Positions 1 through 64,000 of a stretch of 64,000 bases of DNA are shown here, piece after piece (position 1 is the stretch's first letter; each line of letters starts with the position of its first letter). The stretch covers positions 1 through 64,000 of the forward strand of contig NZ_FRBI01000024.1 in the NCBI RefSeq assembly GCF_900142575.1. The letters run 5' to 3'. The DNA is from Actinacidiphila paucisporea (GTDB taxonomy: Bacteria; Actinomycetota; Actinomycetes; Streptomycetales; Streptomycetaceae). A program made the position numbers and the translations under genes. Under the pieces are notes generated by a model. That model made no database searches. It was not told the origin of the DNA and saw nothing but the letters and a program-made list of their open reading frames with translations.

Positions 1-602
1 CCCGCGGTGTAGCCGTTGGAGGCCACCAGGCCCTCGATGACCTCTTCCTCGGTGATCTCCAGGTACGCGGCCAGTTCCGCCACGCTCGGCGGCGCGTCCA
101 GCACGGCCGTCAGGTGGTCGCGGGCCTTGGCCAGCTCCACCCGCAACTCCTGCAGGCGGCGCGGCACATGCACCGCCCAGGAGGTGTCGCGGAAGAACCG
201 CTTCATCTCCCCCACGATGTACGGCACCGCGAAGGTGGTGAACTCCACCTCGCGCGACAGGTCGAACCGGTCGATCGCCTTGATCAGCCCGATCGTGCCG
301 ACCTGCAGGATGTCCTCCCACTCCTCCGGACCGCGGCTGCGGAACCGCCGCGCGGAGAAGTGCACCAGGGACATGTTCATCTCGATCAGCGTGTTGCGGG
401 CGTAGCTGTACTCGCGGGTGCCCTCTTCGAGGGTCTGCAGCCGGTCGAAGAACAGCCGGGACAGCTCCCGCGCGTCCTTGGGGGCGACCTTGCCCGCGTC
501 CTCGATGAAGGGAAGGCCGGCGGTCTGCTGGTCGGACTCCGCCGAGCGGGCCGCCGGGCCCGAGGGGGCGGACGCGTCCATCACAGCGATCTCGGTGGTC
601 AT
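1..602 (-). CDS. SigB/SigF-type RNA polymerase sigma factor (3' end outside window)
   Basis: Alternative sigma factor of the SigB/SigF/SigG group, directing RNA polymerase to stress or developmental promoters. Translating the minus strand from the ATG at 602 gives region 2 motifs typical of the group, including NMSLVHFSARRF, ILQVGTIGLIKAIDRFD and FTTFAVPYIVGEMKRFFRD, followed by the VPRRLQELR start of region 3. About 200 codons are present and regions 3-4 lie beyond the left edge. The start is chosen because a GAGAGGTG ribosome site sits just upstream and the ATG five bases earlier runs into a stop at once. The anti-sigma-type ATPases and STAS protein at 16-17.3 kb are the sort of partners such factors use, but they are not adjacent. 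Confidence 0.93.
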   Translation of the reverse strand, partial: MTTEIAVMDASAPSGPAARSAESDQQTAGLPFIEDAGKVAPKDARELSRLFFDRLQTLEEGTREYSYARNTLIEMNMSLVHFSARRFRSRGPEEWEDILQVGTIGLIKAIDRFDLSREVEFTTFAVPYIVGEMKRFFRDTSWAVHVPRRLQELRVELAKARDHLTAVLDAPPSVAELAAYLEITEEEVIEGLVASNGYTA

Positions 603-698
603 GTCATCACCTCTCGGGCTTTCGTTCGGCTGCGACTCTAATGCCCCGCTGGGAGCCGGGCATGCACACAATTTCATCCGAACAGGCGTCGGGGCAAT

Positions 699-1145
699 TC
701 AGGCGGCCTGGACCAGCTCGGCACGCCCGAACAACAGCGCGTATCCGGAGGGGAGTTCATCCAGGATTCGGGTCAGCAGGCCCGGGTCCGCCAGGGCGGC
801 GACGGCGCCGAGTACGGCACCGGTGTCCCACCGGGCGACGGCGGGGCTCGTACCGGAGCGGGCGGCGACGTCCTGGACGAAGCCCCAGCCGGTGAGGGGT
901 TGGGCCGCGGGCGCCGCGCAGTGGAGGGGACGGGCGGCCTCGGCGGGCAGCTGGGCGGCGAGCTCGGCGCGCAGGTCGCCGCCCAGCTGGGCTGCGAGGG
1001 CCGCCAGGACGGTGCGCGTGACCTGCTCGGCTCGCTCACGGGTCGGGTAGGCGCCGTCGTAGCGGATGCGTTCCAGCGTCTGGTCGTAGCTGGGCGCCGG
1101 TGCGTTCCGGCGCCGTCCGGGCTGCGTGGGCACGGGAGTGGGCAT
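699..1145 (-). CDS. DUF2267 family protein
   Basis: Small (148 aa) cytoplasmic protein of the DUF2267 family; no activity is established for the family as far as I know. The body shows the family pattern: an N-terminal YDQTLERIRYDGAYPTRERA segment, a helical stretch VTRTVLAALAAQLGGDLRAE, then LAAQLPAEAARPL and a second half starting GWGFVQDVAARSG. In actinobacteria such genes often sit beside small heat-shock protein and stress genes, as here between hsp18 and the sigma factor. The ribosome site before the ATG is weak, so the start could be shifted. A strong hairpin at 1174-1206 separates it from the heat-shock gene upstream. Confidence 0.75.
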   Translation of the reverse strand: MPTPVPTQPGRRRNAPAPSYDQTLERIRYDGAYPTRERAEQVTRTVLAALAAQLGGDLRAELAAQLPAEAARPLHCAAPAAQPLTGWGFVQDVAARSGTSPAVARWDTGAVLGAVAALADPGLLTRILDELPSGYALLFGRAELVQAA

Positions 1146-1173
1146 GGGCGGGGAGCGGACTTTCCGTCTCGGG

Positions 1174-1206
1174 CGGCGGCCGGCCCGTCAGAGGGACCGG
1201 CCGCCG
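1174..1206 (-). terminator. GC-rich hairpin between hsp18 and the DUF2267 gene
   Basis: A 10-bp perfect stem (CGGCGGCCGG at 1174-1183 paired with CCGGCCGCCG at 1197-1206) with a 13-nt loop. It has no T tract, as is usual for streptomycete terminators. Together with the second hairpin at 1247-1275 it probably ends the hsp18 transcript. Confidence 0.5.
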
Positions 1207-1246
1207 CGTGCGGGGGTGGGCTTCTCGGTGGGCGGCGCGCTCGGCC

Positions 1247-1275
1247 CTCCGGGAGGCGGTTCCCGCCTCCCGGAG
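1247..1275 (-). terminator. hairpin just downstream of hsp18
   Basis: Perfect 13-bp stem (CTCCGGGAGGCGG, loop TTC, then its complement), 9 bp past the hsp18 stop codon on the minus strand. Very likely the main hsp18 terminator. Confidence 0.7.
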
Positions 1276-1284
1276 GTGCCGGGT

Positions 1285-1716
1285 TCAGCCGGCGATCTCC
1301 TGCCGGGCCGGCTTCGCGCCGACGGCGATCTTGCGGGGCTTGGCGCGCTCGGCGACCGGGATGCGCAGCGTCAGCACCCCGGCCTCGTAGTCGGCCCGGA
1401 TGCGCTCGGTGTCCAGGGCGTCCGCCAGCACGATCCGGCGGGAGAAGACGCCGAGCGGCCGCTCGGACACGTCCATCTGCACGCCGTCGCCCTGCGCGGT
1501 GGGGCGCCGCTCGGCCTTGACGGTCAGAGTGTCGCGCTCGACGTCGATGTCGATCGCCTCCGGGGAGACCCCGGGCAGGTCGAAGGAGACCACGTACTCC
1601 TCGCCGTCGCGGTAGGCGTCCATCGGCATCGCCGCCGGCCTCGACCAAGTGCCGGGGCGCAGGAGCTGCTCGGTGAGTCGGTCCAGTTCACGGAAGGGGT
1701 CGGTACGCATCAGCAT
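1285..1716 (-). CDS. hsp18: Hsp20/alpha-crystallin small heat-shock protein (Hsp18-like)
   Basis: ATP-independent holdase chaperone that binds unfolding proteins on heat stress. The 143-aa protein has the family layout: a short N-terminal arm ([17 protein letters not shown]), an alpha-crystallin beta-sandwich from about residue 33 ([19 protein letters not shown]) to about 130, the diagnostic GVLTLRIPV segment near 118-126, and a short charged tail. The gene is divergent from the RheA-like repressor gene. The intergenic region carries a perfect TGTCATC-N5-GATGACA inverted repeat, the operator reported for RheA control of hsp18 in Streptomyces albus. That points to derepression by temperature rather than HrcA/CIRCE or HspR/HAIR control, whose motifs I did not see. 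Confidence 0.95.
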
Positions 1717-1783
1717 CGCGGAACACCTCCAGTAGGTCGGGCAGTTGCTGCCGGGTGTCGTTCACCTGCCCACCGTTGTACCA

Positions 1784-1802
1784 TGTCATCCATCCGATGA
1801 CA
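1784..1802. promoter_or_regulatory. RheA-type operator in the divergent hsp18/rheA promoter
   Basis: Perfect inverted repeat TGTCATC-N5-GATGACA. I recall this exact half-site and spacing as the published operator of the thermosensing repressor RheA. It lies between the two divergent start codons and could control both genes. Identification rests on the match and on gene context. Confidence 0.85.
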
Positions 1803-1844
1803 AACATCTTCGTCACCCGGAAGGTGACACTGGAGGACACCACC

Positions 1845-2519
1845 GTGACAGCCGACCGAACCGCGCCGCCCGGTCCCCCGGGAGACGGCACGGCCACCTC
1901 CTTCCTCACCGCCGCGGCAGCCCTGGAGACCATCCGGGCGGCACTGAACGACGCCGCCCACGCATCCGCCGGCGACGACCCCGGACCCGCGGAAGGCCCC
2001 CAGCAGGCCCTCGCCTCCCTGATGCTGCTGCGCGAAGTACGCGAGCAGCTCGCCGGCTGGGAGACGGGCCTGATCGAGACGGCCCGGACAGCCGGCGCCA
2101 CGTGGGCCGACCTGGCCACCCCCCTCGGCGTCGCCAGCCGCCAGGCCGCGGAACGCCGCTACCTGCGCCTGCGCCCCGGCACGCCCGGGTCCACCGGCGA
2201 GGAGCGGGTCAACGCCACCCGCAACCAGCGCGCCGCCGACCGCACCATCGACAGTTGGGCCCGGGCCAACGCCTCCGACCTGCGCAGGCTGGCCGGCGAG
2301 ATCACCGCGCTCACGGACCTGCCCACCACCGCCGGCTCCGCACTCGGCCACCTCGACACCGCGCTCGCCGCGGACGACGCCGCCGGTCTCCTCAGCCCGC
2401 TGGCCGCCACCCGCCCCCACCTGCGAACCGGCCACCCGGACCTGGCCAGCCGCATCGACACCGTCACCCGGCACACCGACCGGCTCCGCGCCCCGCGGGG
2501 CGGCGACTCGCCCGCCTGA
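1845..2519 (+). CDS. rheA: RheA-like thermosensor repressor of hsp18
   Basis: Probable repressor of the divergent small heat-shock gene. The start is GTG 1845, chosen for the GGAGG at 1832-1836 eight bases upstream; the longer reading from 1755 would run through the operator. The 224-aa product has a helical N-terminal half and a likely helix-turn-helix at about residues 84-110, where AGATWADLATPLGVASRQAA is followed by ERRYLRLR. In Streptomyces albus, RheA binds TGTCATC-N5-GATGACA and releases it on heating. The same operator here and the same divergent arrangement support the name. Its HTH is visibly similar to the N-terminal domain of the fusion protein at 19287-20072. Confidence 0.85.
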   Translation: MTADRTAPPGPPGDGTATSFLTAAAALETIRAALNDAAHASAGDDPGPAEGPQQALASLMLLREVREQLAGWETGLIETARTAGATWADLATPLGVASRQAAERRYLRLRPGTPGSTGEERVNATRNQRAADRTIDSWARANASDLRRLAGEITALTDLPTTAGSALGHLDTALAADDAAGLLSPLAATRPHLRTGHPDLASRIDTVTRHTDRLRAPRGGDSPA

Positions 2520-2587
2520 CGACCGCCGGCGCCTCGCGGCCCAAGTTAGCTCTGCTTCGAACACCGAAAAATCTATCGCGGCGGAAG

Positions 2588-2616
2588 TAGACATGGCGCG
2601 GCGGTGTGGTTAAGGT
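2588..2616 (+). promoter_or_regulatory. candidate promoter of the long leader RNA
   Basis: TAGACA (2588-2593), a 17-bp spacer, then TAAGGT (2611-2616). Five of six bases match the -35 consensus TTGACA, the spacing is ideal, and the -10 is acceptable for a vegetative streptomycete promoter. It would start transcription near 2622, about 480 bases before the MerR-type start codon. Confidence 0.55.
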
Positions 2617-2621
2617 TTCTC

Positions 2622-3104
2622 TCGTAGCCAGAAGGACAGCAGGGCCGGGCAGAGACGAACTGCCCGGCAGCGGTACCCGCAGTACAGCAGTCGCAGTGCG
2701 CAGGACGGTGCGGTGGTGGAGTTCCGAAGCCAGGGTTGTCGCAGGACGGCGACGGGGCTGACGACCGGACCGGGTGGCCTGAGTGATGAGGGGCCGCCAC
2801 CAGCAGGACAGAAGTAAGCAAGCAGTTCCGAAGGCAAGTGCTGACAAGAGGGAAGAACGGAGGAGCAGCGCGCCATCAGGATCGCCCGGGTGGATCAGAG
2901 AGCCCGGGTACCGCAGGACATCGATAGTGAGGTGGTCTCCGGTCAAGCAACCGCGATCCCCGCAGGTCCCGCCGTCCCCCCGGCAGGCATGCGGACACAG
3001 AAGGCCGGCGCAGTCCAGAGGCCGGCAGATGGTGTAACCCGTTCCTTCGGGGCCTTGGTGCCGTACGGCACCAAGGCCCCTCCAGCGTGTTCCAGAGAGG
3101 TGCG
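2622..3104 (+). ncRNA. long untranslated leader (putative cis-regulatory RNA) of the MerR-type gene
   Basis: A stretch of about 480 bases with no convincing reading frame on either strand. It is purine-rich and punctuated by repeated GGACAG/GCAGGAC elements, unlike the surrounding codon-biased DNA. It starts after a good promoter and ends in a perfect 32-base palindrome (3049-3080) just before the ribosome site of the next gene. I do not recognise it as tmRNA, RNase P RNA, 6S RNA or a named riboswitch. The layout suggests a structured leader or an independent small RNA that overlaps the leader. Confidence 0.45.
3049..3080 (+). terminator. perfect 32-base palindrome in the leader (attenuator or terminator)
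   Basis: Fully self-complementary from GGGGCCTTGGTGCCG through the TA centre to its complement. No T tract follows, and the gene's GAGAGG ribosome site begins 15 bases later. It could end a small RNA, act as an attenuator for the MerR-type gene, or stabilise a processed 5' end. Confidence 0.6.
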
Positions 3105-3446
3105 ATGACAGCAGGCGATTCCTACGGCCGGCTCGAAGACGACGACTATCCCGCCTACACGATGGGCCGGGCCGCCGAGATACTCGGCACCACCCAGGGC
3201 TTCCTGCGCGCCATCGGTGAAGCCCGCCTGATCACCCCGCTGCGCTCCGAGGGCGGCCACCGGCGCTACTCCCGCTACCAGCTGCGCATCGCCGCCCGCG
3301 CCCGCGAACTCGTCGACCAGGGCACCCCCATCGGGGCCGCCTGCCGCATCGTCATCCTCGAGGACCAGCTCGAAGAAGCCCAGCGCATCAACGAGGCACT
3401 GCGCCGGTCCGGCCACTCCAGGCTCGGCGACCGGGCCGACGCCTGA
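3105..3446 (+). CDS. small MerR-type (single HTH) transcriptional regulator
   Basis: DNA-binding regulator of 113 aa. It has the MerR-like winged HTH signature: YTMGRAAEILGTTQGFLRAI (about residues 17-36), then GLITPLRSEGGHRRYSRY-type wing residues (here EARLITPLRSEGGHRRYS) and a short dimerising helix. It lacks a C-terminal effector domain, like BldC-class and related small MerR proteins. Start ATG 3105 is preceded by GAGAGG at 3095-3100; the ORF open from 3087 lies in the leader. Near-identical proteins are common in Streptomyces. The long leader with a perfect hairpin suggests post-transcriptional control. Confidence 0.85.
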   Translation: MTAGDSYGRLEDDDYPAYTMGRAAEILGTTQGFLRAIGEARLITPLRSEGGHRRYSRYQLRIAARARELVDQGTPIGAACRIVILEDQLEEAQRINEALRRSGHSRLGDRADA

Positions 3447-3537
3447 CCCCTCCGCGCCGACCGGGCCGGCCGCCCCGCCGCGGGTGTTTTTCCCCCGGGC
3501 GGCGGTCCGTTCACCTCGGCGCCTGCCGAACGCGACA

Positions 3538-3577
3538 ACAGGGCGGCCCGGACATCTGCTCGTCCGGGCCGCCCTGT
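3538..3577. terminator. bidirectional terminator between convergent genes
   Basis: Perfect 16-bp stem (3538-3553 with 3562-3577) and an 8-base loop, between the MerR-type gene and the convergent PRC-barrel gene, 13 bp past the stop of the latter. Confidence 0.8.
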
Positions 3578-3590
3578 GCTGCGCGTGAGG

Positions 3591-3947
3591 TCACTCGCGG
3601 GTGGCCTGCGTGCCGTAGTAGCCGCCGACCTGCTGGTGGTAGTCCGGGTCGGTGGTGTGGCTGTCCTTGTCGAACTCCGGCGCGCCCTTGATCTCGTCCT
3701 TCGTCCGCGAGACGCGCACGACCTTGGCGTCGTGGTCGATGGCCTCGATCGTCCCGGCGGGCAGCAGGACCGACTTGCCGAAGATCCAGACTCCGGTGTC
3801 GACCACCAGGTAGGCGCCGCCGACCTCGTTCGAGTGCTTGTCGACCTTGCCGATGTGACCGTCCGTCGCCTCGACCTTGTAGCCGACGACGTCGGCGTCC
3901 GCCTGATAGCCGGAAGTCGCCCCGTAGCTCCAGATGTTGTCGCTCAT
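3591..3947 (-). CDS. PRC-barrel domain protein
   Basis: Soluble 118-aa protein with one PRC-barrel (photosynthetic reaction-centre H-like/RimM-like) domain: VVGYKVEATDGHIGKVDKHS (about residues 20-39), YLVVDTGVWIFGKSVLLPAG (about 46-65) and a C-terminal acidic tail ending near YYGTQATRE. In actinobacteria such proteins are usually annotated as stress-related with unknown partners. Start ATG 3947 follows GGAAGGA; a longer reading from 4022 lacks a ribosome site. Single gene, convergent with the MerR-type gene. Confidence 0.85.
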   Translation of the reverse strand: MSDNIWSYGATSGYQADADVVGYKVEATDGHIGKVDKHSNEVGGAYLVVDTGVWIFGKSVLLPAGTIEAIDHDAKVVRVSRTKDEIKGAPEFDKDSHTTDPDYHQQVGGYYGTQATRE

Positions 3948-4074
3948 AGTTCGCGTCCTTCCGTTGCCGTACAAAGCTGTGAAGCGGTCGCACCACGTGT
4001 GGTCGGTCGCTGCTTCACGCAAGGGCGGCTACCCCCGCGCCATGCGGGCACACCTCCGGCTCCGACGTCAGGAC

Positions 4075-4575
4075 CTAGCGGGGGCCGAGGCCGGTGCGGC
4101 CGTCGAGGAGTTCGCGTGCGGTGTCGAGGTGGCCCAGATGGCGGGCGGTCTCCTCGATCATGTGGAGGGCGATCCCGCGCAGGTCGGCGACCTCCCCGTC
4201 CGGGTCGTTGCCGTGCCCTCGTGCCGGCTTCGCGTCCAGCGGCGTGGTCGCCAGCAGGTCGTTCGCCCGCTCGCACTGCTCACGGTAGAAGGCGAAGACC
4301 TCCGCGACCGGATGCGCCGAGGTCATCAGGTTCTCGTCGTCGCCGGGCCACGGCACTTCGGACGCCGTCCCGCCGAAGACCGTCTGGAACCAGTACCGCT
4401 CGGCGTAACCGAGGTGCTTGACCAGCCCGAGCGGCGTCCATCCCGAGGGCACGACCGCGGTCCGCAGCTGCTCGTCGGTGAGCCCCTCGAGAATGGCCAG
4501 CGCACTGGCCCGCTGCGCGTCCAGGTAGTGCCGCAGGGCAGCGGCTTCCGCGGTCATCGTGCCGGTGGGACGCAT
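4075..4575 (-). CDS. DinB/DUF664 family protein
   Basis: DinB-fold four-helix-bundle protein of about 166 aa, of the group (DUF664, mycothiol-dependent-enzyme-like) that binds a metal through three histidines. Visible elements are LRHYLDAQRASALAILEGL, the WTPLGLVKHLGYAERYWFQ segment with the first metal-type His, and LRGIALHMIEETARHLGHLD near the C terminus carrying the other two. Reaction and thiol partner cannot be read from sequence. Start ATG 4575 is chosen for the GAGAG just upstream; GTG 4596 is possible. Confidence 0.82.
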   Translation of the reverse strand: MRPTGTMTAEAAALRHYLDAQRASALAILEGLTDEQLRTAVVPSGWTPLGLVKHLGYAERYWFQTVFGGTASEVPWPGDDENLMTSAHPVAEVFAFYREQCERANDLLATTPLDAKPARGHGNDPDGEVADLRGIALHMIEETARHLGHLDTARELLDGRTGLGPR

Positions 4576-4833
4576 GGTCGATCTCTCGGGTGACACGGCC
4601 GCATTTTATGCCCGGGGACTCCTGCGGGGGCAAGGCAGGCGGACGGCGCCCGCAGGCAGGCCCCGCCGGCTGTGGCGGCGGGCCGGGGCGCCGGCGCCGG
4701 GGGCCGTCCCGGCGCATGATCGGCGCCCGACCGGGCACCCGTGTCCAGGTCGGACGCCTGCCCGGGGGCAGCGGGTGTGACCGCGATCCGCCGGTGGTGA
4801 ATCCCCGTGCGTCAGGGAAAGGACACCCCACCC

Positions 4834-6315
4834 GTGCACCTGACTCGTACGACCTCGCAGCAGGACTCGGCCGAGGGGCGGGACACCTCCGCCCGGTGGC
4901 GCGCGCTGGCGGTCTGCCTTACCGCGAGTTTCATGACGCTGCTGGACGTGAGCATCGTCAATGTGGCGCTGCCCTCGATCCGCACCGGGATCGGCGCGTC
5001 GCAGAGCGGCCTGCAGTGGGTGCTGTCGGGTTACGCCCTCGCCTTCGGCCTGGTGCTGGTGCCGGCCGGGCGCGTCGGGGACATCCGCGGCCGCCGGAAT
5101 GTCTTCATGGTGGGACTCGTGGTGTTCACCGTGGCCAGCTCGCTGGCCGGCGCGGCGCAGAACGAGGGGTGGCTGGTGGCCGCGCGGCTCGTCCAGGGGG
5201 TGGCCGGCGGCATCCTCGTCCCGCAGGTCTCCGGATTCATCCAGCAGATGTTCCGCGGGGCGGAACGCGGGCGGGCCTTCGGGCTGCTCGGCGCCACCAT
5301 CGGCGTGTCCACCGCCGTCGGGCCGCTGCTCGGCGGGCTGCTGATCCAGCTGTTCGGGACGCATGAGGGCTGGCGCTGGGTCTTCTACGTCAACCTGCCG
5401 ATCGGCGTCGTGCTGCTGCCGCTCGCCTACCGGCTCCTGCCGGGCGGGCGGCAGCGGGACGGCGGCGGACGGGCGCGCGGCGATCTCGATCCGGTCGGCG
5501 TCGTCCTGCTGGGCCTGGGGACGGTGGCGCTGCTCCTGCCGTTCGTCCAGGAGCGGGAGTGGCCGGGCGCGCAGAAATGGGCACTGCTCCCGGTGGCCCT
5601 GGCCGTCCTCGGCGGCTTCGTGGCCTGGGAGCGGCACTACGGCCGCAGCCACGAGCCGCTGGTGAACCTGGCGCTGTTCCGCCGGCGCTCGTACGGGCTC
5701 GGCACCATGCTGTCCCTGCTGTACTTCGCCGGCTTCACCTCGATCTTCTTCGTCATGACGCTCTTCCTCCAGAACGGGATGCGGTATTCCGCGCTGGAGG
5801 CGGGCGCAGCCATCACGCCGTTCGCCCTCGGCTCGGGCACCGCGGCGGCGATCGGCGGCCGCGTCGTGACCCGGATCGGCCGCCCGCTGGTCGCGGCGGG
5901 CCTGGGCATGGTGGTCGTCGGGCTGCTCGGCACGGTGCTGGCCGTCCACCAGGACAGCGGCCGGTCCGTGGGACTGGTCACCGCGCTGCCGCTGCTGTTC
6001 GCGGGCGTGGGCAGCGGGCTGGTGATCTCGCCGAACCAGACGCTGACGCTCAGTGAGGTCCCGGTGGACCGGGCGGGCAGCGCCGGGGGCGTCCTCCAGA
6101 CCGCCCAGCGGATCGGTTCCGCGGCGGGTATCGCCGCTGTCGGCTCGGTCTTCTTCTCCAAGGCCGGCGGTGCCCGCCCCGACTGGTCCGCCGGGCTCCA
6201 GGCCGGGCTGATCACCTCGGCCGGCCTGGCCGCGCTCGCCCTGGTGGTCGCGCTCGTCGACGTCACGACGGGTCCGCCCAACGCGGCGCAGGAAGCCGGC
6301 GACGGGAAGCCCTGA
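4834..6315 (+). CDS. DHA2-family MFS multidrug efflux transporter (EmrB/QacA type)
   Basis: Drug:H+ antiporter of the inner membrane with 14 predicted helices, about 493 aa. The first helix carries the family motif ASFMTLLDVSIVNVALPSI, followed by the loop motif GRVGDIRGRRNVF and the antiporter motif region GATIGVSTAVGPLLGGLL. A soluble loop (RQRDGGGRARGDLDP) separates the halves. Start GTG 4834 is chosen for GGGAAAGGA ten bases upstream; 4807 is less likely. No TetR/MarR regulator is adjacent, so its inducer and substrate cannot be guessed. Confidence 0.9.
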   Translation: MHLTRTTSQQDSAEGRDTSARWRALAVCLTASFMTLLDVSIVNVALPSIRTGIGASQSGLQWVLSGYALAFGLVLVPAGRVGDIRGRRNVFMVGLVVFTVASSLAGAAQNEGWLVAARLVQGVAGGILVPQVSGFIQQMFRGAERGRAFGLLGATIGVSTAVGPLLGGLLIQLFGTHEGWRWVFYVNLPIGVVLLPLAYRLLPGGRQRDGGGRARGDLDPVGVVLLGLGTVALLLPFVQEREWPGAQKWALLPVALAVLGGFVAWERHYGRSHEPLVNLALFRRRSYGLGTMLSLLYFAGFTSIFFVMTLFLQNGMRYSALEAGAAITPFALGSGTAAAIGGRVVTRIGRPLVAAGLGMVVVGLLGTVLAVHQDSGRSVGLVTALPLLFAGVGSGLVISPNQTLTLSEVPVDRAGSAGGVLQTAQRIGSAAGIAAVGSVFFSKAGGARPDWSAGLQAGLITSAGLAALALVVALVDVTTGPPNAAQEAGDGKP

Positions 6316-6671
6316 CCCGGCTCCGGCACAGGCTCCCCCGGTGAGCGGTGACGGCGGTGCTGCGCCCCACTGGGTGCGGGCCATCGGGACGGAGATTGCG
6401 CGCCGCGGGGCGTCCGGTGCGCGGGCCGGGTACGGGGGAAGGGCTGCGGGCCGACGGCCGTGGTGTCCGTCCCGAGGTGAACCGCCGGTAGCCGGGCGGC
6501 GCCCGTCCCCTACGGGAGCCGCATGCGTACGGGATGCCGCGCCGGGCAGGCGGACGGCGACGGCCCTTCGGATTCCCCCTGCCGGGCCCGGTGCGCACCG
6601 AGATGCCGCGCAGCCGGTCGAGCAGGCCCGTGCATGCCGGTGGGCCGACACACAGAGAGAAGGTGGGTGTG
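6316..6671 (+). other. intergenic region, no gene recognised
   Basis: About 356 bases between the transporter and the Rho-N-like gene. Open frames cross it on both strands but show no family motif and no proper start signals. I see only the GAGAAGGTGGG ribosome site for the downstream gene at its end. Confidence 0.5.
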
Positions 6672-6995
6672 ATGCCCAGGGGATCGAACGCCAAGCGCGA
6701 ACGGCAGTACGAGCACATCAAGGACAGCGCCAAGGACCGCGGCGCGTCCGACAAGCGCGCGAAGGAGATCGCGGCGCGCACGGTGAACAAGGAGCGGGCC
6801 CGTGCGGGCGAGTCCCGTACCGCGAGCCGCACCTCCACGCAGGACATGTCGTCGTCGAAGCGGGGCGGGCAGCGCTCCCACTCCGGCTCGCAGGGCCCCA
6901 CGAAGGACCAGCTGTACAACGAGGCCCGGCAGCGCGGCATCAAGGGCCGCTCGACCATGTCGAAGGCGGAGCTGAACAAGGCGCTCGGCCACTGA
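6672..6995 (+). CDS. Rho N-terminal-like small basic protein
   Basis: 107-aa, strongly charged protein. The N-terminal half is Lys/Arg/Glu-rich (RERQYEHIKDSAKDRG, then KRAKEIAARTVNKERARAGE), as in proteins often labelled plasmid stabilisation protein. The C-terminal third, LYNEARQRGIKGRSTMSKAE followed by LNKALGH, matches the Rho N-terminal/SAP-like helical fold that binds nucleic acid. Start ATG 6672 follows GAGAAGGTGGG; the longer frame from 6534 has no ribosome site. Role unknown; a small nucleic-acid-binding protein is the best reading. Confidence 0.8.
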   Translation: MPRGSNAKRERQYEHIKDSAKDRGASDKRAKEIAARTVNKERARAGESRTASRTSTQDMSSSKRGGQRSHSGSQGPTKDQLYNEARQRGIKGRSTMSKAELNKALGH

Positions 6996-7049
6996 CGAGC
7001 CGCCCACGGCTGAGCCGCCGTTCGTGAGAGCAGCACCGGGGAAGGCGCG

Positions 7050-10000
7050 ATGACCACGACCGCAGGACCGCAGCCGGCGGCGAAGGAGCCCGACGGCGCA
7101 CTGGACGTCGAAGCCCTGGAGCGCGCGCTGCGCGCCGAGGTGGACGGCGAGGTGCGCTTCGACGCCGGCAGCCGCGGCGCGTACGCCACCGACGGTTCGA
7201 ACTACCGGCAGGTCCCGATCGGCGTGGTGGTCCCGCGCTCGGTCGACGCCGGAGCGGCCGCGGTGGCGGTGTGCGCCCGCTTCGGGGCGCCGGTGCTGTC
7301 CCGGGGCGGCGGTACGAGTCTGGGCGGGCAGTGCACGAACACCGCGGTGGTCCTCGACTGGACGAAATACTGCGACGCCCTGGTCTCGGTCGACACGGAC
7401 GCGCGCACCTGCGTGGTCGAGCCGGGCATCGTGCTGGACGAGCTGAACCGGCGGTTGGCCGCGTACGGCCTGATGTTCGGCCCGAAGCCCTCCACGCACA
7501 GCCACTGCACGCTCGGCGGGATGATCGGCAATAACTCCTGCGGAGCCTCCGCCCAGGCGTACGGCAAGACGGTGGACAACGTCCGCCGGCTGGAGGTCCT
7601 GACCTACGACGGCGCCAGGATGTGGACGGGCCGCACGTCACCACGGGAGTACGAGGAGATCGCCGCCGCGGGTGGCCGCCGCGCCCAGCTCTACACGGGC
7701 ATGCGCGAGCTGGCCGACACCTACCTGGCCGACATCCGGCAGGGCTACCCGAAGATCCCGCGCCGGGTGTCCGGCTACAACCTCGACGACCTGCTGCCCG
7801 AGAACGGCTTCCACGTCGCACGGGCGCTGGTCGGCAGCGAGGGCACCCTGGTCACCGTGCTGCACGCCGAGCTGGACCTGGTGCCGGTCCCGGCCGCCCA
7901 GGCGATCCTCGTCCTGGGCTATCCCGACATCTTCGCGGCCGCCGACGACGTGACCCCGGTCCTGGAACACAGCGAGCCGGCCCAGCTGGAGGCGATGGAC
8001 GGCCGGATGGCGCAGCTGATGCGGGAGGAGAGCAGCCATCTGGAGTCGCTGAACTCGTTCCCCGAGGGCGACAGCTGGCTGCTGGTGCAGTTCACCGGCG
8101 TCGACAGCCACGACGTGGACCGGCAGGCCCGCGAGCTGCTGCGGGCCCTGGGCCGGCGCACGGACGATCCGACGGTCGCGCTGTCCGAGGACCCGGAGCG
8201 CGAGCAGCGGACGCTCAGGGCCCGTGAGGCGGGCCTCGGCGTCACCGCGCGGCCCCCGGACGACCGGGAGACGTGGGAGGGCTGGGAGGACTCGGCGGTG
8301 CCGCCGGACCGGCTCGGGGACTACCTGCGCGATCTGAGGAAGCTCTTCGCCGAGTTCGGCTACGACCACCCCTCGCTCTACGGCCACTTCGGGCAGGGGT
8401 GCGTGCACACCCGCATCCCGTTCGGGCTGCGGACCGCGGAGGGGGTGGCCGCCTTCCACTCCTTCCTGCTCAAGGCCGCCGACCTGGTCGTCTCCTACGG
8501 GGGGTCGCTGTCCGGCGAGCACGGTGACGGGCAGGCCCGCGGAGAGCTGCTGCCGAAGATGTTCGGCGACCGCCTGGTCGGCGCGTTCGGCGAGCTCAAG
8601 GCGCTCTTCGACGCCGGCAACCGGATGAATCCGGGCAAGGTCGTGGCGCCTAACGCCGCCGACTCCCATCTGCGGCTGGGCCCGCTGTGGCGGCCGCGTG
8701 ACGACTCCGACGCGCGCTTCGGCTACCCGGACGACGACCACTCCTTCAACCAGGCCGTCATGCGCTGCGTCGGCGTCGGCAACTGCCGCACCCACGAAGG
8801 CGGCGTGATGTGCCCCTCCTACCGGGCCACCGGCGAGGAGGAGCACTCCACCCGCGGCCGCGCCCGGCTGCTGTTCGAGATGATCGGCGGCCACACCGAC
8901 TCCCCCGTCACCGACGGGTGGCGCTCCACCGAGGTCCGCGACGCCCTCGACCTGTGTCTGGCCTGCAAGGGCTGCAAGTCCGACTGCCCGGTCGGCGTCG
9001 ACATGGCCACGTACAAGGCGGAGTTCCTGTCCCACCACTACCAGGGGCGGCTGCGGCCCGCGGCGCACTACGCGCTGGGATGGCTGCCGCTGTGGGCCCG
9101 CGCCTCGCGGATCGCCCCCGGGCTGGTGAACACGGTGCTGCGCGCACCGGGCCTCTCCCGGGTCGGCAAGCGCCTGGCCGGGGTCGCGGACCGCGACGCG
9201 CCGCTGTTCGCCGAGGAGTCCTTCGTCCAGTGGTGGCGGGCTCGCGGCACGCCGGAGCCGTCTCCCGGCGACCCCCGCGCGGTCGTGCTGTGGCCGGACA
9301 CCTTCAGCACCTACTTCCACCCGTCGGTCGCCAGGTCCGCCGTCCGGGTGATGGAGGACGCCGGATTCCGGGTGTACGTGCCGACCGAGGCGGTGTGCTG
9401 CGGGCTGACCTGGATCTCCACCGGCCAACTCGACGCCGCCCAGCGGGTGCTGCGCCGCACGCTCGCGGTGCTGCGGCCGTGGATCGAGGCGGGCACGCCG
9501 GTCGTCGGCCTTGAGCCGTCGTGCACCGCCGTCTTCCGCGCCGACGCGCCCGAGCTGATGCCGGACGACGAGGGCGTCAAGCGGCTGGCCGGGCAGTTCC
9601 TCACCTTCTCCGAGCTGCTCCTGCACCGCGCTCCCGAAGGCTGGCGGCCGCCGGTGCTCACCCGGGCCGCCACCGTGCAGACCCACTGCCACCAGCACGC
9701 CGTGACGAAATTCGACGCCGACCGGGAGCTGATGCGCCGCGCAGGCATCGACGCGGACGTCCTGGACGAGGGCTGCTGCGGGCTCGCGGGGAATTTCGGG
9801 TTCGAAGCCGGGCACCACGAGCTGTCCATGGAGATCGGCGAGCTGGGGGTCCTGCCCGCGGTGCGGGAGACCGCGCCCAGCGCCCTGGTGCTGGCGGACG
9901 GCTTCAGCTGCCGCACCCAGATCGAACAGGGCGGCACGGGCCGCGGCGCGCTGCACCTCGCCGAGGCGCTGGCCATGGCGCTGGACGGGCCCGCGCCCGC

Positions 10001-10142
10001 GGACCGTCCCGAGAAGGCCGCCGCCAGACCCGCCGCCCCGTCCCGGGCGGCGGGCCGCGCCGCGACCGGCGCCGCGGCACTGGCCGCCGCCGGGACCGCC
10101 CTCGGGGCCGCCTACGCCCTGGCACGGCTGAGGAGACGGTGA
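7050..10142 (+). CDS. FAD-linked oxidoreductase fused to Fe-S/CCG domains (GlcD-GlcF/YdiJ-like)
   Basis: Membrane-associated 2-hydroxyacid dehydrogenase type enzyme of 1030 aa. Residues about 50-270 form a FAD-binding type 4 domain (GGGTSLGGQCTN, then CTLGGMIGNNSCGASA), followed by a FAD-oxidase C domain with YGHFGQGCVHTRI and SGEHGDGQARGELL. Next comes a 4Fe-4S module (CVGVGNC..., CLACKGCKSDCPVGVD) and two CCG-type cysteine motifs (EAVCCGLTW, DEGCCGLAG) like GlcF/heterodisulfide reductase. The likely substrate is a D-2-hydroxyacid such as lactate or 2-hydroxyglutarate, with electrons going to quinone. The C terminus adds an Ala-rich hydrophobic segment and a basic end, absent from typical YdiJ, that could anchor it in the membrane. 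Confidence 0.92.
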   Translation: MTTTAGPQPAAKEPDGALDVEALERALRAEVDGEVRFDAGSRGAYATDGSNYRQVPIGVVVPRSVDAGAAAVAVCARFGAPVLSRGGGTSLGGQCTNTAVVLDWTKYCDALVSVDTDARTCVVEPGIVLDELNRRLAAYGLMFGPKPSTHSHCTLGGMIGNNSCGASAQAYGKTVDNVRRLEVLTYDGARMWTGRTSPREYEEIAAAGGRRAQLYTGMRELADTYLADIRQGYPKIPRRVSGYNLDDLLPENGFHVARALVGSEGTLVTVLHAELDLVPVPAAQAILVLGYPDIFAAADDVTPVLEHSEPAQLEAMDGRMAQLMREESSHLESLNSFPEGDSWLLVQFTGVDSHDVDRQARELLRALGRRTDDPTVALSEDPEREQRTLRAREAGLGVTARPPDDRETWEGWEDSAVPPDRLGDYLRDLRKLFAEFGYDHPSLYGHFGQGCVHTRIPFGLRTAEGVAAFHSFLLKAADLVVSYGGSLSGEHGDGQARGELLPKMFGDRLVGAFGELKALFDAGNRMNPGKVVAPNAADSHLRLGPLWRPRDDSDARFGYPDDDHSFNQAVMRCVGVGNCRTHEGGVMCPSYRATGEEEHSTRGRARLLFEMIGGHTDSPVTDGWRSTEVRDALDLCLACKGCKSDCPVGVDMATYKAEFLSHHYQGRLRPAAHYALGWLPLWARASRIAPGLVNTVLRAPGLSRVGKRLAGVADRDAPLFAEESFVQWWRARGTPEPSPGDPRAVVLWPDTFSTYFHPSVARSAVRVMEDAGFRVYVPTEAVCCGLTWISTGQLDAAQRVLRRTLAVLRPWIEAGTPVVGLEPSCTAVFRADAPELMPDDEGVKRLAGQFLTFSELLLHRAPEGWRPPVLTRAATVQTHCHQHAVTKFDADRELMRRAGIDADVLDEGCCGLAGNFGFEAGHHELSMEIGELGVLPAVRETAPSALVLADGFSCRTQIEQGGTGRGALHLAEALAMALDGPAPADRPEKAAARPAAPSRAAGRAATGAAALAAAGTALGAAYALARLRRR

Positions 10143-10200
10143 ACCGCCGCTCGCCCGGAGCACGCATCCGCCCACCGCAGAAACGAGAGGAAGAACCACC

Positions 10201-12018
10201 GTGTCGATGAAGGTCTCCGACTACGTACTCCAACGCCTGCGCGAATGGGACGTCGAGCACGTCTTCGCCTACGCGGGCGACGGCATCAACGGCCTGCTCG
10301 CCGCCTGGGGCCGGGCCGAGAACAAGCCGCGGTTCGTCCAGGCCCGCCACGAGGAGATGGCCGCCTTCGAGGCCGTCGGCTATGCCAAGTTCTCCGGCAA
10401 GGTCGGCGTCTGCGCGGCCACCTCGGGGCCCGGCGCGATCCACCTGCTCAACGGCCTGTACGACGCCAAACTGGACCACGTACCGGTGGTGGCGATCGTC
10501 GGGCAGACCAACCGCAGTGCGATGGGCGGCAGTTACCAGCAGGAGGTCGACCTGCTGAGCCTGTACAAGGACGTGGCCGCCGACTTCTGCGAGATGGTCA
10601 CCGTCCCCGAGCAGCTGCCGAACGTCATCGACCGGGCGATCCGCACCGCCTACGGCAAGCGCACCGTCACCGCCGTGATCATCCCGGCGGACGTCCAGGA
10701 ACTGGACTACTCGCCGCCCACCCATGCCTTCAAGATGGTGCCCTCCAGCCTCGGCATGTCGTCGTCCGCGCCGGTGCCCGGCGAGGCCGACCTCCTGCGG
10801 GCCGCGGAGGTGCTCAACGCGGGCGAGAAGGTCGCCGTCCTGGTCGGCCAGGGCGCCCGCGGCGCCCAGGCCGAGGTCGTGCAGCTCGCCGACCTCCTCG
10901 GCGCGGGCGTCGCCAAGGCGCTGCTCGGCAAGGACGTCCTGTCCGACGAACTCCCCTACGTCACCGGCTCCATCGGCCTGCTCGGCACCCGCCCCTCCTA
11001 CGAGCTGATGCAGGACTGCGACACCCTGCTGGTCATCGGCTCCAGCTTCCCCTACACCCAGTTCCTGCCCGACTTCGGACAGGCCCGCGCCGTGCAGATC
11101 GACCTCGACCCCTTCATGGTCGGGCTGCGCTACCCCTTCGAGGTCAACCTCGTCGGCGACGCGGCCGGCACGCTGCGCGCCCTGCTGCCGCACCTGAAGC
11201 GCAAGAAGCACGGCTCGTGGCGGAAGACCGTGGAGAAGAACACCGCCCGCTGGTGGGAGGTCATGCAGCGCCGCGCGGCCGTGGACGCCGACCCGATCAA
11301 CCCCGAATACGTCGTCCACGCCCTGAACGACCTGCTGCCGCACGACGTCATGCTGTCGGCGGACTCCGGCTCGTCGGCCAACTGGTACGCCCGGCACCTG
11401 AGGATGCGCGGCGAGATGCGCGGCTCGCTGTCCGGCACGCTGGCCACCATGGGGCCCGGCGTGCCCTACGTCATCGGTGCGAAGTTCGCCCACCCCGACC
11501 GCCCCGCCATCGCCCTGGTCGGCGACGGCGCCATGCAGATGAACGGCATGGCCGAACTCATCACCGCCGCCAAATACTGGCGTGACTGGCAGGACCGCCG
11601 GCTGATCGTGGCCGTCCTGAACAACCAGGACCTCAACCAGGTCACCTGGGAGATGCGGGCCATGTCCGGGGCGCCGCAGTTCCTGCCGTCACAGGCCCTG
11701 CCGGACGTGCCCTACGCCGACTTCGCCCGCTCCATCGGACTGGACGGCGTACGCGTGGAGAAGCCGGAGGGCGTGCTGGACGCCTGGCAGCAGGCGCTGG
11801 CCGCGGACCGGCCGTTCGTCATCGACTTCCGCACCGACCCGGCCGTACCCCCGATCCCGCCGCACGCCACGCTCGACCAGATCGAGGCCGCCACCGCCGC
11901 GATCGTGCACGGCGACAGCGACCGTACCGCCATGGTCCGCCAGGGCATCAAGGCCAAGGTCCAGGAGATGTTGCCCGGCCACCGCCACCGCGACGACCGC
12001 CCCGGAGCGGAGGACTGA
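10201..12018 (+). CDS. thiamine pyrophosphate-dependent enzyme (pyruvate oxidase/acetolactate synthase-like)
   Basis: 605-aa TPP enzyme with the three-domain POX/AHAS layout. The N-terminal PYR domain has the catalytic Glu in RHEEMAAFEAVGYA and the SGPGAIHLLNGLYDAK loop. A central domain follows. The C-terminal PP domain holds the TPP/Mg motif, from GDGAMQMNGMAELITAAKYW to the NN of AVLNNQDLNQ. GTG 10201 (or ATG 10207) follows GAGAGGAAG. The gene is 58 bases after the FAD/Fe-S oxidoreductase and may be cotranscribed. Substrate is not predictable; similar proteins are simply annotated as TPP-requiring. A decayed enolase-superfamily gene follows immediately. Confidence 0.9.
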   Translation: MSMKVSDYVLQRLREWDVEHVFAYAGDGINGLLAAWGRAENKPRFVQARHEEMAAFEAVGYAKFSGKVGVCAATSGPGAIHLLNGLYDAKLDHVPVVAIVGQTNRSAMGGSYQQEVDLLSLYKDVAADFCEMVTVPEQLPNVIDRAIRTAYGKRTVTAVIIPADVQELDYSPPTHAFKMVPSSLGMSSSAPVPGEADLLRAAEVLNAGEKVAVLVGQGARGAQAEVVQLADLLGAGVAKALLGKDVLSDELPYVTGSIGLLGTRPSYELMQDCDTLLVIGSSFPYTQFLPDFGQARAVQIDLDPFMVGLRYPFEVNLVGDAAGTLRALLPHLKRKKHGSWRKTVEKNTARWWEVMQRRAAVDADPINPEYVVHALNDLLPHDVMLSADSGSSANWYARHLRMRGEMRGSLSGTLATMGPGVPYVIGAKFAHPDRPAIALVGDGAMQMNGMAELITAAKYWRDWQDRRLIVAVLNNQDLNQVTWEMRAMSGAPQFLPSQALPDVPYADFARSIGLDGVRVEKPEGVLDAWQQALAADRPFVIDFRTDPAVPPIPPHATLDQIEAATAAIVHGDSDRTAMVRQGIKAKVQEMLPGHRHRDDRPGAED

Positions 12019-12021
12019 ACC

Positions 12022-12310
12022 GTGCCCCACGGAGCCACGAGCGGCGCCGGCGAGCCGGGTATCCCCCGGGTCAAGATCAAGATCGGCGGGTCCTGGGGCG
12101 CCTCGGAGGCCCGCGACCGGGAGCGGATCAGCCGTGCGCGGCGCAGCATCGGCGACGGCGTGGAGCTCTACGTCGACGCCAACGGCGCCTACACCCGCAA
12201 TCAGGCGGTCCGGGTGGCACGCCGGCGCGGTGCGTCCGGGCGCCGACGGCGCGCCCGGGCACGGGCTCGCCCTGCGTGCCGATGTGGCGGACCGCTATCG
12301 CAAGAGCTGA
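12022..12310 (+). pseudogene. remnant of an enolase-superfamily (mandelate racemase-like) gene
   Basis: The first ~70 codons read as part of the barrel domain: VKIKIGGSWGASEARDRERI then IGDGVELYVDANGAYTRNQA, including the KxK-like and DANGAY metal-site segments. After about 12237 this frame turns to Arg-rich nonsense. A +1 frame then reads a typical family C terminus (PGHGLALRADVADRYR) ending at the TGA at 12308-12310. Both the N-terminal capping domain and most of the barrel are missing, so the gene is deleted internally and frameshifted. It directly follows the TPP enzyme, whose operon partner it probably was. Confidence 0.75.
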
Positions 12311-12358
12311 GGGCGCGCGGTCGCGCCCGGCATTTTCCCGAGAAAGGCAGACGACGAC

Positions 12359-13402
12359 ATGCCCCAGACTGTCCTGATCACCGGAGCCAGCGGCGGGATC
12401 GGCCGTGCCACCGCCCGCGAGTTCGCCCGCAGGGGCGACCGGATCGGCCTGGTCGCCCGCGGCCGCACCGGCCTGGAGGCGGCGGCCCGCGAGGTGCGGG
12501 AACTGGGCGGCCAGGCGGTGGTGGTACCGGCCGACGTCGCGGACCACACCGCCGTGCACGACGCGGCCGAAGAGGTCGAACGGCACTTCGGGCCCCTCGA
12601 CGTGTGGGTCAACGTCGCCTTCACCTCGGTCTTCGCACCCTTCACCGAGATCCGCCCCGAGGACTTCCGGCGCGTCACGGAGGTCACCTACCTCGGCTAC
12701 GTCAACGGGACCCGTGAAGCGCTGGCGCGGATGCTCCCCCGCGACCGGGGCACGATCGTGCAGGTCGGCTCCGCCCTGGGCGCCCGCTCGATCCCCCTGC
12801 AGTCCGCCTACTGCGGCGCGAAGCACGCCGTGAACGGCTTCACCTCCTCGGTGCGCACCGAACTCATGCACATGAAGAGCAACGTGCACATCACGGTGGT
12901 GCAGATGCCCGCGGTCAACACGCCGCAGTTCTCCTGGGTGCGCTCCCGGCTGCCGAAGCAGCCGCAGCCGGTCGCCCCGATCTACCAGCCCGAGGTGGCG
13001 GCCCGCGCCGTCCTGCGCGCCGCCGAGCGCCCCCGGCGCAAGCAGTATTACGTCGGCGCCTCGACCGTCGCCACGATCCTGGCCGACAAGGTCGCCGCGG
13101 GCCTGCTCGACCGCTACCTGGCCCGTACCGGCTACGACTCCCAGCAGAGCGGGCAGGACGTCCCCGCCGACCGCAAGGACAACCTGTGGGAGCCGCTGGA
13201 CGGCGCGGGGAAGGCCGGGCCCGGGCACGACTACGGCGCGCACGGAAGCTTCGACGACCGCTCCCACGCCCGGTCCCCGCAGACCTGGCTGTCGCAGCAC
13301 CCCGGCCTCGCGTGGCCGTCGGCCGGCCTGCTGCTCACCCTCACGGCGGCGGCCACGGCCCGTGCACGCCGCGCGGCCCTGCGGCGTCCCGGGCACCGGT
13401 GA
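12359..13402 (+). CDS. short-chain dehydrogenase/reductase with C-terminal extension
   Basis: NAD(P)-dependent SDR of 347 aa. The Rossmann start is TVLITGASGGIGRATAREFA (TGxxxGxG); the catalytic Ser lies in GSALGARSIP and the YxxxK motif in SAYCGAKHAVNG. The usual NNAG is replaced by NVAF (VWVNVAFTSVFAPF). About 100 residues follow the core, ending in a hydrophobic segment (PSAGLLLTLTAAATARARRA) that may be a membrane anchor. Start ATG 12359 follows GAGAAAGG. It converges on the F420 oxidoreductase gene 15 bases away. Substrate unknown. Confidence 0.9.
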   Translation: MPQTVLITGASGGIGRATAREFARRGDRIGLVARGRTGLEAAAREVRELGGQAVVVPADVADHTAVHDAAEEVERHFGPLDVWVNVAFTSVFAPFTEIRPEDFRRVTEVTYLGYVNGTREALARMLPRDRGTIVQVGSALGARSIPLQSAYCGAKHAVNGFTSSVRTELMHMKSNVHITVVQMPAVNTPQFSWVRSRLPKQPQPVAPIYQPEVAARAVLRAAERPRRKQYYVGASTVATILADKVAAGLLDRYLARTGYDSQQSGQDVPADRKDNLWEPLDGAGKAGPGHDYGAHGSFDDRSHARSPQTWLSQHPGLAWPSAGLLLTLTAAATARARRAALRRPGHR

Positions 13403-13417
13403 GCGGGAAGGGCCCGG

Positions 13418-14380
13418 CTACCGCGACTCGGTCAGGCGGGGCAGCACCTCGGTCTTGTAGAAGTCGAAGAACTGCCGCTGGTCGGGGCCGATCTGGTTCA
13501 CGTACACCTCGTCGAACCCGGCCCCGGTGTAGGCCGTCACCGCCTTGACGTGGTCGTCGGCGCTGTCACCGCAGACGACGGCGTCCGCGATCATCTCCTC
13601 GGTGACCAGGCTGCTCGCCTGCTCGAAGTGCTCGGGGGTCGGCAGGACCTGCGGCAGCTCCCCGGGAAGCTGCTCGTTCGGCCACAGCCGGTGCACGGTC
13701 TTCACCGCCCGCTGCCGGTCGGTGTCCCAGCACACCTTCAGACCGCCGACGACCGGCTTGCCGGCGCCGCCCGCCTGGCGGAACCTGTCCACCAGCGCGG
13801 CGTCGGGCTGCATCGTCACGAAGCCGTCGCCGATGCGTCCGGCCACATCCGCCGCGCGCGGGCCGAACCCGGAGATGTACAGCGGCGCCGGCTCGTCGGG
13901 GACGGTGTACAGGCGGGCGTTCTCCACCGTGTAGTGGGTGCCGCGGTGGGTGACCCGCTCGCCGGTGAACAGCTTCCTGATCACCTCCACCGCCTCCTCC
14001 AGCCTCTCCAGCCGCACACCGGCGTCCGGCCAGCCGCCGCCGACGATGTGCTCGTTGAGCGCCTCGCCACTGCCCAGCCCGAAACGGAACCTCCCGCCGG
14101 TGAGCACCGCCGCCGTGGCCGCGGCCTGCGCGTTGAGCGCCGGGTGCATGCGGACCGTCGGGCAGGTCACCAGCGTGGTGATCGGCAGCGACGTCACCTG
14201 GGAGATCGCGCCGATCATCGACCACACGAAGGGGCTCTGCCCCTGCTCGTCGTTCCAGGGGTGGAAGTGGTCCGAGATGGCGAGCGCCTGGAAACCGGCC
14301 TGCTCCGCCATACGGGCCTGGTCGAGGAGTTCCCGCGGGGTGAACTCCTCGCAGGACAGGAAGTATCCGTAAGCGGTCAT
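13418..14380 (-). CDS. F420-dependent LLM-class oxidoreductase (G6PD-like subgroup)
   Basis: 320-aa luciferase-like TIM barrel that should use coenzyme F420. It starts YGYFLSCEEFTPRELLDQAR, then ISDHFHPWNDEQGQSPFVW, a hallmark of the subgroup related to F420-dependent glucose-6-phosphate dehydrogenase. RFRFGLGSGEALNEHI and YISGFGPRAADVAGRIGDGF follow. The sugar-phosphate substrate cannot be assumed, since many TIGR03557-like proteins act on other alcohols. Start ATG 14380 follows GGAAAGG. It is the second gene of a short minus-strand operon behind the HAD phosphatase gene (30-base gap). Confidence 0.88.
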   Translation of the reverse strand: MTAYGYFLSCEEFTPRELLDQARMAEQAGFQALAISDHFHPWNDEQGQSPFVWSMIGAISQVTSLPITTLVTCPTVRMHPALNAQAAATAAVLTGGRFRFGLGSGEALNEHIVGGGWPDAGVRLERLEEAVEVIRKLFTGERVTHRGTHYTVENARLYTVPDEPAPLYISGFGPRAADVAGRIGDGFVTMQPDAALVDRFRQAGGAGKPVVGGLKVCWDTDRQRAVKTVHRLWPNEQLPGELPQVLPTPEHFEQASSLVTEEMIADAVVCGDSADDHVKAVTAYTGAGFDEVYVNQIGPDQRQFFDFYKTEVLPRLTESR

Positions 14381-14410
14381 GGCGGCCCTTTCCTTACGTG
14401 GTGGTGCCGG

Positions 14411-15115
14411 TCACGCCCAGCCCGGCGGGACGGCGAGGAAGCTGTCGTCGAGGCGGCCCAGCAGCTCGGAAGGCGAGTCGTAGACCACCTCCATCCCGGC
14501 CTCGTGCAGCTCCTCCCGGGACCAGCCGCCGGTGAGCACGCCCAGGCAGCGGACCCCCGCCTTGCGGGCGGCCTTGCCGTCCCACGCGGCGTCGCCGACG
14601 AAGACCGCGCGCTCGGCCGGCACCCCGGCCTTGTCCAGCGCCTGCTGCACCAGGTCGGGGGCGGGCTTGCTGGACGACACGTCCGAAGCGGTGGTGACCG
14701 CGGTGATCGCGTCATCGGCGTCGAGCGCGCGCATCATCACCTCGGCCTCCTTCTTCTTCGCCGACGAGGCGAGCACCACCCGCCAGCCGCGTGTCGCACA
14801 CGCCCGCAGCAGGTCCGACGCCCCGGGCAGCGGGGCCAGCCGGGACCAGTGCTGCGCGTAGAGGGTGTCGTGGGCGGCGCTGAGCGCCTCGTCACCATCG
14901 CGGTCGCGCTCCTCGCTCAGCAGCGCGTCCAGCAGGTGGTCACTGCCCATGCCGATGCACCGGTGGATCCGTGCCATGGGGACCCGGAAGCCCTGCTGGC
15001 GCAGGGCCTCGGACCAGGCGACGGTGTGCAGGTAGACGGTGTCCATCAGCGTGCCGTCGACGTCGAACAGCACCGCTCCGCCGTCGTCGCCGTCAGGTGT
15101 CCCGGTCGTGGTCAT
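14411..15115 (-). CDS. HAD-superfamily hydrolase
   Basis: 234-aa phosphatase/phosphoglucomutase-like HAD protein. Motif I is LFDVDGTLMDT with nucleophile and acid Asp; motif II is WRVVLASSAKKKEAE; motif III is the Lys in SSKPAPDLVQQAL; motif IV is FVGDAAWDG. A helical cap follows motif I. Start ATG 15115 is preceded by GAGG. It likely dephosphorylates a small metabolite; the neighbouring F420 oxidoreductase might act in the same route, but that is only a guess from spacing. Confidence 0.9.
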   Translation of the reverse strand: MTTTGTPDGDDGGAVLFDVDGTLMDTVYLHTVAWSEALRQQGFRVPMARIHRCIGMGSDHLLDALLSEERDRDGDEALSAAHDTLYAQHWSRLAPLPGASDLLRACATRGWRVVLASSAKKKEAEVMMRALDADDAITAVTTASDVSSSKPAPDLVQQALDKAGVPAERAVFVGDAAWDGKAARKAGVRCLGVLTGGWSREELHEAGMEVVYDSPSELLGRLDDSFLAVPPGWA

Positions 15116-15206
15116 ACCTCATCCTCTCCGCGCCCTGGGGATGGCGCATCCCGGCCGAAAGCGTCGGATCGCGCCGCGGGGACCTCGCCGGGGGCCGCGG
15201 GCGGCG

Positions 15207-15473
15207 TCACTGCGGCCAACGGCCGGTGACGCGCTCCACCACGTGGGCGCCGCCCCGGGCGACGGTCGCCTTGACCACCGCGAAGATGGCGCCCTGCACC
15301 GCAGCCGCGAGCAGGATCTCCCGCCAGGCGCGGTCCTTGTCGGTGGCCTCCGGGGCATCGTCCCCATGGGTGACGAGCTTCCACGACTGCCGGAACAACG
15401 CCCCGGCCGCGGCCCCGCCGGCCACACCGAGAAGCAGGCCGACCGGCTTGTACGCGAGCGCCGCGGCCTTCAT
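15207..15473 (-). CDS. DUF4235 family membrane protein
   Basis: 88-aa protein with the DUF4235 pattern: YKPVGLLLGVAGGAAAGALF is the first membrane segment (about residues 8-27), a short loop WKLVTHGDD follows, and ILLAAAVQGAIFAVVKATVA (about 53-72) is the second. Function unknown. Its ATG overlaps the TGA of a small upstream frame (ATGA), so it is probably the downstream member of a coupled pair, as is usual for DUF3618-DUF4235 pairs. Confidence 0.82.
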   Translation of the reverse strand: MKAAALAYKPVGLLLGVAGGAAAGALFRQSWKLVTHGDDAPEATDKDRAWREILLAAAVQGAIFAVVKATVARGGAHVVERVTGRWPQ

Positions 15474-15682
15474 GCCCGCCTCCCGGCGCGGAGCCGGAGC
15501 AGCAGTACGGCCATCCGCGCCATCGCGACCGCCGCCAGCGGCCGGTGACCCCCGGCTGCCCGTCCGGCGGGCCTTCCCCCACCGGCCGGCGCCCGGAGGA
15601 CGGCGCCGGCGGACCCCCGGCCCTCCTCAGCCCAGGCGCCCGCGCCCCCCATCCGGTCAGCCGGCATGCTCTCACTGCTCAT
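15470..15682 (-). CDS. small coupled ORF upstream of DUF4235, possible reduced DUF3618 relative
   Basis: A 70-codon frame starting at ATG 15682, seven bases after GAGGAT, whose TGA overlaps the DUF4235 start codon as ATGA. The product has a flexible Gly/Ala-rich N-terminal part and a single hydrophobic stretch followed by Arg residues (PLAAVAMARMAVLLLRLRAG). That resembles only the C-terminal end of DUF3618 proteins, the usual partner of DUF4235. The ribosome site and overlap argue that it is translated; the family assignment is weak. Confidence 0.4.
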   Translation of the reverse strand: MSSESMPADRMGGAGAWAEEGRGSAGAVLRAPAGGGRPAGRAAGGHRPLAAVAMARMAVLLLRLRAGRRA

Positions 15683-15968
15683 AGGACGGATCCTCACCAT
15701 CATCTCGGCCACGTCTGGGTGTCCGCGTGCCCCGCGAACGCCGCATCACCCGCCCGAGGGGCGATGTCTCCGGAGGTGGGCCGCCCGCCCGGTGCCGGCG
15801 GCGCAGCCGCTGTTACACGGTCACCGGCCGGTTTCGCGTGTGAGCTGCCCTCCTGGGGAAAAGCGGACATGAGCAGCCACTGCTGCGCGCTCGACGCGCC
15901 GAGGTCACGGGGAGCCGAGCGGCCCCACGTCAGTTGCCGTCCTGGGGCAGGCGCCGGTTGAGGGTGGT

Positions 15969-16364
15969 GTGGTGCGCGTAGGCCAGGTCTACAAGGGTTC
16001 GCCAGGGGACATAGCCGCTGCTCGGCGCCTTACCGAGGGGTTGCTCGACCACCTGGGAGACACCGGGGCGCCCGCTCCCGGTGACGTCGTCGCGAACGTG
16101 CAGCTGGTCGTCAGCGAGCTGGTCACCAACGCGGTGAAGTACGCCGAAGGTCCGTGCGGGGTCGATCTGCGGGTGCTCGGGGACGCCGTCGAGGTCTGCG
16201 TCTGGGACACCTCGGAGCAGCCCGTGGCCGAGATGGGCCCGGACCCCGGCCGGGTGGGCCGGCACGGCCTGGAGATCGTGAGGATGGTCTGCGGCGGTTT
16301 CCACGTGACGACCACTGCGACGGGCAAGCGGGTCACCGCACGGATACCGCTCCGGCACCCGTAG
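15969..16364 (+). CDS. anti-sigma-type ATP-binding protein (HATPase_c_2)
   Basis: 131-aa SpoIIAB/RsbW-like serine kinase or ATP-binding regulator. The GHKL fold is clear: LVVSELVTNAVKYA is the N box with the Mg-binding Asn, VCVWDTSEQPV the G1 region and GRHGLEIVRMVCGG the G2 lid. Such proteins bind sigma factors or phosphorylate STAS antagonists. The STAS gene begins 160 bases downstream on the same strand, supporting a partner-switching pair. GTG 15969 or 15972 are the possible starts; neither has a strong ribosome site. Confidence 0.85.
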   Translation: MVRVGQVYKGSPGDIAAARRLTEGLLDHLGDTGAPAPGDVVANVQLVVSELVTNAVKYAEGPCGVDLRVLGDAVEVCVWDTSEQPVAEMGPDPGRVGRHGLEIVRMVCGGFHVTTTATGKRVTARIPLRHP

Positions 16365-16526
16365 CCCCGTAGCCCTTCACCGGCCGCCTGCTCGCGGGTG
16401 GGAGGGGCGGCAGCCGGCAGCGGCGGAGTCCGGCGCGGATGGTATGCGATCTTTACCGTGCGTGCTCCCGCCGGGCCCTGTCCCTGTGCCAGGCTTGGCC
16501 GACGAGAGTTCGATCCCGGAGCGACC

Positions 16527-16889
16527 ATGGACACCTCCTCTGCCACCGCTCCACCGAGCGGCCCACAGCTGTCGGTGGAGTGCGCCGTGGGTTCCCCCAG
16601 CGTGATCACCGTGCGCGGTGAGGCCGACCTGGGCGGCATCGGGCCGCTTCAGGAAGCGGTGGACCGCGCGCTGGCACACCAGCCCCACCTGGTCTTCGAC
16701 CTGGCCGGTGTGAGCTTCGCCGACTCGACCTTCCTCAGCGTGCTCCTGCAGACCCGCCTCAGCGCCCTGGAGCAGGGCGGGAGCGTCCACCTGCGCGCGC
16801 CGAGCACGAGCGTCCGCCACCTCCTGGAGATCACCGGCGCGCTCGTCCTGTTCCCGACCGTCGTGGCCGAGCAGCACAGGCACCCCTGA
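16527..16889 (+). CDS. STAS-domain anti-anti-sigma factor
   Basis: 120-aa SpoIIAA/RsbV-like antagonist. The STAS core reads SVITVRGEADLGGIGPLQEA, then HLVFDLAGVSFADSTFLSVL, in which the DST Ser replaces the usual DSSG phospho-serine context, and a C-terminal helix region SVRHLLEITGALVLF. Start ATG 16527 follows CGGAG. It lies downstream of one HATPase gene and is convergent with another whose ORF runs antisense through it. It may therefore switch with either. Confidence 0.88.
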   Translation: MDTSSATAPPSGPQLSVECAVGSPSVITVRGEADLGGIGPLQEAVDRALAHQPHLVFDLAGVSFADSTFLSVLLQTRLSALEQGGSVHLRAPSTSVRHLLEITGALVLFPTVVAEQHRHP

Positions 16890-17320
16890 TCCGGGGCCGG
16901 TGCGCCGGCCGCGGAGTGGCCGGCCGGCGCCCGAGCGGGCGCGGCGCCCGCGGCCGCCAGATCGGCCCACACCTGTTTGCCGATGCCGCGGGTGACCACG
17001 CCCCACGAGGCCGCCAGCTCCTCCACCACCACCAGTCCGTGGCCGCCCGCCGCGGTCGGCCGCGGCATCGGCTGGACCCGCGAGTCGTCACTGACCAGGA
17101 TCCGCAGCCGCCGGGAGTCGAACACCAGCGTCAGGCCCACCACACCGCCCGCGTACCGCAGGGCGTTCGTCACGAGTTCCGAGACCACCAGCCCCACCGC
17201 GGCACCGTCGGGGTGCCAGCGCGTGGGCCAGGCGAATCCGGCCACCTGGTCGCAGGCCCACCGCCGCGCGCGGCCCACCTCGTCGGGAGCGGTCGTCACC
17301 GCCAGGAACCTCTCAGACAT
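16649..17320 (-). CDS. anti-sigma-type ATP-binding protein with antisense-encoded tail
   Basis: A second HATPase_c_2 protein. Residues 1-~125 are a normal GHKL regulator: VSELVTNALRYAGG is the N box, RILVSDDSRVQP the G1 region and GGHGLVVVEELAASWGV the lid, ending near GIGKQVWADLAAAG. The frame does not stop there. It continues about 95 more codons, the last 80 of which are read from the opposite strand of the STAS gene (16649-16889) and look like non-protein sequence. Either the real stop was lost or the tail is tolerated. Start ATG 17320 (or GTG 17323). Confidence 0.7.
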   Translation of the reverse strand: MSERFLAVTTAPDEVGRARRWACDQVAGFAWPTRWHPDGAAVGLVVSELVTNALRYAGGVVGLTLVFDSRRLRILVSDDSRVQPMPRPTAAGGHGLVVVEELAASWGVVTRGIGKQVWADLAAAGAAPARAPAGHSAAGAPAPDQGCLCCSATTVGNRTSAPVISRRWRTLVLGARRWTLPPCSRALRRVCRSTLRKVESAKLTPARSKTRWGWCASARSTAS

Positions 17321-17418
17321 CACCGATCAACGCCCACACACCGGCCTTCCACCGCTCGCTCCCGCGCCGGCGAGGAGAAGCCGGCGCTCGCACGGCATCG
17401 CCTGCCCGGGATGGCTGC

Positions 17419-17496
17419 TTTCACGTGGCCGGCGGGACTTTCGGGCCCGCCGGGACTTTCACATGGCCGCCGGGACTTTCACGTGACGGCCGGTAC
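17419..17496. repeat. four imperfect tandem ~20-bp repeats
   Basis: Units at 17419, 17439 (18 bp), 17457 and 17477, each starting TTTC and ending in GGGAC or GGTAC; the consensus is TTTCACGTGGCCGCCGGGAC. The fourth unit contains the stop codon of the histidine kinase gene. Possibly a slippage product; the CACGTG cores are palindromic. Confidence 0.75.
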
Positions 17497-19134
17497 CGGA
17501 TCCGGATCGGGGCCCTGGGGCAGTGCGGCGGCCAGGGTGAAGGTGATCCGGGTGCCGCCGGTGTAGTCGGGGTCGATGCCGATGGTGCCGCCGTGGAATT
17601 CGACCACCTTCTTGCACATGGCCAGGCCGATGCCGTTGCCGGGGTAGCTCTCGCGGTTGTGCAGGCGCTGGAAGATCACGAAGACCCGTTCGGTGAACTC
17701 GGGCTCGATGCCGATCCCGTTGTCGGTGAAGGAGAACCGCCACAGGTCGCCGTCCCGCTCGCACGACAGGTCGATGCGCGGGCTGCGGTCCTCCGCGCGG
17801 AACTTCAGGGCGTTGCTGATCAGGTTCTGCAGCAGCATGCCCAGTTGCGTCCGGTCGCCGGCCACCGTGGGGAGCGGGTCGTGGGTCAGGACGGCCCCGG
17901 ACTCGGCGATGCCGACGCCGAGCGCGGACTCGGTGGCGTCCCACACCTGGTCGAGGTCGACCAGGGCGTGGTCGTTGTGGACGCGGCCCACGCGGGAGAA
18001 GGCGAGCAGGTCGTTGATGAGGGCCTGCATGCGGACCGCACCGTCGACCGCGTAGCCGATGTACTGGCCGGCCCGCTCGTCGAGCCCGTCGGCGTAGCGG
18101 CGCTGGAGGAGCTGGCAGAAGCTCGCGATCTTGCGCAGGGGCTCCTGGAGGTCGTGCGAGGCGACGTAGGCGAACTGCTCCAACTCGGCGTTGGAGCGGG
18201 CCAGGTCGGCGGCGCGGGCGTCCATCGCCTCGCGGGCCGCCTTGCTGGCGGCCAGCTCCCGGACCAGCCGCCCGCGCATGTCCTCCACGTCCCGGGCCAG
18301 CGCGCGCATGTCGGCGGGTCCGCCCACGTCGATCCGCTGGTCGAAGTCGCCGCCCGCCACCGCCCTGGCCTGCCACGCCAGCCGCTCCAGAGGCCTGTTG
18401 ACGCCGCGGCGCAGGGCGAGGAAGACCAGGACGGCGAGGGCGACGAAAGCCACGGCTATCGCGGAGAAGATCGCGTTGCGCGCGCTGCGGGTGTGCCGCA
18501 GGTCGGAACGGGCGGCGGCGCGGCGCTCCTCCAGATGCTGCTGCTGGGTCCGCAGGGCGGCTCGCAGGGAGTCGAACTCGGCCTTGCCCTTGTCGGGTCG
18601 GGACACCGACGTGGGCATCGGGGCGCCCGGCGGCCCGGCGGCGATGGGCCCGGCCACGTCGGTCCGCCAGCGCGCGGCGCGGGCCAGGACCAGGTCGAGG
18701 TCGGCGGAGGCGGTGCGGTCACCCGACGACAGGGCGCGGAGCCGGGCCACCGCGTCCTCCTGCTGGGCCAGCCCCTGCGCGTAAGGCTGCAGGAACGAGG
18801 TCTGTCCGGAGAGGGCGTAGCCGCGGGTCCCGGTCTCCTGGTCGACCAGCGCCACCTCCAGGCGCACCGCCTCGATCAGCGAGGGGCTGCTGCGGTCGAC
18901 CAACTGGTCGGTGACCGCGCCGGCGTGCCGGAAGAAGGCCACCACGAGGGCGGAGAGGACCAGCAGGATCAGCAGCGCGCCCGAGACCCCGGCCGTCAGC
19001 CAGCGCGACGTGGTCCACGTGCCCTCGCCGGGACGCACGGGCGGCGCGACGGCCGGCGCCGGCTCGCCGGGGACCGGGTCACCGCCGTCGGCCAAGCCGT
19101 AAACGGGGGGCTGCGACTGCGGCCGAGTGGACAC
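17479..19134 (-). CDS. membrane sensor histidine kinase with CHASE3-like domain
   Basis: 551-aa sensor kinase. Helix 1 (about residues 45-68) is followed by an extracytoplasmic CHASE3-like domain (about 80-135) with DQETGTRGYALSGQTSFLQP. Helix 2 (about 221-241) leads into HAMP and a coiled coil. The phospho-acceptor is His327 in FAYVASHDLQEPLRK. The ATPase has the N box NLISNALKFR, DNGIGI and GNGIGLAMCKKVVEFHGG. The DLQEPLRK-type H box is that of phytochrome-like kinases working with Rcp1-like single-domain regulators, matching the divergent REC gene. Start GTG 19134 is chosen for the GGAGG five bases upstream; the longer frame would cover the operator palindrome. Confidence 0.9.
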   Translation of the reverse strand: MSTRPQSQPPVYGLADGGDPVPGEPAPAVAPPVRPGEGTWTTSRWLTAGVSGALLILLVLSALVVAFFRHAGAVTDQLVDRSSPSLIEAVRLEVALVDQETGTRGYALSGQTSFLQPYAQGLAQQEDAVARLRALSSGDRTASADLDLVLARAARWRTDVAGPIAAGPPGAPMPTSVSRPDKGKAEFDSLRAALRTQQQHLEERRAAARSDLRHTRSARNAIFSAIAVAFVALAVLVFLALRRGVNRPLERLAWQARAVAGGDFDQRIDVGGPADMRALARDVEDMRGRLVRELAASKAAREAMDARAADLARSNAELEQFAYVASHDLQEPLRKIASFCQLLQRRYADGLDERAGQYIGYAVDGAVRMQALINDLLAFSRVGRVHNDHALVDLDQVWDATESALGVGIAESGAVLTHDPLPTVAGDRTQLGMLLQNLISNALKFRAEDRSPRIDLSCERDGDLWRFSFTDNGIGIEPEFTERVFVIFQRLHNRESYPGNGIGLAMCKKVVEFHGGTIGIDPDYTGGTRITFTLAAALPQGPDPDPVPAVT

Positions 19135-19234
19135 CACTGCCTCCAATTCCGCCGGAAGCCGTGGGCTCCCGCGCACCGGCAACGCGCGGTCCGCACCGCG
19201 TCGGTGCGTGCACGGCGGCGACACTCTACCCCCC

Positions 19235-19254
19235 GCGACAACCATGGTTGTCGC
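19235..19254. promoter_or_regulatory. perfect 20-bp palindrome between divergent kinase and regulator genes
   Basis: GCGACAACCATGGTTGTCGC, fully symmetric, 33 bases before the regulator start and 101 bases before the kinase start. A likely dimer-binding operator; the HTH-containing fusion protein downstream is a natural candidate ligand. No published motif matched from memory. Confidence 0.55.
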
Positions 19255-19286
19255 CACCTCGGAGACAGGTGCGTAAAGTGACCCTC

Positions 19287-20072
19287 ATGGCCACCGACGA
19301 GCGGTCCCCGACACGGGAGGAGACCCTGCGCCGGGCACACGACGCTCTGCACGAACTGGTGCGCGAACTGGCCGCGATCCACGGGGACGGCCCGGACGGC
19401 GAGGGCGGCCCGGACGAACTCGCGGAGACGCTCGACCGGCTGGCCGCCCTGGCCGTCCTGCACGACGCGGTGCAGTCCCAGGTGCTGCTCGCCGCCAGGG
19501 ACGCGGCGGCCGCGGGAGCCAACTACGCCCAGCTGGGCGCCGCCTGGAACATCACCCGGCAAGGCGCCCGCAAGCGCTGGCCCGGTCTGGTCTTCTCCCG
19601 AACCCCCGAGTCCGGCCCGCCACGAGGAGGCCCCATGGACACGACCGCACCCGCACGCTCCTACAGCGTGCTGCTCGTCGAGGACGACGACGCCGACGCG
19701 CTGCTGATCGAGGAGGCCCTGCTCGAACGCGGCACGGCACGCGTCGTGCACCGCGCCACCGACGGCATCTCCGCGCTGGCGCACCTGCGCGACACCCGCA
19801 ACCCGCGCCCCGATCTGCTCGTGCTGGACCTCAACATGCCCCGGATGAACGGCCGCCAGCTCCTGGCCGTCCTCAAGGCCGACCCCGTCCTGGTCACGGT
19901 CCCCGTCGTCGTGCTCACCACCTCCTCCGCGCCCGACGACATCGCCGGCGCCTACCGCGAGCACGTCAACGCCTACGTCACCAAGCCCGTCAACCTCGAC
20001 GACTTCAACCGCGCGGTGCAGGGCATCGACGACTTCTTCCTGGACACCATCACCCACCCGGACCGCCCCTGA
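19287..20072 (+). CDS. HTH-REC fusion: RheA-like DNA-binding domain plus Rcp1-like response regulator
   Basis: A 261-aa frame with two parts. Residues 1-~105 are a helical domain ending in a probable HTH at about 77-101 (GANYAQLGAAWNITRQGARK), of the same type as in the RheA-like protein at 1845. Residues 117-261 are a CheY-like receiver: SVLLVEDDDADALLIEEALL, phospho-acceptor in LLVLDLNMPRMNG, and KP in YVTKPVNLDDF. An internal ATG at 19635 has a GAGGAGG ribosome site seven bases upstream, so the receiver is probably also made alone. The kinase is divergent and the palindrome at 19235-19254 lies between them. Start ATG 19287. Confidence 0.8.
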   Translation: MATDERSPTREETLRRAHDALHELVRELAAIHGDGPDGEGGPDELAETLDRLAALAVLHDAVQSQVLLAARDAAAAGANYAQLGAAWNITRQGARKRWPGLVFSRTPESGPPRGGPMDTTAPARSYSVLLVEDDDADALLIEEALLERGTARVVHRATDGISALAHLRDTRNPRPDLLVLDLNMPRMNGRQLLAVLKADPVLVTVPVVVLTTSSAPDDIAGAYREHVNAYVTKPVNLDDFNRAVQGIDDFFLDTITHPDRP

Positions 20073-20128
20073 CCCCGCCCCGGGCCCGGGCCCGGGTCAA
20101 CCGCGCCACGCGGGGGGACGCACCGGGC

Positions 20129-21130
20129 TCAGCGGCCTTGCGCCGCGTCCCACGCCGCCAGTAGTTCGCGCTCGCGCGTCGCGCTGAGGCCGGCCCGGCG
20201 GAGCCGGTCAAGGCCCTGGTCCCGCTCCCAGCGCAGGGTGTCCGCCAGCAGTTCCGCCCGGGGGCGGTGGCGCAGGCCCGCCGCGAGGGCCGCGGAGCCG
20301 TCGCGGGCGCTGAAGCCGGCCCACTGCGGGTCGGCCATCCACATCGCGAGCGACTCCGGGCCCATGAACTGCCCGACCTCCCTGTCGAGCAGCCAGCCGG
20401 CGTCGGGCTCCACCACCGGTCCGGTGTGGCCGCCGATCTCCCGTGACATCGCGACCCACTCGCTGAAGGGGACGACCGGGCCGACGACGTCGTACGTCCC
20501 CGTGGTCCCCTTCTCCGCGCTGTCGAGCAGCCATGCCGCAAGGTCCCTCGCGTCGACCGCCTGCGTCGTCATGCCGGGCGAGGCGGGTACCAGCATGGGC
20601 GCCAGGGGTTCGCGCGCCGCGCGGGCGACCCAGTAGCCGGTGCGGCCGCTGTGGTCGCCGGGGCCGCCGATCAGTCCGGCCCGCGCGACGAGGAGCCGGT
20701 CGCCCACCGCGGCAGCCGCGGCCTGCTCGCAGGCCACCTTCGCCCCGCCGTACTCCTCGCTGCCGACCTCGTCCCGTTCCGTCGCCGGGAGCAGGTGCGC
20801 CGACTCGTCCGCGCCCGGCCGCGCGTGCGAGGCGTACGCGCTGATCGAGGACACGTACGACCAGTGGGCCGCCCGCCCGCCGAGGGCCGCCAGCGCGCCG
20901 CGGACGAACCCCGGCTGCCAGGACACCTCGACCACGGCGTCCCACTCCCGGGCCGCCAGGCTCTCGTACGGCGACGGGTCGCGCCGGTCCGCGACGGCCA
21001 GGACCGCGCCCGCGGCCACGTCGCCGCTCTCGCCGCGGGCCAGGCATGTCACCTGATGCCCGCGTAGCAATGCCTGCCGCGCGATCTCGCGGCCCACCCA
21101 CGCTGTTCCGCCCAGTACCAGTATCTCCAT
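20129..21130 (-). CDS. NAD-dependent epimerase/reductase-like protein (extended SDR)
   Basis: 333-aa Rossmann protein beginning [20 protein letters not shown] (an atypical GGTAWVG nucleotide loop), with a [10 protein letters not shown] active-site motif and a C-terminal substrate domain. The [18 protein letters not shown] and [11 protein letters not shown] segments are typical of extended SDRs annotated as NAD-dependent epimerase/dehydratase. Start ATG 21130 is chosen because the longer frame has no family similarity. It converges on the HTH-REC gene and lies downstream of the lipid operon, with a 74-base gap; whether it is read through from that operon is unclear. Confidence 0.82.
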
Positions 21131-21204
21131 CGGCTCATCCGAACACGGACCGCGCGTCCGCGAGACCCTGATTCGCCGAGGGCGTAGCGACCGGTGCCGG
21201 GTGG

Positions 21205-21717
21205 TCAGCGCAGGTCGTCGAGCAGTTCGGCCAGCGCGTCCAGGTCGCGGACGACCCATGAGGACACCGACATCACCGCGAGGTTGTCCACCAGCGAGGT
21301 GACAGTGACGATCGGGACGCCGGCCGCATGGGCCGCCTGCATCTCCATCGCCGTGCCCATGCTGAGGGTGCGGTCGGGGAGGAAGGCGACGCACAGGTCG
21401 CACTTCGCCGCCTCCTGGGTCATCTCGTTGAAGGTGTCGCGCAGCGCGGCCAGTTCGGCGGGGAGGGAGGCGAGGTGCAGGATGCGGGGGGCGGAGCCGA
21501 TCAGCGTGGAGATGACCGACAGCGTGGCCGGGTCGGCGAGCCGGCGGGTGACGTCGGCACTCGGGTCGAAGCACTCCGCTTCGGGGAAGCGCGAGCGCAC
21601 CGCGGTGGCGATCTGCTCGCGGTAGCCCTGGTCGTCGGTCCTCAGGTCGGCGTTGGACCCCTGGATGGTGCCGGCGATGAAGACCCGCTGGAGGTTCATG
21701 TGCGCTCGATTCGTCAT
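21205..21717 (-). CDS. nucleoside 2-deoxyribosyltransferase-fold protein
   Basis: 170-aa protein whose start [20 protein letters not shown] and centre ([19 protein letters not shown], then [20 protein letters not shown]) match the nucleoside deoxyribosyltransferase/DUF-type Rossmann-like fold. The Glu in MGTAMEM sits where the family nucleophile is. Such enzymes cleave or exchange N-glycosidic bonds, or hydrolyse nucleotides. Start ATG 21717 overlaps the previous stop as ATGA, so it is the eighth, translationally coupled gene of the lipid operon. Its role in a lipid pathway is unexplained. Confidence 0.7.
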
Positions 21718-22580
21718 GCGTCCTGCAGGGAGTAGTCGGCGAGGTCCGTCCGGGGGTCGGCGATCTTCTGGTAGACCCGCGCGGCCGCCACCAGGTGGTC
21801 CTCGATGTCCGCGCGTTCCAGGCCGGTGGTACGCCGCAGGTCCGCCCACACGGCGGCCGCGTGGGCGCCGGCGCCGTTGCGGGACGCGGCGCCCTGGCCC
21901 GAGCGGAGCCACACGTCCGCGGGTGAGAAGTCGCGGTCGGCGAAGCCCTTGAGCGGGATGATCGCCTCGGCGGTCACCGCCGTGCCGGCCACCAGCGCGC
22001 GGATCGAGACGCTGTTCTGCTCGGGGTGGGTGAGCAGCGACGCCATGTCGGCGGAGAAGGCGGCCAGCGAGAACCGGTTCTCGGAGCGGAGCGTGAAGTG
22101 GCGGCTCAGGACGTGCGAGCCGCCGCGGACGCTGTACTTCGAGTAGCTCAGCCGGATCCGGTAGCCCTGGCCGGCGGAGCGGTACTGGGCGGCGAGCCGG
22201 GCGGGGTGCTCCCCGCCCCGCGCGTCCAGCCGGACCGGCGCCGCGTCGACCTCGACGGAGGAGTGGCCGCGCCGGACCTCGTCCGCCGGGAAACGGATCG
22301 GCGTCAGGTGCAGCAGGTACGGGTCCAGGACCAGCACGTCGCCGCCGGTCTCGAAGACCGCCGCGATATGCCGGAGGTCCTGCAGGACCCGGGCCTGCGG
22401 GGCACCCAGCGCCGTCGCGCGCTCCGCCACCTGGAGGGTCTGGTGGATGCACGCCACTCCGTGCCGCGGGTCGGGCTCGCTCCCGTTGTACCAGCGCAGG
22501 TATTCCGTCGCGCTGTTGTAGGGGACGTCCCGCAGCACCGATTCCAGGGCGGCGGTGTACGGATCGCGGGTCTGTGTCAC
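21714..22580 (-). CDS. arylamine N-acetyltransferase-like protein with Cys-His-Asp triad
   Basis: 288-aa protein I cannot place with certainty. The spacing of Cys44 ([12 protein letters not shown]), His71 (LRHIAAVFE) and Asp86 ([11 protein letters not shown]) matches the triad of arylamine N-acetyltransferases, which transfer acyl groups from CoA or, in amide synthases such as RifF, from a polyketide carrier. The rest is beta-rich ([20 protein letters not shown]) and not obviously NAT. GTG 22580 overlaps the adenylating enzyme's stop (GTGA). In this operon it is the best candidate for offloading an acyl chain from the carrier onto an amine or hydroxyl. Confidence 0.55.
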
Positions 22581-24190
22581 GTGAACCTCTCCTCCAGCAC
22601 GGTGTCGTCGGGGCTCTCGGCGAACACCGTCTCCCGCAGCTCCTTGCGGCGCACCTTCCAGGTGGAGGTCCGCGGGAGGCGGTGCCAGGGGATGAACACC
22701 GGTGCCTCCAGCGGTGGCAGACCCCGTGTCACCTCGGCCCACTCCTCCTCGCCGAGGTCGGGACCGTCGAGGCTGACCACCGGGACGGGCTTGCGGTCGC
22801 CGCGGGTCAGGACGATCACCTCGACGGCGTTCGCGATCCGGTCGAGCAGCTCGCTCTCCAGCTCGGTGGCGCTCCCGCCCGGGATGGCGTCCACCGCGCG
22901 GTCGACGAAGTGGATACGGCCGAGGGCGTCCTTGTAGCCGACGTCGCCGGTGTTCCACCAGGAGCCCTTCCACTTCTCGGCGTAGCGGTCGGACTCGCCG
23001 ACGTAGTCCACGCAGATCGAGTCGCCCTTCGCGAACAGGACGCCGACCTCACCGCGCTTGACCGGGGCGCCCGTCTCCGGGTCGGCGGCCTTGACGCTCA
23101 CCAGCCCGGGCCAGGGGTTGCCCATCATGTTCATGTTCCCGCCGGCGGCCGCGCGGCGCTTGATCTGGCCGCGGGTGTAGCCGAAGCCGGCCATCGGCCC
23201 GACCTCGCTCTGACCCCAGCTGTGGCCCCACAGCACGAACCGGCGCCGGGAGGCCTCCACGAAGGGCCGGGCGATCGAGGGGTGCATCAAATCGAAGGTG
23301 TTCATGTAGTAGCGGACCCGGGCGAAGAGCTCCGGCCGGCGGCGTACCAGCGGCACCCAGCACTGGAAGACGTTCGGGGTGGCCTCGATCGTGGTCGGCC
23401 GGGCCCGGTCGAGCACCCGCTCGACGTCGTCGGCCTCGTGGCTGCTGGCGATGACCAGGGCCTGCGGGGCCCACCGCAGCTGCGCCATGGCCCAGGCGTA
23501 CGCCCGGGAGTGCGCGAAGGATATCGAGCTGAGGGCCACGTCCTTCGGGCCGTTGACGGCGATCGGCATCGGCAGCAGTTCCAGCCGGGTGCCGGCCCGG
23601 CAGGAGTCCGCGGTGTGCGCGACGAGCTTCGGCGTGTTCGTCGTACCCGAGGTGTGCGTGATCATCATCAGGTCGGTGTCCGCCCGCAGGTCGAGATCCG
23701 GCGTGGCGCTGCCCCGCAGGTCGTCGATCGTCAGCAGGCCGGCTCCCGGGTCCGCGGCCGGACCGTCGATGAGCACGGTCCTGCCGTACGGCGTCAGGTC
23801 CGCCCCGGCGCGCTCGGCCCGCTCCAGCACCTCGGAGCCGATCAGGGTGACCGAGGGGTCGAGGCGGCGCAGCATCTCCGCGAGGTGCTCGGGGTAGTTC
23901 GCACCCGAGACGGTCGCCGCGGTGGCGCCGATCCGGGCGGCGGCCGCGGCCAGCAGGATCATGTCGAAGTGGTTGCGCTTGACGACGGCGATCCGGTCGC
24001 CCTTGCGCGCGCCGGCCGCGTACAGCCAGGCCGACGCCTCCCGCACCAGGCCGGCCAGCGCGGCGGCGTCGTAGTCGGTGCCGGCCGCGGGGGCGATGTC
24101 GAAGGGGCGGTCCAGGATCAGCTTCGTGGTGCGCGACTGCCCGGCGTGCCAGTCGAAGAGCAGGCCGAGGTTCTTGGGTGGTTTCTTCAC
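22577..24190 (-). CDS. AMP-forming acyl/aryl ligase (second adenylating enzyme of the operon)
   Basis: 537-aa ANL-superfamily adenylase. The A3 phosphate loop is MMITHTSGTTNTPKLVAHT; the A5 region is GHSWGQSEVGPM; the motor Asp lies in WWNTGDVGYKD; the C-terminal catalytic Lys is in RTSTWKVRRKEL. It differs from the FAAL in lacking the FAAL insertion signature and in having WGQSE at the adenine site. Substrate unknown; it could load a second acid or amino acid onto the carrier protein or CoA. It is 12 bases downstream of the DoxX-like gene and coupled to the NAT-like gene by GTGA. Confidence 0.85.
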   Translation of the reverse strand: MKKPPKNLGLLFDWHAGQSRTTKLILDRPFDIAPAAGTDYDAAALAGLVREASAWLYAAGARKGDRIAVVKRNHFDMILLAAAAARIGATAATVSGANYPEHLAEMLRRLDPSVTLIGSEVLERAERAGADLTPYGRTVLIDGPAADPGAGLLTIDDLRGSATPDLDLRADTDLMMITHTSGTTNTPKLVAHTADSCRAGTRLELLPMPIAVNGPKDVALSSISFAHSRAYAWAMAQLRWAPQALVIASSHEADDVERVLDRARPTTIEATPNVFQCWVPLVRRRPELFARVRYYMNTFDLMHPSIARPFVEASRRRFVLWGHSWGQSEVGPMAGFGYTRGQIKRRAAAGGNMNMMGNPWPGLVSVKAADPETGAPVKRGEVGVLFAKGDSICVDYVGESDRYAEKWKGSWWNTGDVGYKDALGRIHFVDRAVDAIPGGSATELESELLDRIANAVEVIVLTRGDRKPVPVVSLDGPDLGEEEWAEVTRGLPPLEAPVFIPWHRLPRTSTWKVRRKELRETVFAESPDDTVLEERFT

Positions 24191-24202
24191 AGGAGCACGT
24201 CC

Positions 24203-24562
24203 TCAGACCGCGAAGGAGATGATGAAGGCGGCGACGGCGGTCGCCAGGAATCCCAGGCAGTTGACCCAGAACTCCATCCGCAGGAAGCGGGCCCGTATGT
24301 GCGCGTAGGAGGCGCACAGGAAGTAGACGATCACCCCGACGTTCGCGCTGAAGCCGATGCCGGCGTGCTTGATGCCCACCAGCAGGCCCACGACGGCGAG
24401 GGTCTTCACGACGAGCAGCACCCACCACCACTCCCGCGGCAGCCTGACGCCGTCGAGGCAGACCTGGATGAACTTGAGCGGGCGGACGGACATCAGGACG
24501 TCCGAGGCCAGGAACGCCGCGAGCACGATCTGCGGCCACGACGGGCTGGGGATGAGGTGCAT
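24203..24562 (-). CDS. DoxX-like four-helix membrane protein
   Basis: 119-aa integral membrane protein with four hydrophobic helices (QIVLAAFLASDVLMSV, WWWVLLVVKTLAVVGLLVG, VGVIVYFLCASYAHIRARFL and LGFLATAVAAFIISFAV). The pattern fits the DoxX-like family found in many biosynthetic operons. Possible roles are redox partner or lipid-handling membrane factor; nothing in the sequence decides. It sits between the carrier protein and the second ligase. Confidence 0.75.
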   Translation of the reverse strand: MHLIPSPSWPQIVLAAFLASDVLMSVRPLKFIQVCLDGVRLPREWWWVLLVVKTLAVVGLLVGIKHAGIGFSANVGVIVYFLCASYAHIRARFLRMEFWVNCLGFLATAVAAFIISFAV

Positions 24563-24614
24563 GGTCTTCGTCCTTTGTGATCGGTCGGCGGCTGCCGCTG
24601 TGGGGGGAGCCTCG

Positions 24615-24932
24615 TCACGCGGTTTCCGGCCGCGGTCCGAGGGCGTCGAGCAGGTAGGCGACGAGGGCCTCGACGGTCGGGTGGTCCCAGGCGACCGTGG
24701 GCTCGACGGCCAGGTCGAACTCGTCCTCGATGTCGCCGCACAGGCTGAGCGCCGCCACGGAGTCGAGGCCGTAGCCGGTCAGCGGCGCCGTCCGGTCGAT
24801 CGCGTCGGCGGACAGCCTGGTGTAGGCGGCGACGTGCTGGACCAGCCATCGGGCCAGCGACTCGGCGGTGGGCTGCCGCGGGGCGGGGTCGAAGGCGGGC
24901 TGGGGCGTGCTGCCGGTGCTGGTGTCGATCAC
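24615..24932 (-). CDS. acyl carrier protein
   Basis: 105-aa carrier with a phosphopantetheine site in LTGYGLDSVAALSLCGDIED (the Ser of GLDS), flanked by helices LARWLVQHVAAYTRLS and TVEALVAYLLDALG. A flexible N-terminal extension of about 25 residues precedes it. Start GTG 24932 follows GGAGGAACCC. Its place after the FAAL and two ACAD genes implies that it holds the fatty acyl chain while it is desaturated, as the stand-alone ACPs of ramoplanin- and daptomycin-type pathways do. Confidence 0.92.
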   Translation of the reverse strand: MIDTSTGSTPQPAFDPAPRQPTAESLARWLVQHVAAYTRLSADAIDRTAPLTGYGLDSVAALSLCGDIEDEFDLAVEPTVAWDHPTVEALVAYLLDALGPRPETA

Positions 24933-24994
24933 GGGTTCCTCCGGGCGGTGCGAACGAGGGTTGTCGGCGGGGGGCGGCGGGCGGTCGGGCGCCG

Positions 24995-26722
24995 TCAGCC
25001 GGCCAGGGCGGTGTCGTACAGGTCGAAGCTGCGGCGCTCCGCGTGGCGGCGCAGTAACTCCTCCTGGACCCGGCCGACGCAGCCCGCGGGCAGGTCGGCC
25101 GGCCGGCGGCCGAGGCGCCGGACGAGCCGGTGCAGGGCCGCGGCGGCCCAGGCGGGGTCGGCGAGGAAGGGGTCGTCGCCCCGGTCCCCGGCCCGGCGCC
25201 ACACCCCGAGCACCGCGGCGCCCGCCAGCAGCACGGCGTAGCGGTCCGCCAGCGCGAAAGCCGCCGGGGAGGCCAGCGCGGTGCGGTCCTGCGGCGGGAG
25301 CGCGAGGCTCTCCTGCTGGATCAGGCGCAGTTCGCCGGTGAGTTGCCGTGCCAGCGCGCGTACGGCCGCCTCCTGCGGAGAGCCGTCGGGCGCCGTGTCC
25401 GCGGCGGCGACCAGTGAGGCGCTCAGGCCGTCCCGGTCGCCGGTCAGGGCGAGCCGGCCGAAGGGTGTCTCCGGCAGGTCGCCCCGCGGGTCGAACAGCG
25501 CGCCCGGGGCCGCTTCCCCGCGGAACCAGGAGCGCCGGGCCAGCCGCGGCAGCTGCGGGATGATCGTCGCCTGGCAGGCGGCGGCGCCGGCGTGGCCCAG
25601 GCTGAGCACCGGCAGGTCCCGCAGGTGCTTCTGGAAGATGCCGAACTCGCCCTGGCGCAGGTAGAACCGGGCGCCCAGCACGATCGAGAGGTCGTGCATC
25701 GCCCCTTGCAGCAGCGCGGGCACCAGGTATTTCACCGCGGAGGCGTAGACGCTCGCCTCGTCGGGCAGCAGGTGCACGCTGCGGGTGCCGGCCAGGCAGA
25801 GGCAGTCGCTGATGAGCAGGTCGAGGAAGGCGTCGCCGAGGGTGGCGCGGGCCTGCGGTATCGCGTCCACGGTCCGCTGGTAGAGGCGCCGCCCCCTGGC
25901 GAAGGACACCACCGTGCGCAGCGCCGTGTCGGCGGCGCCCAGCGCCATGCCCGGCAGCGCGCTGCGGGTGAGCTGGAAGGAGCGCAGGGCCAGGTCGGCG
26001 CCGTGGCCGAGCTCGCCCACGAGCGCCCGCCCGGGGACCGGTGCCCGGTCGAAGTCCAGGCCGGACAGCAGGCAGCCGCGTACGCCGACGGTGCCGTAGC
26101 GGGGCAGGACGGTCAGCCGCTCGGGTGCCACCTCGGCGCGCTCGACCATCAGCACCGAGTGGCTGCGCGGGCCCGGCGCGGGGTCGGTGCGGCTGAACAG
26201 CAGCCAGGCGTCGGCGCGGCCCGCGTTGTTGACGACCTGCTTGGCGCCGTGCAGCAGGAACGATCCGTCCGGCTGGACGCGGGCCTCGAACTCGTTGCGC
26301 AGGAAGTCGTTGCCGTGCGCGAGCTCGTGGTAGGCCACCGAGACCCGGCCGCCGCCCAGCAGGATCTCCGCCAGCCGGGTCCGCTGCCGCTCGTCGCCCC
26401 CGGTCCACACGTTGACCGCGGCCATGAAGGAGGTGACGCCGTAGCCGAGCCCGAGCGCCACGTCCCGCCGGAAGACCTCGCGCAGGACGCGGGCCAGGGA
26501 GTCGACACGCTCCAGCCGGCCGCCGAGCGCGGTCGGCACGAATTCCGCGTTGAGGCCGAAGGCGTCCAGCAGCTTCTCGCCGGCCGCGGACAGCTCGCCG
26601 GCCTCGTCGGCCTCCAGCAGCCGGTCGTGGCCGACCGGGTTGACCGGGTCGCCGGGATCGCCGAAGGCGGCGTTCAGCTCGGCGACCCGGGCCGCCGTCC
26701 GCGCTTCCTGACCGCCCGTCAT
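24995..26722 (-). CDS. acyl-CoA dehydrogenase-like flavoprotein, second of a pair (TTA codon)
   Basis: 575-aa ACAD-fold protein. The N-terminal helices, the beta domain FAD site (AYHELAHGNDFLRNEF, VNNAGRADAWLLFSR) and the C-terminal bundle (RSFQLTRSALPGMALGAADT) are visible. Where most ACADs carry the catalytic Glu in a YEGT-like loop, this protein reads LSLGHAGAAACQA, so the base appears to be missing or moved. Codon 556 is TTA (25055-25057), rare in Streptomyces and read by the bldA tRNA. Start ATG 26722 overlaps the upstream stop as ATGA. With its partner it probably introduces double bonds into an ACP-bound chain. Confidence 0.85.
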   Translation of the reverse strand: MTGGQEARTAARVAELNAAFGDPGDPVNPVGHDRLLEADEAGELSAAGEKLLDAFGLNAEFVPTALGGRLERVDSLARVLREVFRRDVALGLGYGVTSFMAAVNVWTGGDERQRTRLAEILLGGGRVSVAYHELAHGNDFLRNEFEARVQPDGSFLLHGAKQVVNNAGRADAWLLFSRTDPAPGPRSHSVLMVERAEVAPERLTVLPRYGTVGVRGCLLSGLDFDRAPVPGRALVGELGHGADLALRSFQLTRSALPGMALGAADTALRTVVSFARGRRLYQRTVDAIPQARATLGDAFLDLLISDCLCLAGTRSVHLLPDEASVYASAVKYLVPALLQGAMHDLSIVLGARFYLRQGEFGIFQKHLRDLPVLSLGHAGAAACQATIIPQLPRLARRSWFRGEAAPGALFDPRGDLPETPFGRLALTGDRDGLSASLVAAADTAPDGSPQEAAVRALARQLTGELRLIQQESLALPPQDRTALASPAAFALADRYAVLLAGAAVLGVWRRAGDRGDDPFLADPAWAAAALHRLVRRLGRRPADLPAGCVGRVQEELLRRHAERRSFDLYDTALAG

Positions 26723-28563
26723 GACGCGCCTCCGGCCGCATGGGCGTGGGCGCGGACGCCCGGCCGGTCCGGTCCGTCCTGCACGGGAGTGGCGGGGCGC
26801 AGCGCCAGCGGCAGCAGCGAGACCAGCCGCCTTTCCGCGTGCAGGGCGCGGGCCGCGTCCAGCACGCCGTCCAGCGCCTCGGGGTCCGCCGCGTCGGGCA
26901 GACCCAGCGCGGTCAGCAGCCGGGCGAGCGCGGCCCGCAGCCACAGGGCGTCCCGCCACAGCGGCCCGGTCGCGCCGGCCTCCGCGTCGAGGTGGCTGTG
27001 CGTCCACAGGCCGACGCAGGCCACCGCGGCGAAGCACAGCGTGAACCGGCGGGCGGTCTCGAAGGCGGCGGGCGGCACCTCGGTGCGCGCGTCGAGCAGG
27101 CCGGCCATCTCCGCGTGCACCTCGTCCATGACGGCCGGCAGCCGTTCGGCGGCGCGCAGGGCGGGCTCGACCGCGGGATTGCGCGCCGCGGCGTCACGCA
27201 GCAGCGCGAGGCAGCCGGGCAGTGCGGCCGGCACCCCGCTGCCGTGGCGGGCGAGCAGCGAGAGCCGCTCCAGGGCGACGGGCGGCAGCGGCGCGGTGAG
27301 GCGGAAGGCGGCGGCAGCTCCCGCCACGTCCCCGGTGCCGCGCCGGTGGGCCCGTACCAGCGTGCTGAACTGGCTGATCAGCGAGTTGAGGTTGACCAGG
27401 GTGTTGCCGTCGAAGAGGCCGACGATCCGGTGGTCCCTGTCCACCTTCTGGAAGCGCCCGCCGGCGTGGACGTCCTTGAGGAAGGCGCGGGCGCCGAGCA
27501 GCCCGGTCAGCGCGGTGATCACCGCCTCGGTGCGGGTCGGCACCAGGTACTTGGTGACCGCGGCGACGACCGACAGCTCCGCGGGCGCGGTCTGCACCGT
27601 GCGGGCCGCGACCAGCGCCAGCGCCTCGCCGGCCAGCACGTCGGCGGCGCTCTCGGCCAGCGTCCTGCGCGCCTGCGGCAGGTCGATCAGCGACCGGCCG
27701 TAGAGGCGGCGCTGCGCGGCGAAGTCCAGGCCGAGCGCCAGCGCGTGGTCGGCGGCGCCCAGGGAGAGGGCCGCGCACATGGTGCGGGTCAGCTGGAGCG
27801 ACTTGAGCACGGTCTCCAGACCGTGCCCCACCTCGCCGACGACGGCGCCGGCGGGGACCGGGGCGCGGTCGAAGGCGATCCCGGAGATGTCCGCGCCGCG
27901 TATGCCGTGCGTGCGCACCTTGTCGAGGTGGCGGTAGGTGCCGGCCGGCAGGTCGCGCTTGTCCACCAGCAGGACGGAGTGGCCGCGGGGGCCGCCGGCC
28001 GGATCGGTGCGGCACAGCACGGACAGCAGGCTGCCGCGGGTGGCGTTGTTGATCAGCCACTTCTCCCCGCTGACCAGGTGGCCCGCGGCCTCGTCGGCGG
28101 CCGGCTCCGCGACGACGTCGCCGGCCAGCAGGTCGCTGCCGTGGGCGCTCTCGGTCAGCGCGAGGCAGACCGGCAGCCGGGAGGCGATGGCCGCACCGAG
28201 CCGCCGGCGCTGCTCCGCCGAGCCGTCCACCCAGACGCAGACCGCGCCCAGATACGTCTTGCCGTGGGCGATGGCCACCGTCAGGTCGCGGCGGGCCACC
28301 GTACGGACCAGCTGGACCAGCTGCTCGTAGTCCGCCAGCCGGCCGCCGTGGGCGGTGGGGATGTAGAACTCGTACAGGCCGAACTGGTCGAGCACCGCGC
28401 ACAGGGCGGCCGGGAATTCCTCCCGCTCGTCCAGCGCCAGGCTGCGGGCGTGGCTGAACAGCGTCCCCGGGTCGTCCGGGTCGCCGAGGTTCCACTCCAG
28501 CTGCTCGGCGAGGCGGTAGGGCATGTGGCGGTACGGCGTGCGGCATTTCGCTGTGTGGTCCAC
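26719..28563 (-). CDS. acyl-CoA dehydrogenase-like flavoprotein, first of a pair
   Basis: 614-aa ACAD-fold enzyme, longer than the usual 380 aa because of a C-terminal helical extension. FAD and substrate sites are visible as LALTESAHGSDLLAGD and SGEKWLINNATRGSLLSVLC; the helical bundle holds KSLQLTRTMCAALSLGAADH. At the catalytic-base loop it reads IVGLFDGNTLVNLNS, with Asp in place of the usual Glu (EGT). GTG 28563 lies three bases after the FAAL stop. Paired long ACADs next to an FAAL are known from ramoplanin and enduracidin clusters, where they make dienoyl chains. Confidence 0.87.
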   Translation of the reverse strand: MDHTAKCRTPYRHMPYRLAEQLEWNLGDPDDPGTLFSHARSLALDEREEFPAALCAVLDQFGLYEFYIPTAHGGRLADYEQLVQLVRTVARRDLTVAIAHGKTYLGAVCVWVDGSAEQRRRLGAAIASRLPVCLALTESAHGSDLLAGDVVAEPAADEAAGHLVSGEKWLINNATRGSLLSVLCRTDPAGGPRGHSVLLVDKRDLPAGTYRHLDKVRTHGIRGADISGIAFDRAPVPAGAVVGEVGHGLETVLKSLQLTRTMCAALSLGAADHALALGLDFAAQRRLYGRSLIDLPQARRTLAESAADVLAGEALALVAARTVQTAPAELSVVAAVTKYLVPTRTEAVITALTGLLGARAFLKDVHAGGRFQKVDRDHRIVGLFDGNTLVNLNSLISQFSTLVRAHRRGTGDVAGAAAAFRLTAPLPPVALERLSLLARHGSGVPAALPGCLALLRDAAARNPAVEPALRAAERLPAVMDEVHAEMAGLLDARTEVPPAAFETARRFTLCFAAVACVGLWTHSHLDAEAGATGPLWRDALWLRAALARLLTALGLPDAADPEALDGVLDAARALHAERRLVSLLPLALRPATPVQDGPDRPGVRAHAHAAGGAS

Positions 28564-28566
28564 GGC

Positions 28567-30366
28567 TCAGCCCACCGGGGTGGCCATCGGGCCGGCCGCC
28601 AGGTCGGCCACCCGCCGGTCCAGGTCCTGGTGCACCACGGCCAGCCGGTCCTCCAGCAGCAGTTGCCGCATCAGCGTGCGCCGGATCTTGCCGCTGGTGG
28701 TCTTGCGGACGGTGGCCGGGCGGACCAGGACCACGCTGCAACTGGCCTGGAATTCCCGGCGGACGCGGTCGCGCACCTCGGCGCACAGCGCCGCCGGGTC
28801 CTGCGCGGCGCCGCGGCGGAACTCCTGCACCAGGACCAGGTGCTCCTCGCCGTCGTCCACCGAGAAGGCCGCTCCGGCGCCGCCGCGGAAGGCCGGGTGC
28901 AGGCCCTGCACCTCGCGCTCGACGTCGTGCGGGTAGATGTTCCGCCCGTTGATCAGGATCATCTCCTTGAGGCGGCCGGTCACGTAGAGCTGCCCGGCGT
29001 CCATGGCGCCGAGGTCGCCGGTGCGCAGCCAGCCCGGGTCGGTGCCCGCGGGCGAGACGATCCCGGCGTCGAAGACCTGCGCGTTGGTCCGCGGGCGGTT
29101 CCAGTAGCCCGCGGCGACGCTGGCGCCCTTGGCCCAGATCTCGCCGACGTGCCCCTCGGGCCGCTCGGCGCGGCTGTCCGGGTCGACGATCTTCACGGTG
29201 AAGTCGTCCGGGGCGACCTCGCCGCTGCCGACCAGCGTCCGGGTGCCGTCACCGGGCGGGGCGTCGTCGAGCCGCCCCTGCTCCAGCGCCGCCGCGTCGA
29301 CCGTGCGGTGGACGGGGGCCCGGCCCGCCGGCACGCCGGAGACCAGCAGGGTGGTCTCGGCCATGCCGTAGCAGGGGCAGAAGCTCTCGGGGCGGAAGCC
29401 GGCCTGCGCGAACCGCTCGGTGAAGGCGCGCACCGTCTCCGAGCGCACCGGCTCCGCCCCGTTGCAGGCATGCTCCCAACTGCTCAGGTCCAGGGTGGCC
29501 AACTGCTCGTCGGTGACCCGGCGCAGGCACAGGTCGTAGCCGAAGTTGGGGCTCCCACTGACGGTGACCCGGTGGTCGGTGATCATCTGCAGCCAGCGCG
29601 CCGGCCGCATGAGGAAGGAGACCGGGGACATCAGCGCGGCCGAGCCGCCGACGTAGAGCGGGTTGAGTATGTGCCCGATCAGGCCCATGTCGTGGTAGGC
29701 GGGCAGCCAGCAGCCCATGCGGGTGCCCTCGTGGGTGCCGAGCGCGCGCGAGATGGCCTGCTCGTTGGCGATCAGGTTCCGGTGCGAGACCATCACGCCC
29801 TTGGGCTCGCTGGTGGAACCCGAGGTGTACTGGAGGAAGGCCAGCGAGTCGGCGGTGAGCCGCGGCCGCGTCCACGCCGCCGCGTCGCCCTGGGCGGGGT
29901 CGTCGACGGCCAGCACCCGGACGCCGGTGGCGCCGGACTCGCGCAGCCAGGCGCTGACGGCCGGCTCGCCGGCCGAGTCGGTGAGCACCGCGCGGACGCC
30001 GGCGTCGCGCAGGATGCCGGTGAGCCGGGCGGACTGGTTGTCCTGGTCGCCCGGCAGCGGCGCCGGGACCGCGACGGCACCCGCGTAGAGGCAGCCGACG
30101 AAGGCCTTCACGAACTCCAGGCCCGAGGGGTACAGCAGCAGCACCCGCTCGCCGGCCGCGCTGTGCCGCTGCAGCCACGAGGCGATCCGCCTGGCCTCGG
30201 CGTCCAGCGCCGCGTAGGTCAGCTGCCGCGCGACGGCGCCCGGCGTGCTGTCCGGCAGGAAGACGAACGCTTCTTTGTCCGGCAGTTCCGCGGCATGGCG
30301 CAGCACGATCTCGGTGAAATTCTCTTGCCTCAGCAAGGCAGACCGCCCCCGATCTAGGACTCGCAC
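28567..30366 (-). CDS. fatty acyl-AMP ligase (FAAL), first gene of the lipid operon
   Basis: About 599-aa adenylating enzyme that should activate a free fatty acid as acyl-AMP and load it on the ACP encoded three genes downstream. FAAL signatures are clear: FLQYTSGSTSEPKGVMVSH, GCWLPAYHDMGLIGHILNPL, SPNFGYDLCLRR, NGAEPVRSETV, FCPCYGMAETTLLVSG, and the C-terminal RKTTSGKIRRTLMR with its catalytic Lys. The order and sequence strongly recall DptE-type lipopeptide FAALs. Start uncertain: GTG 30366, or TTG 30336 with GGGGGCGG eight bases upstream; the first conserved segment is LLRQENFTEIVLRHAAELPD. Confidence 0.92.
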   Translation of the reverse strand: MRVLDRGRSALLRQENFTEIVLRHAAELPDKEAFVFLPDSTPGAVARQLTYAALDAEARRIASWLQRHSAAGERVLLLYPSGLEFVKAFVGCLYAGAVAVPAPLPGDQDNQSARLTGILRDAGVRAVLTDSAGEPAVSAWLRESGATGVRVLAVDDPAQGDAAAWTRPRLTADSLAFLQYTSGSTSEPKGVMVSHRNLIANEQAISRALGTHEGTRMGCWLPAYHDMGLIGHILNPLYVGGSAALMSPVSFLMRPARWLQMITDHRVTVSGSPNFGYDLCLRRVTDEQLATLDLSSWEHACNGAEPVRSETVRAFTERFAQAGFRPESFCPCYGMAETTLLVSGVPAGRAPVHRTVDAAALEQGRLDDAPPGDGTRTLVGSGEVAPDDFTVKIVDPDSRAERPEGHVGEIWAKGASVAAGYWNRPRTNAQVFDAGIVSPAGTDPGWLRTGDLGAMDAGQLYVTGRLKEMILINGRNIYPHDVEREVQGLHPAFRGGAGAAFSVDDGEEHLVLVQEFRRGAAQDPAALCAEVRDRVRREFQASCSVVLVRPATVRKTTSGKIRRTLMRQLLLEDRLAVVHQDLDRRVADLAAGPMATPVG

Positions 30367-30474
30367 ACGGCCGGACGTCCACCTGGCGGCGAATGGCTGA
30401 CGCTGTCCCGACGGGACGGCCCACCCCCCCGGTTTCGGGGCGCGGCCGATCACGACGGCGTCATTTGAATTGAT

Positions 30475-30486
30475 TGCGAATTCGCA
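30475..30486. promoter_or_regulatory. 12-bp palindrome in the FAAL promoter region
   Basis: TGCGAATTCGCA, perfectly symmetric, about 110 bases before the FAAL start in the only AT-rich patch nearby. Candidate operator; binding protein unknown. Confidence 0.35.
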
Positions 30487-30560
30487 TCGCCATACCCAGG
30501 AATCCCCGGTGCTGGCGACAGTACCAGCCCCTCGGCGAGCGCGCGTGGAGTCGTCGCGCT

Positions 30561-30600
30561 AAACCAAGCCGGCCCCAAGGGCTTGGGGCCGGCTTGGTTT
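30561..30600. terminator. bidirectional terminator between hydrogenase and lipid operons
   Basis: 19-bp perfect stem with a 2-base centre. The stem reads AAACCAAGCCGGCCCCAAG and its complement; TTTTA follows on the + side and TTTAGC on the - side. It should stop the long hydrogenase/hyp message before the FAAL operon. Confidence 0.85.
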
Positions 30601-30773
30601 TACGGGCGCTTCTCCTGGCTTCTCCGCGGCACGGTGACGACGGCGACGCGGCGGTCGCGCCGCCTGCTTTCCGGGGTCGAGTATCGAATTCTGCTATGTC
30701 ACCGTGATATTCGGGCACCTCGGAATTTCCCGCCAAGGCCCGGACGGAAACACCCCGCCCGAAAAGGGGTCCG

Positions 30774-31859
30774 TCAGCAGATACGGGGCAGCTGCTCGCC
30801 GACCGGCAGGTCGACCACGCGGGTGCCGCCGAGGCCCGTGCGGGCCACGACGGTGCCCGGGTGGTCCGCGACCGCCTCGCCGATCACCACGGCGCCCGCG
30901 CCCAGCGGGTGGGCGCGCATCGCGGCCAGTACAGCGTCGGCGTGCTCGGGCGGGACGAAGGCGACCAGCTTGCCCTCGTTGGCCACGTACATCGGGTCGA
31001 GGCCCAGCACCGAGCAGGCGTTGGCGACGGCCGGCGGCACCGGGACGGCCCGCTCCCGTACGACCACGCCGACCCGGGCCGCTGCGGCGATCTCGTTGAG
31101 CGAGGCCGCCAGGCCTCCCCTGGTGGGGTCGCGCAGCACGTGCAGGTCGGGTGTCACCGCGAGCATCGCCGCCACCAGGCCGCCGAGCGGCGCGCTGTCG
31201 CTCTCGATCTCCGCCTCGAATTCCAGGCCCTCGCGGACGCTCATCACGGCGACCCCGTGGGCGCCGATCGCGCCGCTGACGATCACCACGTCGCCGGGCA
31301 CCACCCGCTGCGGGCGCAGGTCGACGCCGGCCGGGATGAGGCCGATGCCCGCGGTGTTGACGTAGATCCCGTCGCCGTGGCCGGACTCGACGACCTTGGT
31401 GTCGCCGGTGGCCACCTCGACGCCCGCGGCCCGCGCGGCCGCGCCGATCGCCTCGGCGACCCGGGCGAGCACGGGCATCTCCACGCCTTCCTCCAGGATG
31501 AAGGCGCAGGACAGATACGCGGCCCGGGCGCCGCTCATGGCCAGGTCGTTGACGGTGCCGTTGACCGCGAGGTCGCCGATGCTGCCGCCGGGGAAGAACA
31601 GCGGGCGCACCACGTAGGAGTCGGTGGAGAAGGCCAGCCGGGTGCCGCCGAGCGTGACGGCCGCCGCGTCGCCGAGCTGGGCGAGCACCTCGCCTCCGAA
31701 GGCCGGGGCGAAGATGTGGTCGACCAGCTCCGCGGACATCGCGCCGCCGCCGCCGTGGCCCATGACCACCCGCGGCTGGTGGCGCAGCGGGGCCGGGCAC
31801 GTCCAGGACAGCATGTCCACCGGCGCGGGCCTCGCGGGTGCGGGAAGGGTGTCAGACAA
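30774..31859 (-). CDS. hypE: HypE, hydrogenase cyanide-ligand maturation enzyme
   Basis: 361-aa PurM/AIRS-like protein that dehydrates the S-carbamoyl group on its own C-terminal cysteine to the thiocyanate used for the Fe(CN)2CO centre. [40 protein letters not shown] and [19 protein letters not shown] are typical, and it ends in the essential PRIC tail with Cys361 last. The start appears to be TTG 31859, nine bases after GGAGG, overlapping the end of hypD by 8 bases. It is the last gene of the hydrogenase operon. Confidence 0.95.
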
Positions 31860-32976
31860 CGGGGGTCGCCTCCTGGCGCGCGGGGGCGGCGCCGAGCCGC
31901 CGGTAGAGGTAGTAGGCGGCGCAGGCGCCCTCGCTGGAGACCATCGTGGCGCCCAGCGGTGTGCGCGGGGTGCACACGGTCCCGAACGCCTCGCAGCGGT
32001 CCGGTTTGAGCAGGCCCTGGAGCACCTCGCCCGCGCGGCAGGCCGCGGGTTCCGCGGTGTCGATGCCGGACACCTCGAAGCGGTGCTCCGCGTCGAAGTC
32101 CCGGTAGCGCTCGGACAGCCGCCATCCGCTGTCCGGGATCACCCCGATGCCGCGCCACGCCCGGTCGGTGACCTCGAAGACGTCGTCGAGCATCGCCAGG
32201 GCCGCCGGGTTGCCCTCGGGGCGCACCGCCCGCTGGTAGGCGTTGTCGACGGTGTGCTCGCCGCGCTCCAGTTGCAGCACGGTCCGCCGTACGCCCTCCA
32301 GGATGTCCAGCGGCTCGAACCCGGTGACCACGATGGGGACCCGGTACTGCTCGGCGAGCGGCGGGTATTCGCCGGTGCCCATCACGCTGCACACGTGCCC
32401 GGCGGCGAGGAAGGCCTGCACCCGGCAGCTCGGGGACCGCATGATCGCGTCGATCGCCGGGGGCACCCGCACGTGCGAGACCAGCAGGCTGAAGTTGCGG
32501 ATGCCGAGCTTGCGCGCCTGGTGGACCGTCATGGCGTTGGGCGGCGCGGTCGTCTCGAACCCGATGCCGAAGAAGACGACCTGCCGGTCGGGATGCTGCT
32601 GGGCGATACGCAGCGCGTCGAGCGGCGAATACACCACCCGTACGTCACCGCCCTCGCCGCGCACCCCGAACAGGTCGCGGCCGGTGCCGGGCACCCGCAG
32701 CATGTCCCCGAACGAGCAGAAGATCACGTCGGGCCTGGACGCGATCTCCAGCGCCTTGTCGATGACTTCGAGCGGGGTGACGCACACCGGGCAGCCGGGG
32801 CCGTGGATCAGCTCGACCTGCTCGGGCAGCAACTGGTCGATGCCGTGCCTGATGATGGTGTGGGTCTGGCCGCCGCACACCTCCATCAGCGCCCACGGCC
32901 TGGTCACGGTGGAGTGGATGCTGTCCAGCAGCCGCCGCGCCAGACCGGGGTCCTGGAATTCCTCGAGGTATTTCAC
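31852..32976 (-). CDS. hypD: HypD, hydrogenase iron-centre assembly scaffold
   Basis: 374-aa Fe-S protein that assembles Fe(CN)2CO together with HypC. Conserved cysteine segments are [39 protein letters not shown] and [12 protein letters not shown], with C-terminal cysteines in [36 protein letters not shown] is also typical. GTG 32976 overlaps the hypC stop as GTGA. All motifs look intact. Confidence 0.96.
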
Positions 32977-33299
32977 CGCAGCGCCTCCCGCGTTCCGTCC
33001 TGACCGTCCCATTCCTGCCACGGGGCGCCGCCCGCCTGCGCGGCGATCTCCCATGGATCGCCGAACTCCTCCTGGAGCATGCCGAGTTCGGCGAAAAGCT
33101 CCAGGGTCTGCAACGCCGACTCCTCGTCGAGCCGCTGCAGGGCGAAACCGACGTGCACGATGGCGTATTCACCGACCTGCAAGTCGGGCAGATACTCCAG
33201 GCACACCTCCTTGACGACGCCGCCGAAGTCGACGTCGGCCATCCGGGTGCCGTCCCGCTCCTCGATCTTCAGCACTCTGCCGGGCACCGCCAGGCACAT
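32973..33299 (-). CDS. hypC: HypC-family hydrogenase assembly chaperone
   Basis: 108-aa chaperone carrying the iron centre from HypD to the large subunit. Starts [17 protein letters not shown] with the essential Cys2, followed by the OB-like core ([35 protein letters not shown]). It is longer than the usual 75-90 aa because of a C-terminal tail ([20 protein letters not shown]). Start ATG 33299 follows GGAGAA; a further upstream frame is noise. Confidence 0.95.
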
Positions 33300-33373
33300 G
33301 GGTTCTCCTCGCTGTGGGGGGATGCGATACGTCGCGGGGCCGCGATACGTCCGGGGCATGCGGTCGGTGCCGG

Positions 33374-35815
33374 TCACCCGCTGTCGCTGCGCCGGGCGGC
33401 GACCATCAGCTGGCCGAGGGCCAGCCCGCCGTCGTTGGGCGGCACCAGCCGGTGGACCAGTACGGTGAAGCCGGCGGCGCGCAGGGCGTCGGCGCACAGC
33501 CGGGAGAGCAGGGCATTGCCGAAGACCCCGCCGGTCAGCGCGACGGTCTCAAGCCCGTGCCGCTCGCGCGCCGCGGTGCAGCCGCGCAGGACGAGGTCCG
33601 CCACCGCCGCGTGGAAGCGGGCGGCGACCGTACGGACACCGGTACCCGCCCGCAGATCGGCGATGACCGAGGCCAGCACGGGGCCGGGTGCCGCGACCAG
33701 TTCGGCGTCCCCATCCGCGCCGGGGGCCAGCCCGAAGGCGTAACCGGGGCCGGTCCCGCCGCCTGCGTCGAGTGCCGCCGCCTCCAGCTCCACGGCGGCC
33801 TGCGCCTCGTACCCCGCCAGATGGCACACCCCGGCGAGCGACGACACCGCGTCGAAGAGCCGCCCCATGCTCGACGTGGGCGCGCAGTTCAGCCCGCGCT
33901 CCACCTGCCGGGCCAGCACCCGCAGTTCGTCGGGCGGGCAGGCCGCGACGGGGCCCAGCCCGGGGTCCCAGGCGATGCCCGCGGCCCACAGGTGGGCCAG
34001 CGCCATCCGGTAGGGGCGGCGTACGGCCGCGTCGCCGCCCGGCAGCGGCACATAGGCCAGCCGGCAGAAACGCGTGAAGCCCGCGTAGTCGCCGAGCAGG
34101 AACTCGCCGCCCCACACGGCCCCGTCGTCGCCGTAGCCGGTGCCGTCGAAGGCCACCCCGACGACTCGCCGGGTGCCGTCCAGGCCGTGCTCGGCCATCG
34201 CGGCGGCCAGATGGGCGTGATGGTGCTGCACCCGCACCAACGGGAGTTCCCCGCGGTCGCGTTGCGCCCAGGCCGCCGAGCGGTAGCGCGGGTGGCGGTC
34301 GGCGGCCAGCACCTCGGGCCGGACCGCGGTGACCGCGGAGAGCTGTTCCCGCGCGCGCTCGAAGGCCGCCGCCGCGGCCGGCGCGTCCATGTCGCCGATG
34401 TGCGCGGACAGCCAGCCGCGCCGCCCCTCGCCCAGGCAGAAGGTGTTCTTCAGGTCCCCGCCGACCGCCAGCGCCGGCCGCACCTCGACGGGCAGCGCGA
34501 CCGGCAGCGGGGCGTAGCCGCGCGAGCGGCGCACCATCGACACCGAGCCGTCGAGCACCCGCACCACGGAGTCGTCGCAGGGCACCCGGATGGGCCGGTC
34601 GTGGACGAGGAGGGCGTCCGCCAGCGGTGCCAGCTTCTCCAGCGCCTCCCCGTCGTCGGTGACGATGGGTTCGCCGGACACGTTGCCGCTGGTCATCACC
34701 AGCACCGAGGGGCCCGGCGGGTCGCCGGGCAGCCCGAGCAGCAGGTGGTGCACGGGCGTGTAGGGGAGCATCACGCCGATGTCGGGCGCACCGGGCGCCA
34801 CCGCGCCGCCGAGCGCCCGGCGGCGCCCCCGCAGCAGCACGACGGGACGCACCGGCCCGGTGAGCAGCGCCCGCTCCTGCGGGCAGGTCCGCGCCAGCCG
34901 TTCGACGGCGGGCAGGTCACGCACCATCACAGCGAACGGTTTGTCCCCGCGCGCCTTGCGCCGCCGCAGCAGCGCCACCGCGTCGGCATTGTCGGCGTCG
35001 CAGGCCAGGTGGTAGCCGCCGAGCCCCTTGACGGCCACGACGCCTCCGGCGGCCAGTAGCGCGCGGGCGGCGCCGATCGGGTCGCCGCCGGGGGCGGTGC
35101 GGCCGGAGTAGGTGCCGCCTGGGCGGGCGCCGTCCGGGCGAGCACTGTCCACACGAGAGCCCTCCGGACGGTCGCCGTCCACGCGGGCCCCGTCCGGGCG
35201 GGCGCCGTCCGGTACGAGGAGGCGCAGGCGGGGGCCGCAGGCGTGGCAGGCGATCGGCTGGGCGTGGAAGCGCCGGTCGGCCGGGTCCGCGTACTCCCCC
35301 GCGCAGGCCCCGCACATCGGGAAGCCGGCCATCGTGGTGTGCGCGCGGTCGTAGGGCAGTCCGGTGACGATGGTCAGCCGCGGCCCGCAGTTGGTGCAGC
35401 TGATGAAGGGGTGGCGGTGCCGCCGGTCGCCCGGGTCGGCCAGTTCTGCCAGGCAGTCCGCGCAGGTCGCCGTGTCGGGAGGCACGAGGGTGCGGACCTG
35501 GCCCTCCGTACGGGACGCCACGATGGCGAAGCCGGAGCCGCCGGTCACGGCCAGGGTCTGGTGGTCCACCGACTCCACCCAGGCCAGCGGCGGGGCGCCG
35601 GGGCCGATCCTGGCGCAGAAGGCGGCCACCGCCTCGGCGCCGCCCTCCACTTCGGCGACGACACCGTCCGGGGTGTTGGTCACGTGCCCGGCCAGTCCCA
35701 GCCCGGTGGCGAGCGCGTGGACGTACGGCCGGAAGCCGACGCCCTGCACCACGCCCCGCACCGTCACCCTGCTGCGCCGCGGCGGTCCGGCGGCCGCCCG
35801 CGTCGCGACCCGCAT
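33374..35815 (-). CDS. hypF: HypF, carbamoyltransferase for hydrogenase CN ligands
   Basis: 813-aa multidomain enzyme that converts carbamoyl phosphate to carbamoyl-AMP and transfers it to HypE. In order it has an acylphosphatase domain (RGVVQGVGFRPYVHALATGL), two zinc fingers (CADCLAEL...CTNCGPR; CGACAGEY...CHACGP), a YrdC-like domain (VAVKGLGGYHLACDA) and a Kae1-like domain (QHHHAHLAAAMAEHG, VGVAFDGTGYGDDG). Between fingers and YrdC lies an extra degenerate PDGAR-type repeat (35111-35220), not usual in HypF. Start ATG 35815 overlaps the hypB stop as TGATG. Confidence 0.95.
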   Translation of the reverse strand: MRVATRAAAGPPRRSRVTVRGVVQGVGFRPYVHALATGLGLAGHVTNTPDGVVAEVEGGAEAVAAFCARIGPGAPPLAWVESVDHQTLAVTGGSGFAIVASRTEGQVRTLVPPDTATCADCLAELADPGDRRHRHPFISCTNCGPRLTIVTGLPYDRAHTTMAGFPMCGACAGEYADPADRRFHAQPIACHACGPRLRLLVPDGARPDGARVDGDRPEGSRVDSARPDGARPGGTYSGRTAPGGDPIGAARALLAAGGVVAVKGLGGYHLACDADNADAVALLRRRKARGDKPFAVMVRDLPAVERLARTCPQERALLTGPVRPVVLLRGRRRALGGAVAPGAPDIGVMLPYTPVHHLLLGLPGDPPGPSVLVMTSGNVSGEPIVTDDGEALEKLAPLADALLVHDRPIRVPCDDSVVRVLDGSVSMVRRSRGYAPLPVALPVEVRPALAVGGDLKNTFCLGEGRRGWLSAHIGDMDAPAAAAAFERAREQLSAVTAVRPEVLAADRHPRYRSAAWAQRDRGELPLVRVQHHHAHLAAAMAEHGLDGTRRVVGVAFDGTGYGDDGAVWGGEFLLGDYAGFTRFCRLAYVPLPGGDAAVRRPYRMALAHLWAAGIAWDPGLGPVAACPPDELRVLARQVERGLNCAPTSSMGRLFDAVSSLAGVCHLAGYEAQAAVELEAAALDAGGGTGPGYAFGLAPGADGDAELVAAPGPVLASVIADLRAGTGVRTVAARFHAAVADLVLRGCTAARERHGLETVALTGGVFGNALLSRLCADALRAAGFTVLVHRLVPPNDGGLALGQLMVAARRSDSG
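35111..35220. repeat. degenerate short tandem repeat inside hypF
   Basis: Irregular copies of a roughly 15-30-base unit encoding PDGAR/GDRPEG/DSARPDGAR-like residues in the linker between the zinc fingers and the YrdC domain of HypF. Probably an in-frame expansion tolerated in a flexible loop. Confidence 0.65.
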
Positions 35816-36669
35816 CACGACTCCCCGGTGACCGCGGCGAGCCGGTCGGCCGCCGGCTGCTCGTGGCCGTGCGGGTGGTCCGCGCCGTCGCAGCCGTCGA
35901 GGTGGGCGCCGTGACCGTACGGGTGGTCCTGGTCGTGGTGGTGCACGTGTCCGTGGCCGTGCAGGTGGCCCTGCGCGGCCCCGTTGCGGGACATGACCGG
36001 GGTGTGCACCGGGCCGCCGGCGGCGGCCGCGGTCGCGCGGGCGAGCAGCTCGCCGGCTCCCAGGCCGCCGCGTACCGACGTCAGGAGCACCTCGACGCCC
36101 GGGTTGACCTGCGCCACGTGGGAGCGGAAGGCCGCCTCGTCGAAGGCGGCGGGACCGGCGAGGTCCATCTTGGTCACCACGACCAGGTTCGCCAGGCCGA
36201 AGGCGGTCGGATACTTCAGCGGCTTGTCCTCGCCCTCGGTCACCGAGGCGAGCACCACGCGCAGCGTCTCGCCGAGGTCGTAGGAGGCCGGGCACACCAG
36301 ATTCCCGACGTTCTCCACGAAGAGCAGCTCCGTGGCGTCCGGCAGCCAGCCGTCCAGGTGGCGGGCGAGCATGCCGGCCTCCAGGTGGCACAGCCCGTCC
36401 GTCAGCACCTGCTTGACGGGGGCGCCGGACCTGGCGAGGCGGGTGGCGTCGTTCTCGGTGGCCAGGTCAGCGGTCAGGGCGGCGATCCGCGTGCCGCGCG
36501 CGCGGGCCAGCGCCAGTTCCTGTTCGAGCAGTGCGGTCTTGCCGCTGCCGGGGCTGGACAGCAGGTTGACCACGGTGGTGCCGCGGCCCGCGAGGTCGGC
36601 GCGCAGTTGCTGCGCCCGGAGGTCGTTCCCGGCCAGTACGGCCTGCTGGAGGTCCACCACTCGGCACAT
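35815..36669 (-). CDS. hypB: HypB, hydrogenase nickel-incorporation GTPase
   Basis: 284-aa SIMIBI GTPase delivering Ni to the large subunit. The P-loop is LLSSPGSGKTALLEQELALA; switch region AALTADLATENDATRLA; HLEAGML supplies the conserved metal-site His (Cys102-type in DGLCHLEAG); the base motif is VVTKMDL. Unusually the His-rich nickel-storage stretch is at the C terminus (about residues 232-272, with GHVHHHDQDH and HPHGHEQ) rather than the N terminus. Start ATG 36669 is three bases after the hypA stop. Confidence 0.95.
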   Translation of the reverse strand: MCRVVDLQQAVLAGNDLRAQQLRADLAGRGTTVVNLLSSPGSGKTALLEQELALARARGTRIAALTADLATENDATRLARSGAPVKQVLTDGLCHLEAGMLARHLDGWLPDATELLFVENVGNLVCPASYDLGETLRVVLASVTEGEDKPLKYPTAFGLANLVVVTKMDLAGPAAFDEAAFRSHVAQVNPGVEVLLTSVRGGLGAGELLARATAAAAGGPVHTPVMSRNGAAQGHLHGHGHVHHHDQDHPYGHGAHLDGCDGADHPHGHEQPAADRLAAVTGES

Positions 36670-36672
36670 CGT

Positions 36673-37065
36673 TCAGCGCTCCCCGCCGGTCGGTTCGAGA
36701 ACAGGCCCGCCGGCGGTGCCGTCGGCGAACCGCACACCGGTGATCTGGAGTTCGCGGCCGGACAGCAGCTCGTCCGCGGCCGTGCCGCACACCGGGCAGC
36801 ACAGGTCGGGCGGCATCCCCACCGCCCACTCGTCCGCGCAGGGCCGGCATCCGGCCCGGCCCGGCACGGTCTCGATGACCAGCCGGGCGCCTTCGAGCAC
36901 GGTGCCCGCGCAGGCCAGCCCGAAGCCGAACTCCAGCGCGTCGGGGACGACTCCGGCCAGCTCGCCGACCTGGAGGTGCACGGTGTGCACGGCGGTTGCC
37001 CCGGCGGCACGCGCCGCGTCCTCCACCTGTCCGATCACCGCCATCGCGATGGACAACTCATGCAT
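36673..37065 (-). CDS. hypA: HypA, hydrogenase nickel metallochaperone
   Basis: 130-aa protein starting MHELSIAMAVIGQVEDAARA, whose Met-His-Glu start binds Ni. The zinc site uses CRPC and CCPVC pairs (GCRPCADEW; DLCCPVCG). A short C-terminal tail follows. Works with HypB. The open frame continues upstream but the Met-His-Glu start fixes ATG 37065. Confidence 0.95.
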   Translation of the reverse strand: MHELSIAMAVIGQVEDAARAAGATAVHTVHLQVGELAGVVPDALEFGFGLACAGTVLEGARLVIETVPGRAGCRPCADEWAVGMPPDLCCPVCGTAADELLSGRELQITGVRFADGTAGGPVLEPTGGER

Positions 37066-37114
37066 CGCCGTCCTCCGCCGCCGACTTGCCGCCGGCACCA
37101 CTAAAGGAGCCGGG

Positions 37115-37134
37115 GGCGGCGGCCGGCCGCCGCC
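37115..37134 (-). terminator. 20-bp palindrome between the microprotein gene and hypA
   Basis: GGCGGCGGCCGGCCGCCGCC, perfectly symmetric, in the 120-base gap that separates the structural/accessory block from the hyp block. Could attenuate or process the message so that hyp genes are expressed at a different level. Confidence 0.4.
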
Positions 37135-37185
37135 ACTCCGCCGCCGCGCCGGCAGGTGACCCGTTCGGCGCAGCGGCGCGCGGGC

Positions 37186-37293
37186 TCACATCGCCCGCAT
37201 CCGCAGGTAGCGCCTGATGTCCGGAAGCATCTGGACGAGCGCCGCGCCGACTGCCGCGCCGACGACGCCGACAGCCAGGATCTTCTTCACCAT
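37186..37293 (-). CDS. DUF6893-type membrane microprotein
   Basis: 35-residue protein with one predicted membrane helix (KKILAVGVVGAAVGAALVQM, residues 3-22) and a basic end (IRRYLRMRAM). The family is small and, as far as I recall, occurs beside actinobacterial hydrogenase genes. ATG 37293 follows GAGGAG and overlaps the protease gene by 7 bases, so it is coupled to it. It might anchor a hydrogenase component or the electron-transfer partner at the membrane; that role is inference. Confidence 0.75.
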   Translation of the reverse strand: MVKKILAVGVVGAAVGAALVQMLPDIRRYLRMRAM

Positions 37294-37865
37294 GGAGATG
37301 GGCTCCTCTCGTAGTCGCTCTCGTGGTCCCTCTCGCAGGTGACCCCGTCGTCCCCGCCGGGCCGTCCGTCCCCCTCCTGCGCGCCGACCAGGCCGAGGAC
37401 CAGCCCGACCGCGGCGGGCACCGCCGCCTCGACGGCGGGGCTCAGGCCCATGCCCTCGTCGACGCCGGCCGGCTCGCACCCGACGACCATGATCCGGCGC
37501 GGGGGTGTGCCGCCGGTGCCCGCGCACAGCGTGCCGAGCAGCGCCAGGACGGCGTCCGGCGTCATCCGGTGGCCGTCGAGGACCGCGTCGGGGTTCTCCA
37601 CCGCGCCGCACTCCCCCGCGTCCAGGACGTACAGCGTGCCGGGCACGCCGCCCCGGGCGGTGGCGTCGACCAGGACGAAGGTGTCGTAGCCGTCCAGCAG
37701 CCGGTAGGCGAGGTCGACCCCGCGCACCCCGGCGTCCAGCACCTCGACGCCTGCGGGCAGGTCCTCGGCGGACAGCCGCCGTGCGGCCTCCACGCCGAAG
37801 CCGTCGTCGCCGAGGAAGATGTTGCCGACGCCGGCCACCAGGATCCGGCCGGTGGCGGTGTTCAC
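37287..37865 (-). CDS. hydrogenase maturation protease (HycI/HupD family, M52)
   Basis: 192-aa Ni-dependent endopeptidase that removes the C-terminal peptide of the large subunit once Ni is in place. Core motifs: ILVAGVGNIFLGDDGFGVEA with the metal Glu/Asp pair, EVLDAGVRGVDLAY, VDATARGG, and GHRMTPDAVLALL with the His ligand. The last ~25 residues (after GLVGAQEG) are a low-complexity charged tail. GTG 37865 overlaps the preceding stop as GTGA. Confidence 0.93.
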   Translation of the reverse strand: MNTATGRILVAGVGNIFLGDDGFGVEAARRLSAEDLPAGVEVLDAGVRGVDLAYRLLDGYDTFVLVDATARGGVPGTLYVLDAGECGAVENPDAVLDGHRMTPDAVLALLGTLCAGTGGTPPRRIMVVGCEPAGVDEGMGLSPAVEAAVPAAVGLVLGLVGAQEGDGRPGGDDGVTCERDHESDYERSPSPW

Positions 37866-39283
37866 GCGTCCTCCAGCGGGGTGACCTCGTCGGGCTGGAA
37901 GTAGAGGAATCTGCCCTGCTCGCGGCGGATGTCGGCGCCCGGGTCGCCCTCCACGGTGACCGCCAGGTGCACCCCGCCGTCCACGTCGTGCAGCACCGCC
38001 TCCACCAGGGCGCTGCGGCCGACCAGGAAGAGGTCCTGCGCGTCGGTGCGCCGCAGGCCGGGACGCAGCGCGACCCGGCAGCCGGCGCCGACCTGGCGGC
38101 CGTCGATGACGACCCGGTCGGTGTCGGGGTCCACCGTGCGGTCGCCGGCCGGGTCCCACCACGGGGTGCCGGGCTCCAGCAGCAGGTCGGCGTCGCCCGC
38201 GGGTGTGCCCGGACCGGTGATCTCGCGCAGCGACCGCACCGCGCCGTGCAGCCGTTCGAGCACCTCGGGCGGCATGGAGTCGGCCAGGTCGATGACGGCG
38301 GCGGCCCGCGGGTCGGTGCCGCGGGCCTCACGCTTCTCCTGGTCGGTCAGCGTCGCGGTGCGCAGCGCGAGGATCTCGTCGATCTCCAGGCCGTCGTAGA
38401 GCGCGCCGGGGCTCTCCGGGGCGATCGCCGGATGGTCCTCAAGGATGATCGGCGAGGCAAGCACCACGTCCGCGCGGCCGTCGCACCCGGCGAGTACGGG
38501 CCAGGAGCGGACGTTCTCACAGGCCTGCGAGGCGGCCGCCGCCCACTGCGGCGGGTCCGTCAGCGACAGGAAGCGGCCCGCGTCCAGACCCAGCATCAGG
38601 TGCGCGGAGATCAGCGAGCGGGGCAGCGCCGCCGTACGGTCGGCGCCGTCCCGGCCCTGGTCGGTGTCGGCAGGCGGCCAGTCGGCGGTGTTGTCCACCA
38701 CCGCGGTCAGCCGCCGCACCGCGTAGGGGCCCGGCAGGTCGGCCGCCGACAGCACGATCCGGCCGTTCAGCTCCTCGCGGGTGTGCACCAGCCGGCCCAC
38801 GAGCCGGCCGTCCTCGCGTACGTCCTCGGTCTCCTCGCGGGCCGGGACGGTGAAGGGGACGGTGTGGCCTTCACCGATCGCCGCCACGGGGACGGTGAAG
38901 CCGACGCGCTCCTCGACGCCTTCGTCCCAGGGCGTGAGCACCCGGTCGGCCAGCTCCAGTTCCGCAGCCGGGGCGAATCCGCCGCCGGGCAGCGCCCGCT
39001 GGACCGTACGCCGCCGCGCGTGCAGGAAGCGCAGCTCGGCGAAGAGCCGGGCGCCGCCGCGCGGCTCCATCAGGCACTCGGTGCGCTGGAAGGACGACTC
39101 GCCGCTGTCCCGGCCCCACCGCGGCGGCACCAGCACGCCGAACTGCCAGCGCAGCCGGTTCTTCGCGGCCGAGGCCCGGTAGGGGTAGAGGACGTAGCCC
39201 TCGAAGAGCACCGCGTCCGCGACCGCCCGCGCTGCGTCGAAACGGCTGCCCACGTCCGCCGCCCCCGCTGTCGCCGCGCTCAC
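37862..39283 (-). CDS. hydrogenase-locus accessory protein of unknown function
   Basis: 473-aa soluble protein without recognised catalytic motifs. It begins FDAARAVADAVLFEGYVLYP and contains GVLVPPRWGRDSGESSFQRT and FLSLTDPPQWAAAASQACEN. It is coupled to both neighbours by GTGA overlaps in the gene order I associate with the actinobacterial (group 1h) hydrogenase locus, where a similar protein is routinely present. It may take part in assembly or form part of an electron-transfer complex. The longer frame from 40258 overlaps other genes and is not used. Confidence 0.75.
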   Translation of the reverse strand: MSAATAGAADVGSRFDAARAVADAVLFEGYVLYPYRASAAKNRLRWQFGVLVPPRWGRDSGESSFQRTECLMEPRGGARLFAELRFLHARRRTVQRALPGGGFAPAAELELADRVLTPWDEGVEERVGFTVPVAAIGEGHTVPFTVPAREETEDVREDGRLVGRLVHTREELNGRIVLSAADLPGPYAVRRLTAVVDNTADWPPADTDQGRDGADRTAALPRSLISAHLMLGLDAGRFLSLTDPPQWAAAASQACENVRSWPVLAGCDGRADVVLASPIILEDHPAIAPESPGALYDGLEIDEILALRTATLTDQEKREARGTDPRAAAVIDLADSMPPEVLERLHGAVRSLREITGPGTPAGDADLLLEPGTPWWDPAGDRTVDPDTDRVVIDGRQVGAGCRVALRPGLRRTDAQDLFLVGRSALVEAVLHDVDGGVHLAVTVEGDPGADIRREQGRFLYFQPDEVTPLEDA

Positions 39284-39951
39284 GACGTGGCTCCGCCGGT
39301 GACGAGCGGCGCGGTGTCCGCGGGCCGGGGCGCCGCGCCGAGCAGCGCCTCCACGGTCGCCTCCCACGACGGCAGCGCATGCCGCGATCGGTAGGCGAGC
39401 AGCGCGTCCATCGTCGAGCGCGGCAGCCGCAGCCATCCGCAGCCGGGGAAGTGGTGATCGACCATCTCCTGCCACACCTCGACGGGCATCGCGTACGAGG
39501 CCTCCCGGTCCCACGGCACCGGCTCCACCTGGAAGCCGCCGGGCCCGGCGAAGGCCGTGCCGGAGAACAGCACGAGCAGCGGCACCGTGCCGCCTTCCAG
39601 CGCGCGCAGGTAGCGCGTCGCGGCCACGTCCATGTCGTACGTGCACGGTACGGGCAGGTCCACCTCGGTCTCGCCGGTGAAGCCGGGGACCACGAGCGAG
39701 ACCTGTGCGAACTGCACCGGCAGCAGCGTGCTGCCCCAGCGGGACCGCTCGCCGAACAGGTCGGCGAGCCCGGCCGCCTCCGCCGCGCCGTAGCCGCGGC
39801 GGGCCGGCTCGATGCGGAACTGGCAGCGCAGCGCCATGGCGTGCACGCGGGTGCCGGGTGTGGCGGTGATCCGCAGCCGGAAGACCAGGGTCGGGCCCGC
39901 GGCATAGCGGTCGGAGCGCACGCCGGTGCAGGCGAAGGAGAACCGCGTCAC
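39280..39951 (-). CDS. DUF6084 family hydrogenase-locus protein
   Basis: 223-aa protein of the DUF6084 type. Starts TRFSFACTGVRSDRYAAGPT and includes RCQFRIEPARRGYGAAEAAG, GSTLLPVQFAQVSLVVPGF and YLRALEGGTVPLLVLFSGT. Predicted mostly beta; function unknown. Found with group 1h hydrogenases. GTG 39951 and the stop each overlap neighbours by four bases, indicating tight stoichiometric coupling. Confidence 0.8.
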   Translation of the reverse strand: MTRFSFACTGVRSDRYAAGPTLVFRLRITATPGTRVHAMALRCQFRIEPARRGYGAAEAAGLADLFGERSRWGSTLLPVQFAQVSLVVPGFTGETEVDLPVPCTYDMDVAATRYLRALEGGTVPLLVLFSGTAFAGPGGFQVEPVPWDREASYAMPVEVWQEMVDHHFPGCGWLRLPRSTMDALLAYRSRHALPSWEATVEALLGAAPRPADTAPLVTGGATS

Positions 39952-40595
39952 CGGTCGGCCTCCCGCAGCGGCCGGGCCCGTGCGGCGGCGCGGGCGAAGA
40001 ATTCGCCGAGTGCCGCCCGCGCCTCGGCGCCGCCGTCGAAGCCCTGCCAGAGCAGCCGCATGCGGCCCACCAGTTCGTAGCAGACGTCGATCGGCACCAG
40101 GTAGCAGTCGCATCCGGTGTCGCCGCGGCGCAGCAGCAGCGCCTCGACGTCGGGTTCGAGCAGCGCGGCGAGGCGGGTGCGGTCGAGCACCTGCCGCCAG
40201 TCCGCCGGGTCCAGCTCGCTCTCGGTGGCGCCCGCGGGGCTCGGGTAGAGCGCGGCATAGCGGCCGAGTTCGGAGTTGCGGAAGAAGAAGACGACGCCGA
40301 CCGGGATCTGCAGGGCCTCCCAGGCGCCGTCGTCGACCGTGTGGCCGGGGTCGGCCAGCCAGCGGTCGGGCACGGTACGAAAGCGGCCGCCGGTCGGGCC
40401 GGGGTTGTCGAAGAGCAGCGCGCACGCCGTGCAGGCGCAGGCCAGGACCCGCCTGTCGGTGTCGACCAGGTGCCGGTGGCCGCCTTCCGCGACCTCCACC
40501 CCGCACAGCTCGCACCGCTCGGGGCGCGGCGGGGCGGGCGCGGTGAAGCGCCGCAGGCCCGGCAGGCTGCCTTCCGCGGCCTGTTGCAGGGTCAT
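39948..40595 (-). CDS. DUF5947 family hydrogenase-locus protein
   Basis: 215-aa protein of the DUF5947 type. N-terminal CELCGVEV and CACTACALLF look like a metal-binding pair (zinc or Fe-S). The rest includes ALQIPVGVVFFFRNSELGRY and CDCYLVPIDVCYELVGRMRL. Its position directly after the NifU-like gene, with an ATGA overlap, hints at a role in cofactor delivery, but nothing is proven from sequence. Confidence 0.8.
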   Translation of the reverse strand: MTLQQAAEGSLPGLRRFTAPAPPRPERCELCGVEVAEGGHRHLVDTDRRVLACACTACALLFDNPGPTGGRFRTVPDRWLADPGHTVDDGAWEALQIPVGVVFFFRNSELGRYAALYPSPAGATESELDPADWRQVLDRTRLAALLEPDVEALLLRRGDTGCDCYLVPIDVCYELVGRMRLLWQGFDGGAEARAALGEFFARAAARARPLREADR

Positions 40596-41131
40596 GTGCT
40601 CACCAGGCCGGGGCGCGGGGTGATCTGGAGCAGCACGGGTCCGTCCGCCGCGGCGGCCGGCTCGAACTCCACCCGGGTCACCTCGCCGGCGAAGCACGCC
40701 AGCGCGTCCTCCACGGCCTGGCCGGACGCCGCCGGGGTGCTCCCGCAGCCGCAGCCGCCGGCCGGCGCGGACCGCAGCCGCAGCACACCGGTGTCCTGGT
40801 CGAAGCCCACCAGCTCGACCGGCCCGCCCGGCAGGTTGCGCAGCGCGCGCCCGATCCGCGCCTCGACGCCTTCGGGGTGCAGGTCGTGCAGCACCAGCAT
40901 CCCCGACACCAGGTCGTCGCCCAGCAGCCTCTCCAGCGCCTGCGGCCCGGCCTGCCCGGTCAGCGCCAGCACCCTGGCGAGACCGGCGCCGTAGAAGTCC
41001 ATCAGCGCCCGCACCAGGTCCTCGGCGGCGGCGCAGGCGGCGCGGTCGCCGGTCGCGGCGAGCCGGTCGAGCACCTCCTCGACGCGCCGGCCGGCCCTTT
41101 CCGCGTCCCGCGCCGGTGCCTGCGCGGTCAT
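40592..41131 (-). CDS. NifU-like protein
   Basis: 179-aa protein annotated as NifU-like by its C-terminal half: LHPEGVEARIGRALRNLPGG, VELVGFDQDTGVLRLRSAPA, then a GGCGCG cysteine pair and a second half (DALACFAGEVTRVEFEP) as in NifU C-terminal domains. The cysteine spacing (CxC) differs from the usual CxxC. It may deliver Fe-S clusters to the small subunit. It overlaps the large-subunit stop by four bases. Confidence 0.8.
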   Translation of the reverse strand: MTAQAPARDAERAGRRVEEVLDRLAATGDRAACAAAEDLVRALMDFYGAGLARVLALTGQAGPQALERLLGDDLVSGMLVLHDLHPEGVEARIGRALRNLPGGPVELVGFDQDTGVLRLRSAPAGGCGCGSTPAASGQAVEDALACFAGEVTRVEFEPAAAADGPVLLQITPRPGLVST

Positions 41132-42927
41132 CCGCCCATCCCGCTCAGGCCGGTCGGCACGTGCATGGTCTGCACGGTCCTGCCGCCGCCGACGTACATG
41201 TGCACCCCGCAGGGCAGGCAGGGGTCGAAGCTGCGCACCGCGCGCATGATGTCGATTCCCTTGAAGTTCTCCGGCGTGTTCTCCTCGAAGATCGGCGTGT
41301 TCTGCACGGCATCCTCGTAGGGCCCGGGGGTGCCGAAGGAGTCACGGGTGCTGGCGTTCCACGGCGTCGGGGGGTAGGGGTGGTAGTTGGCGATCTTGCC
41401 GTCCCTGATCACCATGTGGTGGGACAGCACACCGCGTACGGCCTCGGTGAAGCCGACGCCCAGGCCCTCGTCGGGCACCTCGAACTTCTCCCAGGTCTGG
41501 GTCCGTCCCGCGCGGACCTCGGCGAGGCCCTTCTCGGCGAAGTGCAGGGCGACGGCCGCCGCGTAGGCCTGGAAGTAGGTGCGGGCGCGGTTGCGCTCCA
41601 GCGCGTTGCTCCACTTGGGGATCTTCCACTCGAAGCTGGTCTCCGGCTTCGTCATCGTCCTGGGCAGGTTGATGACGACGCTGTGCCCGGTCGCCTTGAC
41701 GTAGCCGATGTCGACCAGGCCCGACAGGGCGGTGGACCACAGGCGGGCGATCGGGCCGCCGCCGGTGTCCAGCGCCAGGTGGTCCTTGCCGTCGAACCAG
41801 CGCGGCGACATCACCCAGCTGTACTTGTCGTCGAAGTTCCGCTTCTGCGGCGCGGGAATGGTGTGCTGGTTCCACGGGTGCCGCGGGTCGACCGGGTTGC
41901 CCAGCGGGTCGTGGGTGACGAACTGCTCCTGGCCCTCCCAGTCCTTGTAGTAGGAGCTGCCGAGCAGGATGCGGATGCCGAGGTTGATCTCGGTGAGGTC
42001 GTTGGTGACCAGCTTGCCGTCCACGACCACGCCGGGCGTGACGAACATCCGCCGGCCCCAGTCGGTCATGTTGCGGTAGGTGAAGTCGCAGTGGTCGGGG
42101 TCGTTCAGCGCGCCCCAGCAGCCCAGCAGGATCCGCCGCCGGCCGACCTCCTCGTAACCGGGCAGCGCCTCGTAGAAGAAGTCGAAGAGGTCGTCGTGCA
42201 GCGGCACGACCCGCTTCATGAATTCCACGTAGCGCATCAGCCGGCTCAGGTAGTCGGTGAAGAGCTGGACCGAGGCGATCGTGCCGACACCGCCGGGGTA
42301 GAGCGTGGAGGGGTGCACGTGCCGCCCCTCCATCAGGCAGAACATCTCCCGGGTGTAGCGGCTCACCTGGAGTGCCTCGCGGTAGAACTCGCCCTCGATG
42401 GGGTTGAGCGAGCGCATGATGTCGGCGATGGTGCGGTAGCCGTGCTCGCCGGCGTGCGGCGCCTCGGTCCGCTCGGCCAGTTCGAGGACCCCGGGGTTGG
42501 TCTCCTTGACCATCCGCTCGCAGTAGTCGACCCCGACCAGGTTCTCCTGGAAGATGTTGTGGTCGAACATGTACTCGGCGGACTCGCCCAGGTTGATGAT
42601 CCACTCGGCCAGGTGCGGCGGCTTCACCCCGTAGGCCATGTTCTGTGCGTAGACCGAGCAGGTGGCGTGGTTGTCGCCGCAGATGCCGCAGATGCGGCTG
42701 GTGATGAAGTGCGCGTCCCGCGGGTCCTTGCCGCGCATGAAGACGCTGTAGCCGCGGAAGACCGACGAGGTGCTGTAGCACTCGGCGACCTTCTTCTGCT
42801 TGAAGTCGATCTTCGTGTGGATGCCGAGGCTGCCCACGATCCGGGTGATCGGGTCCCAGGACATCTCCACCAGGCCGCTGCCGTCCCCGGCCGTCTTCGT
42901 CGTCGGTGATGCCATCGCTTGTGCCAT
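41128..42927 (-). CDS. hhyL: [NiFe] hydrogenase large subunit, actinobacterial high-affinity type (group 1h)
   Basis: 599-aa catalytic subunit. Ni-Fe ligands are Cys80/Cys83 (RICGICGDNHATC) and Cys570/Cys573 (DPCLPCGVH). A 23-residue tail beyond His576 should be cut off by the M52 protease. DPITRIVGSLGIHTKIDFKQ and YPGGVGTIASVQLFTDYLSR are typical of the group. Members of this group oxidise H2 at atmospheric levels, tolerate oxygen and support long-term survival, in Streptomyces notably of spores. The 67-base gap to the small subunit holds a small hairpin (42969-42989). Confidence 0.95.
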   Translation of the reverse strand: MAQAMASPTTKTAGDGSGLVEMSWDPITRIVGSLGIHTKIDFKQKKVAECYSTSSVFRGYSVFMRGKDPRDAHFITSRICGICGDNHATCSVYAQNMAYGVKPPHLAEWIINLGESAEYMFDHNIFQENLVGVDYCERMVKETNPGVLELAERTEAPHAGEHGYRTIADIMRSLNPIEGEFYREALQVSRYTREMFCLMEGRHVHPSTLYPGGVGTIASVQLFTDYLSRLMRYVEFMKRVVPLHDDLFDFFYEALPGYEEVGRRRILLGCWGALNDPDHCDFTYRNMTDWGRRMFVTPGVVVDGKLVTNDLTEINLGIRILLGSSYYKDWEGQEQFVTHDPLGNPVDPRHPWNQHTIPAPQKRNFDDKYSWVMSPRWFDGKDHLALDTGGGPIARLWSTALSGLVDIGYVKATGHSVVINLPRTMTKPETSFEWKIPKWSNALERNRARTYFQAYAAAVALHFAEKGLAEVRAGRTQTWEKFEVPDEGLGVGFTEAVRGVLSHHMVIRDGKIANYHPYPPTPWNASTRDSFGTPGPYEDAVQNTPIFEENTPENFKGIDIMRAVRSFDPCLPCGVHMYVGGGRTVQTMHVPTGLSGMGG

Positions 42928-42994
42928 GCCCTTCAGTGGAAGCAGGTCGGATCGGCGCGGTGGTGCTGCGGCCGGCGGGGTGCCGGCCGGCGGG

Positions 42995-44071
42995 TCACCA
43001 CGGGGGCCGGTAGCCGGTGGTGAGGGTGTCGCCCCGGGTGCGCCACTTGGGCTCCGCGTCCACGGTGTGCATGGTCACCGCCCGCAGCCTGCGGACCACC
43101 GAGCCGTAGACGGTGCTCGCGGCGCTGGACACCTTGCCGCCGGGCGGCTCGTCCATGAACGGCATGAACTTGTCGGGAAAGCCCGGCATCGTGCAGGCGA
43201 TGCAGATGCCGCCGACGTTCGGGCAGCCGCCGATGCCGTTCATCCACCCGCGCTTGGGCACGTTGCACTTCACGACCGGCCCCCAGCAGCCCAGCTTGAC
43301 CAGGCACTTGGGCGAGTCGTACGTGTCGGCGAACTGCCCCTGCTCGTAGTAGCCGGCGCGGTCGCAGCCCTCGTGGACGGTGGCGCCGAACAGCCAGGCG
43401 GGCCGCAGCTGCTCGTCCAGCGGGATCATCGGTGCCGCCCCCGACGCCTGGTGCAGCAGGTAGACCAGCGTCTCGGCGAAGTTGTCCGGCTGGATGGGGC
43501 AGCCGGGCACGCACACCAGCGGGATGCCCGCGTGGGACTTCCAGTCCCAGCCCAGGTAGTCGGGTACGCCCATCGCCCCGGTCGGGTTGCCGGCCATCGC
43601 GTGGATGCCGCCGTAGGCGGCGCAGGTGCCGATCGCGACGACGGCCAGCGCCTTGGGGGCGAGCCGGTCGAGCCACTCGCTGGTGGTGATCGGCTGGCCG
43701 GTCTCCGGGTCGTCGCCGAAACCGCACCAGTAGCCCTCGGGCTTGATCGCCTCGTTGGGGATCGACCCCTCCACGACCAGCACGAACGGGTCGATCTCGC
43801 CCCGCTCGCCCTTGAAGAACCACTCGATGAAGGTGTCCGCGCCCTGCACAGGGCCGCACTCGAAGTCGATCAGCGGCCAGTGCACCTCGATCTTCGGCAG
43901 ACCGGGCAGCACGCTCAGTGCGATCTCCTCGATGCTCGGCTGGGTGGCCGCGGTCAGCGACACCGAGTCGCCGTCGCAGCTCAGCCCGGCGTTGATCCAG
44001 AGGATGTGGATCGGCTTGTCCTCCTGCGGCTCGGGCGCCGGGGCCTGCGCGGCCGGTGATGAGGTCGTCAT
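42995..44071 (-). CDS. hhyS: [NiFe] hydrogenase small subunit, actinobacterial type
   Basis: 358-aa Fe-S subunit without a Tat signal, so the enzyme is cytoplasmic or cytoplasm-facing. Proximal cluster ligands: Cys32 in NAGLSCDGDS, with Asp35 where the usual second Cys would be, then IGTCAAYGG and VPGCPIQPD. The medial/distal cluster region has HEGCDRAGYYEQGQF, CLVKLGCWGPVVKC and GGCPNVGGICIACTMPGFPD. An Asp ligand at the proximal cluster is the published hallmark of the actinobacterial-type enzyme. Start ATG 44071 follows GGAGGAATT. It is first gene of a 14-gene minus-strand operon. Confidence 0.95.
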   Translation of the reverse strand: MTTSSPAAQAPAPEPQEDKPIHILWINAGLSCDGDSVSLTAATQPSIEEIALSVLPGLPKIEVHWPLIDFECGPVQGADTFIEWFFKGERGEIDPFVLVVEGSIPNEAIKPEGYWCGFGDDPETGQPITTSEWLDRLAPKALAVVAIGTCAAYGGIHAMAGNPTGAMGVPDYLGWDWKSHAGIPLVCVPGCPIQPDNFAETLVYLLHQASGAAPMIPLDEQLRPAWLFGATVHEGCDRAGYYEQGQFADTYDSPKCLVKLGCWGPVVKCNVPKRGWMNGIGGCPNVGGICIACTMPGFPDKFMPFMDEPPGGKVSSAASTVYGSVVRRLRAVTMHTVDAEPKWRTRGDTLTTGYRPPW

Positions 44072-44434
44072 GGGGAATTCCTCCTCTGGGCGCGGGCGAC
44101 AGGGCGAGGACCCGCACGTCAGACACCACTGTTCTGGCGGGGGCCGGACGGTGTGACATCGGACTGCGCCGTTCCGGTGGCGGCCCTGGCGCACGGCCCT
44201 CGGGAGGACGAGCCGACCCCGGCGACGCTACGGGCGGCCCGCGCCGCGGCGGCGGCGCCCCGGCCGCGCCGTCACACGAATGCATCCGGGGAATTCGCCC
44301 GCATGGCCGACCGCGGCCGCGCCGGTCGTAGGGCCCGGGACGCGCGACCGCCCCGGGCGGCGACGGATCGCGCGCCCGGGGCGGTACGGGTGGGGCAGGT
44401 TCAGCTGTCCTGGAGGCTCAGCTGCCGCAGCGGC
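44072..44434. other. hydrogenase promoter region and GH92 terminator
   Basis: 363 bases. The right part holds the terminator of the GH92 gene (44347-44385). The remainder, about 275 bases, must contain the hydrogenase operon promoter; it is very GC-rich and I could not assign -35/-10 boxes with confidence. Confidence 0.5.
44347..44385 (-). terminator. terminator downstream of GH92
   Basis: Perfect 12-bp stem (ACCGCCCCGGGC at 44347-44358 with its complement at 44374-44385), 50 bases past the GH92 stop. Confidence 0.7.
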
Positions 44435-47400
44435 TCAGCTGCCGTAGCCGAAGGCGAACAGGTGGACCGTGCCCGCGGCGCCGGTGACCGGGAGGGTCAG
44501 GGAAGCCACGGTCTTGGCCGGGTCGAGCGGGACCTTCACCGAGAAGACGTAGGCCTTGACGGTGTCGCGGCCGCCGCTCGCGGTGTCGCGGTAGGCGGTG
44601 GTGATCGCGGCGGTGTTGCCCGGGAGGGGCTGGGCGGAGCCGCCGTTGAGCGTCCAGTCGGAGAAGGCGACGGTCGCCTTGGCGGTGCTGCCGTCGGTGT
44701 AGGTGACGGTCAGCTCGCCGGGGACGCCGCTGCCGTCGGTCGGGGCGTTGGTGGCGGAGCCGAGCAGGCCGAGGAAGTGACCGGTGGAACCGGCGGGTTG
44801 GGGGATGGTCTGGCCGCTGACTTCGAGGTTGTCCGGCTGGCCCGCGACGGTGGTGGTGGGCCAGGTGTACGTGATCCCGTCCGCGGTGACCTTGCCGCCG
44901 CTGGAGGCCCCGGCGGCGCTCAGGGCGTTCTGCGAGTAGGCCCAGCCGCCGTCGTCGAAGCCGCCGGTGAAGTGGGTGCCGTCGGCGTAGACGCCCTTGT
45001 TCGACTCGTACGGCCACAGCGCGCCGGGCTGCGCGACGGCGACCCGCAGGGTGGCACTGCCCAGGTCGGCGCCGCTGGTGTGGTCGGTGAGCGCGAAGGA
45101 GACGGAGTAGGCGCCCTCGGTGTCGCCCGCGGTGACCGGGACCGGGGCCTGCGCGGACTGCGAGGGCGGCACGGTGAGCGAGCCGGACGTGGCGCCCAGG
45201 GTCACGCCGGGCGGCGCGGTGGCCGTCCAGTCGACGGTGGCCGCCTTGCTGCCGAGGTTGGTCAGCCGGAGCGTGGCGTCACCGCTCGCGCCGGGGGCGA
45301 GGATCAGCCCGTCGCTGGTCGGGCCGGTCGCGGCGAGCACGCGCCCGCTGCCGGTGGTGTCCGACGGCGGCGCCGCGTCCGGGCCGCTCGCCCATGACGT
45401 GCTCGGCTGCGTCGAGAGCGCGAAGTCCAGCGTCTTGGCGGTGCGGAACTGGTCGAAGGTCAGCCAGGCGGTGTTCCACTCCTTGCCCTTGACGTCGAGT
45501 GCCTGCACGTAGGGGGCGTCGGGGGCGGCCTGCGGGGCGTTGACGGTGACCTGCTTGCCGTTGCCGAAGGTGACCTTGGCGACCGGGAAGGCCGGGCTGC
45601 CCAGCGCGAGGGTGTCGGTGCCCGGCGTCTGCGGGTACATGCCCAGCGACGACCAGACGTACCAGGAGCTCATCGCGCCCAGGTCGTCGTTGCCGAAGGA
45701 GCCGACGGGCGCGTTGAAGTACAGCCCGGTCTGCGCCCGCCGCACGGCGTCCTGGGTCTTCCACGGCTGCCCGAGGTAGTCGTACTCCCAGGGGATCTCC
45801 AGGCTGGGCTCGTTGGAGAGGTCGGCGTCGGTGCCGCCGGGCTCGGTGATGTCGTCCAGCAGGCTGTCGAGGTACGAGGCGTACGCGGCCGCGCCGCCGC
45901 GGGCGGTGATGAGCTGCTTGAGGTCGAACGGCACCATCGGCGTGTACTGCGCCGAGGTGCCCTCGACGAAGCCGTTGGAGGTGCCGGGGGTGAAGCCGCC
46001 GGCGAAGCTGCCGTCCTTGTTGCGGCCCTGCATGTAGCCGGTCTGCGGGTTGAAGACGTTCATCCAGTCCTGGGCGCGGGTGGCGAACGTGGTGTAGTCC
46101 GCGGTCTTGCCGAGGGACTTGGCGAACGAGGCGAGGGCGTAGTCGGCGCTGTCGTACTCCAGCTGGGTGGACACCGGGCCGTAGAAGTTGCAGCAGCCGT
46201 AGTCGTTCTCGTCCAGCGGGAGGTAGCCCTTGGCGGCGCGCACGGCCTCGCCGGGGCGGTCCTGGTTGGGCGTGGTCGCCTGGTGCTTCATGGCTTCCAG
46301 CGCGTGCGCGGAGTCGAAGTTGCGCACCCCGAAGGCGTAGGCGTCGGCGATGATCGACGTGCCGGGGTCGCCGACCATGACGTAGCTCTCGCCGTTGTTC
46401 GAGGCCCACTTGGGCAGCAGGCCGGTCTGGTCGTAGCCGTTGAGCATCGAGGTGACGACGTCACCGGTCTGCCGCGGGGCGACCGTGGCCATCAGCTGGG
46501 TCTGGGAGCGGTAGGTGTCCCAGCCCGAGTAGTTGGCGTACTGCGCCTTCTGGCCCTTCGCCAGCTTGTGGACCTGGTTGTCCATGCCCATGTACTGGCC
46601 GTTGTCGTCGGAGAAGACGTTCGGGTGCAGCAGCGCGTGGTAAAGCGCGGTGTAGAACTGCACCTGCTGGTCGTGGCTGCCGCCGCCGACGGCGATGCGG
46701 CCGAGGACGTCGTTCCAGGCCTGGTGGCTGGCGTCGCGCAGCTTGTCCGGGTTCCAGCCGCTGACCTCCGAGGCGAGGTTGGCGGCGGCGTTGTCGTCGC
46801 TGGTGTAGGAGATGCCGACCGCCGCGGTCACCGCGGTGGACGACGCGGTGTCGAAGGTCAGGTACATCCCGTTGGCACCGGTGACCGGGGCGGCGGCCGG
46901 CTTGGCCGCACCGCCCGCGGCCGCGGACGACGCGGCGCCGGCGACCGGGTGCACGACGGGGGACGGCGCGGCCTTCGCCGTGGAGGTCCGCCCGCTCGGC
47001 GCGGGCGCGGCGGTGCGGCCGGCCGTCAGCGCCTTGGCGTCGGGGTTGATCGTGCCGCCGACCCAGGTGCCGCTGGTGGTGAAGGGGCGGTTGAACTTGA
47101 TGTCGAAGTGCAGCGTGTAGCGGTTGGCCGCGCCGCAGAAGTGGCCGCTGTCGACCGAGCCGCTCACCTCGCGGTTGCCGACCACCTTCACCCGGGTGCC
47201 GTCCACCTGCGTGGCGCCGCCGCTGAGCTTGAGCAGCAGGTTGCCACGGGAGCCGGCGGGGAAGGTGAAGCGGCCCAGGCCCGCGCGGGTGGTGTCGGTC
47301 AGCTCGGTGGTGACGCCCGAGGCGTCGGTCACCGTGTACGAGCCGATGCCCGTCTTCTCGTTGCTGTGGGCGAACTGGGCCGCGGTGTCGGACAGGTTGC

Positions 47401-47812
47401 CCGACAGCGCCCCGGACACCGGCAGGATCGGTACGTCGCCCGCGACGTCGCAGCCGGGCCCCGAGACGTGGGTGAGGCTGAAGCCGCTGATCTTGGTGCT
47501 GTTGTACTCGTACCCGCCGCCCTGGGCGCGGTGCGGGGTGGTGTCCGGGCCCCACTGCATCATGCCGAACGGCATGTCGGGGCCGGGGAAGGTGTTGACC
47601 GCACCCGAGGTGCCGATCAACGGGTTGACCAGGGACGCCGGGTCCGTGACCGGCGCCGGCGCCGAGGCGGCCGACGCGCTCTCCAGGGACTGCAGCGGCA
47701 GGGCCGCCAGGCTCAGCAGGGACCCCGCCACGGCGAGGCGCCGCAGCGCGGCACCGCCGGATCGGGAACGGCCGCCGGAGCGAGGGTGGTCCGGGCGACG
47801 CAAGGAAATCAT
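44435..47812 (-). CDS. secreted GH92 alpha-mannosidase
   Basis: 1125-aa exported glycoside hydrolase of family 92 (calcium-dependent exo-alpha-mannosidases, mostly alpha-1,2). An N-terminal signal peptide (RRLAVAGSLLSLAALPLQSL, cut near ASA) precedes the family start VNPLIGTSGAVNTFPGPDMP. GFSLTHVSGPGCDVAGDVPI and the C-terminal (alpha/alpha)6 barrel with SNEPSLEIPWEYDYLGQPWK and YNAP-type FNAPVGSFGNDDLGAMSSWY carry the catalytic acids. After the barrel come an NEW3-like beta domain and a C-terminal carbohydrate-binding-like domain. Start ATG 47812 follows GGAGG. It likely trims fungal or yeast mannans. A LacI-type operator lies upstream. Confidence 0.93.
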   Translation of the reverse strand: MISLRRPDHPRSGGRSRSGGAALRRLAVAGSLLSLAALPLQSLESASAASAPAPVTDPASLVNPLIGTSGAVNTFPGPDMPFGMMQWGPDTTPHRAQGGGYEYNSTKISGFSLTHVSGPGCDVAGDVPILPVSGALSGNLSDTAAQFAHSNEKTGIGSYTVTDASGVTTELTDTTRAGLGRFTFPAGSRGNLLLKLSGGATQVDGTRVKVVGNREVSGSVDSGHFCGAANRYTLHFDIKFNRPFTTSGTWVGGTINPDAKALTAGRTAAPAPSGRTSTAKAAPSPVVHPVAGAASSAAAGGAAKPAAAPVTGANGMYLTFDTASSTAVTAAVGISYTSDDNAAANLASEVSGWNPDKLRDASHQAWNDVLGRIAVGGGSHDQQVQFYTALYHALLHPNVFSDDNGQYMGMDNQVHKLAKGQKAQYANYSGWDTYRSQTQLMATVAPRQTGDVVTSMLNGYDQTGLLPKWASNNGESYVMVGDPGTSIIADAYAFGVRNFDSAHALEAMKHQATTPNQDRPGEAVRAAKGYLPLDENDYGCCNFYGPVSTQLEYDSADYALASFAKSLGKTADYTTFATRAQDWMNVFNPQTGYMQGRNKDGSFAGGFTPGTSNGFVEGTSAQYTPMVPFDLKQLITARGGAAAYASYLDSLLDDITEPGGTDADLSNEPSLEIPWEYDYLGQPWKTQDAVRRAQTGLYFNAPVGSFGNDDLGAMSSWYVWSSLGMYPQTPGTDTLALGSPAFPVAKVTFGNGKQVTVNAPQAAPDAPYVQALDVKGKEWNTAWLTFDQFRTAKTLDFALSTQPSTSWASGPDAAPPSDTTGSGRVLAATGPTSDGLILAPGASGDATLRLTNLGSKAATVDWTATAPPGVTLGATSGSLTVPPSQSAQAPVPVTAGDTEGAYSVSFALTDHTSGADLGSATLRVAVAQPGALWPYESNKGVYADGTHFTGGFDDGGWAYSQNALSAAGASSGGKVTADGITYTWPTTTVAGQPDNLEVSGQTIPQPAGSTGHFLGLLGSATNAPTDGSGVPGELTVTYTDGSTAKATVAFSDWTLNGGSAQPLPGNTAAITTAYRDTASGGRDTVKAYVFSVKVPLDPAKTVASLTLPVTGAAGTVHLFAFGYGS

Positions 47813-48095
47813 CGAGACTGCCTCCGCGATTCGTGCGCACGGGTGCCCAGGGAGGACTGATGGTGTCCTCGGCCCGGAAACGGCGTCACGCGTTCGCCCG
47901 CTGTGGTTCAGGAGGCACGGGTGAACGATGACAACGTTGCCAAGCCTGCACGAGCGATGAGTCAAACGTGAGTGGCGAAGCCATGTCAATGCCTCTGCGC
48001 GAGTTGGGTGGTTGCTGCACCCGTCCGGACGCGGGTCAGCCGCCCTCGACCGCGCCGACGCCGGCCCCGGCGGACCGGGTGGGCGACGGGGGAGG
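47813..48095. other. upstream region of GH92 and end of the regulator gene
   Basis: 283 bases between two minus-strand genes. It contains the near-perfect LacI-type palindrome at 47929-47942 and an AT-richer patch (about 47920-47995) suited to the GH92 promoter. No gene seen. Confidence 0.5.
47929..47942. promoter_or_regulatory. LacI-family-type operator upstream of GH92
   Basis: TGACAACGTTGCCA, one mismatch from the symmetric TGACAACGTTGTCA, with the central CG typical of LacI/GalR-family sites. About 120 bases before the GH92 start. No LacI gene is in the window, so control would be in trans, probably by a mannose-type sugar. Confidence 0.55.
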
Positions 48096-50492
48096 TCAGG
48101 CGGACAGCCGGCGGGTGACCTGGACGCGGGACTGGCAGCCGAGCTTGCGCATCACCTTGCGGAGGTGGTTCACCACGGTCCACTCGGCGATGCCCAGTTC
48201 ACGGGCGATGATCCGGTTGGTCAGGCCCTCGGCGACCAGCAGGGCGACCTCCAGCTCGCGCTTGGTGAGGGTGGCCGCGACGTCGGAGCGTACGTCGGCG
48301 GACGCCTCGGAGGGCGGCGCCGGGGGCTCCGCGGGGATCAGGCGCAGCGCTGCCTGCCAGCCGAGGTCGGGGCCCGACCTGCGGGACCGGGCGTATTCCG
48401 CGGCGGTCAACTCGCCTGCCGCGGCGGCGAGGACCGGCGCGACCCGGTCGTGGAGGTGCTTCGGGCGCGGCCGGCCGCCGCGGCGGCGGAGGTGGTCGGC
48501 CAGCGCCAGGGTCGCGGCGACGCGCTGCCAGTCGGCGGCGCGGTGCCACCTGGCCAGGGTGACCGTCAGGAATTCCAGGCACTCGGGGCGCTCGGGCGCC
48601 GTGTCGGGCAGGGTGCCGATCTGCTCAGCAGCGTCGGCGAAGAGGGCGCGGGCCTGCGGCGAGTCGTGCTCCGACCAGCGGACGGTCGCCAGGACGTACC
48701 GGGCGAGCAGCGCGCCGGCGCCGCCCTCGGGGTCCCGCCCCAGCTCCGCCCCCAGCGCGGTCATGGCCAGCTCGCCGGCCCTGGGCAGGTCACCGGCGTC
48801 GCGCAGGACGGCCGCCAGCCGCAGGGCCACCTGCCGCCCGGCAATCACTGCGGGGCCCGCCCCGGACGCGTACGCCTCCTCGAAGAGCCGTCGCGCCCGG
48901 TCCAACTCCCCCGCCGCGTAGGCCTCCTCGCCGAGCAGTGCGAGGCAGCGCGCCGCGCCCTGCTCGTCGCGGGCCGCGCGGTGGGCTTCGCGGGCCCGGG
49001 TGAGGTGGGCGCGGGCGGGCGGGGCGCCCAGCCGCAGGGCCAGTTCGCCGGCCGCCTCCAGGGCGCCGGCGTGCAGCCGGGGGTCGTCGACACCGGCCCG
49101 TAGCGCCTCCTCGGTCAGCCGCAGGCAGTGCAGGGCCTGCGCCGCGGTCGGCGACTGCTCCCGCAGGGCCCGCGCGATGACCGCCATCGCCCCGCCGTCG
49201 CCCGCCTCCCGCCAGTGGTCGAAGGCGGCGAGCAGGTCGGCCCGGGTCTCGGGACCGGTGCCCGTCCCGGCGGCCGCCGCGCGGCGGAAGTGCTCGGCGT
49301 GCGCGCGCCGCAGTGCCGCGTGGGCGGGCAGCCGGGCCAGCAGGCCCGCGGCGGCGAGCCGTACGGCGTGCGGGATGGTCAGCCGCACCTCGCCGCCGTG
49401 CCCGTCGTCGGGGACCAGCACGCTCTTGTCGATGAGCCGTTCCATGGTGCGGTGGTCGGCGCCGTGGCAGCCCGCCAGCACGCCGGCGGCCGCGCGCATC
49501 GTGAACGGGCCCTGGAAGACGGCCAGCCGGACGAGCTGCGCCCGCTCCTCGGTCCCGAGCCTGGCCAGCACCCAGGAGACCATGCCGCCGACGCTGGAGT
49601 GCCGGGAGTACGGGTGGTGGTCGGGCCGGTGCAGGGCGCCGGGGTCGTGCGCGAACCGCTCCAGGATCAGGTCGGGCTCGGCCAGCGTGATCTGGGAGGC
49701 GGCCAGTTCGATGGCCAGCGGCAGGCCGCCGGCCTGCCGGCACAGGGCCAGCACGAAGCGCGAGTTCTCCGCGGTCAGCGCGAACTCGGGCCGCACGGCA
49801 CGCGCGCATTGCACGAACAGCTCCACCGCGGGAACGGCGGACAGCGGCGCGTCCTGCGCCGGGTCGCCGGCCGGCAGCGGGCCCAGCCGTACGACCCGTT
49901 CCCCGTACAGCCCGAGCCGGGTCGTGCCGACGCAGACGATACGGACCTGCGGGCAGGACCGGCGGAATTCGGCGAGCAGCGGCGCGAGGTCGTCGGCGAC
50001 GTCCTCGTAGTGGTCGAACAGCAGGGTGTGCTTGCCCGCCGCCACGCGTTCCAGGGCCTTCCTGACGGCGGGCGAGCCCTCGTAGCACTGCTCCCTGAGC
50101 TGGCGCAGCATGAGGCCGGCCACCGAGGTGTCGGTGACCTGGGCGAAGTCGAAGACCTCGACACCGCCGCCCGGGCCGGTGCCGCGGTGCCGGAAGAACT
50201 CCATCACCAGCCGGCTCTTTCCCACCCCGGCCGGCCCGGTCACGGTGACCAGGCCGGCGTCCGGGTCGGCGGTCACCGCGGCGAGCCGCTCCAGGTCGGC
50301 GGAGCGGCCGATCAGCCCGGTCGGGGTGGTGCCGATGTAACCGGCCGGTGTGGTCATCCGGTTGAGCAGCAGGTCGCCGAGGCCCGAGGTCCCCTCGTGG
50401 CCCTTGGCGCCCGTGCCCGGACCTGTCCCCGTGCCGGTGCCCGTGTTCGTAGTCGTGCCCGTGTTCGTCGGAGCTGCGGCGGCGCCGGTCAC
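48096..50492 (-). CDS. LuxR-family ATPase regulator (AfsR/LAL-like, C-terminal HTH)
   Basis: About 798-aa regulator. A low-complexity Thr/Gly-rich N-terminal linker is followed by an NB-ARC/AAA-type ATPase (LIGRSADLERLAAV; P-loop VTVTGPAGVGKSRLVMEFF; HTLLFDHYEDVADDLAPLL as Walker B). Then come winged-helix and TPR-like helices and a C-terminal LuxR HTH (LTKRELEVALLVAEGLTNRI, then IARELGIAEWTVVNHLRKVM). Such genes are usually pathway-specific activators. GTG 50492 starts 8 bases after the methyltransferase stop, so it is the last gene of the naphthalene operon and probably autoregulates it. Confidence 0.87.
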   Translation of the reverse strand: MTGAAAAPTNTGTTTNTGTGTGTGPGTGAKGHEGTSGLGDLLLNRMTTPAGYIGTTPTGLIGRSADLERLAAVTADPDAGLVTVTGPAGVGKSRLVMEFFRHRGTGPGGGVEVFDFAQVTDTSVAGLMLRQLREQCYEGSPAVRKALERVAAGKHTLLFDHYEDVADDLAPLLAEFRRSCPQVRIVCVGTTRLGLYGERVVRLGPLPAGDPAQDAPLSAVPAVELFVQCARAVRPEFALTAENSRFVLALCRQAGGLPLAIELAASQITLAEPDLILERFAHDPGALHRPDHHPYSRHSSVGGMVSWVLARLGTEERAQLVRLAVFQGPFTMRAAAGVLAGCHGADHRTMERLIDKSVLVPDDGHGGEVRLTIPHAVRLAAAGLLARLPAHAALRRAHAEHFRRAAAAGTGTGPETRADLLAAFDHWREAGDGGAMAVIARALREQSPTAAQALHCLRLTEEALRAGVDDPRLHAGALEAAGELALRLGAPPARAHLTRAREAHRAARDEQGAARCLALLGEEAYAAGELDRARRLFEEAYASGAGPAVIAGRQVALRLAAVLRDAGDLPRAGELAMTALGAELGRDPEGGAGALLARYVLATVRWSEHDSPQARALFADAAEQIGTLPDTAPERPECLEFLTVTLARWHRAADWQRVAATLALADHLRRRGGRPRPKHLHDRVAPVLAAAAGELTAAEYARSRRSGPDLGWQAALRLIPAEPPAPPSEASADVRSDVAATLTKRELEVALLVAEGLTNRIIARELGIAEWTVVNHLRKVMRKLGCQSRVQVTRRLSA

Positions 50493-50500
50493 CGCTACCG

Positions 50501-51502
50501 CTACCGGGCGAAGATCAGCGTCGTCGGCGACAGCGTGGTCTGGAAGGTGACGTCGTCGTAGCCGGTCTTGCCGAGCCATGCCTGGTAGTCGGCCCGCCGC
50601 CAGCTGCTGCCGTGCCGGCTCTTGAGCAGCATCTCCGAGGCGAAGGTCAGCGGGTACTTCGGCCCGCTGCGGTCGTCGTCCACCACGTAGTCGGAGATGA
50701 CAAGCGTGCCGCCGGGCTTGAGGACCTCCCGCACCCGGGCGAAGAGCGCCATGTTGTCCTCGGGGCCCTCCTGGTGCGCGATGTTGGAGTAGACGACGAT
50801 GTCGTACGCTCCGGCGGCGCCCAGGTCGGTGGTGTGGAAGTCGCCGTCGACGTAGGTCACGCGGTCGGCCAGGCCCCGCTCGGCGAGCAGCCGGCGGGCG
50901 ATCGCGTTGATGGGTGCCCAGTCCAGCTGGGTGGAGCGCGCGGCCGGGTTGCGCTCGAGCCAGGCGGCCGAGTAGACGCCGGAGCCGCCGCCGATGTCGA
51001 GGATCGCGATCTCGCCGGCGTCGGCGATCCGCAGGGCGTCCGCGGCGGTGTGCGCCACCGGTACGGACTGGGCGGCGAGGGCCTGCACCAGCTCCTCCCA
51101 GTGCGGGTTGTCGGCGACCTCGACCACAGCGTCGGTGAGCGGCCCGCCGGCGCGTACGACGTCGGGCAGCCCGGCCAGCGAGGCCATGTGGCCGGCCTTG
51201 AGCTTGGCGAAGCCGCTCAGGCAGGTGGGGCGGCCCTCCACCAGGAAGGCGGAGGCCTCTGCGGTGTTGCGGTAGCGGCCGTCGTGCACCTCGACCAGGC
51301 CGACGCTGACCAGGCCGTCGAGCAGCGCCTGGGCGCCGCGCGGCGAGATCGCGGCGCGGGCGGCGACGTCGTCGGCGGTGGCGGCCCCGTCCTCCAGGTG
51401 GGTGAACACCGCGTGGGTCGCCGCCGCACCGACGATGCCGGTGGCCCAGTAGCCGGTGATGAGCCCCATGATCCGATCCGACGTCGGCTGGCTGCTGGTC
51501 AT
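50501..51502 (-). CDS. SAM-dependent O-methyltransferase with dimerisation HTH
   Basis: 333-aa class I methyltransferase of the plant/actinobacterial O-MT type. An N-terminal winged-helix dimerisation domain (GYWATGIVGAAATHAVFTHL, ISPRGAQALLDGLVSVGLVE) precedes a Rossmann core with the SAM motif IAILDIGGGSGVYSAAWLER and the acidic loop THVDGDF-like YVDGDFHTTDLG; VLKPGGTLVISDYVV follows. It would methylate a phenolic hydroxyl or amine of the naphthalene product. ATG 51502 overlaps the aminotransferase stop (ATGA). Confidence 0.9.
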   Translation of the reverse strand: MTSSQPTSDRIMGLITGYWATGIVGAAATHAVFTHLEDGAATADDVAARAAISPRGAQALLDGLVSVGLVEVHDGRYRNTAEASAFLVEGRPTCLSGFAKLKAGHMASLAGLPDVVRAGGPLTDAVVEVADNPHWEELVQALAAQSVPVAHTAADALRIADAGEIAILDIGGGSGVYSAAWLERNPAARSTQLDWAPINAIARRLLAERGLADRVTYVDGDFHTTDLGAAGAYDIVVYSNIAHQEGPEDNMALFARVREVLKPGGTLVISDYVVDDDRSGPKYPLTFASEMLLKSRHGSSWRRADYQAWLGKTGYDDVTFQTTLSPTTLIFAR

Positions 51503-52701
51503 GACGTACCTTCCTGGTTCTCGTGCGGGCTTGCGGTGGTGGCGGCTGCCGCCACGGCCGTACGCGGCTTCGGCCCCACGTGGGCGCGCAGGGCCGTACG
51601 CAGCGCGTGCGCGACGCGTTCCGCCTGGTCGACGGTCAACTCCGCGTGCATGGGGATGGCGAGTTGGCGGGCGAAGAGGTCCGCGGAGACCGGGCAGGTC
51701 TGCTTGGACTCGTAGACCGGCTGCGTGTGGCTCGCCCACGTACCGTGACCGCAGCCGATGCCCTGGGCCCGCAGGTCGGCGGCGACGGCGGCGCGGTCCA
51801 CGGCCGGGTCGAGCGCGACCAGGTAGGACTGCCAGGCGTGGGTGCGGTCGGCCGGCACGTGCGGGAGCGTCAACAGCTCCTCGTCCGCCAGCAGTTCGGC
51901 GTACCGGGCCGCCACCGTGTTGCGCCGCTCCAGCAGTTCGCCGATCCGGCCGAGCTGCACCTGGAGGATCGCGGCGGCGATGTCGGAGAGCTTGTAGTTG
52001 TAGCCGATCTCGGTGAACTCCGGGATGGGCAGGCCGATCAGCTGCGACTTGTCGAAGATGCTGCCGATACCGAAGGACGACCGCAGCCGCACGTCGGCGC
52101 CGATCGCCGGGTCGGCGGCGAGCAGCGCGCCGCCCTCGCCGCTGGTGATGCCCTTGCGGCCGTGGAAGGACAGGCAGGCGATCGGGGCGAGCGCGCCGGC
52201 CGGCTTGCCGCGGTAGGTGGCGCCGACCGCGCAGGCCGCGTCCTCGATGAGGAAGAGGCCGTGGCGGCCGGTGAGCGCCTGCAGTTCGGCGTAGTCGGCG
52301 GGCAGGCCGACGGTGTCGACCGCGATCACCCCGACGGTCCGCGGGCCGATCAGGTCGGCCACCGCCCGCGGGTCGATCGTGCCGGTGTCGGGCCGCGCGT
52401 CGGCGAAGACCGGGACCGCGCCGACGTAGCGTGCCGCATGGGCGGGCGCCGGGAAGGTGTAGTCGGCGACGATGATCTCGTCGCCCGGCTGGACGTTCAG
52501 CGCAAGCAGCGCCAGGTGCAGCGCGGCGGCGCAGCTGCTGAGCGTGACGGCGTCGCCGACGCCGTAAAGCTCGGCCAGCTCCTTCTCCAGCGCCTTGCCG
52601 CGCGGGCCCTGCCCTGCCGTCCAGTCCGAGGCGAACACCTCCTCGACGGCGGCGAGTTCCAGCTTGCCCAGACTCGCGTGAACCAAGGGGATCGGGTCCA
52701 A
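51499..52701 (-). CDS. DegT/DnrJ/EryC1/StrS-type PLP aminotransferase
   Basis: About 400-aa fold-type I transaminase. The PLP Lys is in LSFHGRKGITSGEGGALLAA; EDAACAVGATYRGKPAG holds the pyridine-N Asp; IGYNYKLSDIAAAI is the conserved substrate-site region. Such enzymes usually aminate keto-sugars. In furaquinocin biosynthesis an aminotransferase gene next to a tetrahydroxynaphthalene synthase gene aminates the naphthoquinone, and the same pairing here suggests that role. Start TTG 52701 is preferred because GGAGG lies eight bases before it; GTG 52722 is possible but has no ribosome site. Confidence 0.88.
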   Translation of the reverse strand: MDPIPLVHASLGKLELAAVEEVFASDWTAGQGPRGKALEKELAELYGVGDAVTLSSCAAALHLALLALNVQPGDEIIVADYTFPAPAHAARYVGAVPVFADARPDTGTIDPRAVADLIGPRTVGVIAVDTVGLPADYAELQALTGRHGLFLIEDAACAVGATYRGKPAGALAPIACLSFHGRKGITSGEGGALLAADPAIGADVRLRSSFGIGSIFDKSQLIGLPIPEFTEIGYNYKLSDIAAAILQVQLGRIGELLERRNTVAARYAELLADEELLTLPHVPADRTHAWQSYLVALDPAVDRAAVAADLRAQGIGCGHGTWASHTQPVYESKQTCPVSADLFARQLAIPMHAELTVDQAERVAHALRTALRAHVGPKPRTAVAAAATTASPHENQEGTS

Positions 52702-52822
52702 CGTGGCCACCTCCGGCGACACTTCGGGGAGACCGGCGGCCCGCGTGCGGACTTCCGGTGGATACGGTCATGCGGTTGTGCTGGGCCGCGCGCACGACGG
52801 CCCGGTGCGCGGTGCGCGCGGG

Positions 52823-52842
52823 GTGACCCCCGCGCGGGTCAC
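52823..52842 (-). terminator. hairpin downstream of rppA with local GCGCGGGTC repeats
   Basis: GTGACCC and GGGTCAC arms with a CCGCGC loop, 25 bases past the rppA stop. The same patch holds three copies of GCGCGGGTC at 52832, 52846 and 52861, the last overlapping the stop region. It may partly uncouple rppA from the aminotransferase gene. Confidence 0.45.
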
Positions 52843-52867
52843 ACCGCGCGGGTCGAGGCCGCGCGGG

Positions 52868-53971
52868 TCACACCACGGGTGTCGCGGAAGCGGCGATCGG
52901 CGTGGCCAGCCGGGGGCGCGGTACGTCGGTGACCCAACTGCCCACCGCCATCTCGGCGGTGATGCCCGGGCCGAAGCCGGCGATGATCCCGGTGCCGCCG
53001 GGCAGCATCTCGTCCTCCTCGAACAGCCTGCGCAGGGCTTCCAGGACGACGGCGCTGGCGATGTTGCCGTAGTCGCTCAGCGTCGACCAGCTGTGCCGGA
53101 ACATGTCGCGGTCGACGTTGAGGTACTTGCACAGGTCGTCCAGGATCCGCGGGCCGCCGGCGTGGATGATGTAGAAGTCCAGGTTGGCGACGTTCCACCC
53201 GTGGCTCGCGGCGAGTTGCCGCAGGATGGGCGCGAGCGGCTCCATGGTGCCGGGCACCCGGCGGTCCAGCTGGAAGTGGAAGCCGGTGGAGCGCACCGCG
53301 TAGGAGATCCAGTCCTCGGTGTTCGGGATGAGGTAGGAGGCGTTTCGCTCCAGGCGCACCCCGGTGCCGCCGTTGCCGCGGACGACGGCGGCCGCCACCG
53401 CGTCGCCGAACAGGCCGTCGGACAGCAGCGATCCGACGTTGTCGTCGACCGGCTGGTAGCACAGCGAGCACAGCTCGCAGGAGACGATCAGGACGTTGGA
53501 GTCCGGGTGCGCCTCGCAGAAGTCGTTGGCGCGGTTGATGGCCGCGCCACCCGCGGCGCAGCCGAGCTGCGCGATGGGTATCTGCCGGGTGTCGTAGCGG
53601 AAGCCCATGGCGTTGATCAGCCACGCCGTCAGCGACGGCATCATGAAGCCGGTGCAGGACACGTAGATGATCGCGTCGATGTCCTGCGCCTGCACGCCCG
53701 CGTTGACCAGTGCCCGCTCGATGACCGGGGGGCACAGCAACTTGGACTGCTGCTCGTAGACCCGGTTGCGCTCCTCGAAGCCCGGGTGGCGGAGCGTCTG
53801 CTCGATGGGCTGGACGATATGCCGCTTCCTGACCCCGGTCTTCTCGATCAGCCGAAGAGCCAACGGAAGCTGTGGCTTTCCCTTGTGCACCTTCTTAGCG
53901 AATTCAAGGGTGTCTTCCATGGTGATGACGTATTCCGGCACGCTCACCGCTGGCTTGCACAGAGTTGCCAT
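52868..53971 (-). CDS. rppA: type III polyketide synthase, 1,3,6,8-tetrahydroxynaphthalene synthase (RppA)
   Basis: 367-aa chalcone-synthase-like enzyme condensing five malonyl-CoA to 1,3,6,8-tetrahydroxynaphthalene. The triad falls at the numbering known for Streptomyces griseus RppA: Cys138 (AQLGCAAGGAAIN), His270 (FYIIHAGGPRILDD) and Asn303 (DYGNIASAVVL). Cys106 (YVSCTGFMMPS), linked with THN specificity in actinobacterial enzymes, is kept. The start MATLCKPAVSVPEYVITMED matches RppA proteins. THN autoxidises to flaviolin and is a precursor of melanin-like pigments and of naphthoquinone meroterpenoids. First gene of the minus-strand operon; divergent from ispH. Confidence 0.95.
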   Translation of the reverse strand: MATLCKPAVSVPEYVITMEDTLEFAKKVHKGKPQLPLALRLIEKTGVRKRHIVQPIEQTLRHPGFEERNRVYEQQSKLLCPPVIERALVNAGVQAQDIDAIIYVSCTGFMMPSLTAWLINAMGFRYDTRQIPIAQLGCAAGGAAINRANDFCEAHPDSNVLIVSCELCSLCYQPVDDNVGSLLSDGLFGDAVAAAVVRGNGGTGVRLERNASYLIPNTEDWISYAVRSTGFHFQLDRRVPGTMEPLAPILRQLAASHGWNVANLDFYIIHAGGPRILDDLCKYLNVDRDMFRHSWSTLSDYGNIASAVVLEALRRLFEEDEMLPGGTGIIAGFGPGITAEMAVGSWVTDVPRPRLATPIAASATPVV

Positions 53972-54325
53972 ACCTCGCATCCGCCTTCTGTGGGTAGAGA
54001 TTTCCCCGAAGTCTCCCGACACGGTACGTCTTATCGTTGCCCATTTAACTTGCGATCGACTTGGCGACGGCTTGGCAGGGTGCACAAAAGACCTGAAGGC
54101 ACATGTCAGCGCAGGTCACAGTGCTTTCCCCGGATATCTCGCGCCCTGTCGCGAGGCGCTGCGACCACCGTCGGGGCATGCCGCCAAGCCGCCGCCAACT
54201 CACCGAACAGTCGCGGCGCCCCGCACGGCCGCGACGTACCGGCCGGATCATTGTGACGGGGTGACAATAATCTGCCCCACGCGGAAGCTTGTGTTCGGCT
54301 CCGCGGCTCCAGCACCCTTTTCCAT
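53972..54325. other. divergent promoter region between rppA and the ispH fusion
   Basis: 354 bases with noticeably lower GC near 54020-54110 and 54240-54275, the best places for the two promoters. ORFs across it show no family features. I could not assign -10/-35 pairs or a convincing operator. Confidence 0.45.
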
Positions 54326-56347
54326 ATGGCTACCACACTGGACAACGAGCGGCAATCGGGCGGCAAGAAGGTCATTCTGGCGGAGCCGCGCGGCTTCTGC
54401 GCCGGTGTGCGCAGGGCCATTGAGATCGTGGAGCGCGCTCTTGAGCTGCACGGCGCCCCCGTCTACGTGCGCAAGCAGATCGTGCACAACGAATACGTGG
54501 TGCGGGAACTCCAGGAGCGCGGCGCCAGGTTCGTCGACTCCGAGACCGAGGTGCCGGACGGGTCGGTGTGCGTCTTCTCCGCGCACGGCGTGTCCCCGCA
54601 GGTGCGGGCCAACGCCGCCGAGCGGAATCTCACCGTCATCGACGCGACCTGCCCGCTGGTGGCCAAGGTGCATCAGGAGGCCCGCAGATACGCCCGCGAC
54701 GGGCGGACGCTGATCCTGGTCGGGCACGCCGACCACGAGGAGATCGAGGGCACGTTCGGCGAGGCGCCGGACCGTACCGTCATCGTGCAGGACGCCGACG
54801 AGGCCAGGCGGCTCGAACTGCCGCCGGGGGCCCCGGTCAGCTATCTCACCCAGACCACGCTGTCGCTGGACGACACCGAGGAGATCGTCTCGATCCTCCA
54901 GGACCGCTTCCCCGGGCTGACCGGTCCCGGCACCGACGACGTCTGCTACGCCAGCCAGAACCGGCAGAATTCCGTGAAGTCGCTCGCCGGCCGCAGCGAC
55001 CTGGTGCTGGTCGTCGGCTCGGCCAACTCCAGCAACTCCGTACGGATGGTGGAGGTCGCCCAGGACGCCGGCGCCCGGGCCCACCTGCTGCCCGACGCGA
55101 GCCACCTGGACCCCGCGTGGCTGGACGGCGTCACCACCGTGGGCCTGAGCGCCGGGGCCAGCGCGCCCGAGATCCTGGTCGAGCAGGTCGTCGCGCGGCT
55201 CGCGGAACTGGGCTGGGCCGACATCGAGACCGAGGTCACCGCGACGGAGACCGTGGTCTTCCGCCCGCCGTTGGGGCTGGAGCCCGCGTCGGCGCGGGCC
55301 GCGGACACCCGCGACGACAGCGCGGAACTGCTCGCCCGGGTCAGCGCCCGGATCGAGGGATTACTGGACGCCGAGGCAGCGCACTGGGGTTCGGTCGACG
55401 CGCGGGCGGCGGTGCCGGTCGAGGCGGTCAGGGAACTGGTCGCCGCGGGCGGCAAGCGGCTGCGCCCCACCTTCTGCGTCAGCGGCTACCTGGCCGCCGG
55501 CGGCACCCTCGACGACACCGCGGGCGCCGACGCGGTCGTCGCCGCGGCGGCGGCCCTGGAGCTGCTGCACGCCCACGCCCTCATCCACGACGACGTGCTG
55601 GACAACTCCCCCACCCGGCGCGGCGTCCCGACGGTGCACGCCAGGCACGCCCGCCTCCACGCCGAGCTGGGCTGGACCGGTGAGGCCCGCCGGTACGGCG
55701 AGGGCGTCGCGATCCTCGCCGGCGACCTGGCCTTCGGCTACGCCCACCGGCTGGCCGGCGGGCTGCCCGCGCAGGCCAGGGACATCTGGATGCGGCTGGG
55801 CACCGAGATGCTGGTCGGCCAGCACCTCGACATCGCGCTCGCCGCCGAGGCAGCGCCCGACCCGGACCTGGCCCGCTGGATCGCGGTGTGCAAGTCGGGC
55901 CGCTACACCATCCACCGCCCGCTCTCGCTCGGCGCGTCACTGGCCGGGCGGCCCGACCTCCAGGCGGCCTTCGAGGTGTACGGCCTCGCGGCCGGCGAGG
56001 CCTTCCAGCTGCGCGACGACCTGCTGGACGCCTTCGGCGACGCGGCGGCGACCGGCAAGCCGGCCGGACTTGACGTCAGCGAGCACAAGATGAACCTGCT
56101 GCTGGCGCTGGCCGCCACCGGCGACGCCGAGGTGGCCAGGCTGCTGGAGGCCGGCCGGCAGGGCGACTTCGACCCGGCAGCGCTGCGCGCCGCGCTGCTG
56201 GACTGCGGGGTGCGCGAGGAGGTCGAGAAGCGGATCGACGCGCTGGTGACGACCGCCCGCACCGCGCTCGACACGGCACCGCTGGCGGACGGCTGGCGGG
56301 AGCGGCTGGGCGAGATGGCCACGCAGGTGGCCTACCGGGACCGCTGA
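54326..56347 (+). CDS. ispH: IspH-polyprenyl diphosphate synthase fusion (TTA-containing)
   Basis: 673-aa bifunctional protein. Residues 1-~315 are IspH (HMBPP reductase, last MEP-pathway step): Fe-S ligands Cys25 (PRGFCAGVRRA), Cys109 (IDATCPLVAKVH) and Cys207 (VCYASQNRQ), plus IVHNEYVV, FSAHGVSP and TQTTLS. Residues ~335-673 are a trans-prenyl diphosphate synthase: GGKRLRP, first Asp-rich motif DDVLD (422-426), second DDLLD (564-568). Thus IPP/DMAPP are made and elongated by one polypeptide. Leu346, at the start of the synthase domain, is encoded by TTA (55361-55363), implying bldA dependence. Chain length (GPP, FPP or GGPP) cannot be fixed by eye. ispG follows. Confidence 0.93.
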   Translation: MATTLDNERQSGGKKVILAEPRGFCAGVRRAIEIVERALELHGAPVYVRKQIVHNEYVVRELQERGARFVDSETEVPDGSVCVFSAHGVSPQVRANAAERNLTVIDATCPLVAKVHQEARRYARDGRTLILVGHADHEEIEGTFGEAPDRTVIVQDADEARRLELPPGAPVSYLTQTTLSLDDTEEIVSILQDRFPGLTGPGTDDVCYASQNRQNSVKSLAGRSDLVLVVGSANSSNSVRMVEVAQDAGARAHLLPDASHLDPAWLDGVTTVGLSAGASAPEILVEQVVARLAELGWADIETEVTATETVVFRPPLGLEPASARAADTRDDSAELLARVSARIEGLLDAEAAHWGSVDARAAVPVEAVRELVAAGGKRLRPTFCVSGYLAAGGTLDDTAGADAVVAAAAALELLHAHALIHDDVLDNSPTRRGVPTVHARHARLHAELGWTGEARRYGEGVAILAGDLAFGYAHRLAGGLPAQARDIWMRLGTEMLVGQHLDIALAAEAAPDPDLARWIAVCKSGRYTIHRPLSLGASLAGRPDLQAAFEVYGLAAGEAFQLRDDLLDAFGDAAATGKPAGLDVSEHKMNLLLALAATGDAEVARLLEAGRQGDFDPAALRAALLDCGVREEVEKRIDALVTTARTALDTAPLADGWRERLGEMATQVAYRDR

Positions 56348-56449
56348 CGTGCCCCTCCCGGGGGCCGGTCGACGGCCCCCGGGAACGGGCGACGGGCGGG
56401 GCACCCGATGTGCCGGCCCGGCACGACCGAACGGAGAGGATGACCGCAC

Positions 56450-57607
56450 ATGGTGGATCTCGGCATACCGCAGATACCGCTGTCCCTCGCCCCGCGCCGG
56501 GTGAGCAGGCAGCTCAGACTCGGCCACGACGACAGAGCCGTACTGGTCGGCGGCGGGGCGCCGGTGAGCGTGCAGTCGATGACGACCACGGTGACCGCGG
56601 ACGTCAACGCCACGCTCCAGCAGATCGCCGAACTGACCGCGTCCGGCTGCCAGATCGTACGCGTCGCGGTGCCCTCCGCCGACGACGCGGAAGCGCTGCC
56701 GGAGATCGCCCGCAAATCGCAGATCCCGGTGATCGCCGACATCCACTTCCAGCCCCGGTACGTCTTCGCCGCGATCGACGCGGGATGCGCGGCGGTGCGG
56801 GTGAACCCTGGCAACATCAAGGAGTTCGACGACAAGGTGGGCGAGATCGCCAAGGCCGCGGCCGACGCGCAGGTGCCCATCAGGATCGGGGTCAACGCCG
56901 GCTCGCTCGACAAGCGGCTGCTGGCCAAGCACGGCAGCGCCACGCCGGACGCGCTGGTGGAGTCGGCGCTGTGGGAGTGCTCGCTGTTCGAGGAGCACGG
57001 CTTCCGGGACATCAAGATCTCCGTCAAGCACCACGACCCGGTCGTGATGATCGCCGCCTACCGCAAGCTCGCGGCGGCCTGCGACTACCCGCTGCACCTG
57101 GGAGTGACCGAGGCAGGGCCCGCCTTCCAGGGCACGGTGAAGTCGGCGGTCGCCTTCGGGGCGCTGCTGGCCGAGGGCATCGGCGACACCATCCGGGTGT
57201 CGCTGTCCGCGCCGCCCGCCGAGGAGGCCAAGGTCGGCATCGCGATCCTGGAGAGCCTGGCGCTGCGGGAGCGCCGGCTCGAGATCGTCTCCTGCCCGTC
57301 CTGCGGCCGCGCCCAGGTCGACGTCTACAAGCTCGCGGACGAGGTGGCCGCGGGCCTCGACGGCCTCGAAGTCCCGCTGCGGGTGGCGGTGATGGGCTGC
57401 GTCGTCAACGGTCCGGGCGAGGCCCGCGAGGCCGACCTCGGCGTCGCCTCCGGCAACGGCAAGGGCCAGATCTTCGTCAAGGGCAAGGTCGTCGCGACGG
57501 TGCCCGAGTCGAAGATCGTCGAGACGCTCATCGAGGAGGCGATGCGGTTGGCTGAGGAAGCGGTGGAGCAGGGGCTCACCGGTAAGCCCGAGGTCATCAC
57601 GGCCTGA
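56450..57607 (+). CDS. ispG: IspG, flavodoxin-type (E)-4-hydroxy-3-methylbut-2-enyl diphosphate synthase
   Basis: 385-aa 4Fe-4S enzyme of the penultimate MEP step, feeding IspH. The barrel reads [50 protein letters not shown] and [11 protein letters not shown]. The Fe-S domain has ISCPSCGR-type [12 protein letters not shown] and [14 protein letters not shown] with the third Cys. Start ATG 56450 follows GGAGAGG by ten bases. A Streptomyces genome normally has housekeeping ispG and ispH elsewhere, so this pair is probably a dedicated extra supply for the pathway here; that needs the whole genome to confirm. Confidence 0.95.
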
Positions 57608-57644
57608 CCCCGGGCGACGCCGCCCCGGCCCGGTGGGGGCTGGT

Positions 57645-57759
57645 CGCGCAGTTCCCCGCGCCCCTGAAAAACGCGTGCCCTCCTGCGCAGAGCGCAACAC
57701 GCCGCAGGCAGCAGCGGACCGCAAGGGGCAGTCACTCCAGGGGCGCGGGGAGCTGCGCG
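57645..57759. repeat. inverted REP-like repeat pair between ispG and the phosphodiesterase gene
   Basis: 21-base arms at 57645-57665 and 57739-57759 are reverse complements with one mismatch (20/21), in the GGCGCGGGGAACTGCGCG class of elements that I recall as dispersed widely in Streptomyces genomes. The pair lies in the convergent gap and its right arm overlaps the last codons of the minus-strand gene. Likely a bidirectional terminator and a mobile or dispersed element. Confidence 0.7.
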
Positions 57760-59141
57760 GAGGTCAGGGAGAGGAGGAGGGACTTGACCTCCGTGGCCTC
57801 GTAGTGGGGGCGGGCGCCGCGGGGGTCGGAGCACAGGAGGACCGGGCCGTCCTGCGGGCTCGCGGGGAGGCGGCCATGGGTGCCGCGTACGGCCGCGGCG
57901 CCCGCGTCGAGGCCGATCGCGGTCATCAGGTAGCGCATGCCGAGCTTCTTGCGGGCCAGCGCGACGCCCGCGCGGCGCTTGGCGGCGGCGGGAGCGGACG
58001 GGTCGAAGAACAGCTCGGCGGGGTCGTAGCCGGGCTTGCGGTGGATCTCCACGAGGCGGGCGAAGTCGGGCGCGCGGGCGTCGTCGAGCCAGTAGTAGTA
58101 CGTGAACCAGGCGTCGGCCTCGGCGACCAGGACCAGGTCCCCGGCGCGCGGGTGGTCGAGCCCGTACGCCGCCTTCTCCGGTTCGCCGAGCACTTCCGCC
58201 ACGCCGGGCAGCTCGGCGCACAGTTTGCGCACCAGGGGCAGGTCGGCGGGGTCCGGCACGTAGACGTGCGCGATCTGGTGGTCGGCGACGGCGAAGGCCC
58301 GGGACGTCCAGGGGTCCAGGTACTCCATGCCGGCCTGGGTGTGGACGCGCAGCAGGTTCTCGCGGCGCAGCAGGCGGTTGACGTCGACCGGGCGGCTCGC
58401 CTCGGTGATGCCGTACTCGGACAGCGCGACGACGGTGGCGCCCCGGTCGCGCGCCTGGTCCAGGAGCGGCCCGAGCACCGCGTCCAACTCCGCCGCCGCG
58501 GCGGCGGCTTGCGGGCCGGAGGGGCCGAACCGCTGGAGGTCGTAGTCGAGGTGCGGGACGTAGACCAGCGTGAGGTCGGGGTCGTGCCGCGCCATGATCT
58601 GCTGGGCTGCGGCGCAGATCCACGCCGACGAGGGCAGCCCGGCGCCCGGGCCCCAGTAGCTGAAGAGCGGGAACGTGCCGAGTGCCGCGGTGAGTTCGTC
58701 GTGCAGCTCGGGCGGGTCGGTGTAGCAGTCGGGTTCCTTGCGGCCGTCGGCGTGGTAGACGGGGCGGGGGGTCACCGTCCAGTCGGTGTCGGCGCCCATC
58801 GCGTACCACCAGCAGATGTTGGCGACCGTGTAGCCGGGGTGCAGGCGGCGGGCGGCGTCCCACAGCTTGTCGCCGCCCATGAGGCCGTTGTGCTGGCGCC
58901 ACAGCAGGACTTCGCCGAGGTCGCGGAAGTACCAGCCGTTGCCCACGATGCCGTGCTCGCGCGGCGGCGCGCCGGTGAGCAGGGTGGCCTGCACCGAGCA
59001 GGTGACGGCGGGCAGCACCGGGGTGAGCGGGGCCTGCCAGCCGGTGTCGGCGACGGCGGCGAGGCGCGGCATGTGCCGCAGCAGCCGCGGGGTGAGGCCG
59101 ACGATGTCGAGGACGACGAGCGGGGTCGGCGGTGGGGTCAC
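57732..59141 (-). CDS. alkaline phosphatase-superfamily phosphodiesterase/pyrophosphatase (EboF-like)
   Basis: 469-aa nucleotide pyrophosphatase/phosphodiesterase-like protein, cytoplasmic (no signal peptide). The start LVVLDIVGLTPRLLRHMPRL holds the first metal Asp. VTCSVQATLLTGAPPREHGI holds the Thr/Ser nucleophile region. VYVPHLDYDLQRFGPSG gives the Asp/His pair. At the usual SDHGM metal motif it reads ALSEYGI, so two ligands look altered. In EBO clusters a protein of this family is EboF. GTG 59141 overlaps the eboE stop (GTGA). The last codons lie in a REP-like repeat. Last gene of the EBO-type operon in the window. Confidence 0.82.
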   Translation of the reverse strand: MTPPPTPLVVLDIVGLTPRLLRHMPRLAAVADTGWQAPLTPVLPAVTCSVQATLLTGAPPREHGIVGNGWYFRDLGEVLLWRQHNGLMGGDKLWDAARRLHPGYTVANICWWYAMGADTDWTVTPRPVYHADGRKEPDCYTDPPELHDELTAALGTFPLFSYWGPGAGLPSSAWICAAAQQIMARHDPDLTLVYVPHLDYDLQRFGPSGPQAAAAAAELDAVLGPLLDQARDRGATVVALSEYGITEASRPVDVNRLLRRENLLRVHTQAGMEYLDPWTSRAFAVADHQIAHVYVPDPADLPLVRKLCAELPGVAEVLGEPEKAAYGLDHPRAGDLVLVAEADAWFTYYYWLDDARAPDFARLVEIHRKPGYDPAELFFDPSAPAAAKRRAGVALARKKLGMRYLMTAIGLDAGAAAVRGTHGRLPASPQDGPVLLCSDPRGARPHYEATEVKSLLLSLTSAQLPAPLE

Positions 59142-60307
59142 CGGGTCATCTCCCTCACGGGTCGGTCGTGCAGGCCCAGGGCGAGCAGTTCGCCGCGGGT
59201 GAAGGCCAGTTCCGCCGCGATGCCCTCGGCGAGCTCGGCGGGCCCGGCGGGGCGCCGGTCGGGCGGCAGGACGTTCCAGGTGTACGTCTCCACCTCCAGG
59301 TGGTCGCACAGGGCCCGCTCGCCGCCGACGATCTCGGCGAGCGCGGCGCGCAGCACGTCGACGGTGGAGCGCAGCGGCGGCTGCGGGTCGGCGTGCAGCG
59401 GCACGTGGTAGTGGACCCGCCAGGGCCCCGGCAGGCTCGCGTCAAGCGCCTCGTCCAGGTCGTCGGCGGCATGCCCGGCCGCCGAGCGGGTCTGGTGCAG
59501 GAAGCGCGGCTCGGCGTACGAGCGCAGCGCCGCGGCCGTGGCCGGCTCCTGGGGGTGCTCGGCGGCGAGGGCCGCCGACACCTGGACCTTGACGACGGGC
59601 AGCCCGGCCGCCGACAGCCGGGCGAGCGCCGCGGCGGGTTCCTCCCAGGCGCAGGCGAGGTGGGCCAGGTCGAGGCACACCCCGAGGTAGCGGGTGTCGA
59701 CGCCGGCCAGGCCGGTGGCGACCTGCTCGGTGGTCTCCATGACGCAGCCGGGTTCGGCCTCGAAGCCGACTCTGACCAGCCGGCCGGTGCGCGCGTGCAC
59801 GGCGGCGAGCCGGTCGGCCAGCTGGGCGAGCCGCCGCCGCGCCGCCGCCTGGTCGGCGCCGGTCCAGGGGGTGCGCCAGGCGAGCGGCAGGGTGGAGACC
59901 GAGCCGCGGGCGGCGTCGTCGGGCAGCAGTCCGGCGAGGACCAGGGCCAGGTCGGCGGTGTAGTCCATCCGCGCGTCGGTCAGCCAGTCGGGCCGGTAGA
60001 CGGCGTGCTTGACGACCGGGGCGTGGAAGGCGCGGTAGGGGAAGCCGTTGCAGGTGACGACGTCGAGGCCGCGGACGTCCAGGTCGTGCCGCAGCCGGGC
60101 CACCACGCCCGGATCGGCGGCGAGCCGGGCGGCGACCGGGGCGGCCAGCCACAGGCCGACGCCGAGCCTGTCGGTGCCGAGCAGCTTCCTGGCGGTGACC
60201 GCGTAGGTGTCCAACTGGTCGATGATCTCGGGTAGTTCCTCGCCCGCGTGCACGTTGGTGCAGTAGCCGAGGTGGACGGTCTGCCCGTCGCGGTGCCGCA
60301 GCCGCAT
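59138..60307 (-). CDS. eboE: EboE-like TIM-barrel protein (metabolite traffic protein family)
   Basis: 389-aa AP-endonuclease-2/xylose-isomerase-like barrel. It starts with the family hallmark VHLGYCTNVHAGEELPEIID and includes VVTCNGFPYRAFHAPVVKH, VGFEAEPGCVMETTEQVATG (a metal Glu) and YLGVCLDLAHLACAWEEP (metal Asp/His). EboE belongs to the widespread ebo cluster, which in the cyanobacterium Nostoc punctiforme is needed to move the scytonemin monomer to the periplasm; its chemistry is unknown. Start ATG 60307 overlaps the TatD stop (TGATG). Confidence 0.88.
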   Translation of the reverse strand: MRLRHRDGQTVHLGYCTNVHAGEELPEIIDQLDTYAVTARKLLGTDRLGVGLWLAAPVAARLAADPGVVARLRHDLDVRGLDVVTCNGFPYRAFHAPVVKHAVYRPDWLTDARMDYTADLALVLAGLLPDDAARGSVSTLPLAWRTPWTGADQAAARRRLAQLADRLAAVHARTGRLVRVGFEAEPGCVMETTEQVATGLAGVDTRYLGVCLDLAHLACAWEEPAAALARLSAAGLPVVKVQVSAALAAEHPQEPATAAALRSYAEPRFLHQTRSAAGHAADDLDEALDASLPGPWRVHYHVPLHADPQPPLRSTVDVLRAALAEIVGGERALCDHLEVETYTWNVLPPDRRPAGPAELAEGIAAELAFTRGELLALGLHDRPVREMTR

Positions 60308-61158
60308 CAGCTGCCCCCGCGGGCCAGGGTGTTGCCGGCGAAGTCCGCGGCCTGCTCATGGGTCCCGGACAGGTCGAGCCGGCCGGACTGGCCGTAGAAG
60401 TCGACGGGGTTGCGCCACAGCACCCGGTCCACGTCGTCCTCGGTGAAGCCGGCCGCCAGCATGGCGTGCCCGGTGGCCAGCGTCAGCAGCGGGTCGCTGC
60501 GGCCCCAGTCGGCGGCGGAGTTGACGAGCATCCGCTCCGGGCCGTACTCGCGCAGCAGCGCGACCATCCGGTCGGGCGACATCTTGGTCCCGGGGTAGAT
60601 GGAGAAGCCCATCCAGCAGCCGCTGCCGGCCACCGAGCCGACGGTCACCTCGTTGAGGTGGTCCACGACGACATACGCCGGGTCGATGCCGGACTCCTTG
60701 ACGACGTCCAGGGTGCGCAGGGTGCCGCGCTGCTTGTCGCGGTGCGGGGTGTGCACCAGCGCGGGCAGCTCGTGTGCGACGGCCAGGGCGAGTTGGGCGG
60801 CGAAGACCTCGTCCTCGTCCGGAGTCATCGAGTCGTAGCCGAGTTCGCCCACCGCGACGACGCCGTCCCTGGCCAGATAGCGGGGCAGCAGGCCGAGCAC
60901 CTCGCGGCAGCGCGGGTCGTTGGCCTCCTTGGGGTTCAGACCGATGGCGCAGTGGTGGCGGATGCCGAACTGGGCCGCGCGGAAGGGCTCCCAGCCGATC
61001 AGCGCGTCGAAGTAGTCGGTGAAGGAGCCGGCGTTGGTGCGCGGCTGGCCGAGCCAGAAGGCCGGTTCGACCAGTGCCCTTACGCCGGCAGCGGCCATCC
61101 GCTCGTAGTCGTCGGTGGTCCGTGAGGTCATGTGGATGTGCGGGTCGAAGATGCGCAT
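60307..61158 (-). CDS. eboB: TatD-family metal-dependent hydrolase (EboB-like)
   Basis: 283-aa amidohydrolase-like barrel. MRIFDPHIHMTSRTTDDYER gives the HxH metal pair; CAIGLNPKEANDP and VVAVGELGYDSMTPDEDEVF supply further ligands; LVHTPHRDK, VVDHLNE and LVNSAADWGRSDP complete the site. Sequence is closer to the ebo TatD subgroup than to DNase TatD. Start ATG 61158 overlaps the eboA stop as TGATG. Confidence 0.88.
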   Translation of the reverse strand: MRIFDPHIHMTSRTTDDYERMAAAGVRALVEPAFWLGQPRTNAGSFTDYFDALIGWEPFRAAQFGIRHHCAIGLNPKEANDPRCREVLGLLPRYLARDGVVAVGELGYDSMTPDEDEVFAAQLALAVAHELPALVHTPHRDKQRGTLRTLDVVKESGIDPAYVVVDHLNEVTVGSVAGSGCWMGFSIYPGTKMSPDRMVALLREYGPERMLVNSAADWGRSDPLLTLATGHAMLAAGFTEDDVDRVLWRNPVDFYGQSGRLDLSGTHEQAADFAGNTLARGGS

Positions 61159-61835
61159 CAGCGTGCCTTCCCGTCGCGTTGGTCCTGCCGGTCCGCCGGG
61201 TCGCCGCGTCCCGGCAGGTCGCCGATCAGCGCCAGCAGGACGCCGGCGTCCTCGGGCAGGGACCGTCCCGCGGCGTGCCGCTCGGCGGCCAGGTCGGCGA
61301 GCATGCGGCCCAGTTCCCCGTCGGCCCGCCGGTCCAGGTCGGCGACGGCGGTCAGCGGGATGTCCATGAAGACGCACTTGAGCACGGCCTGCCGCCACAT
61401 CGCGTCACCGAGCTGGCGGGCGCAGGGTCCGACGGCGGCGGCGACCAGCCGGGTGTCGTTGGTACGGAGCGCGTCGTGCAGGATCTCCACGCCGGCCGCC
61501 CCGAGGTCCAGCAGCGGCAGGGCGCGCAGCACGGCGCGCTTCTCGTCGGCGCCGCCGTGGCGGTAGAGCGCGTCGACCTGCGCGGCCAACTCGGGCCCGT
61601 GCAGCGGCAGCGCGGTCAGCAGCAGGACGCGGGCCGCGTCGTCCACGGTCCAACCAGCGTTGCCCGGCTGGGAGTCGGGGCCGGGCAGCGGGCCGCGTCC
61701 GCAGCGGCGGCCGGCCGCGGGGAAGAGCGTGGCGACCGCGTCCGGGTCCCGCGCCACCCGGTCCACGGCGTCCGCCAGCCAGCCCGGGTCGGCGACCCGG
61801 CCTTCGAGCACGTCCGCGAGCTGTCCGCCGGTCAT
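61158..61835 (-). CDS. eboA: EboA-domain protein
   Basis: 225-aa helical protein with no known catalytic motif; the EboA hallmark is the segment TRLVAAAVGPCARQLGDAMW followed by RQAVLKCVFMDIPL. ARVLLLTALPLHGPELAAQV and LLDLGAAGVEILHDALRTND are further conserved helices, as in HEAT-like repeats. It is the marker gene for the ebo cluster. ATG 61835 overlaps the upstream stop (ATGA). The extended frame to 62558 is a shadow of the isomerase gene. Confidence 0.85.
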   Translation of the reverse strand: MTGGQLADVLEGRVADPGWLADAVDRVARDPDAVATLFPAAGRRCGRGPLPGPDSQPGNAGWTVDDAARVLLLTALPLHGPELAAQVDALYRHGGADEKRAVLRALPLLDLGAAGVEILHDALRTNDTRLVAAAVGPCARQLGDAMWRQAVLKCVFMDIPLTAVADLDRRADGELGRMLADLAAERHAAGRSLPEDAGVLLALIGDLPGRGDPADRQDQRDGKAR

Positions 61836-62791
61836 CGTCCGACCTCCTCGGTGTCGCGCGGTCCGCGGGCCGCTTCGGGCACGCGCGGGCCGCCGGCTGC
61901 CTCGGGCACGCGCGGGCCGCCGGCTGCCTCGGGCACGCGCGTCCCGCGGGCCGCATCGGACGCCGCGAGCGCGTCGCCGAGGAAGGCGAGCGAAGCCCGC
62001 GCCACGTCGGGGGCGGCGTGGGAGTGGCGGGGCAGTTCCACGGCGGTCAGGCCGCCGTATCCGGTGTCGGCGAGCGCGCCAAGGGCCGCGGGGAAGTCCA
62101 CCTCGCCCCGGCCGAATTCCAGGTGCTCGTGCACATCCCTGACCATGTCGTCGATCTGGACGTTGACCAGGTACGGGCCCGCCTTGGCGACGCATTCCGC
62201 GACCGGCCACGGCTCGATGCACCGGCAGTGGCCGATGTCGAGGGTGAGGCCGAAGCAGTCCGGACCGCCGAGCCTGGCGTGCAGGGTGGACCAGTCCTCG
62301 ATGGTCTGCACGAGCATGCCCGGTTCGGGTTCGAAGCCCAGCCGCACGCCGGCCGCGTCCGCCACGGCCGCGACCTGGTCGCAGCCCCGTACCAGCCGGT
62401 CCCACGCGGCGGCGGCCGGCACCGCGGCGGGGCGATTCCCGGCCCAGAAGGATACGGCCTCGGCCCCCAGGTCGGCGCCGACGCGGACGGCCCGGCTCAG
62501 GAAGTCCAGCCGCAGGCCCGGCTCGTCGTCCAGCAGGGTCGGGGCGTGCTTGCGCCACGGGTCGAGGAGGTAGCGGGCGCCGGTCTCGATGACGACGGCG
62601 AGCCCGAGCCGGTCGAGCCGGGCCGCCAGCGCGCTCGTCCTGCGGGGCAGGTCGGGGCCGAACGGGTCGAGGTGCTGGTGGTCCAGGGTGAGCGCGACGC
62701 CCTCGTAGCCCAGGTCGGCGATGACGGCGAGCGCGTCTTCGAGGCGGTGGTTGGCGAAGCCGTTGGTGCCGTAGCCGAAGCGGACGCTCAC
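61832..62791 (-). CDS. sugar phosphate isomerase/epimerase-like TIM barrel with repeat tail
   Basis: 319-aa xylose-isomerase-like barrel, a second one in this operon besides EboE. RFGYGTNGFANHRLEDALAV starts it; VVIETGARYLLDPWRKHAPT, VRLGFEPEPGMLVQTIEDW (metal Glu) and FGLTLDIGHCRCIEPWPVAE (metal Asp/His) follow, then NVQIDDMVRDVHEHLEFGRG. The C terminus carries about four copies of a 9-residue PEAAGGPRV unit from a 27-bp DNA repeat. GTG 62791 overlaps the prenyltransferase stop (GTGA). Substrate unknown; a sugar or inositol intermediate fits the neighbouring inositol-phosphate synthase. Confidence 0.85.
   Translation of the reverse strand: MSVRFGYGTNGFANHRLEDALAVIADLGYEGVALTLDHQHLDPFGPDLPRRTSALAARLDRLGLAVVIETGARYLLDPWRKHAPTLLDDEPGLRLDFLSRAVRVGADLGAEAVSFWAGNRPAAVPAAAAWDRLVRGCDQVAAVADAAGVRLGFEPEPGMLVQTIEDWSTLHARLGGPDCFGLTLDIGHCRCIEPWPVAECVAKAGPYLVNVQIDDMVRDVHEHLEFGRGEVDFPAALGALADTGYGGLTAVELPRHSHAAPDVARASLAFLGDALAASDAARGTRVPEAAGGPRVPEAAGGPRVPEAARGPRDTEEVGR
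61857..61964. repeat. 27-bp tandem repeat at the 3' end of the isomerase gene
   Basis: Two identical 27-bp units at 61884-61910 and 61911-61937, flanked by degenerate copies at 61857-61883 and from 61938. Each encodes nine residues in frame, so length changes would not break the protein. Confidence 0.85.
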
Positions 62792-63663
62792 GTCGGGGAC
62801 ACCCTCCTGGCCAGGGCGCGGCCGAGCGGTGCGCAGGCGGCGACGACCGCGGCGGGCAGCGCTCCCGCCGACCGGGCGATCAACGCGCCCTGGAGGGCCG
62901 GCAGTCCGGTGATCCCGGCGCCGACCGCGGCCCTTACGTTGCCGGCGCCGGGCGCGACGACGGCCCGCGCCTGGGGCGCCCCGTAAGCGGCGGCGTACCA
63001 CCCGGCCAGGCCGCGGGCCGGCCAGGTACGCCACGGCCGGACCGGGCCGCCGGTCGGGACCTCCGACGCCGCGAACGCGACGCCCGCGGTGCCGGCCAGC
63101 GTCACGGCGGGCAGCAGGCGGCCGCTGCCGGTGACCTCGCGGCGGGACAGGGCGGTCACCGTATAGGTGTGCGCGGCGACGGTGAGCGCGGGCAGCGCCG
63201 CACGCCACCACCTGCCGGGGCGGGTGGTCGCGCCGAGCAGCACGTCGAGCCCGCGGCAGGCGGCCATCGCGGCGGGACCCGCCGGGGTGTCCTTGAGCTT
63301 CAGGTCGTACGCCCACACCGCCGCGGTCAGCGGCACCGCAACGGCGAGCGCGCGCGGGCCGCCGGTGAGCCCGGCGAGCGTGAGGCCCGCCGCACTGAGG
63401 CCGGCCGCGACGCCCAGCGCGGCGGCGGCAGGTACGCGGCCGGACGGGATCGGCCGCTCGGGCCGCTCCTTGGCGTCCAGCTCGCGGTCGGCCCAGTCGT
63501 TGGCGGCCATGCCCGACCAGTACAGGCACACGGCCGACGCGGACAGCCCGGCGGTCCTGGGCCCGAGCCCGCCGGCCGCCGCGGCGCCCGCGACGGCGTC
63601 GCCCGGTACGGACAGGGCGGCGGGCGCCCTGACCAGCTCCACGAGGTCCCGCAGCGCGGCCAT
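62788..63663 (-). CDS. eboC: UbiA-type membrane prenyltransferase (SCO3242 family, EboC-like)
   Basis: 291-aa integral membrane enzyme with about eight helices. Both prenyl-diphosphate Asp motifs are present: NDWADRELDAKERPERPIPS near residues 55-75 and VWAYDLKLKDTPAGPAAMAA near 118-137. Members transfer a prenyl chain to an aromatic ring, heme or lipid acceptor. The IspH-prenyl synthase fusion at 54.3 kb could supply the donor and RppA the aromatic acceptor. The acceptor for ebo-type UbiA proteins is not established. ATG 63663 overlaps the upstream stop (TGATG); GTG 63666 is the alternative. Confidence 0.88.
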   Translation of the reverse strand: MAALRDLVELVRAPAALSVPGDAVAGAAAAGGLGPRTAGLSASAVCLYWSGMAANDWADRELDAKERPERPIPSGRVPAAAALGVAAGLSAAGLTLAGLTGGPRALAVAVPLTAAVWAYDLKLKDTPAGPAAMAACRGLDVLLGATTRPGRWWRAALPALTVAAHTYTVTALSRREVTGSGRLLPAVTLAGTAGVAFAASEVPTGGPVRPWRTWPARGLAGWYAAAYGAPQARAVVAPGAGNVRAAVGAGITGLPALQGALIARSAGALPAAVVAACAPLGRALARRVSPT

Positions 63664-64000
63664 CACGCGCCCCCGGACCCGGCGCCGGCCCCGCCACCAG
63701 GACCGGCGTCCACTGCGGCGCCACCAGGACCGGCGTCCACCGCGGCGACGGCCTCACCGAGCCCCGCGAGGTACCGGCGCAGCGCGTCCCACTGCGCGTG
63801 CAGCGCGTGGTCCACGTCGCCCATCGGGTCCTTGAAGAAGTACGCCAGCGCCTCCAGCGGCCCGCTGCGTCCCGCCTCCTGCGCGGCCAGGGTGATCCTG
63901 GCCAGGTCGAGGACCAGCGGGGCGGCGAGGGCCGAGTCGCAGCCCTGCCAGGTGAATTGCAGGCACATGCCGGTGCCGAGGAAGCCCTCGAAGGTGATCA
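63663..64000 (-). CDS. inositol-3-phosphate synthase family protein (N-terminal part outside window)
   Basis: C-terminal ~110 residues of a myo-inositol-1-phosphate synthase-like protein: ITFEGFLGTGMCLQFTWQGC, then DSALAAPLVLDLARI, EALAYFFKDPMGD and LHAQWDALRRYLAGL. The family cyclises glucose-6-phosphate to inositol-3-phosphate with NAD. The C terminus is a Gly/Ala-rich tail made by a 27-bp repeat. Its position in an ebo-type operon, where other organisms have a dehydroquinate-synthase-like EboD, is noteworthy. Translation runs in from the right edge; the start is not in the window. Confidence 0.85.
   Translation of the reverse strand, partial: ITFEGFLGTGMCLQFTWQGCDSALAAPLVLDLARITLAAQEAGRSGPLEALAYFFKDPMGDVDHALHAQWDALRRYLAGLGEAVAAVDAGPGGAAVDAGPGGGAGAGSGGA
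63694..63747. repeat. 27-bp tandem duplication at the 3' end of the inositol-phosphate synthase gene
   Basis: Two nearly identical 27-bp units (63694-63720 and 63721-63747, one visible difference) encode the VDAGPGGAA-type tail. Same unit length as the repeat in the isomerase gene but a different sequence. Confidence 0.75.

Follow-up and report, generated by a model that had tools for sequence, protein, structure and literature searches.

An eight-gene operon of Actinacidiphila paucisporea joins a lipid-initiation gene set to a paired NAT-like and NDT-like protein

The operon described here combines a lipid-initiation gene set, FAAL-ACAD-ACAD-ACP, with genes for a second adenylating enzyme (LIG2), a small DoxX-type membrane protein, a NAT-like protein and an NDT-like protein. 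We hypothesize, with a probability of a little under one half (roughly 0.45), that it encodes a self-contained small-molecule pathway in which an acyl chain would be activated, desaturated and passed by the NAT-like protein to an amine, the NDT-like protein contributing an N-glycosidic step. The proposal builds on gene content, gene order, conservation, invariant residues and the pairing of NAT and NDT, all of which were observed, and on folds taken from predicted models. The lipid-initiation gene set has been described before; its combination with the NAT-NDT pair appears to be new, as none was found in the literature searched. This search, by title and start of abstract and with subscription papers mostly outside its scope, returned no paper on a known NAT-NDT-FAAL cluster. 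Term searches of the accessible text found no mention of deoxyribosyl or amide synthase in a FAAL review (PMC11837247), and none of "fatty acyl-AMP" or "deoxyribosyl" in a survey of NATs (PMC11213898).

The operon occupies the minus strand between positions 21205 and 30366 of the window, the 64,000-nucleotide stretch of A. paucisporea DNA analyzed here (Table 1). All seven genes named in the initial annotation (FAAL, two ACADs, ACP, a second ligase, NAT-like and NDT-like) were found, but its list was incomplete, as the DoxX_2-type gene had been overlooked. The description of the genes as all translationally coupled holds for ACAD1/ACAD2, LIG2/NAT and NAT/NDT, which overlap by 4 bases, but not around the ACP and DoxX genes, where the gaps are 62, 52 and 12 bases; FAAL and ACAD1 are spaced by 3 bases. 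A promoter and terminator scan upstream of FAAL found nothing.

Table 1. Genes of the operon and their positions in the window
Gene product	Position	Strand	Basis
FAAL, fatty acyl-AMP ligase	28567..30366	-	GTG start chosen; PF00501 E 3.1e-71
ACAD1, acyl-CoA dehydrogenase-type, long C-terminal part	26719..28563	-	PF00441/PF02770/PF02771
ACAD2, second acyl-CoA dehydrogenase-type	24995..26722	-	PDB 3pfd E 4.3e-19
ACP, phosphopantetheine motif GLDSV	24615..24932	-	PF00550 E 1.4e-13, from the scan of a longer open frame ending in the ACP
DoxX_2-type small membrane protein, 119 aa	24203..24562	-	PF13564 E 7.7e-08
LIG2, second ANL-type adenylating enzyme	22577..24190	-	PF00501 E 1.6e-34
NAT-like protein, Cys44-His71-Asp86	21714..22580	-	Triad, predicted fold
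NDT-like protein, Glu125 at nucleophile position	21205..21717	-	Weak PF05014, predicted fold

Seven of the 29 loci found carry all eight genes in one and the same order, namely the window, four genomes of its genus (G132, G115, G047 and G127), Sphaerimonospora and Cellulomonas, and their surroundings differ except in G132. Comparison of each gene with three copies in other surroundings gave dN/dS below 1 in all 24 cases (0.16 to 0.71, NG86). The same-order recurrence in four genomes of the genus and two other genera, together with these ratios, shows that the arrangement goes beyond chance. No flanking genes were listed as shared among the window, G115, G047, G127 and L052-L056 with a filter requiring 35% identity or more across half of the shorter protein; this filter concealed the TIGR00730 gene common to L052 and L053. 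A few flank pairs at less than 40% identity were seen when the operon stretches were compared within the genus. Two neighbors of the operon were considered as parts of it and rejected: the SDR gene at 20129-21130 lies beside it only in the syntenic G132 (judged by position only), and hypE/hypD (30774-33054) likewise recur only there; neither is found in the G115, G047 and G127 stretches.

Conservation is uneven along the operon. Against the two distant genera, LIG2, DoxX, NAT and NDT are 53-66% identical and FAAL and the ACADs 41-45%, as if the acyl chain varied and the head group were fixed. LIG2 is the most conserved gene in this comparison, and each of the nine full-length copies aligned has the motifs TSGTT, GQSE and NTGD and the terminal Lys (the L056 copy is broken and was left out). 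DoxX is conserved along with the operon, with 57-99% identity to its counterparts in the remaining eight-gene loci. Relatives of LIG2 outside the module are 34-42% identical, and those examined by eye adjoin aminotransferase, UbiA-like and other ligase genes.

That no NRPS or PKS accompanies the operon, as initially claimed, is borne out by a 120.9-kb contig without a condensation-domain match; the nearest ketosynthase matches (C67:84605 and 91801) lie outside the window, at least 54 kb away. The idea that relatives might always carry the operon next to an NRPS does not hold for all eight genes together, but certain genomes among the wider relatives do have PKS or NRPS genes adjoining the NAT-NDT-FAAL-ACP core. 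In G115 and G132, the two genomes that consist of one contig, there was no condensation match within 1 Mb of the operon. The Cellulomonas genome that carries all eight genes has just one, a weak match (58 bits) on the operon's contig but 48 kb off, in a 740-aa frame that is too short for a full NRPS.

The recognition of FAAL-ACAD-ACAD-ACP as a known lipid-initiation set agrees with the rotihibin cluster, whose RthH-RthI-RthJ-RthK are the same four genes in the same order; its authors drew the comparison with ramoplanin and proposed that the ACAD pair desaturates the acyl chain (PMC8552735). Our likening concerns gene order, not sequence. The rotihibin set lies within a lipopeptide NRPS cluster, whereas the window set has no NRPS and is followed by DoxX, LIG2, NAT and NDT. 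Judged from sequence comparison, the window FAAL is probably closer to FAALs than to CoA ligases: FAAL models and structures lead, although no NCBIfam cut-off is reached (331-452 bits against the NCBIfam FAAL models). Its best PDB match is a chain labeled as polyketide synthase (E 5e-153), followed by the FAAL-named chains FadD23, FadD32 and FadD28 (E 2e-92 to 3e-74), and with 452 bits it is the sole strong match in the genome to the FAAL model PRK05850, the next scoring 66 bits. ACAD1 matches PDB 3pfd at E 3.4e-29, with FDG aligned to YEG, and has Asp at the catalytic-base position (FDGN) in all six aligned copies. ACAD2, 36-38% identical to ACAD1 across copies, has no carboxylate at the matching position (LGHAG or IGHAG, 6/6).

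The initial annotation had named a NAT-like protein with a Cys-His-Asp triad, and a predicted N-acetyltransferase/amide-synthase fold and the invariance of Cys44, His71 and Asp86 in 28/28 aligned members (the NAT of L075, with a broken frame, was dropped) speak in its favor. By their order and place we infer that these three residues are catalytic. With Foldseek alone, the model (pLDDT 93.7) had no match within an E of 0.001, and the fold was assigned because of a second look with VIA, in which the top 24 rows were all of the NAT family (Z 11.5-13.6, next row 4.7) and included the geldanamycin amide synthase GdmF. Neither Pfam nor NCBIfam has a NAT model that any of the 28 members matches, PF00797 giving none at E up to 5, and hhalign of their profile with NAT L096 of the same genome returned a probability of 0.3%. 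The protein thus shares with the amide synthases and N-acyltransferases RifF, GdmF, AsuC2, ColC2 and PtmC a predicted fold, the triad and the setting in biosynthetic clusters, but differs from them in this absence of a sequence-model match and in its constant company, being paired with NDT in 29/29 loci and accompanied by FAAL and ACP in 28/29. According to the NAT survey, AsuC2 links a polyketide chain to an amine (PMC11213898), and the window protein is a candidate for a similar transfer from a thioester to an amine.

The NDT-like protein was likewise said to have a deoxyribosyltransferase fold, and its model (pLDDT 86.2) does match NDT-fold structures in Foldseek (E 1.2e-05) and VIA (Z to 13.2), among them the N-glycosidases MilB, BlsM, BcmB and DNPH1. 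In sequence it stays below the gathering score of PF05014 (19.5 against 28.8 bits); 27 of the 28 aligned members (the short NDT of L056 was dropped) match this family at E up to 1, the best at 1.8e-04, also below cut-off. Glu125, Ser119 and Ser152 are invariant in 28/28. The family pattern of a Glu nucleophile and two conserved Asp is therefore only partly kept, since both Asp are absent from all 28 members: position 99 is Leu, Met or Gln and position 119 is Ser where the one canonical relative compared, L101, has Asp (hhalign over 109-147, extended without gaps by eye to position 99). The position-99 Asp of canonical NDTs presumably serves the base. The likeness to the superfamily (nucleoside 2-deoxyribosyltransferases, MilB, BlsM, BcmB, DNPH1 and YtoQ) consists of the predicted fold and the Glu of the GTAxE motif.

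Two families, one NAT-like without a Pfam or NCBIfam match and one NDT-like below cut-off, thus keep company with each other and with FAAL and ACP across some eight kinds of biosynthetic context, and the neighbors of this core include PKS, NRPS, KAS III or diaminopropionate/halogenase genes. The 4-base NAT/NDT overlap is present in 26/29 loci (the window and 25 of the 28 others). The NAT, NDT and FAAL distances correlate at r 0.90-0.95, with relatedness not removed (NAT of L075, NDT of L056 and FAAL of L020, L023 and L069 left out). In 10 loci the core operon contains PurF (amidophosphoribosyltransferase), which in one, L070, overlaps NDT by 4 bases. This PurF is a second copy in 6/6 genomes tested, and three genomes with a PurF-less cluster have no extra copy. 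The copies of the six genomes pass the TIGR01134 cut-off, and those readable keep the Cys and PRPP-loop motifs but differ from the housekeeping copies in flexible-loop and pyrophosphate-loop residues (10 of 15 PurF loci read; L077, L078, L080, L085 and L086 left out). A TIGR00730-family (LOG-related) protein is encoded downstream in both group-b loci (L052 and L053); against the LOG model itself it reaches 123 of 300 bits, below cut-off.

We propose that FAAL would adenylate a fatty acid and load it onto the free-standing ACP, a step that follows from the enzyme family and that, like every other chemical step here, we infer. The ACAD pair would desaturate the ACP-bound chain, the NAT-fold protein would accept the ACP-bound acyl group on its Cys and hand it to an amine in an amide synthase step, and the NDT-fold protein would form or cleave an N-glycosidic bond, either in that amine or in the product of its acylation. 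The initial annotation's suggestion of a small acyl-amide or acyl-nucleoside-like product released by the NAT-like protein is to be taken as tentative. In the version we favor, the amine would be (phospho)ribosylamine or another ribosyl-N compound, and NDT would then free the acyl-amide; LIG2 and DoxX may act on the head-group side. The same-order recurrence, the NAT-NDT pairing and overlap, their company of FAAL and ACP, the correlated distances, the folds, the uneven conservation and the PurF and TIGR00730 neighbors support such a pathway. Against it stand the lack of the usual catalytic carboxylate in ACAD2, the absence of PurF and the TIGR00730 protein from the window's operon, the weak LOG score and, for the NAT fold, the negative Foldseek and hhalign results. 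If the chemistry is true, it would be a new way of ending or decorating an acyl chain, and the NAT-NDT pair would offer a genome-mining hook for lipid amides missed by NRPS- and PKS-based searches.

PurF makes phosphoribosylamine. A more specific reading, which we regard as doubtful, is that NAT and NDT form an amidation machine with ribose as nitrogen carrier: the acyl group would pass from ACP to 5-phosphoribosylamine, supplied by the operon PurF in ten relatives and by the housekeeping enzyme elsewhere, and NDT would cut the N-acyl-ribosyl bond to give a primary amide. Such a glutamine-to-amide route would be unlike amidotransferases and would amount to a portable four-gene module of many natural-product clusters.

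Other explanations account for part of these observations. In an N-acyl nucleobase pathway, NDT, with the TIGR00730 protein in two relatives, would split a nucleoside monophosphate to free its base, whose amino group NAT would acylate. CMP and deoxynucleotide N-glycosidases with the NDT fold are among the structural neighbors and the TIGR00730 protein occurs in two loci, but this pathway is improbable given that the canonical Asp is replaced by Leu, Met or Gln in all 28 NDT proteins and that the PurF product is not a base. It is very improbable that the operon is a detached lipid-initiation set whose acyl chain goes to a lipopeptide NRPS encoded at another place in the genome. The rotihibin FAAL-ACAD-ACAD-ACP set works in this way (PMC8552735), the sole strong FAAL match of the genome is in the operon, and the genome's C34 NRPS begins with a condensation domain; however, the single weak condensation match of the Cellulomonas genome and the lack of any within 1 Mb of the operon in G115 and G132 speak against it, and LIG2, DoxX, NAT and NDT are left unexplained. 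The conservation of LIG2 would also suit a scheme in which the product, made by LIG2, is an unsaturated fatty acid derivative in free form, with the NAT-fold protein serving as thioesterase or editing enzyme and its NDT-fold partner in nucleotide sensing or house-cleaning, but we give this the least credence, as NAT and NDT are paired in all 29 loci and share their evolution, and amide formation is the usual chemistry of the NAT fold.

A further alternative, less probable than the pathway proposed here but to be taken seriously, is the supply of a building block. NAT and NDT would produce a particular carboxylic acid, for instance through acylation and deglycosylation of a nucleotide-derived amine, and FAAL would load this acid onto the ACP, to be used as starter by PKS, NRPS or KAS III or, in the window, to be processed by the ACADs. 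Clusters that differ widely in composition (groups d, e, g and h) have FAALs 61-69% identical to one another, which suggests one fixed acid, but identity is 29-39% between group a and the rest. Three loci, judged by eye, have the ACP fused to a ketosynthase, and the NRPS beside the core in S. piniterrae carries its own thioesterase; in such loci FAAL-ACP has the look of a device for loading a starter, and release could then fall to an enzyme other than NAT. In the window operon, by contrast, only NAT and LIG2 could use or release an ACP-bound unit, and FAAL with an ACAD pair is, according to PMC8552735, a known arrangement for plain fatty acids. Among the genomes surveyed, G110 also has a third, partial match of 62 positions with one stop inside.

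The NAT-like and NDT-like genes adjoin each other in all 29 loci compared, which comprise the window, G132 and G115 of the same genus, and 26 loci returned by a scan of a named genome collection (including G047 = L051, G127 = L050, and G104 = L073). FAAL and ACP are also present in 28 of them, some ACPs being recognized by weak matches only. The remaining locus lies on a contig labelled Proteobacteria MAG (L059), begins 2.7 kb before NAT, and carries an FMO homologue (55%) just before an overlapping NAT-NDT pair; unless this contig is misbinned, the pair extends beyond the actinobacteria. The 4-base NAT/NDT overlap of the window recurs in 25 of the 28 loci compared with it, the exceptions being spacings of +2, +90 (short NDT), and +243 (broken NAT frame). 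NAT, NDT, and FAAL correlate in their pairwise distances (r, 0.90 to 0.95; 0.88 to 0.94 among distant pairs), with shared ancestry still included. NAT was matched in 10 of 297 genomes of the family, namely, the window's own, four others of its genus (strong matches, 79 to 92% identity), one at 32%, and four weakly (E, 3.5e−05 to 7e−04). At the class level, a profile search across 394 genomes gave three matches: the window's genome, G104, and a partial one in G110. FAAL, ACAD, ACP, and ANL enzymes and the NAT and NDT folds are known kinds of part; in the literature searched we found no description of the NAT-NDT pairing, the two families, or the operon logic.

The 28 NAT-like sequences, 27 to 92% identical to the window's, share invariant Cys44, His71, and Asp86, and none is matched by the Pfam or NCBIfam NAT models. 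The AlphaFold model of the window's protein is confident (pLDDT 93.7). Foldseek with this model returned nothing significant; in a second look with VIA-align, the 24 top entries all belonged to the NAT family, geldanamycin amide synthase included (Z, 11.5 to 13.6, next row 4.7; rmsd 3.6 to 4.6 over 190 to 222 aligned residues). By its modelled fold the protein is NAT-like, as the initial annotation had recognized from the raw sequence, and by sequence model it lies outside PF00797.

PF05014 matches 27 of the 28 NDT-like members weakly, with the window's below the cut-off. The NDT-like model (pLDDT 86.2) finds NDT-fold structures with Foldseek (best E, 1.2e−05) and VIA (Z up to 13.2, rmsd 2.6, 130 residues), and the nucleotide N-glycosidases MilB, BlsM, and DNPH1 are among its structural matches. 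E125 (of SMGTAxE), S119, and S152 are invariant in 28 sequences, and position 99 is occupied by Leu in 16, Met in 11, and Gln in 1. The NDT-domain protein L101, in contrast, has Asp at the positions matching both 99 (gapless extension by eye) and 119 (hhalign). In NDTs, the role of the first Asp concerns the nucleobase, and members using 5'-phosphates are known with Ser in place of the second. Because of these residues and roles, the sequences suggest, as a lead only, that the substrate may be a phosphoribosyl compound with an unusual leaving group.

Operon layout, flanking genes, and gene contexts among the 29 loci (context gene names are from family or similarity searches for some genes and by eye for others)
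Feature	Position or gene order	Strand	Spacing, occurrence, or remark
Operon, eight genes	21205-30366	minus	FAAL, ACAD1, ACAD2, ACP, DoxX-like, LIG2, NAT-like, NDT-like
FAAL/ACAD1			gap 3 bases
ACAD1/ACAD2			overlap 4 bases
ACAD2/ACP			gap 62 bases
ACP/DoxX			gap 52 bases
DoxX/LIG2			gap 12 bases
LIG2/NAT			overlap 4 bases
NAT/NDT			overlap 4 bases
SDR gene	20129-21130		rejected as operon member: outside unit, begins 74 bases past operon end
[NiFe] hydrogenase genes	30774-44194	minus	directly upstream of operon
GH92-family glycosyl hydrolase	44438-47989		1184 aa, with lectin region
Group a	full eight genes		7/29: window, G132, G115, NRRL F-5123, CBMA29, Sphaerimonospora mesophila, Cellulomonas URHD0024
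Group b	DoxX-LIG2-NAT-NDT-FAAL-ACP, without ACADs		ISL-98, S. palmae
Group c	DoxX-LIG2-NAT-NDT-FAAL-ACP		Propionibacterium acidifaciens (L056); LIG2 matched in two frames, NDT short; looks degraded
Group d	FMO-NAT-NDT-PurF-FAAL-ACP-P450-KAS III		eleven Streptomyces
Group e	Trp-halogenase, SbnB, SbnA, then NAT-NDT-FAAL-ACP and PPTase		two strains (L072, L074)
Group f	NAT-NDT-FAAL, then ACP fused to ketosynthase, with LLM oxidoreductase and PKS		Kutzneria, two Actinoplanes
Group g	beside NRPS with four C, four A, and three PCP matches and thioesterase		S. piniterrae
Group h	behind desaturase-like gene; PKS-like gene at locus end		S. filamentosus

The initial annotation had called the operon NRPS-free, and among the 29 loci its relatives do not always lie beside an NRPS. 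No condensation-domain match occurs on the window's whole contig (C67, 120.9 kb); the 18 in this genome are all on other contigs, and the contig's ketosynthase matches (84605 and 91801) are both outside the window. In G115 and G132, each a single contig, a distance of 1 Mb around the operon holds no condensation match; the 38-kb CBMA29 contig has none at all, and the nearest on the same contig in NRRL F-5123 is ~90 kb away. The Cellulomonas genome with the full operon has five ketosynthase matches and one condensation-domain match in all (58 bits), on the operon's own contig at 48 kb (L129, G660:C6:249805-252027), a lone condensation-like domain in a 740-aa frame with no adenylation domain by eye. 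Use in trans by an NRPS is possible in the window's strain, because only one strong FAAL match occurs in its genome (452 bits, versus 66 for the next) and its NRPS on contig C34 begins with a condensation domain. The NRPS-free label holds for the full operon; the NAT-NDT-FAAL-ACP core does lie beside assembly lines in some relatives.

We favor, at a probability of about 45%, a reading in which the NAT-like protein would transfer an acyl group from acyl-ACP to an amine and the NDT-like protein would perform an N-ribosyl step. That NAT and NDT instead produce a special acid for FAAL, the chief rival, would better suit the PKS, NRPS, and KAS III contexts; it fits the window's operon less well, and we consider it less likely.

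The window's genes are most similar to those of Sphaerimonospora/Cellulomonas in LIG2 (66/64% identity), followed by DoxX (63/57%), NDT (57/56%), NAT (54/53%), ACP (53/43%), ACAD2 (44/45%), ACAD1 (42/42%), and FAAL (41/43%). At the usual catalytic Glu position, all six aligned copies of the ACAD pair (24995-28563 in the window) have Asp in ACAD1 and Gly-His, without a carboxylate, in ACAD2, the latter position being aligned to ACAD1 by eye. The putative desaturation steps are therefore inferred from the parallel with rotihibin instead of from the active sites.

In group d, FMO is found in 11/11 members, PurF in 10/11, and KAS III in 10/11 at >60% coverage. The ten Streptomyces with purF inside the cluster are L057, L058, L060, L061, L064-L067, L069, and L070. 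In all six of these genomes tested, the cluster carries a full-length PurF (378 to 386 bits) in addition to the housekeeping copy (513 to 526 bits); three genomes whose cluster lacks PurF have one full-length copy each. PurF and NDT overlap by four bases in L070, and purL/purQ/purS genes flank the opposite side in L058 and L070 (by eye). The readable copies retain the glutaminase Cys and PRPP-loop motifs and deviate in the flexible and pyrophosphate loops; because of these altered loops, a changed or new role or self-resistance is possible.

A TIGR00730-family protein accompanies group b, directly behind ACP in S. palmae and 3.7 kb further on in ISL-98 (57% identical to each other); the one copy scanned of the two passes TIGR00730 and fails the LOG model. 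The two group e loci are small clusters in which SbnA/SbnB represent diaminopropionate genes, and no NRPS was seen by eye in these 20-kb loci. Among the window's hydrogenase genes, hypE, hypD, and hypF exceed the NCBIfam cut-offs and the large- and small-subunit matches fall below them; G132 has the same neighbourhood.
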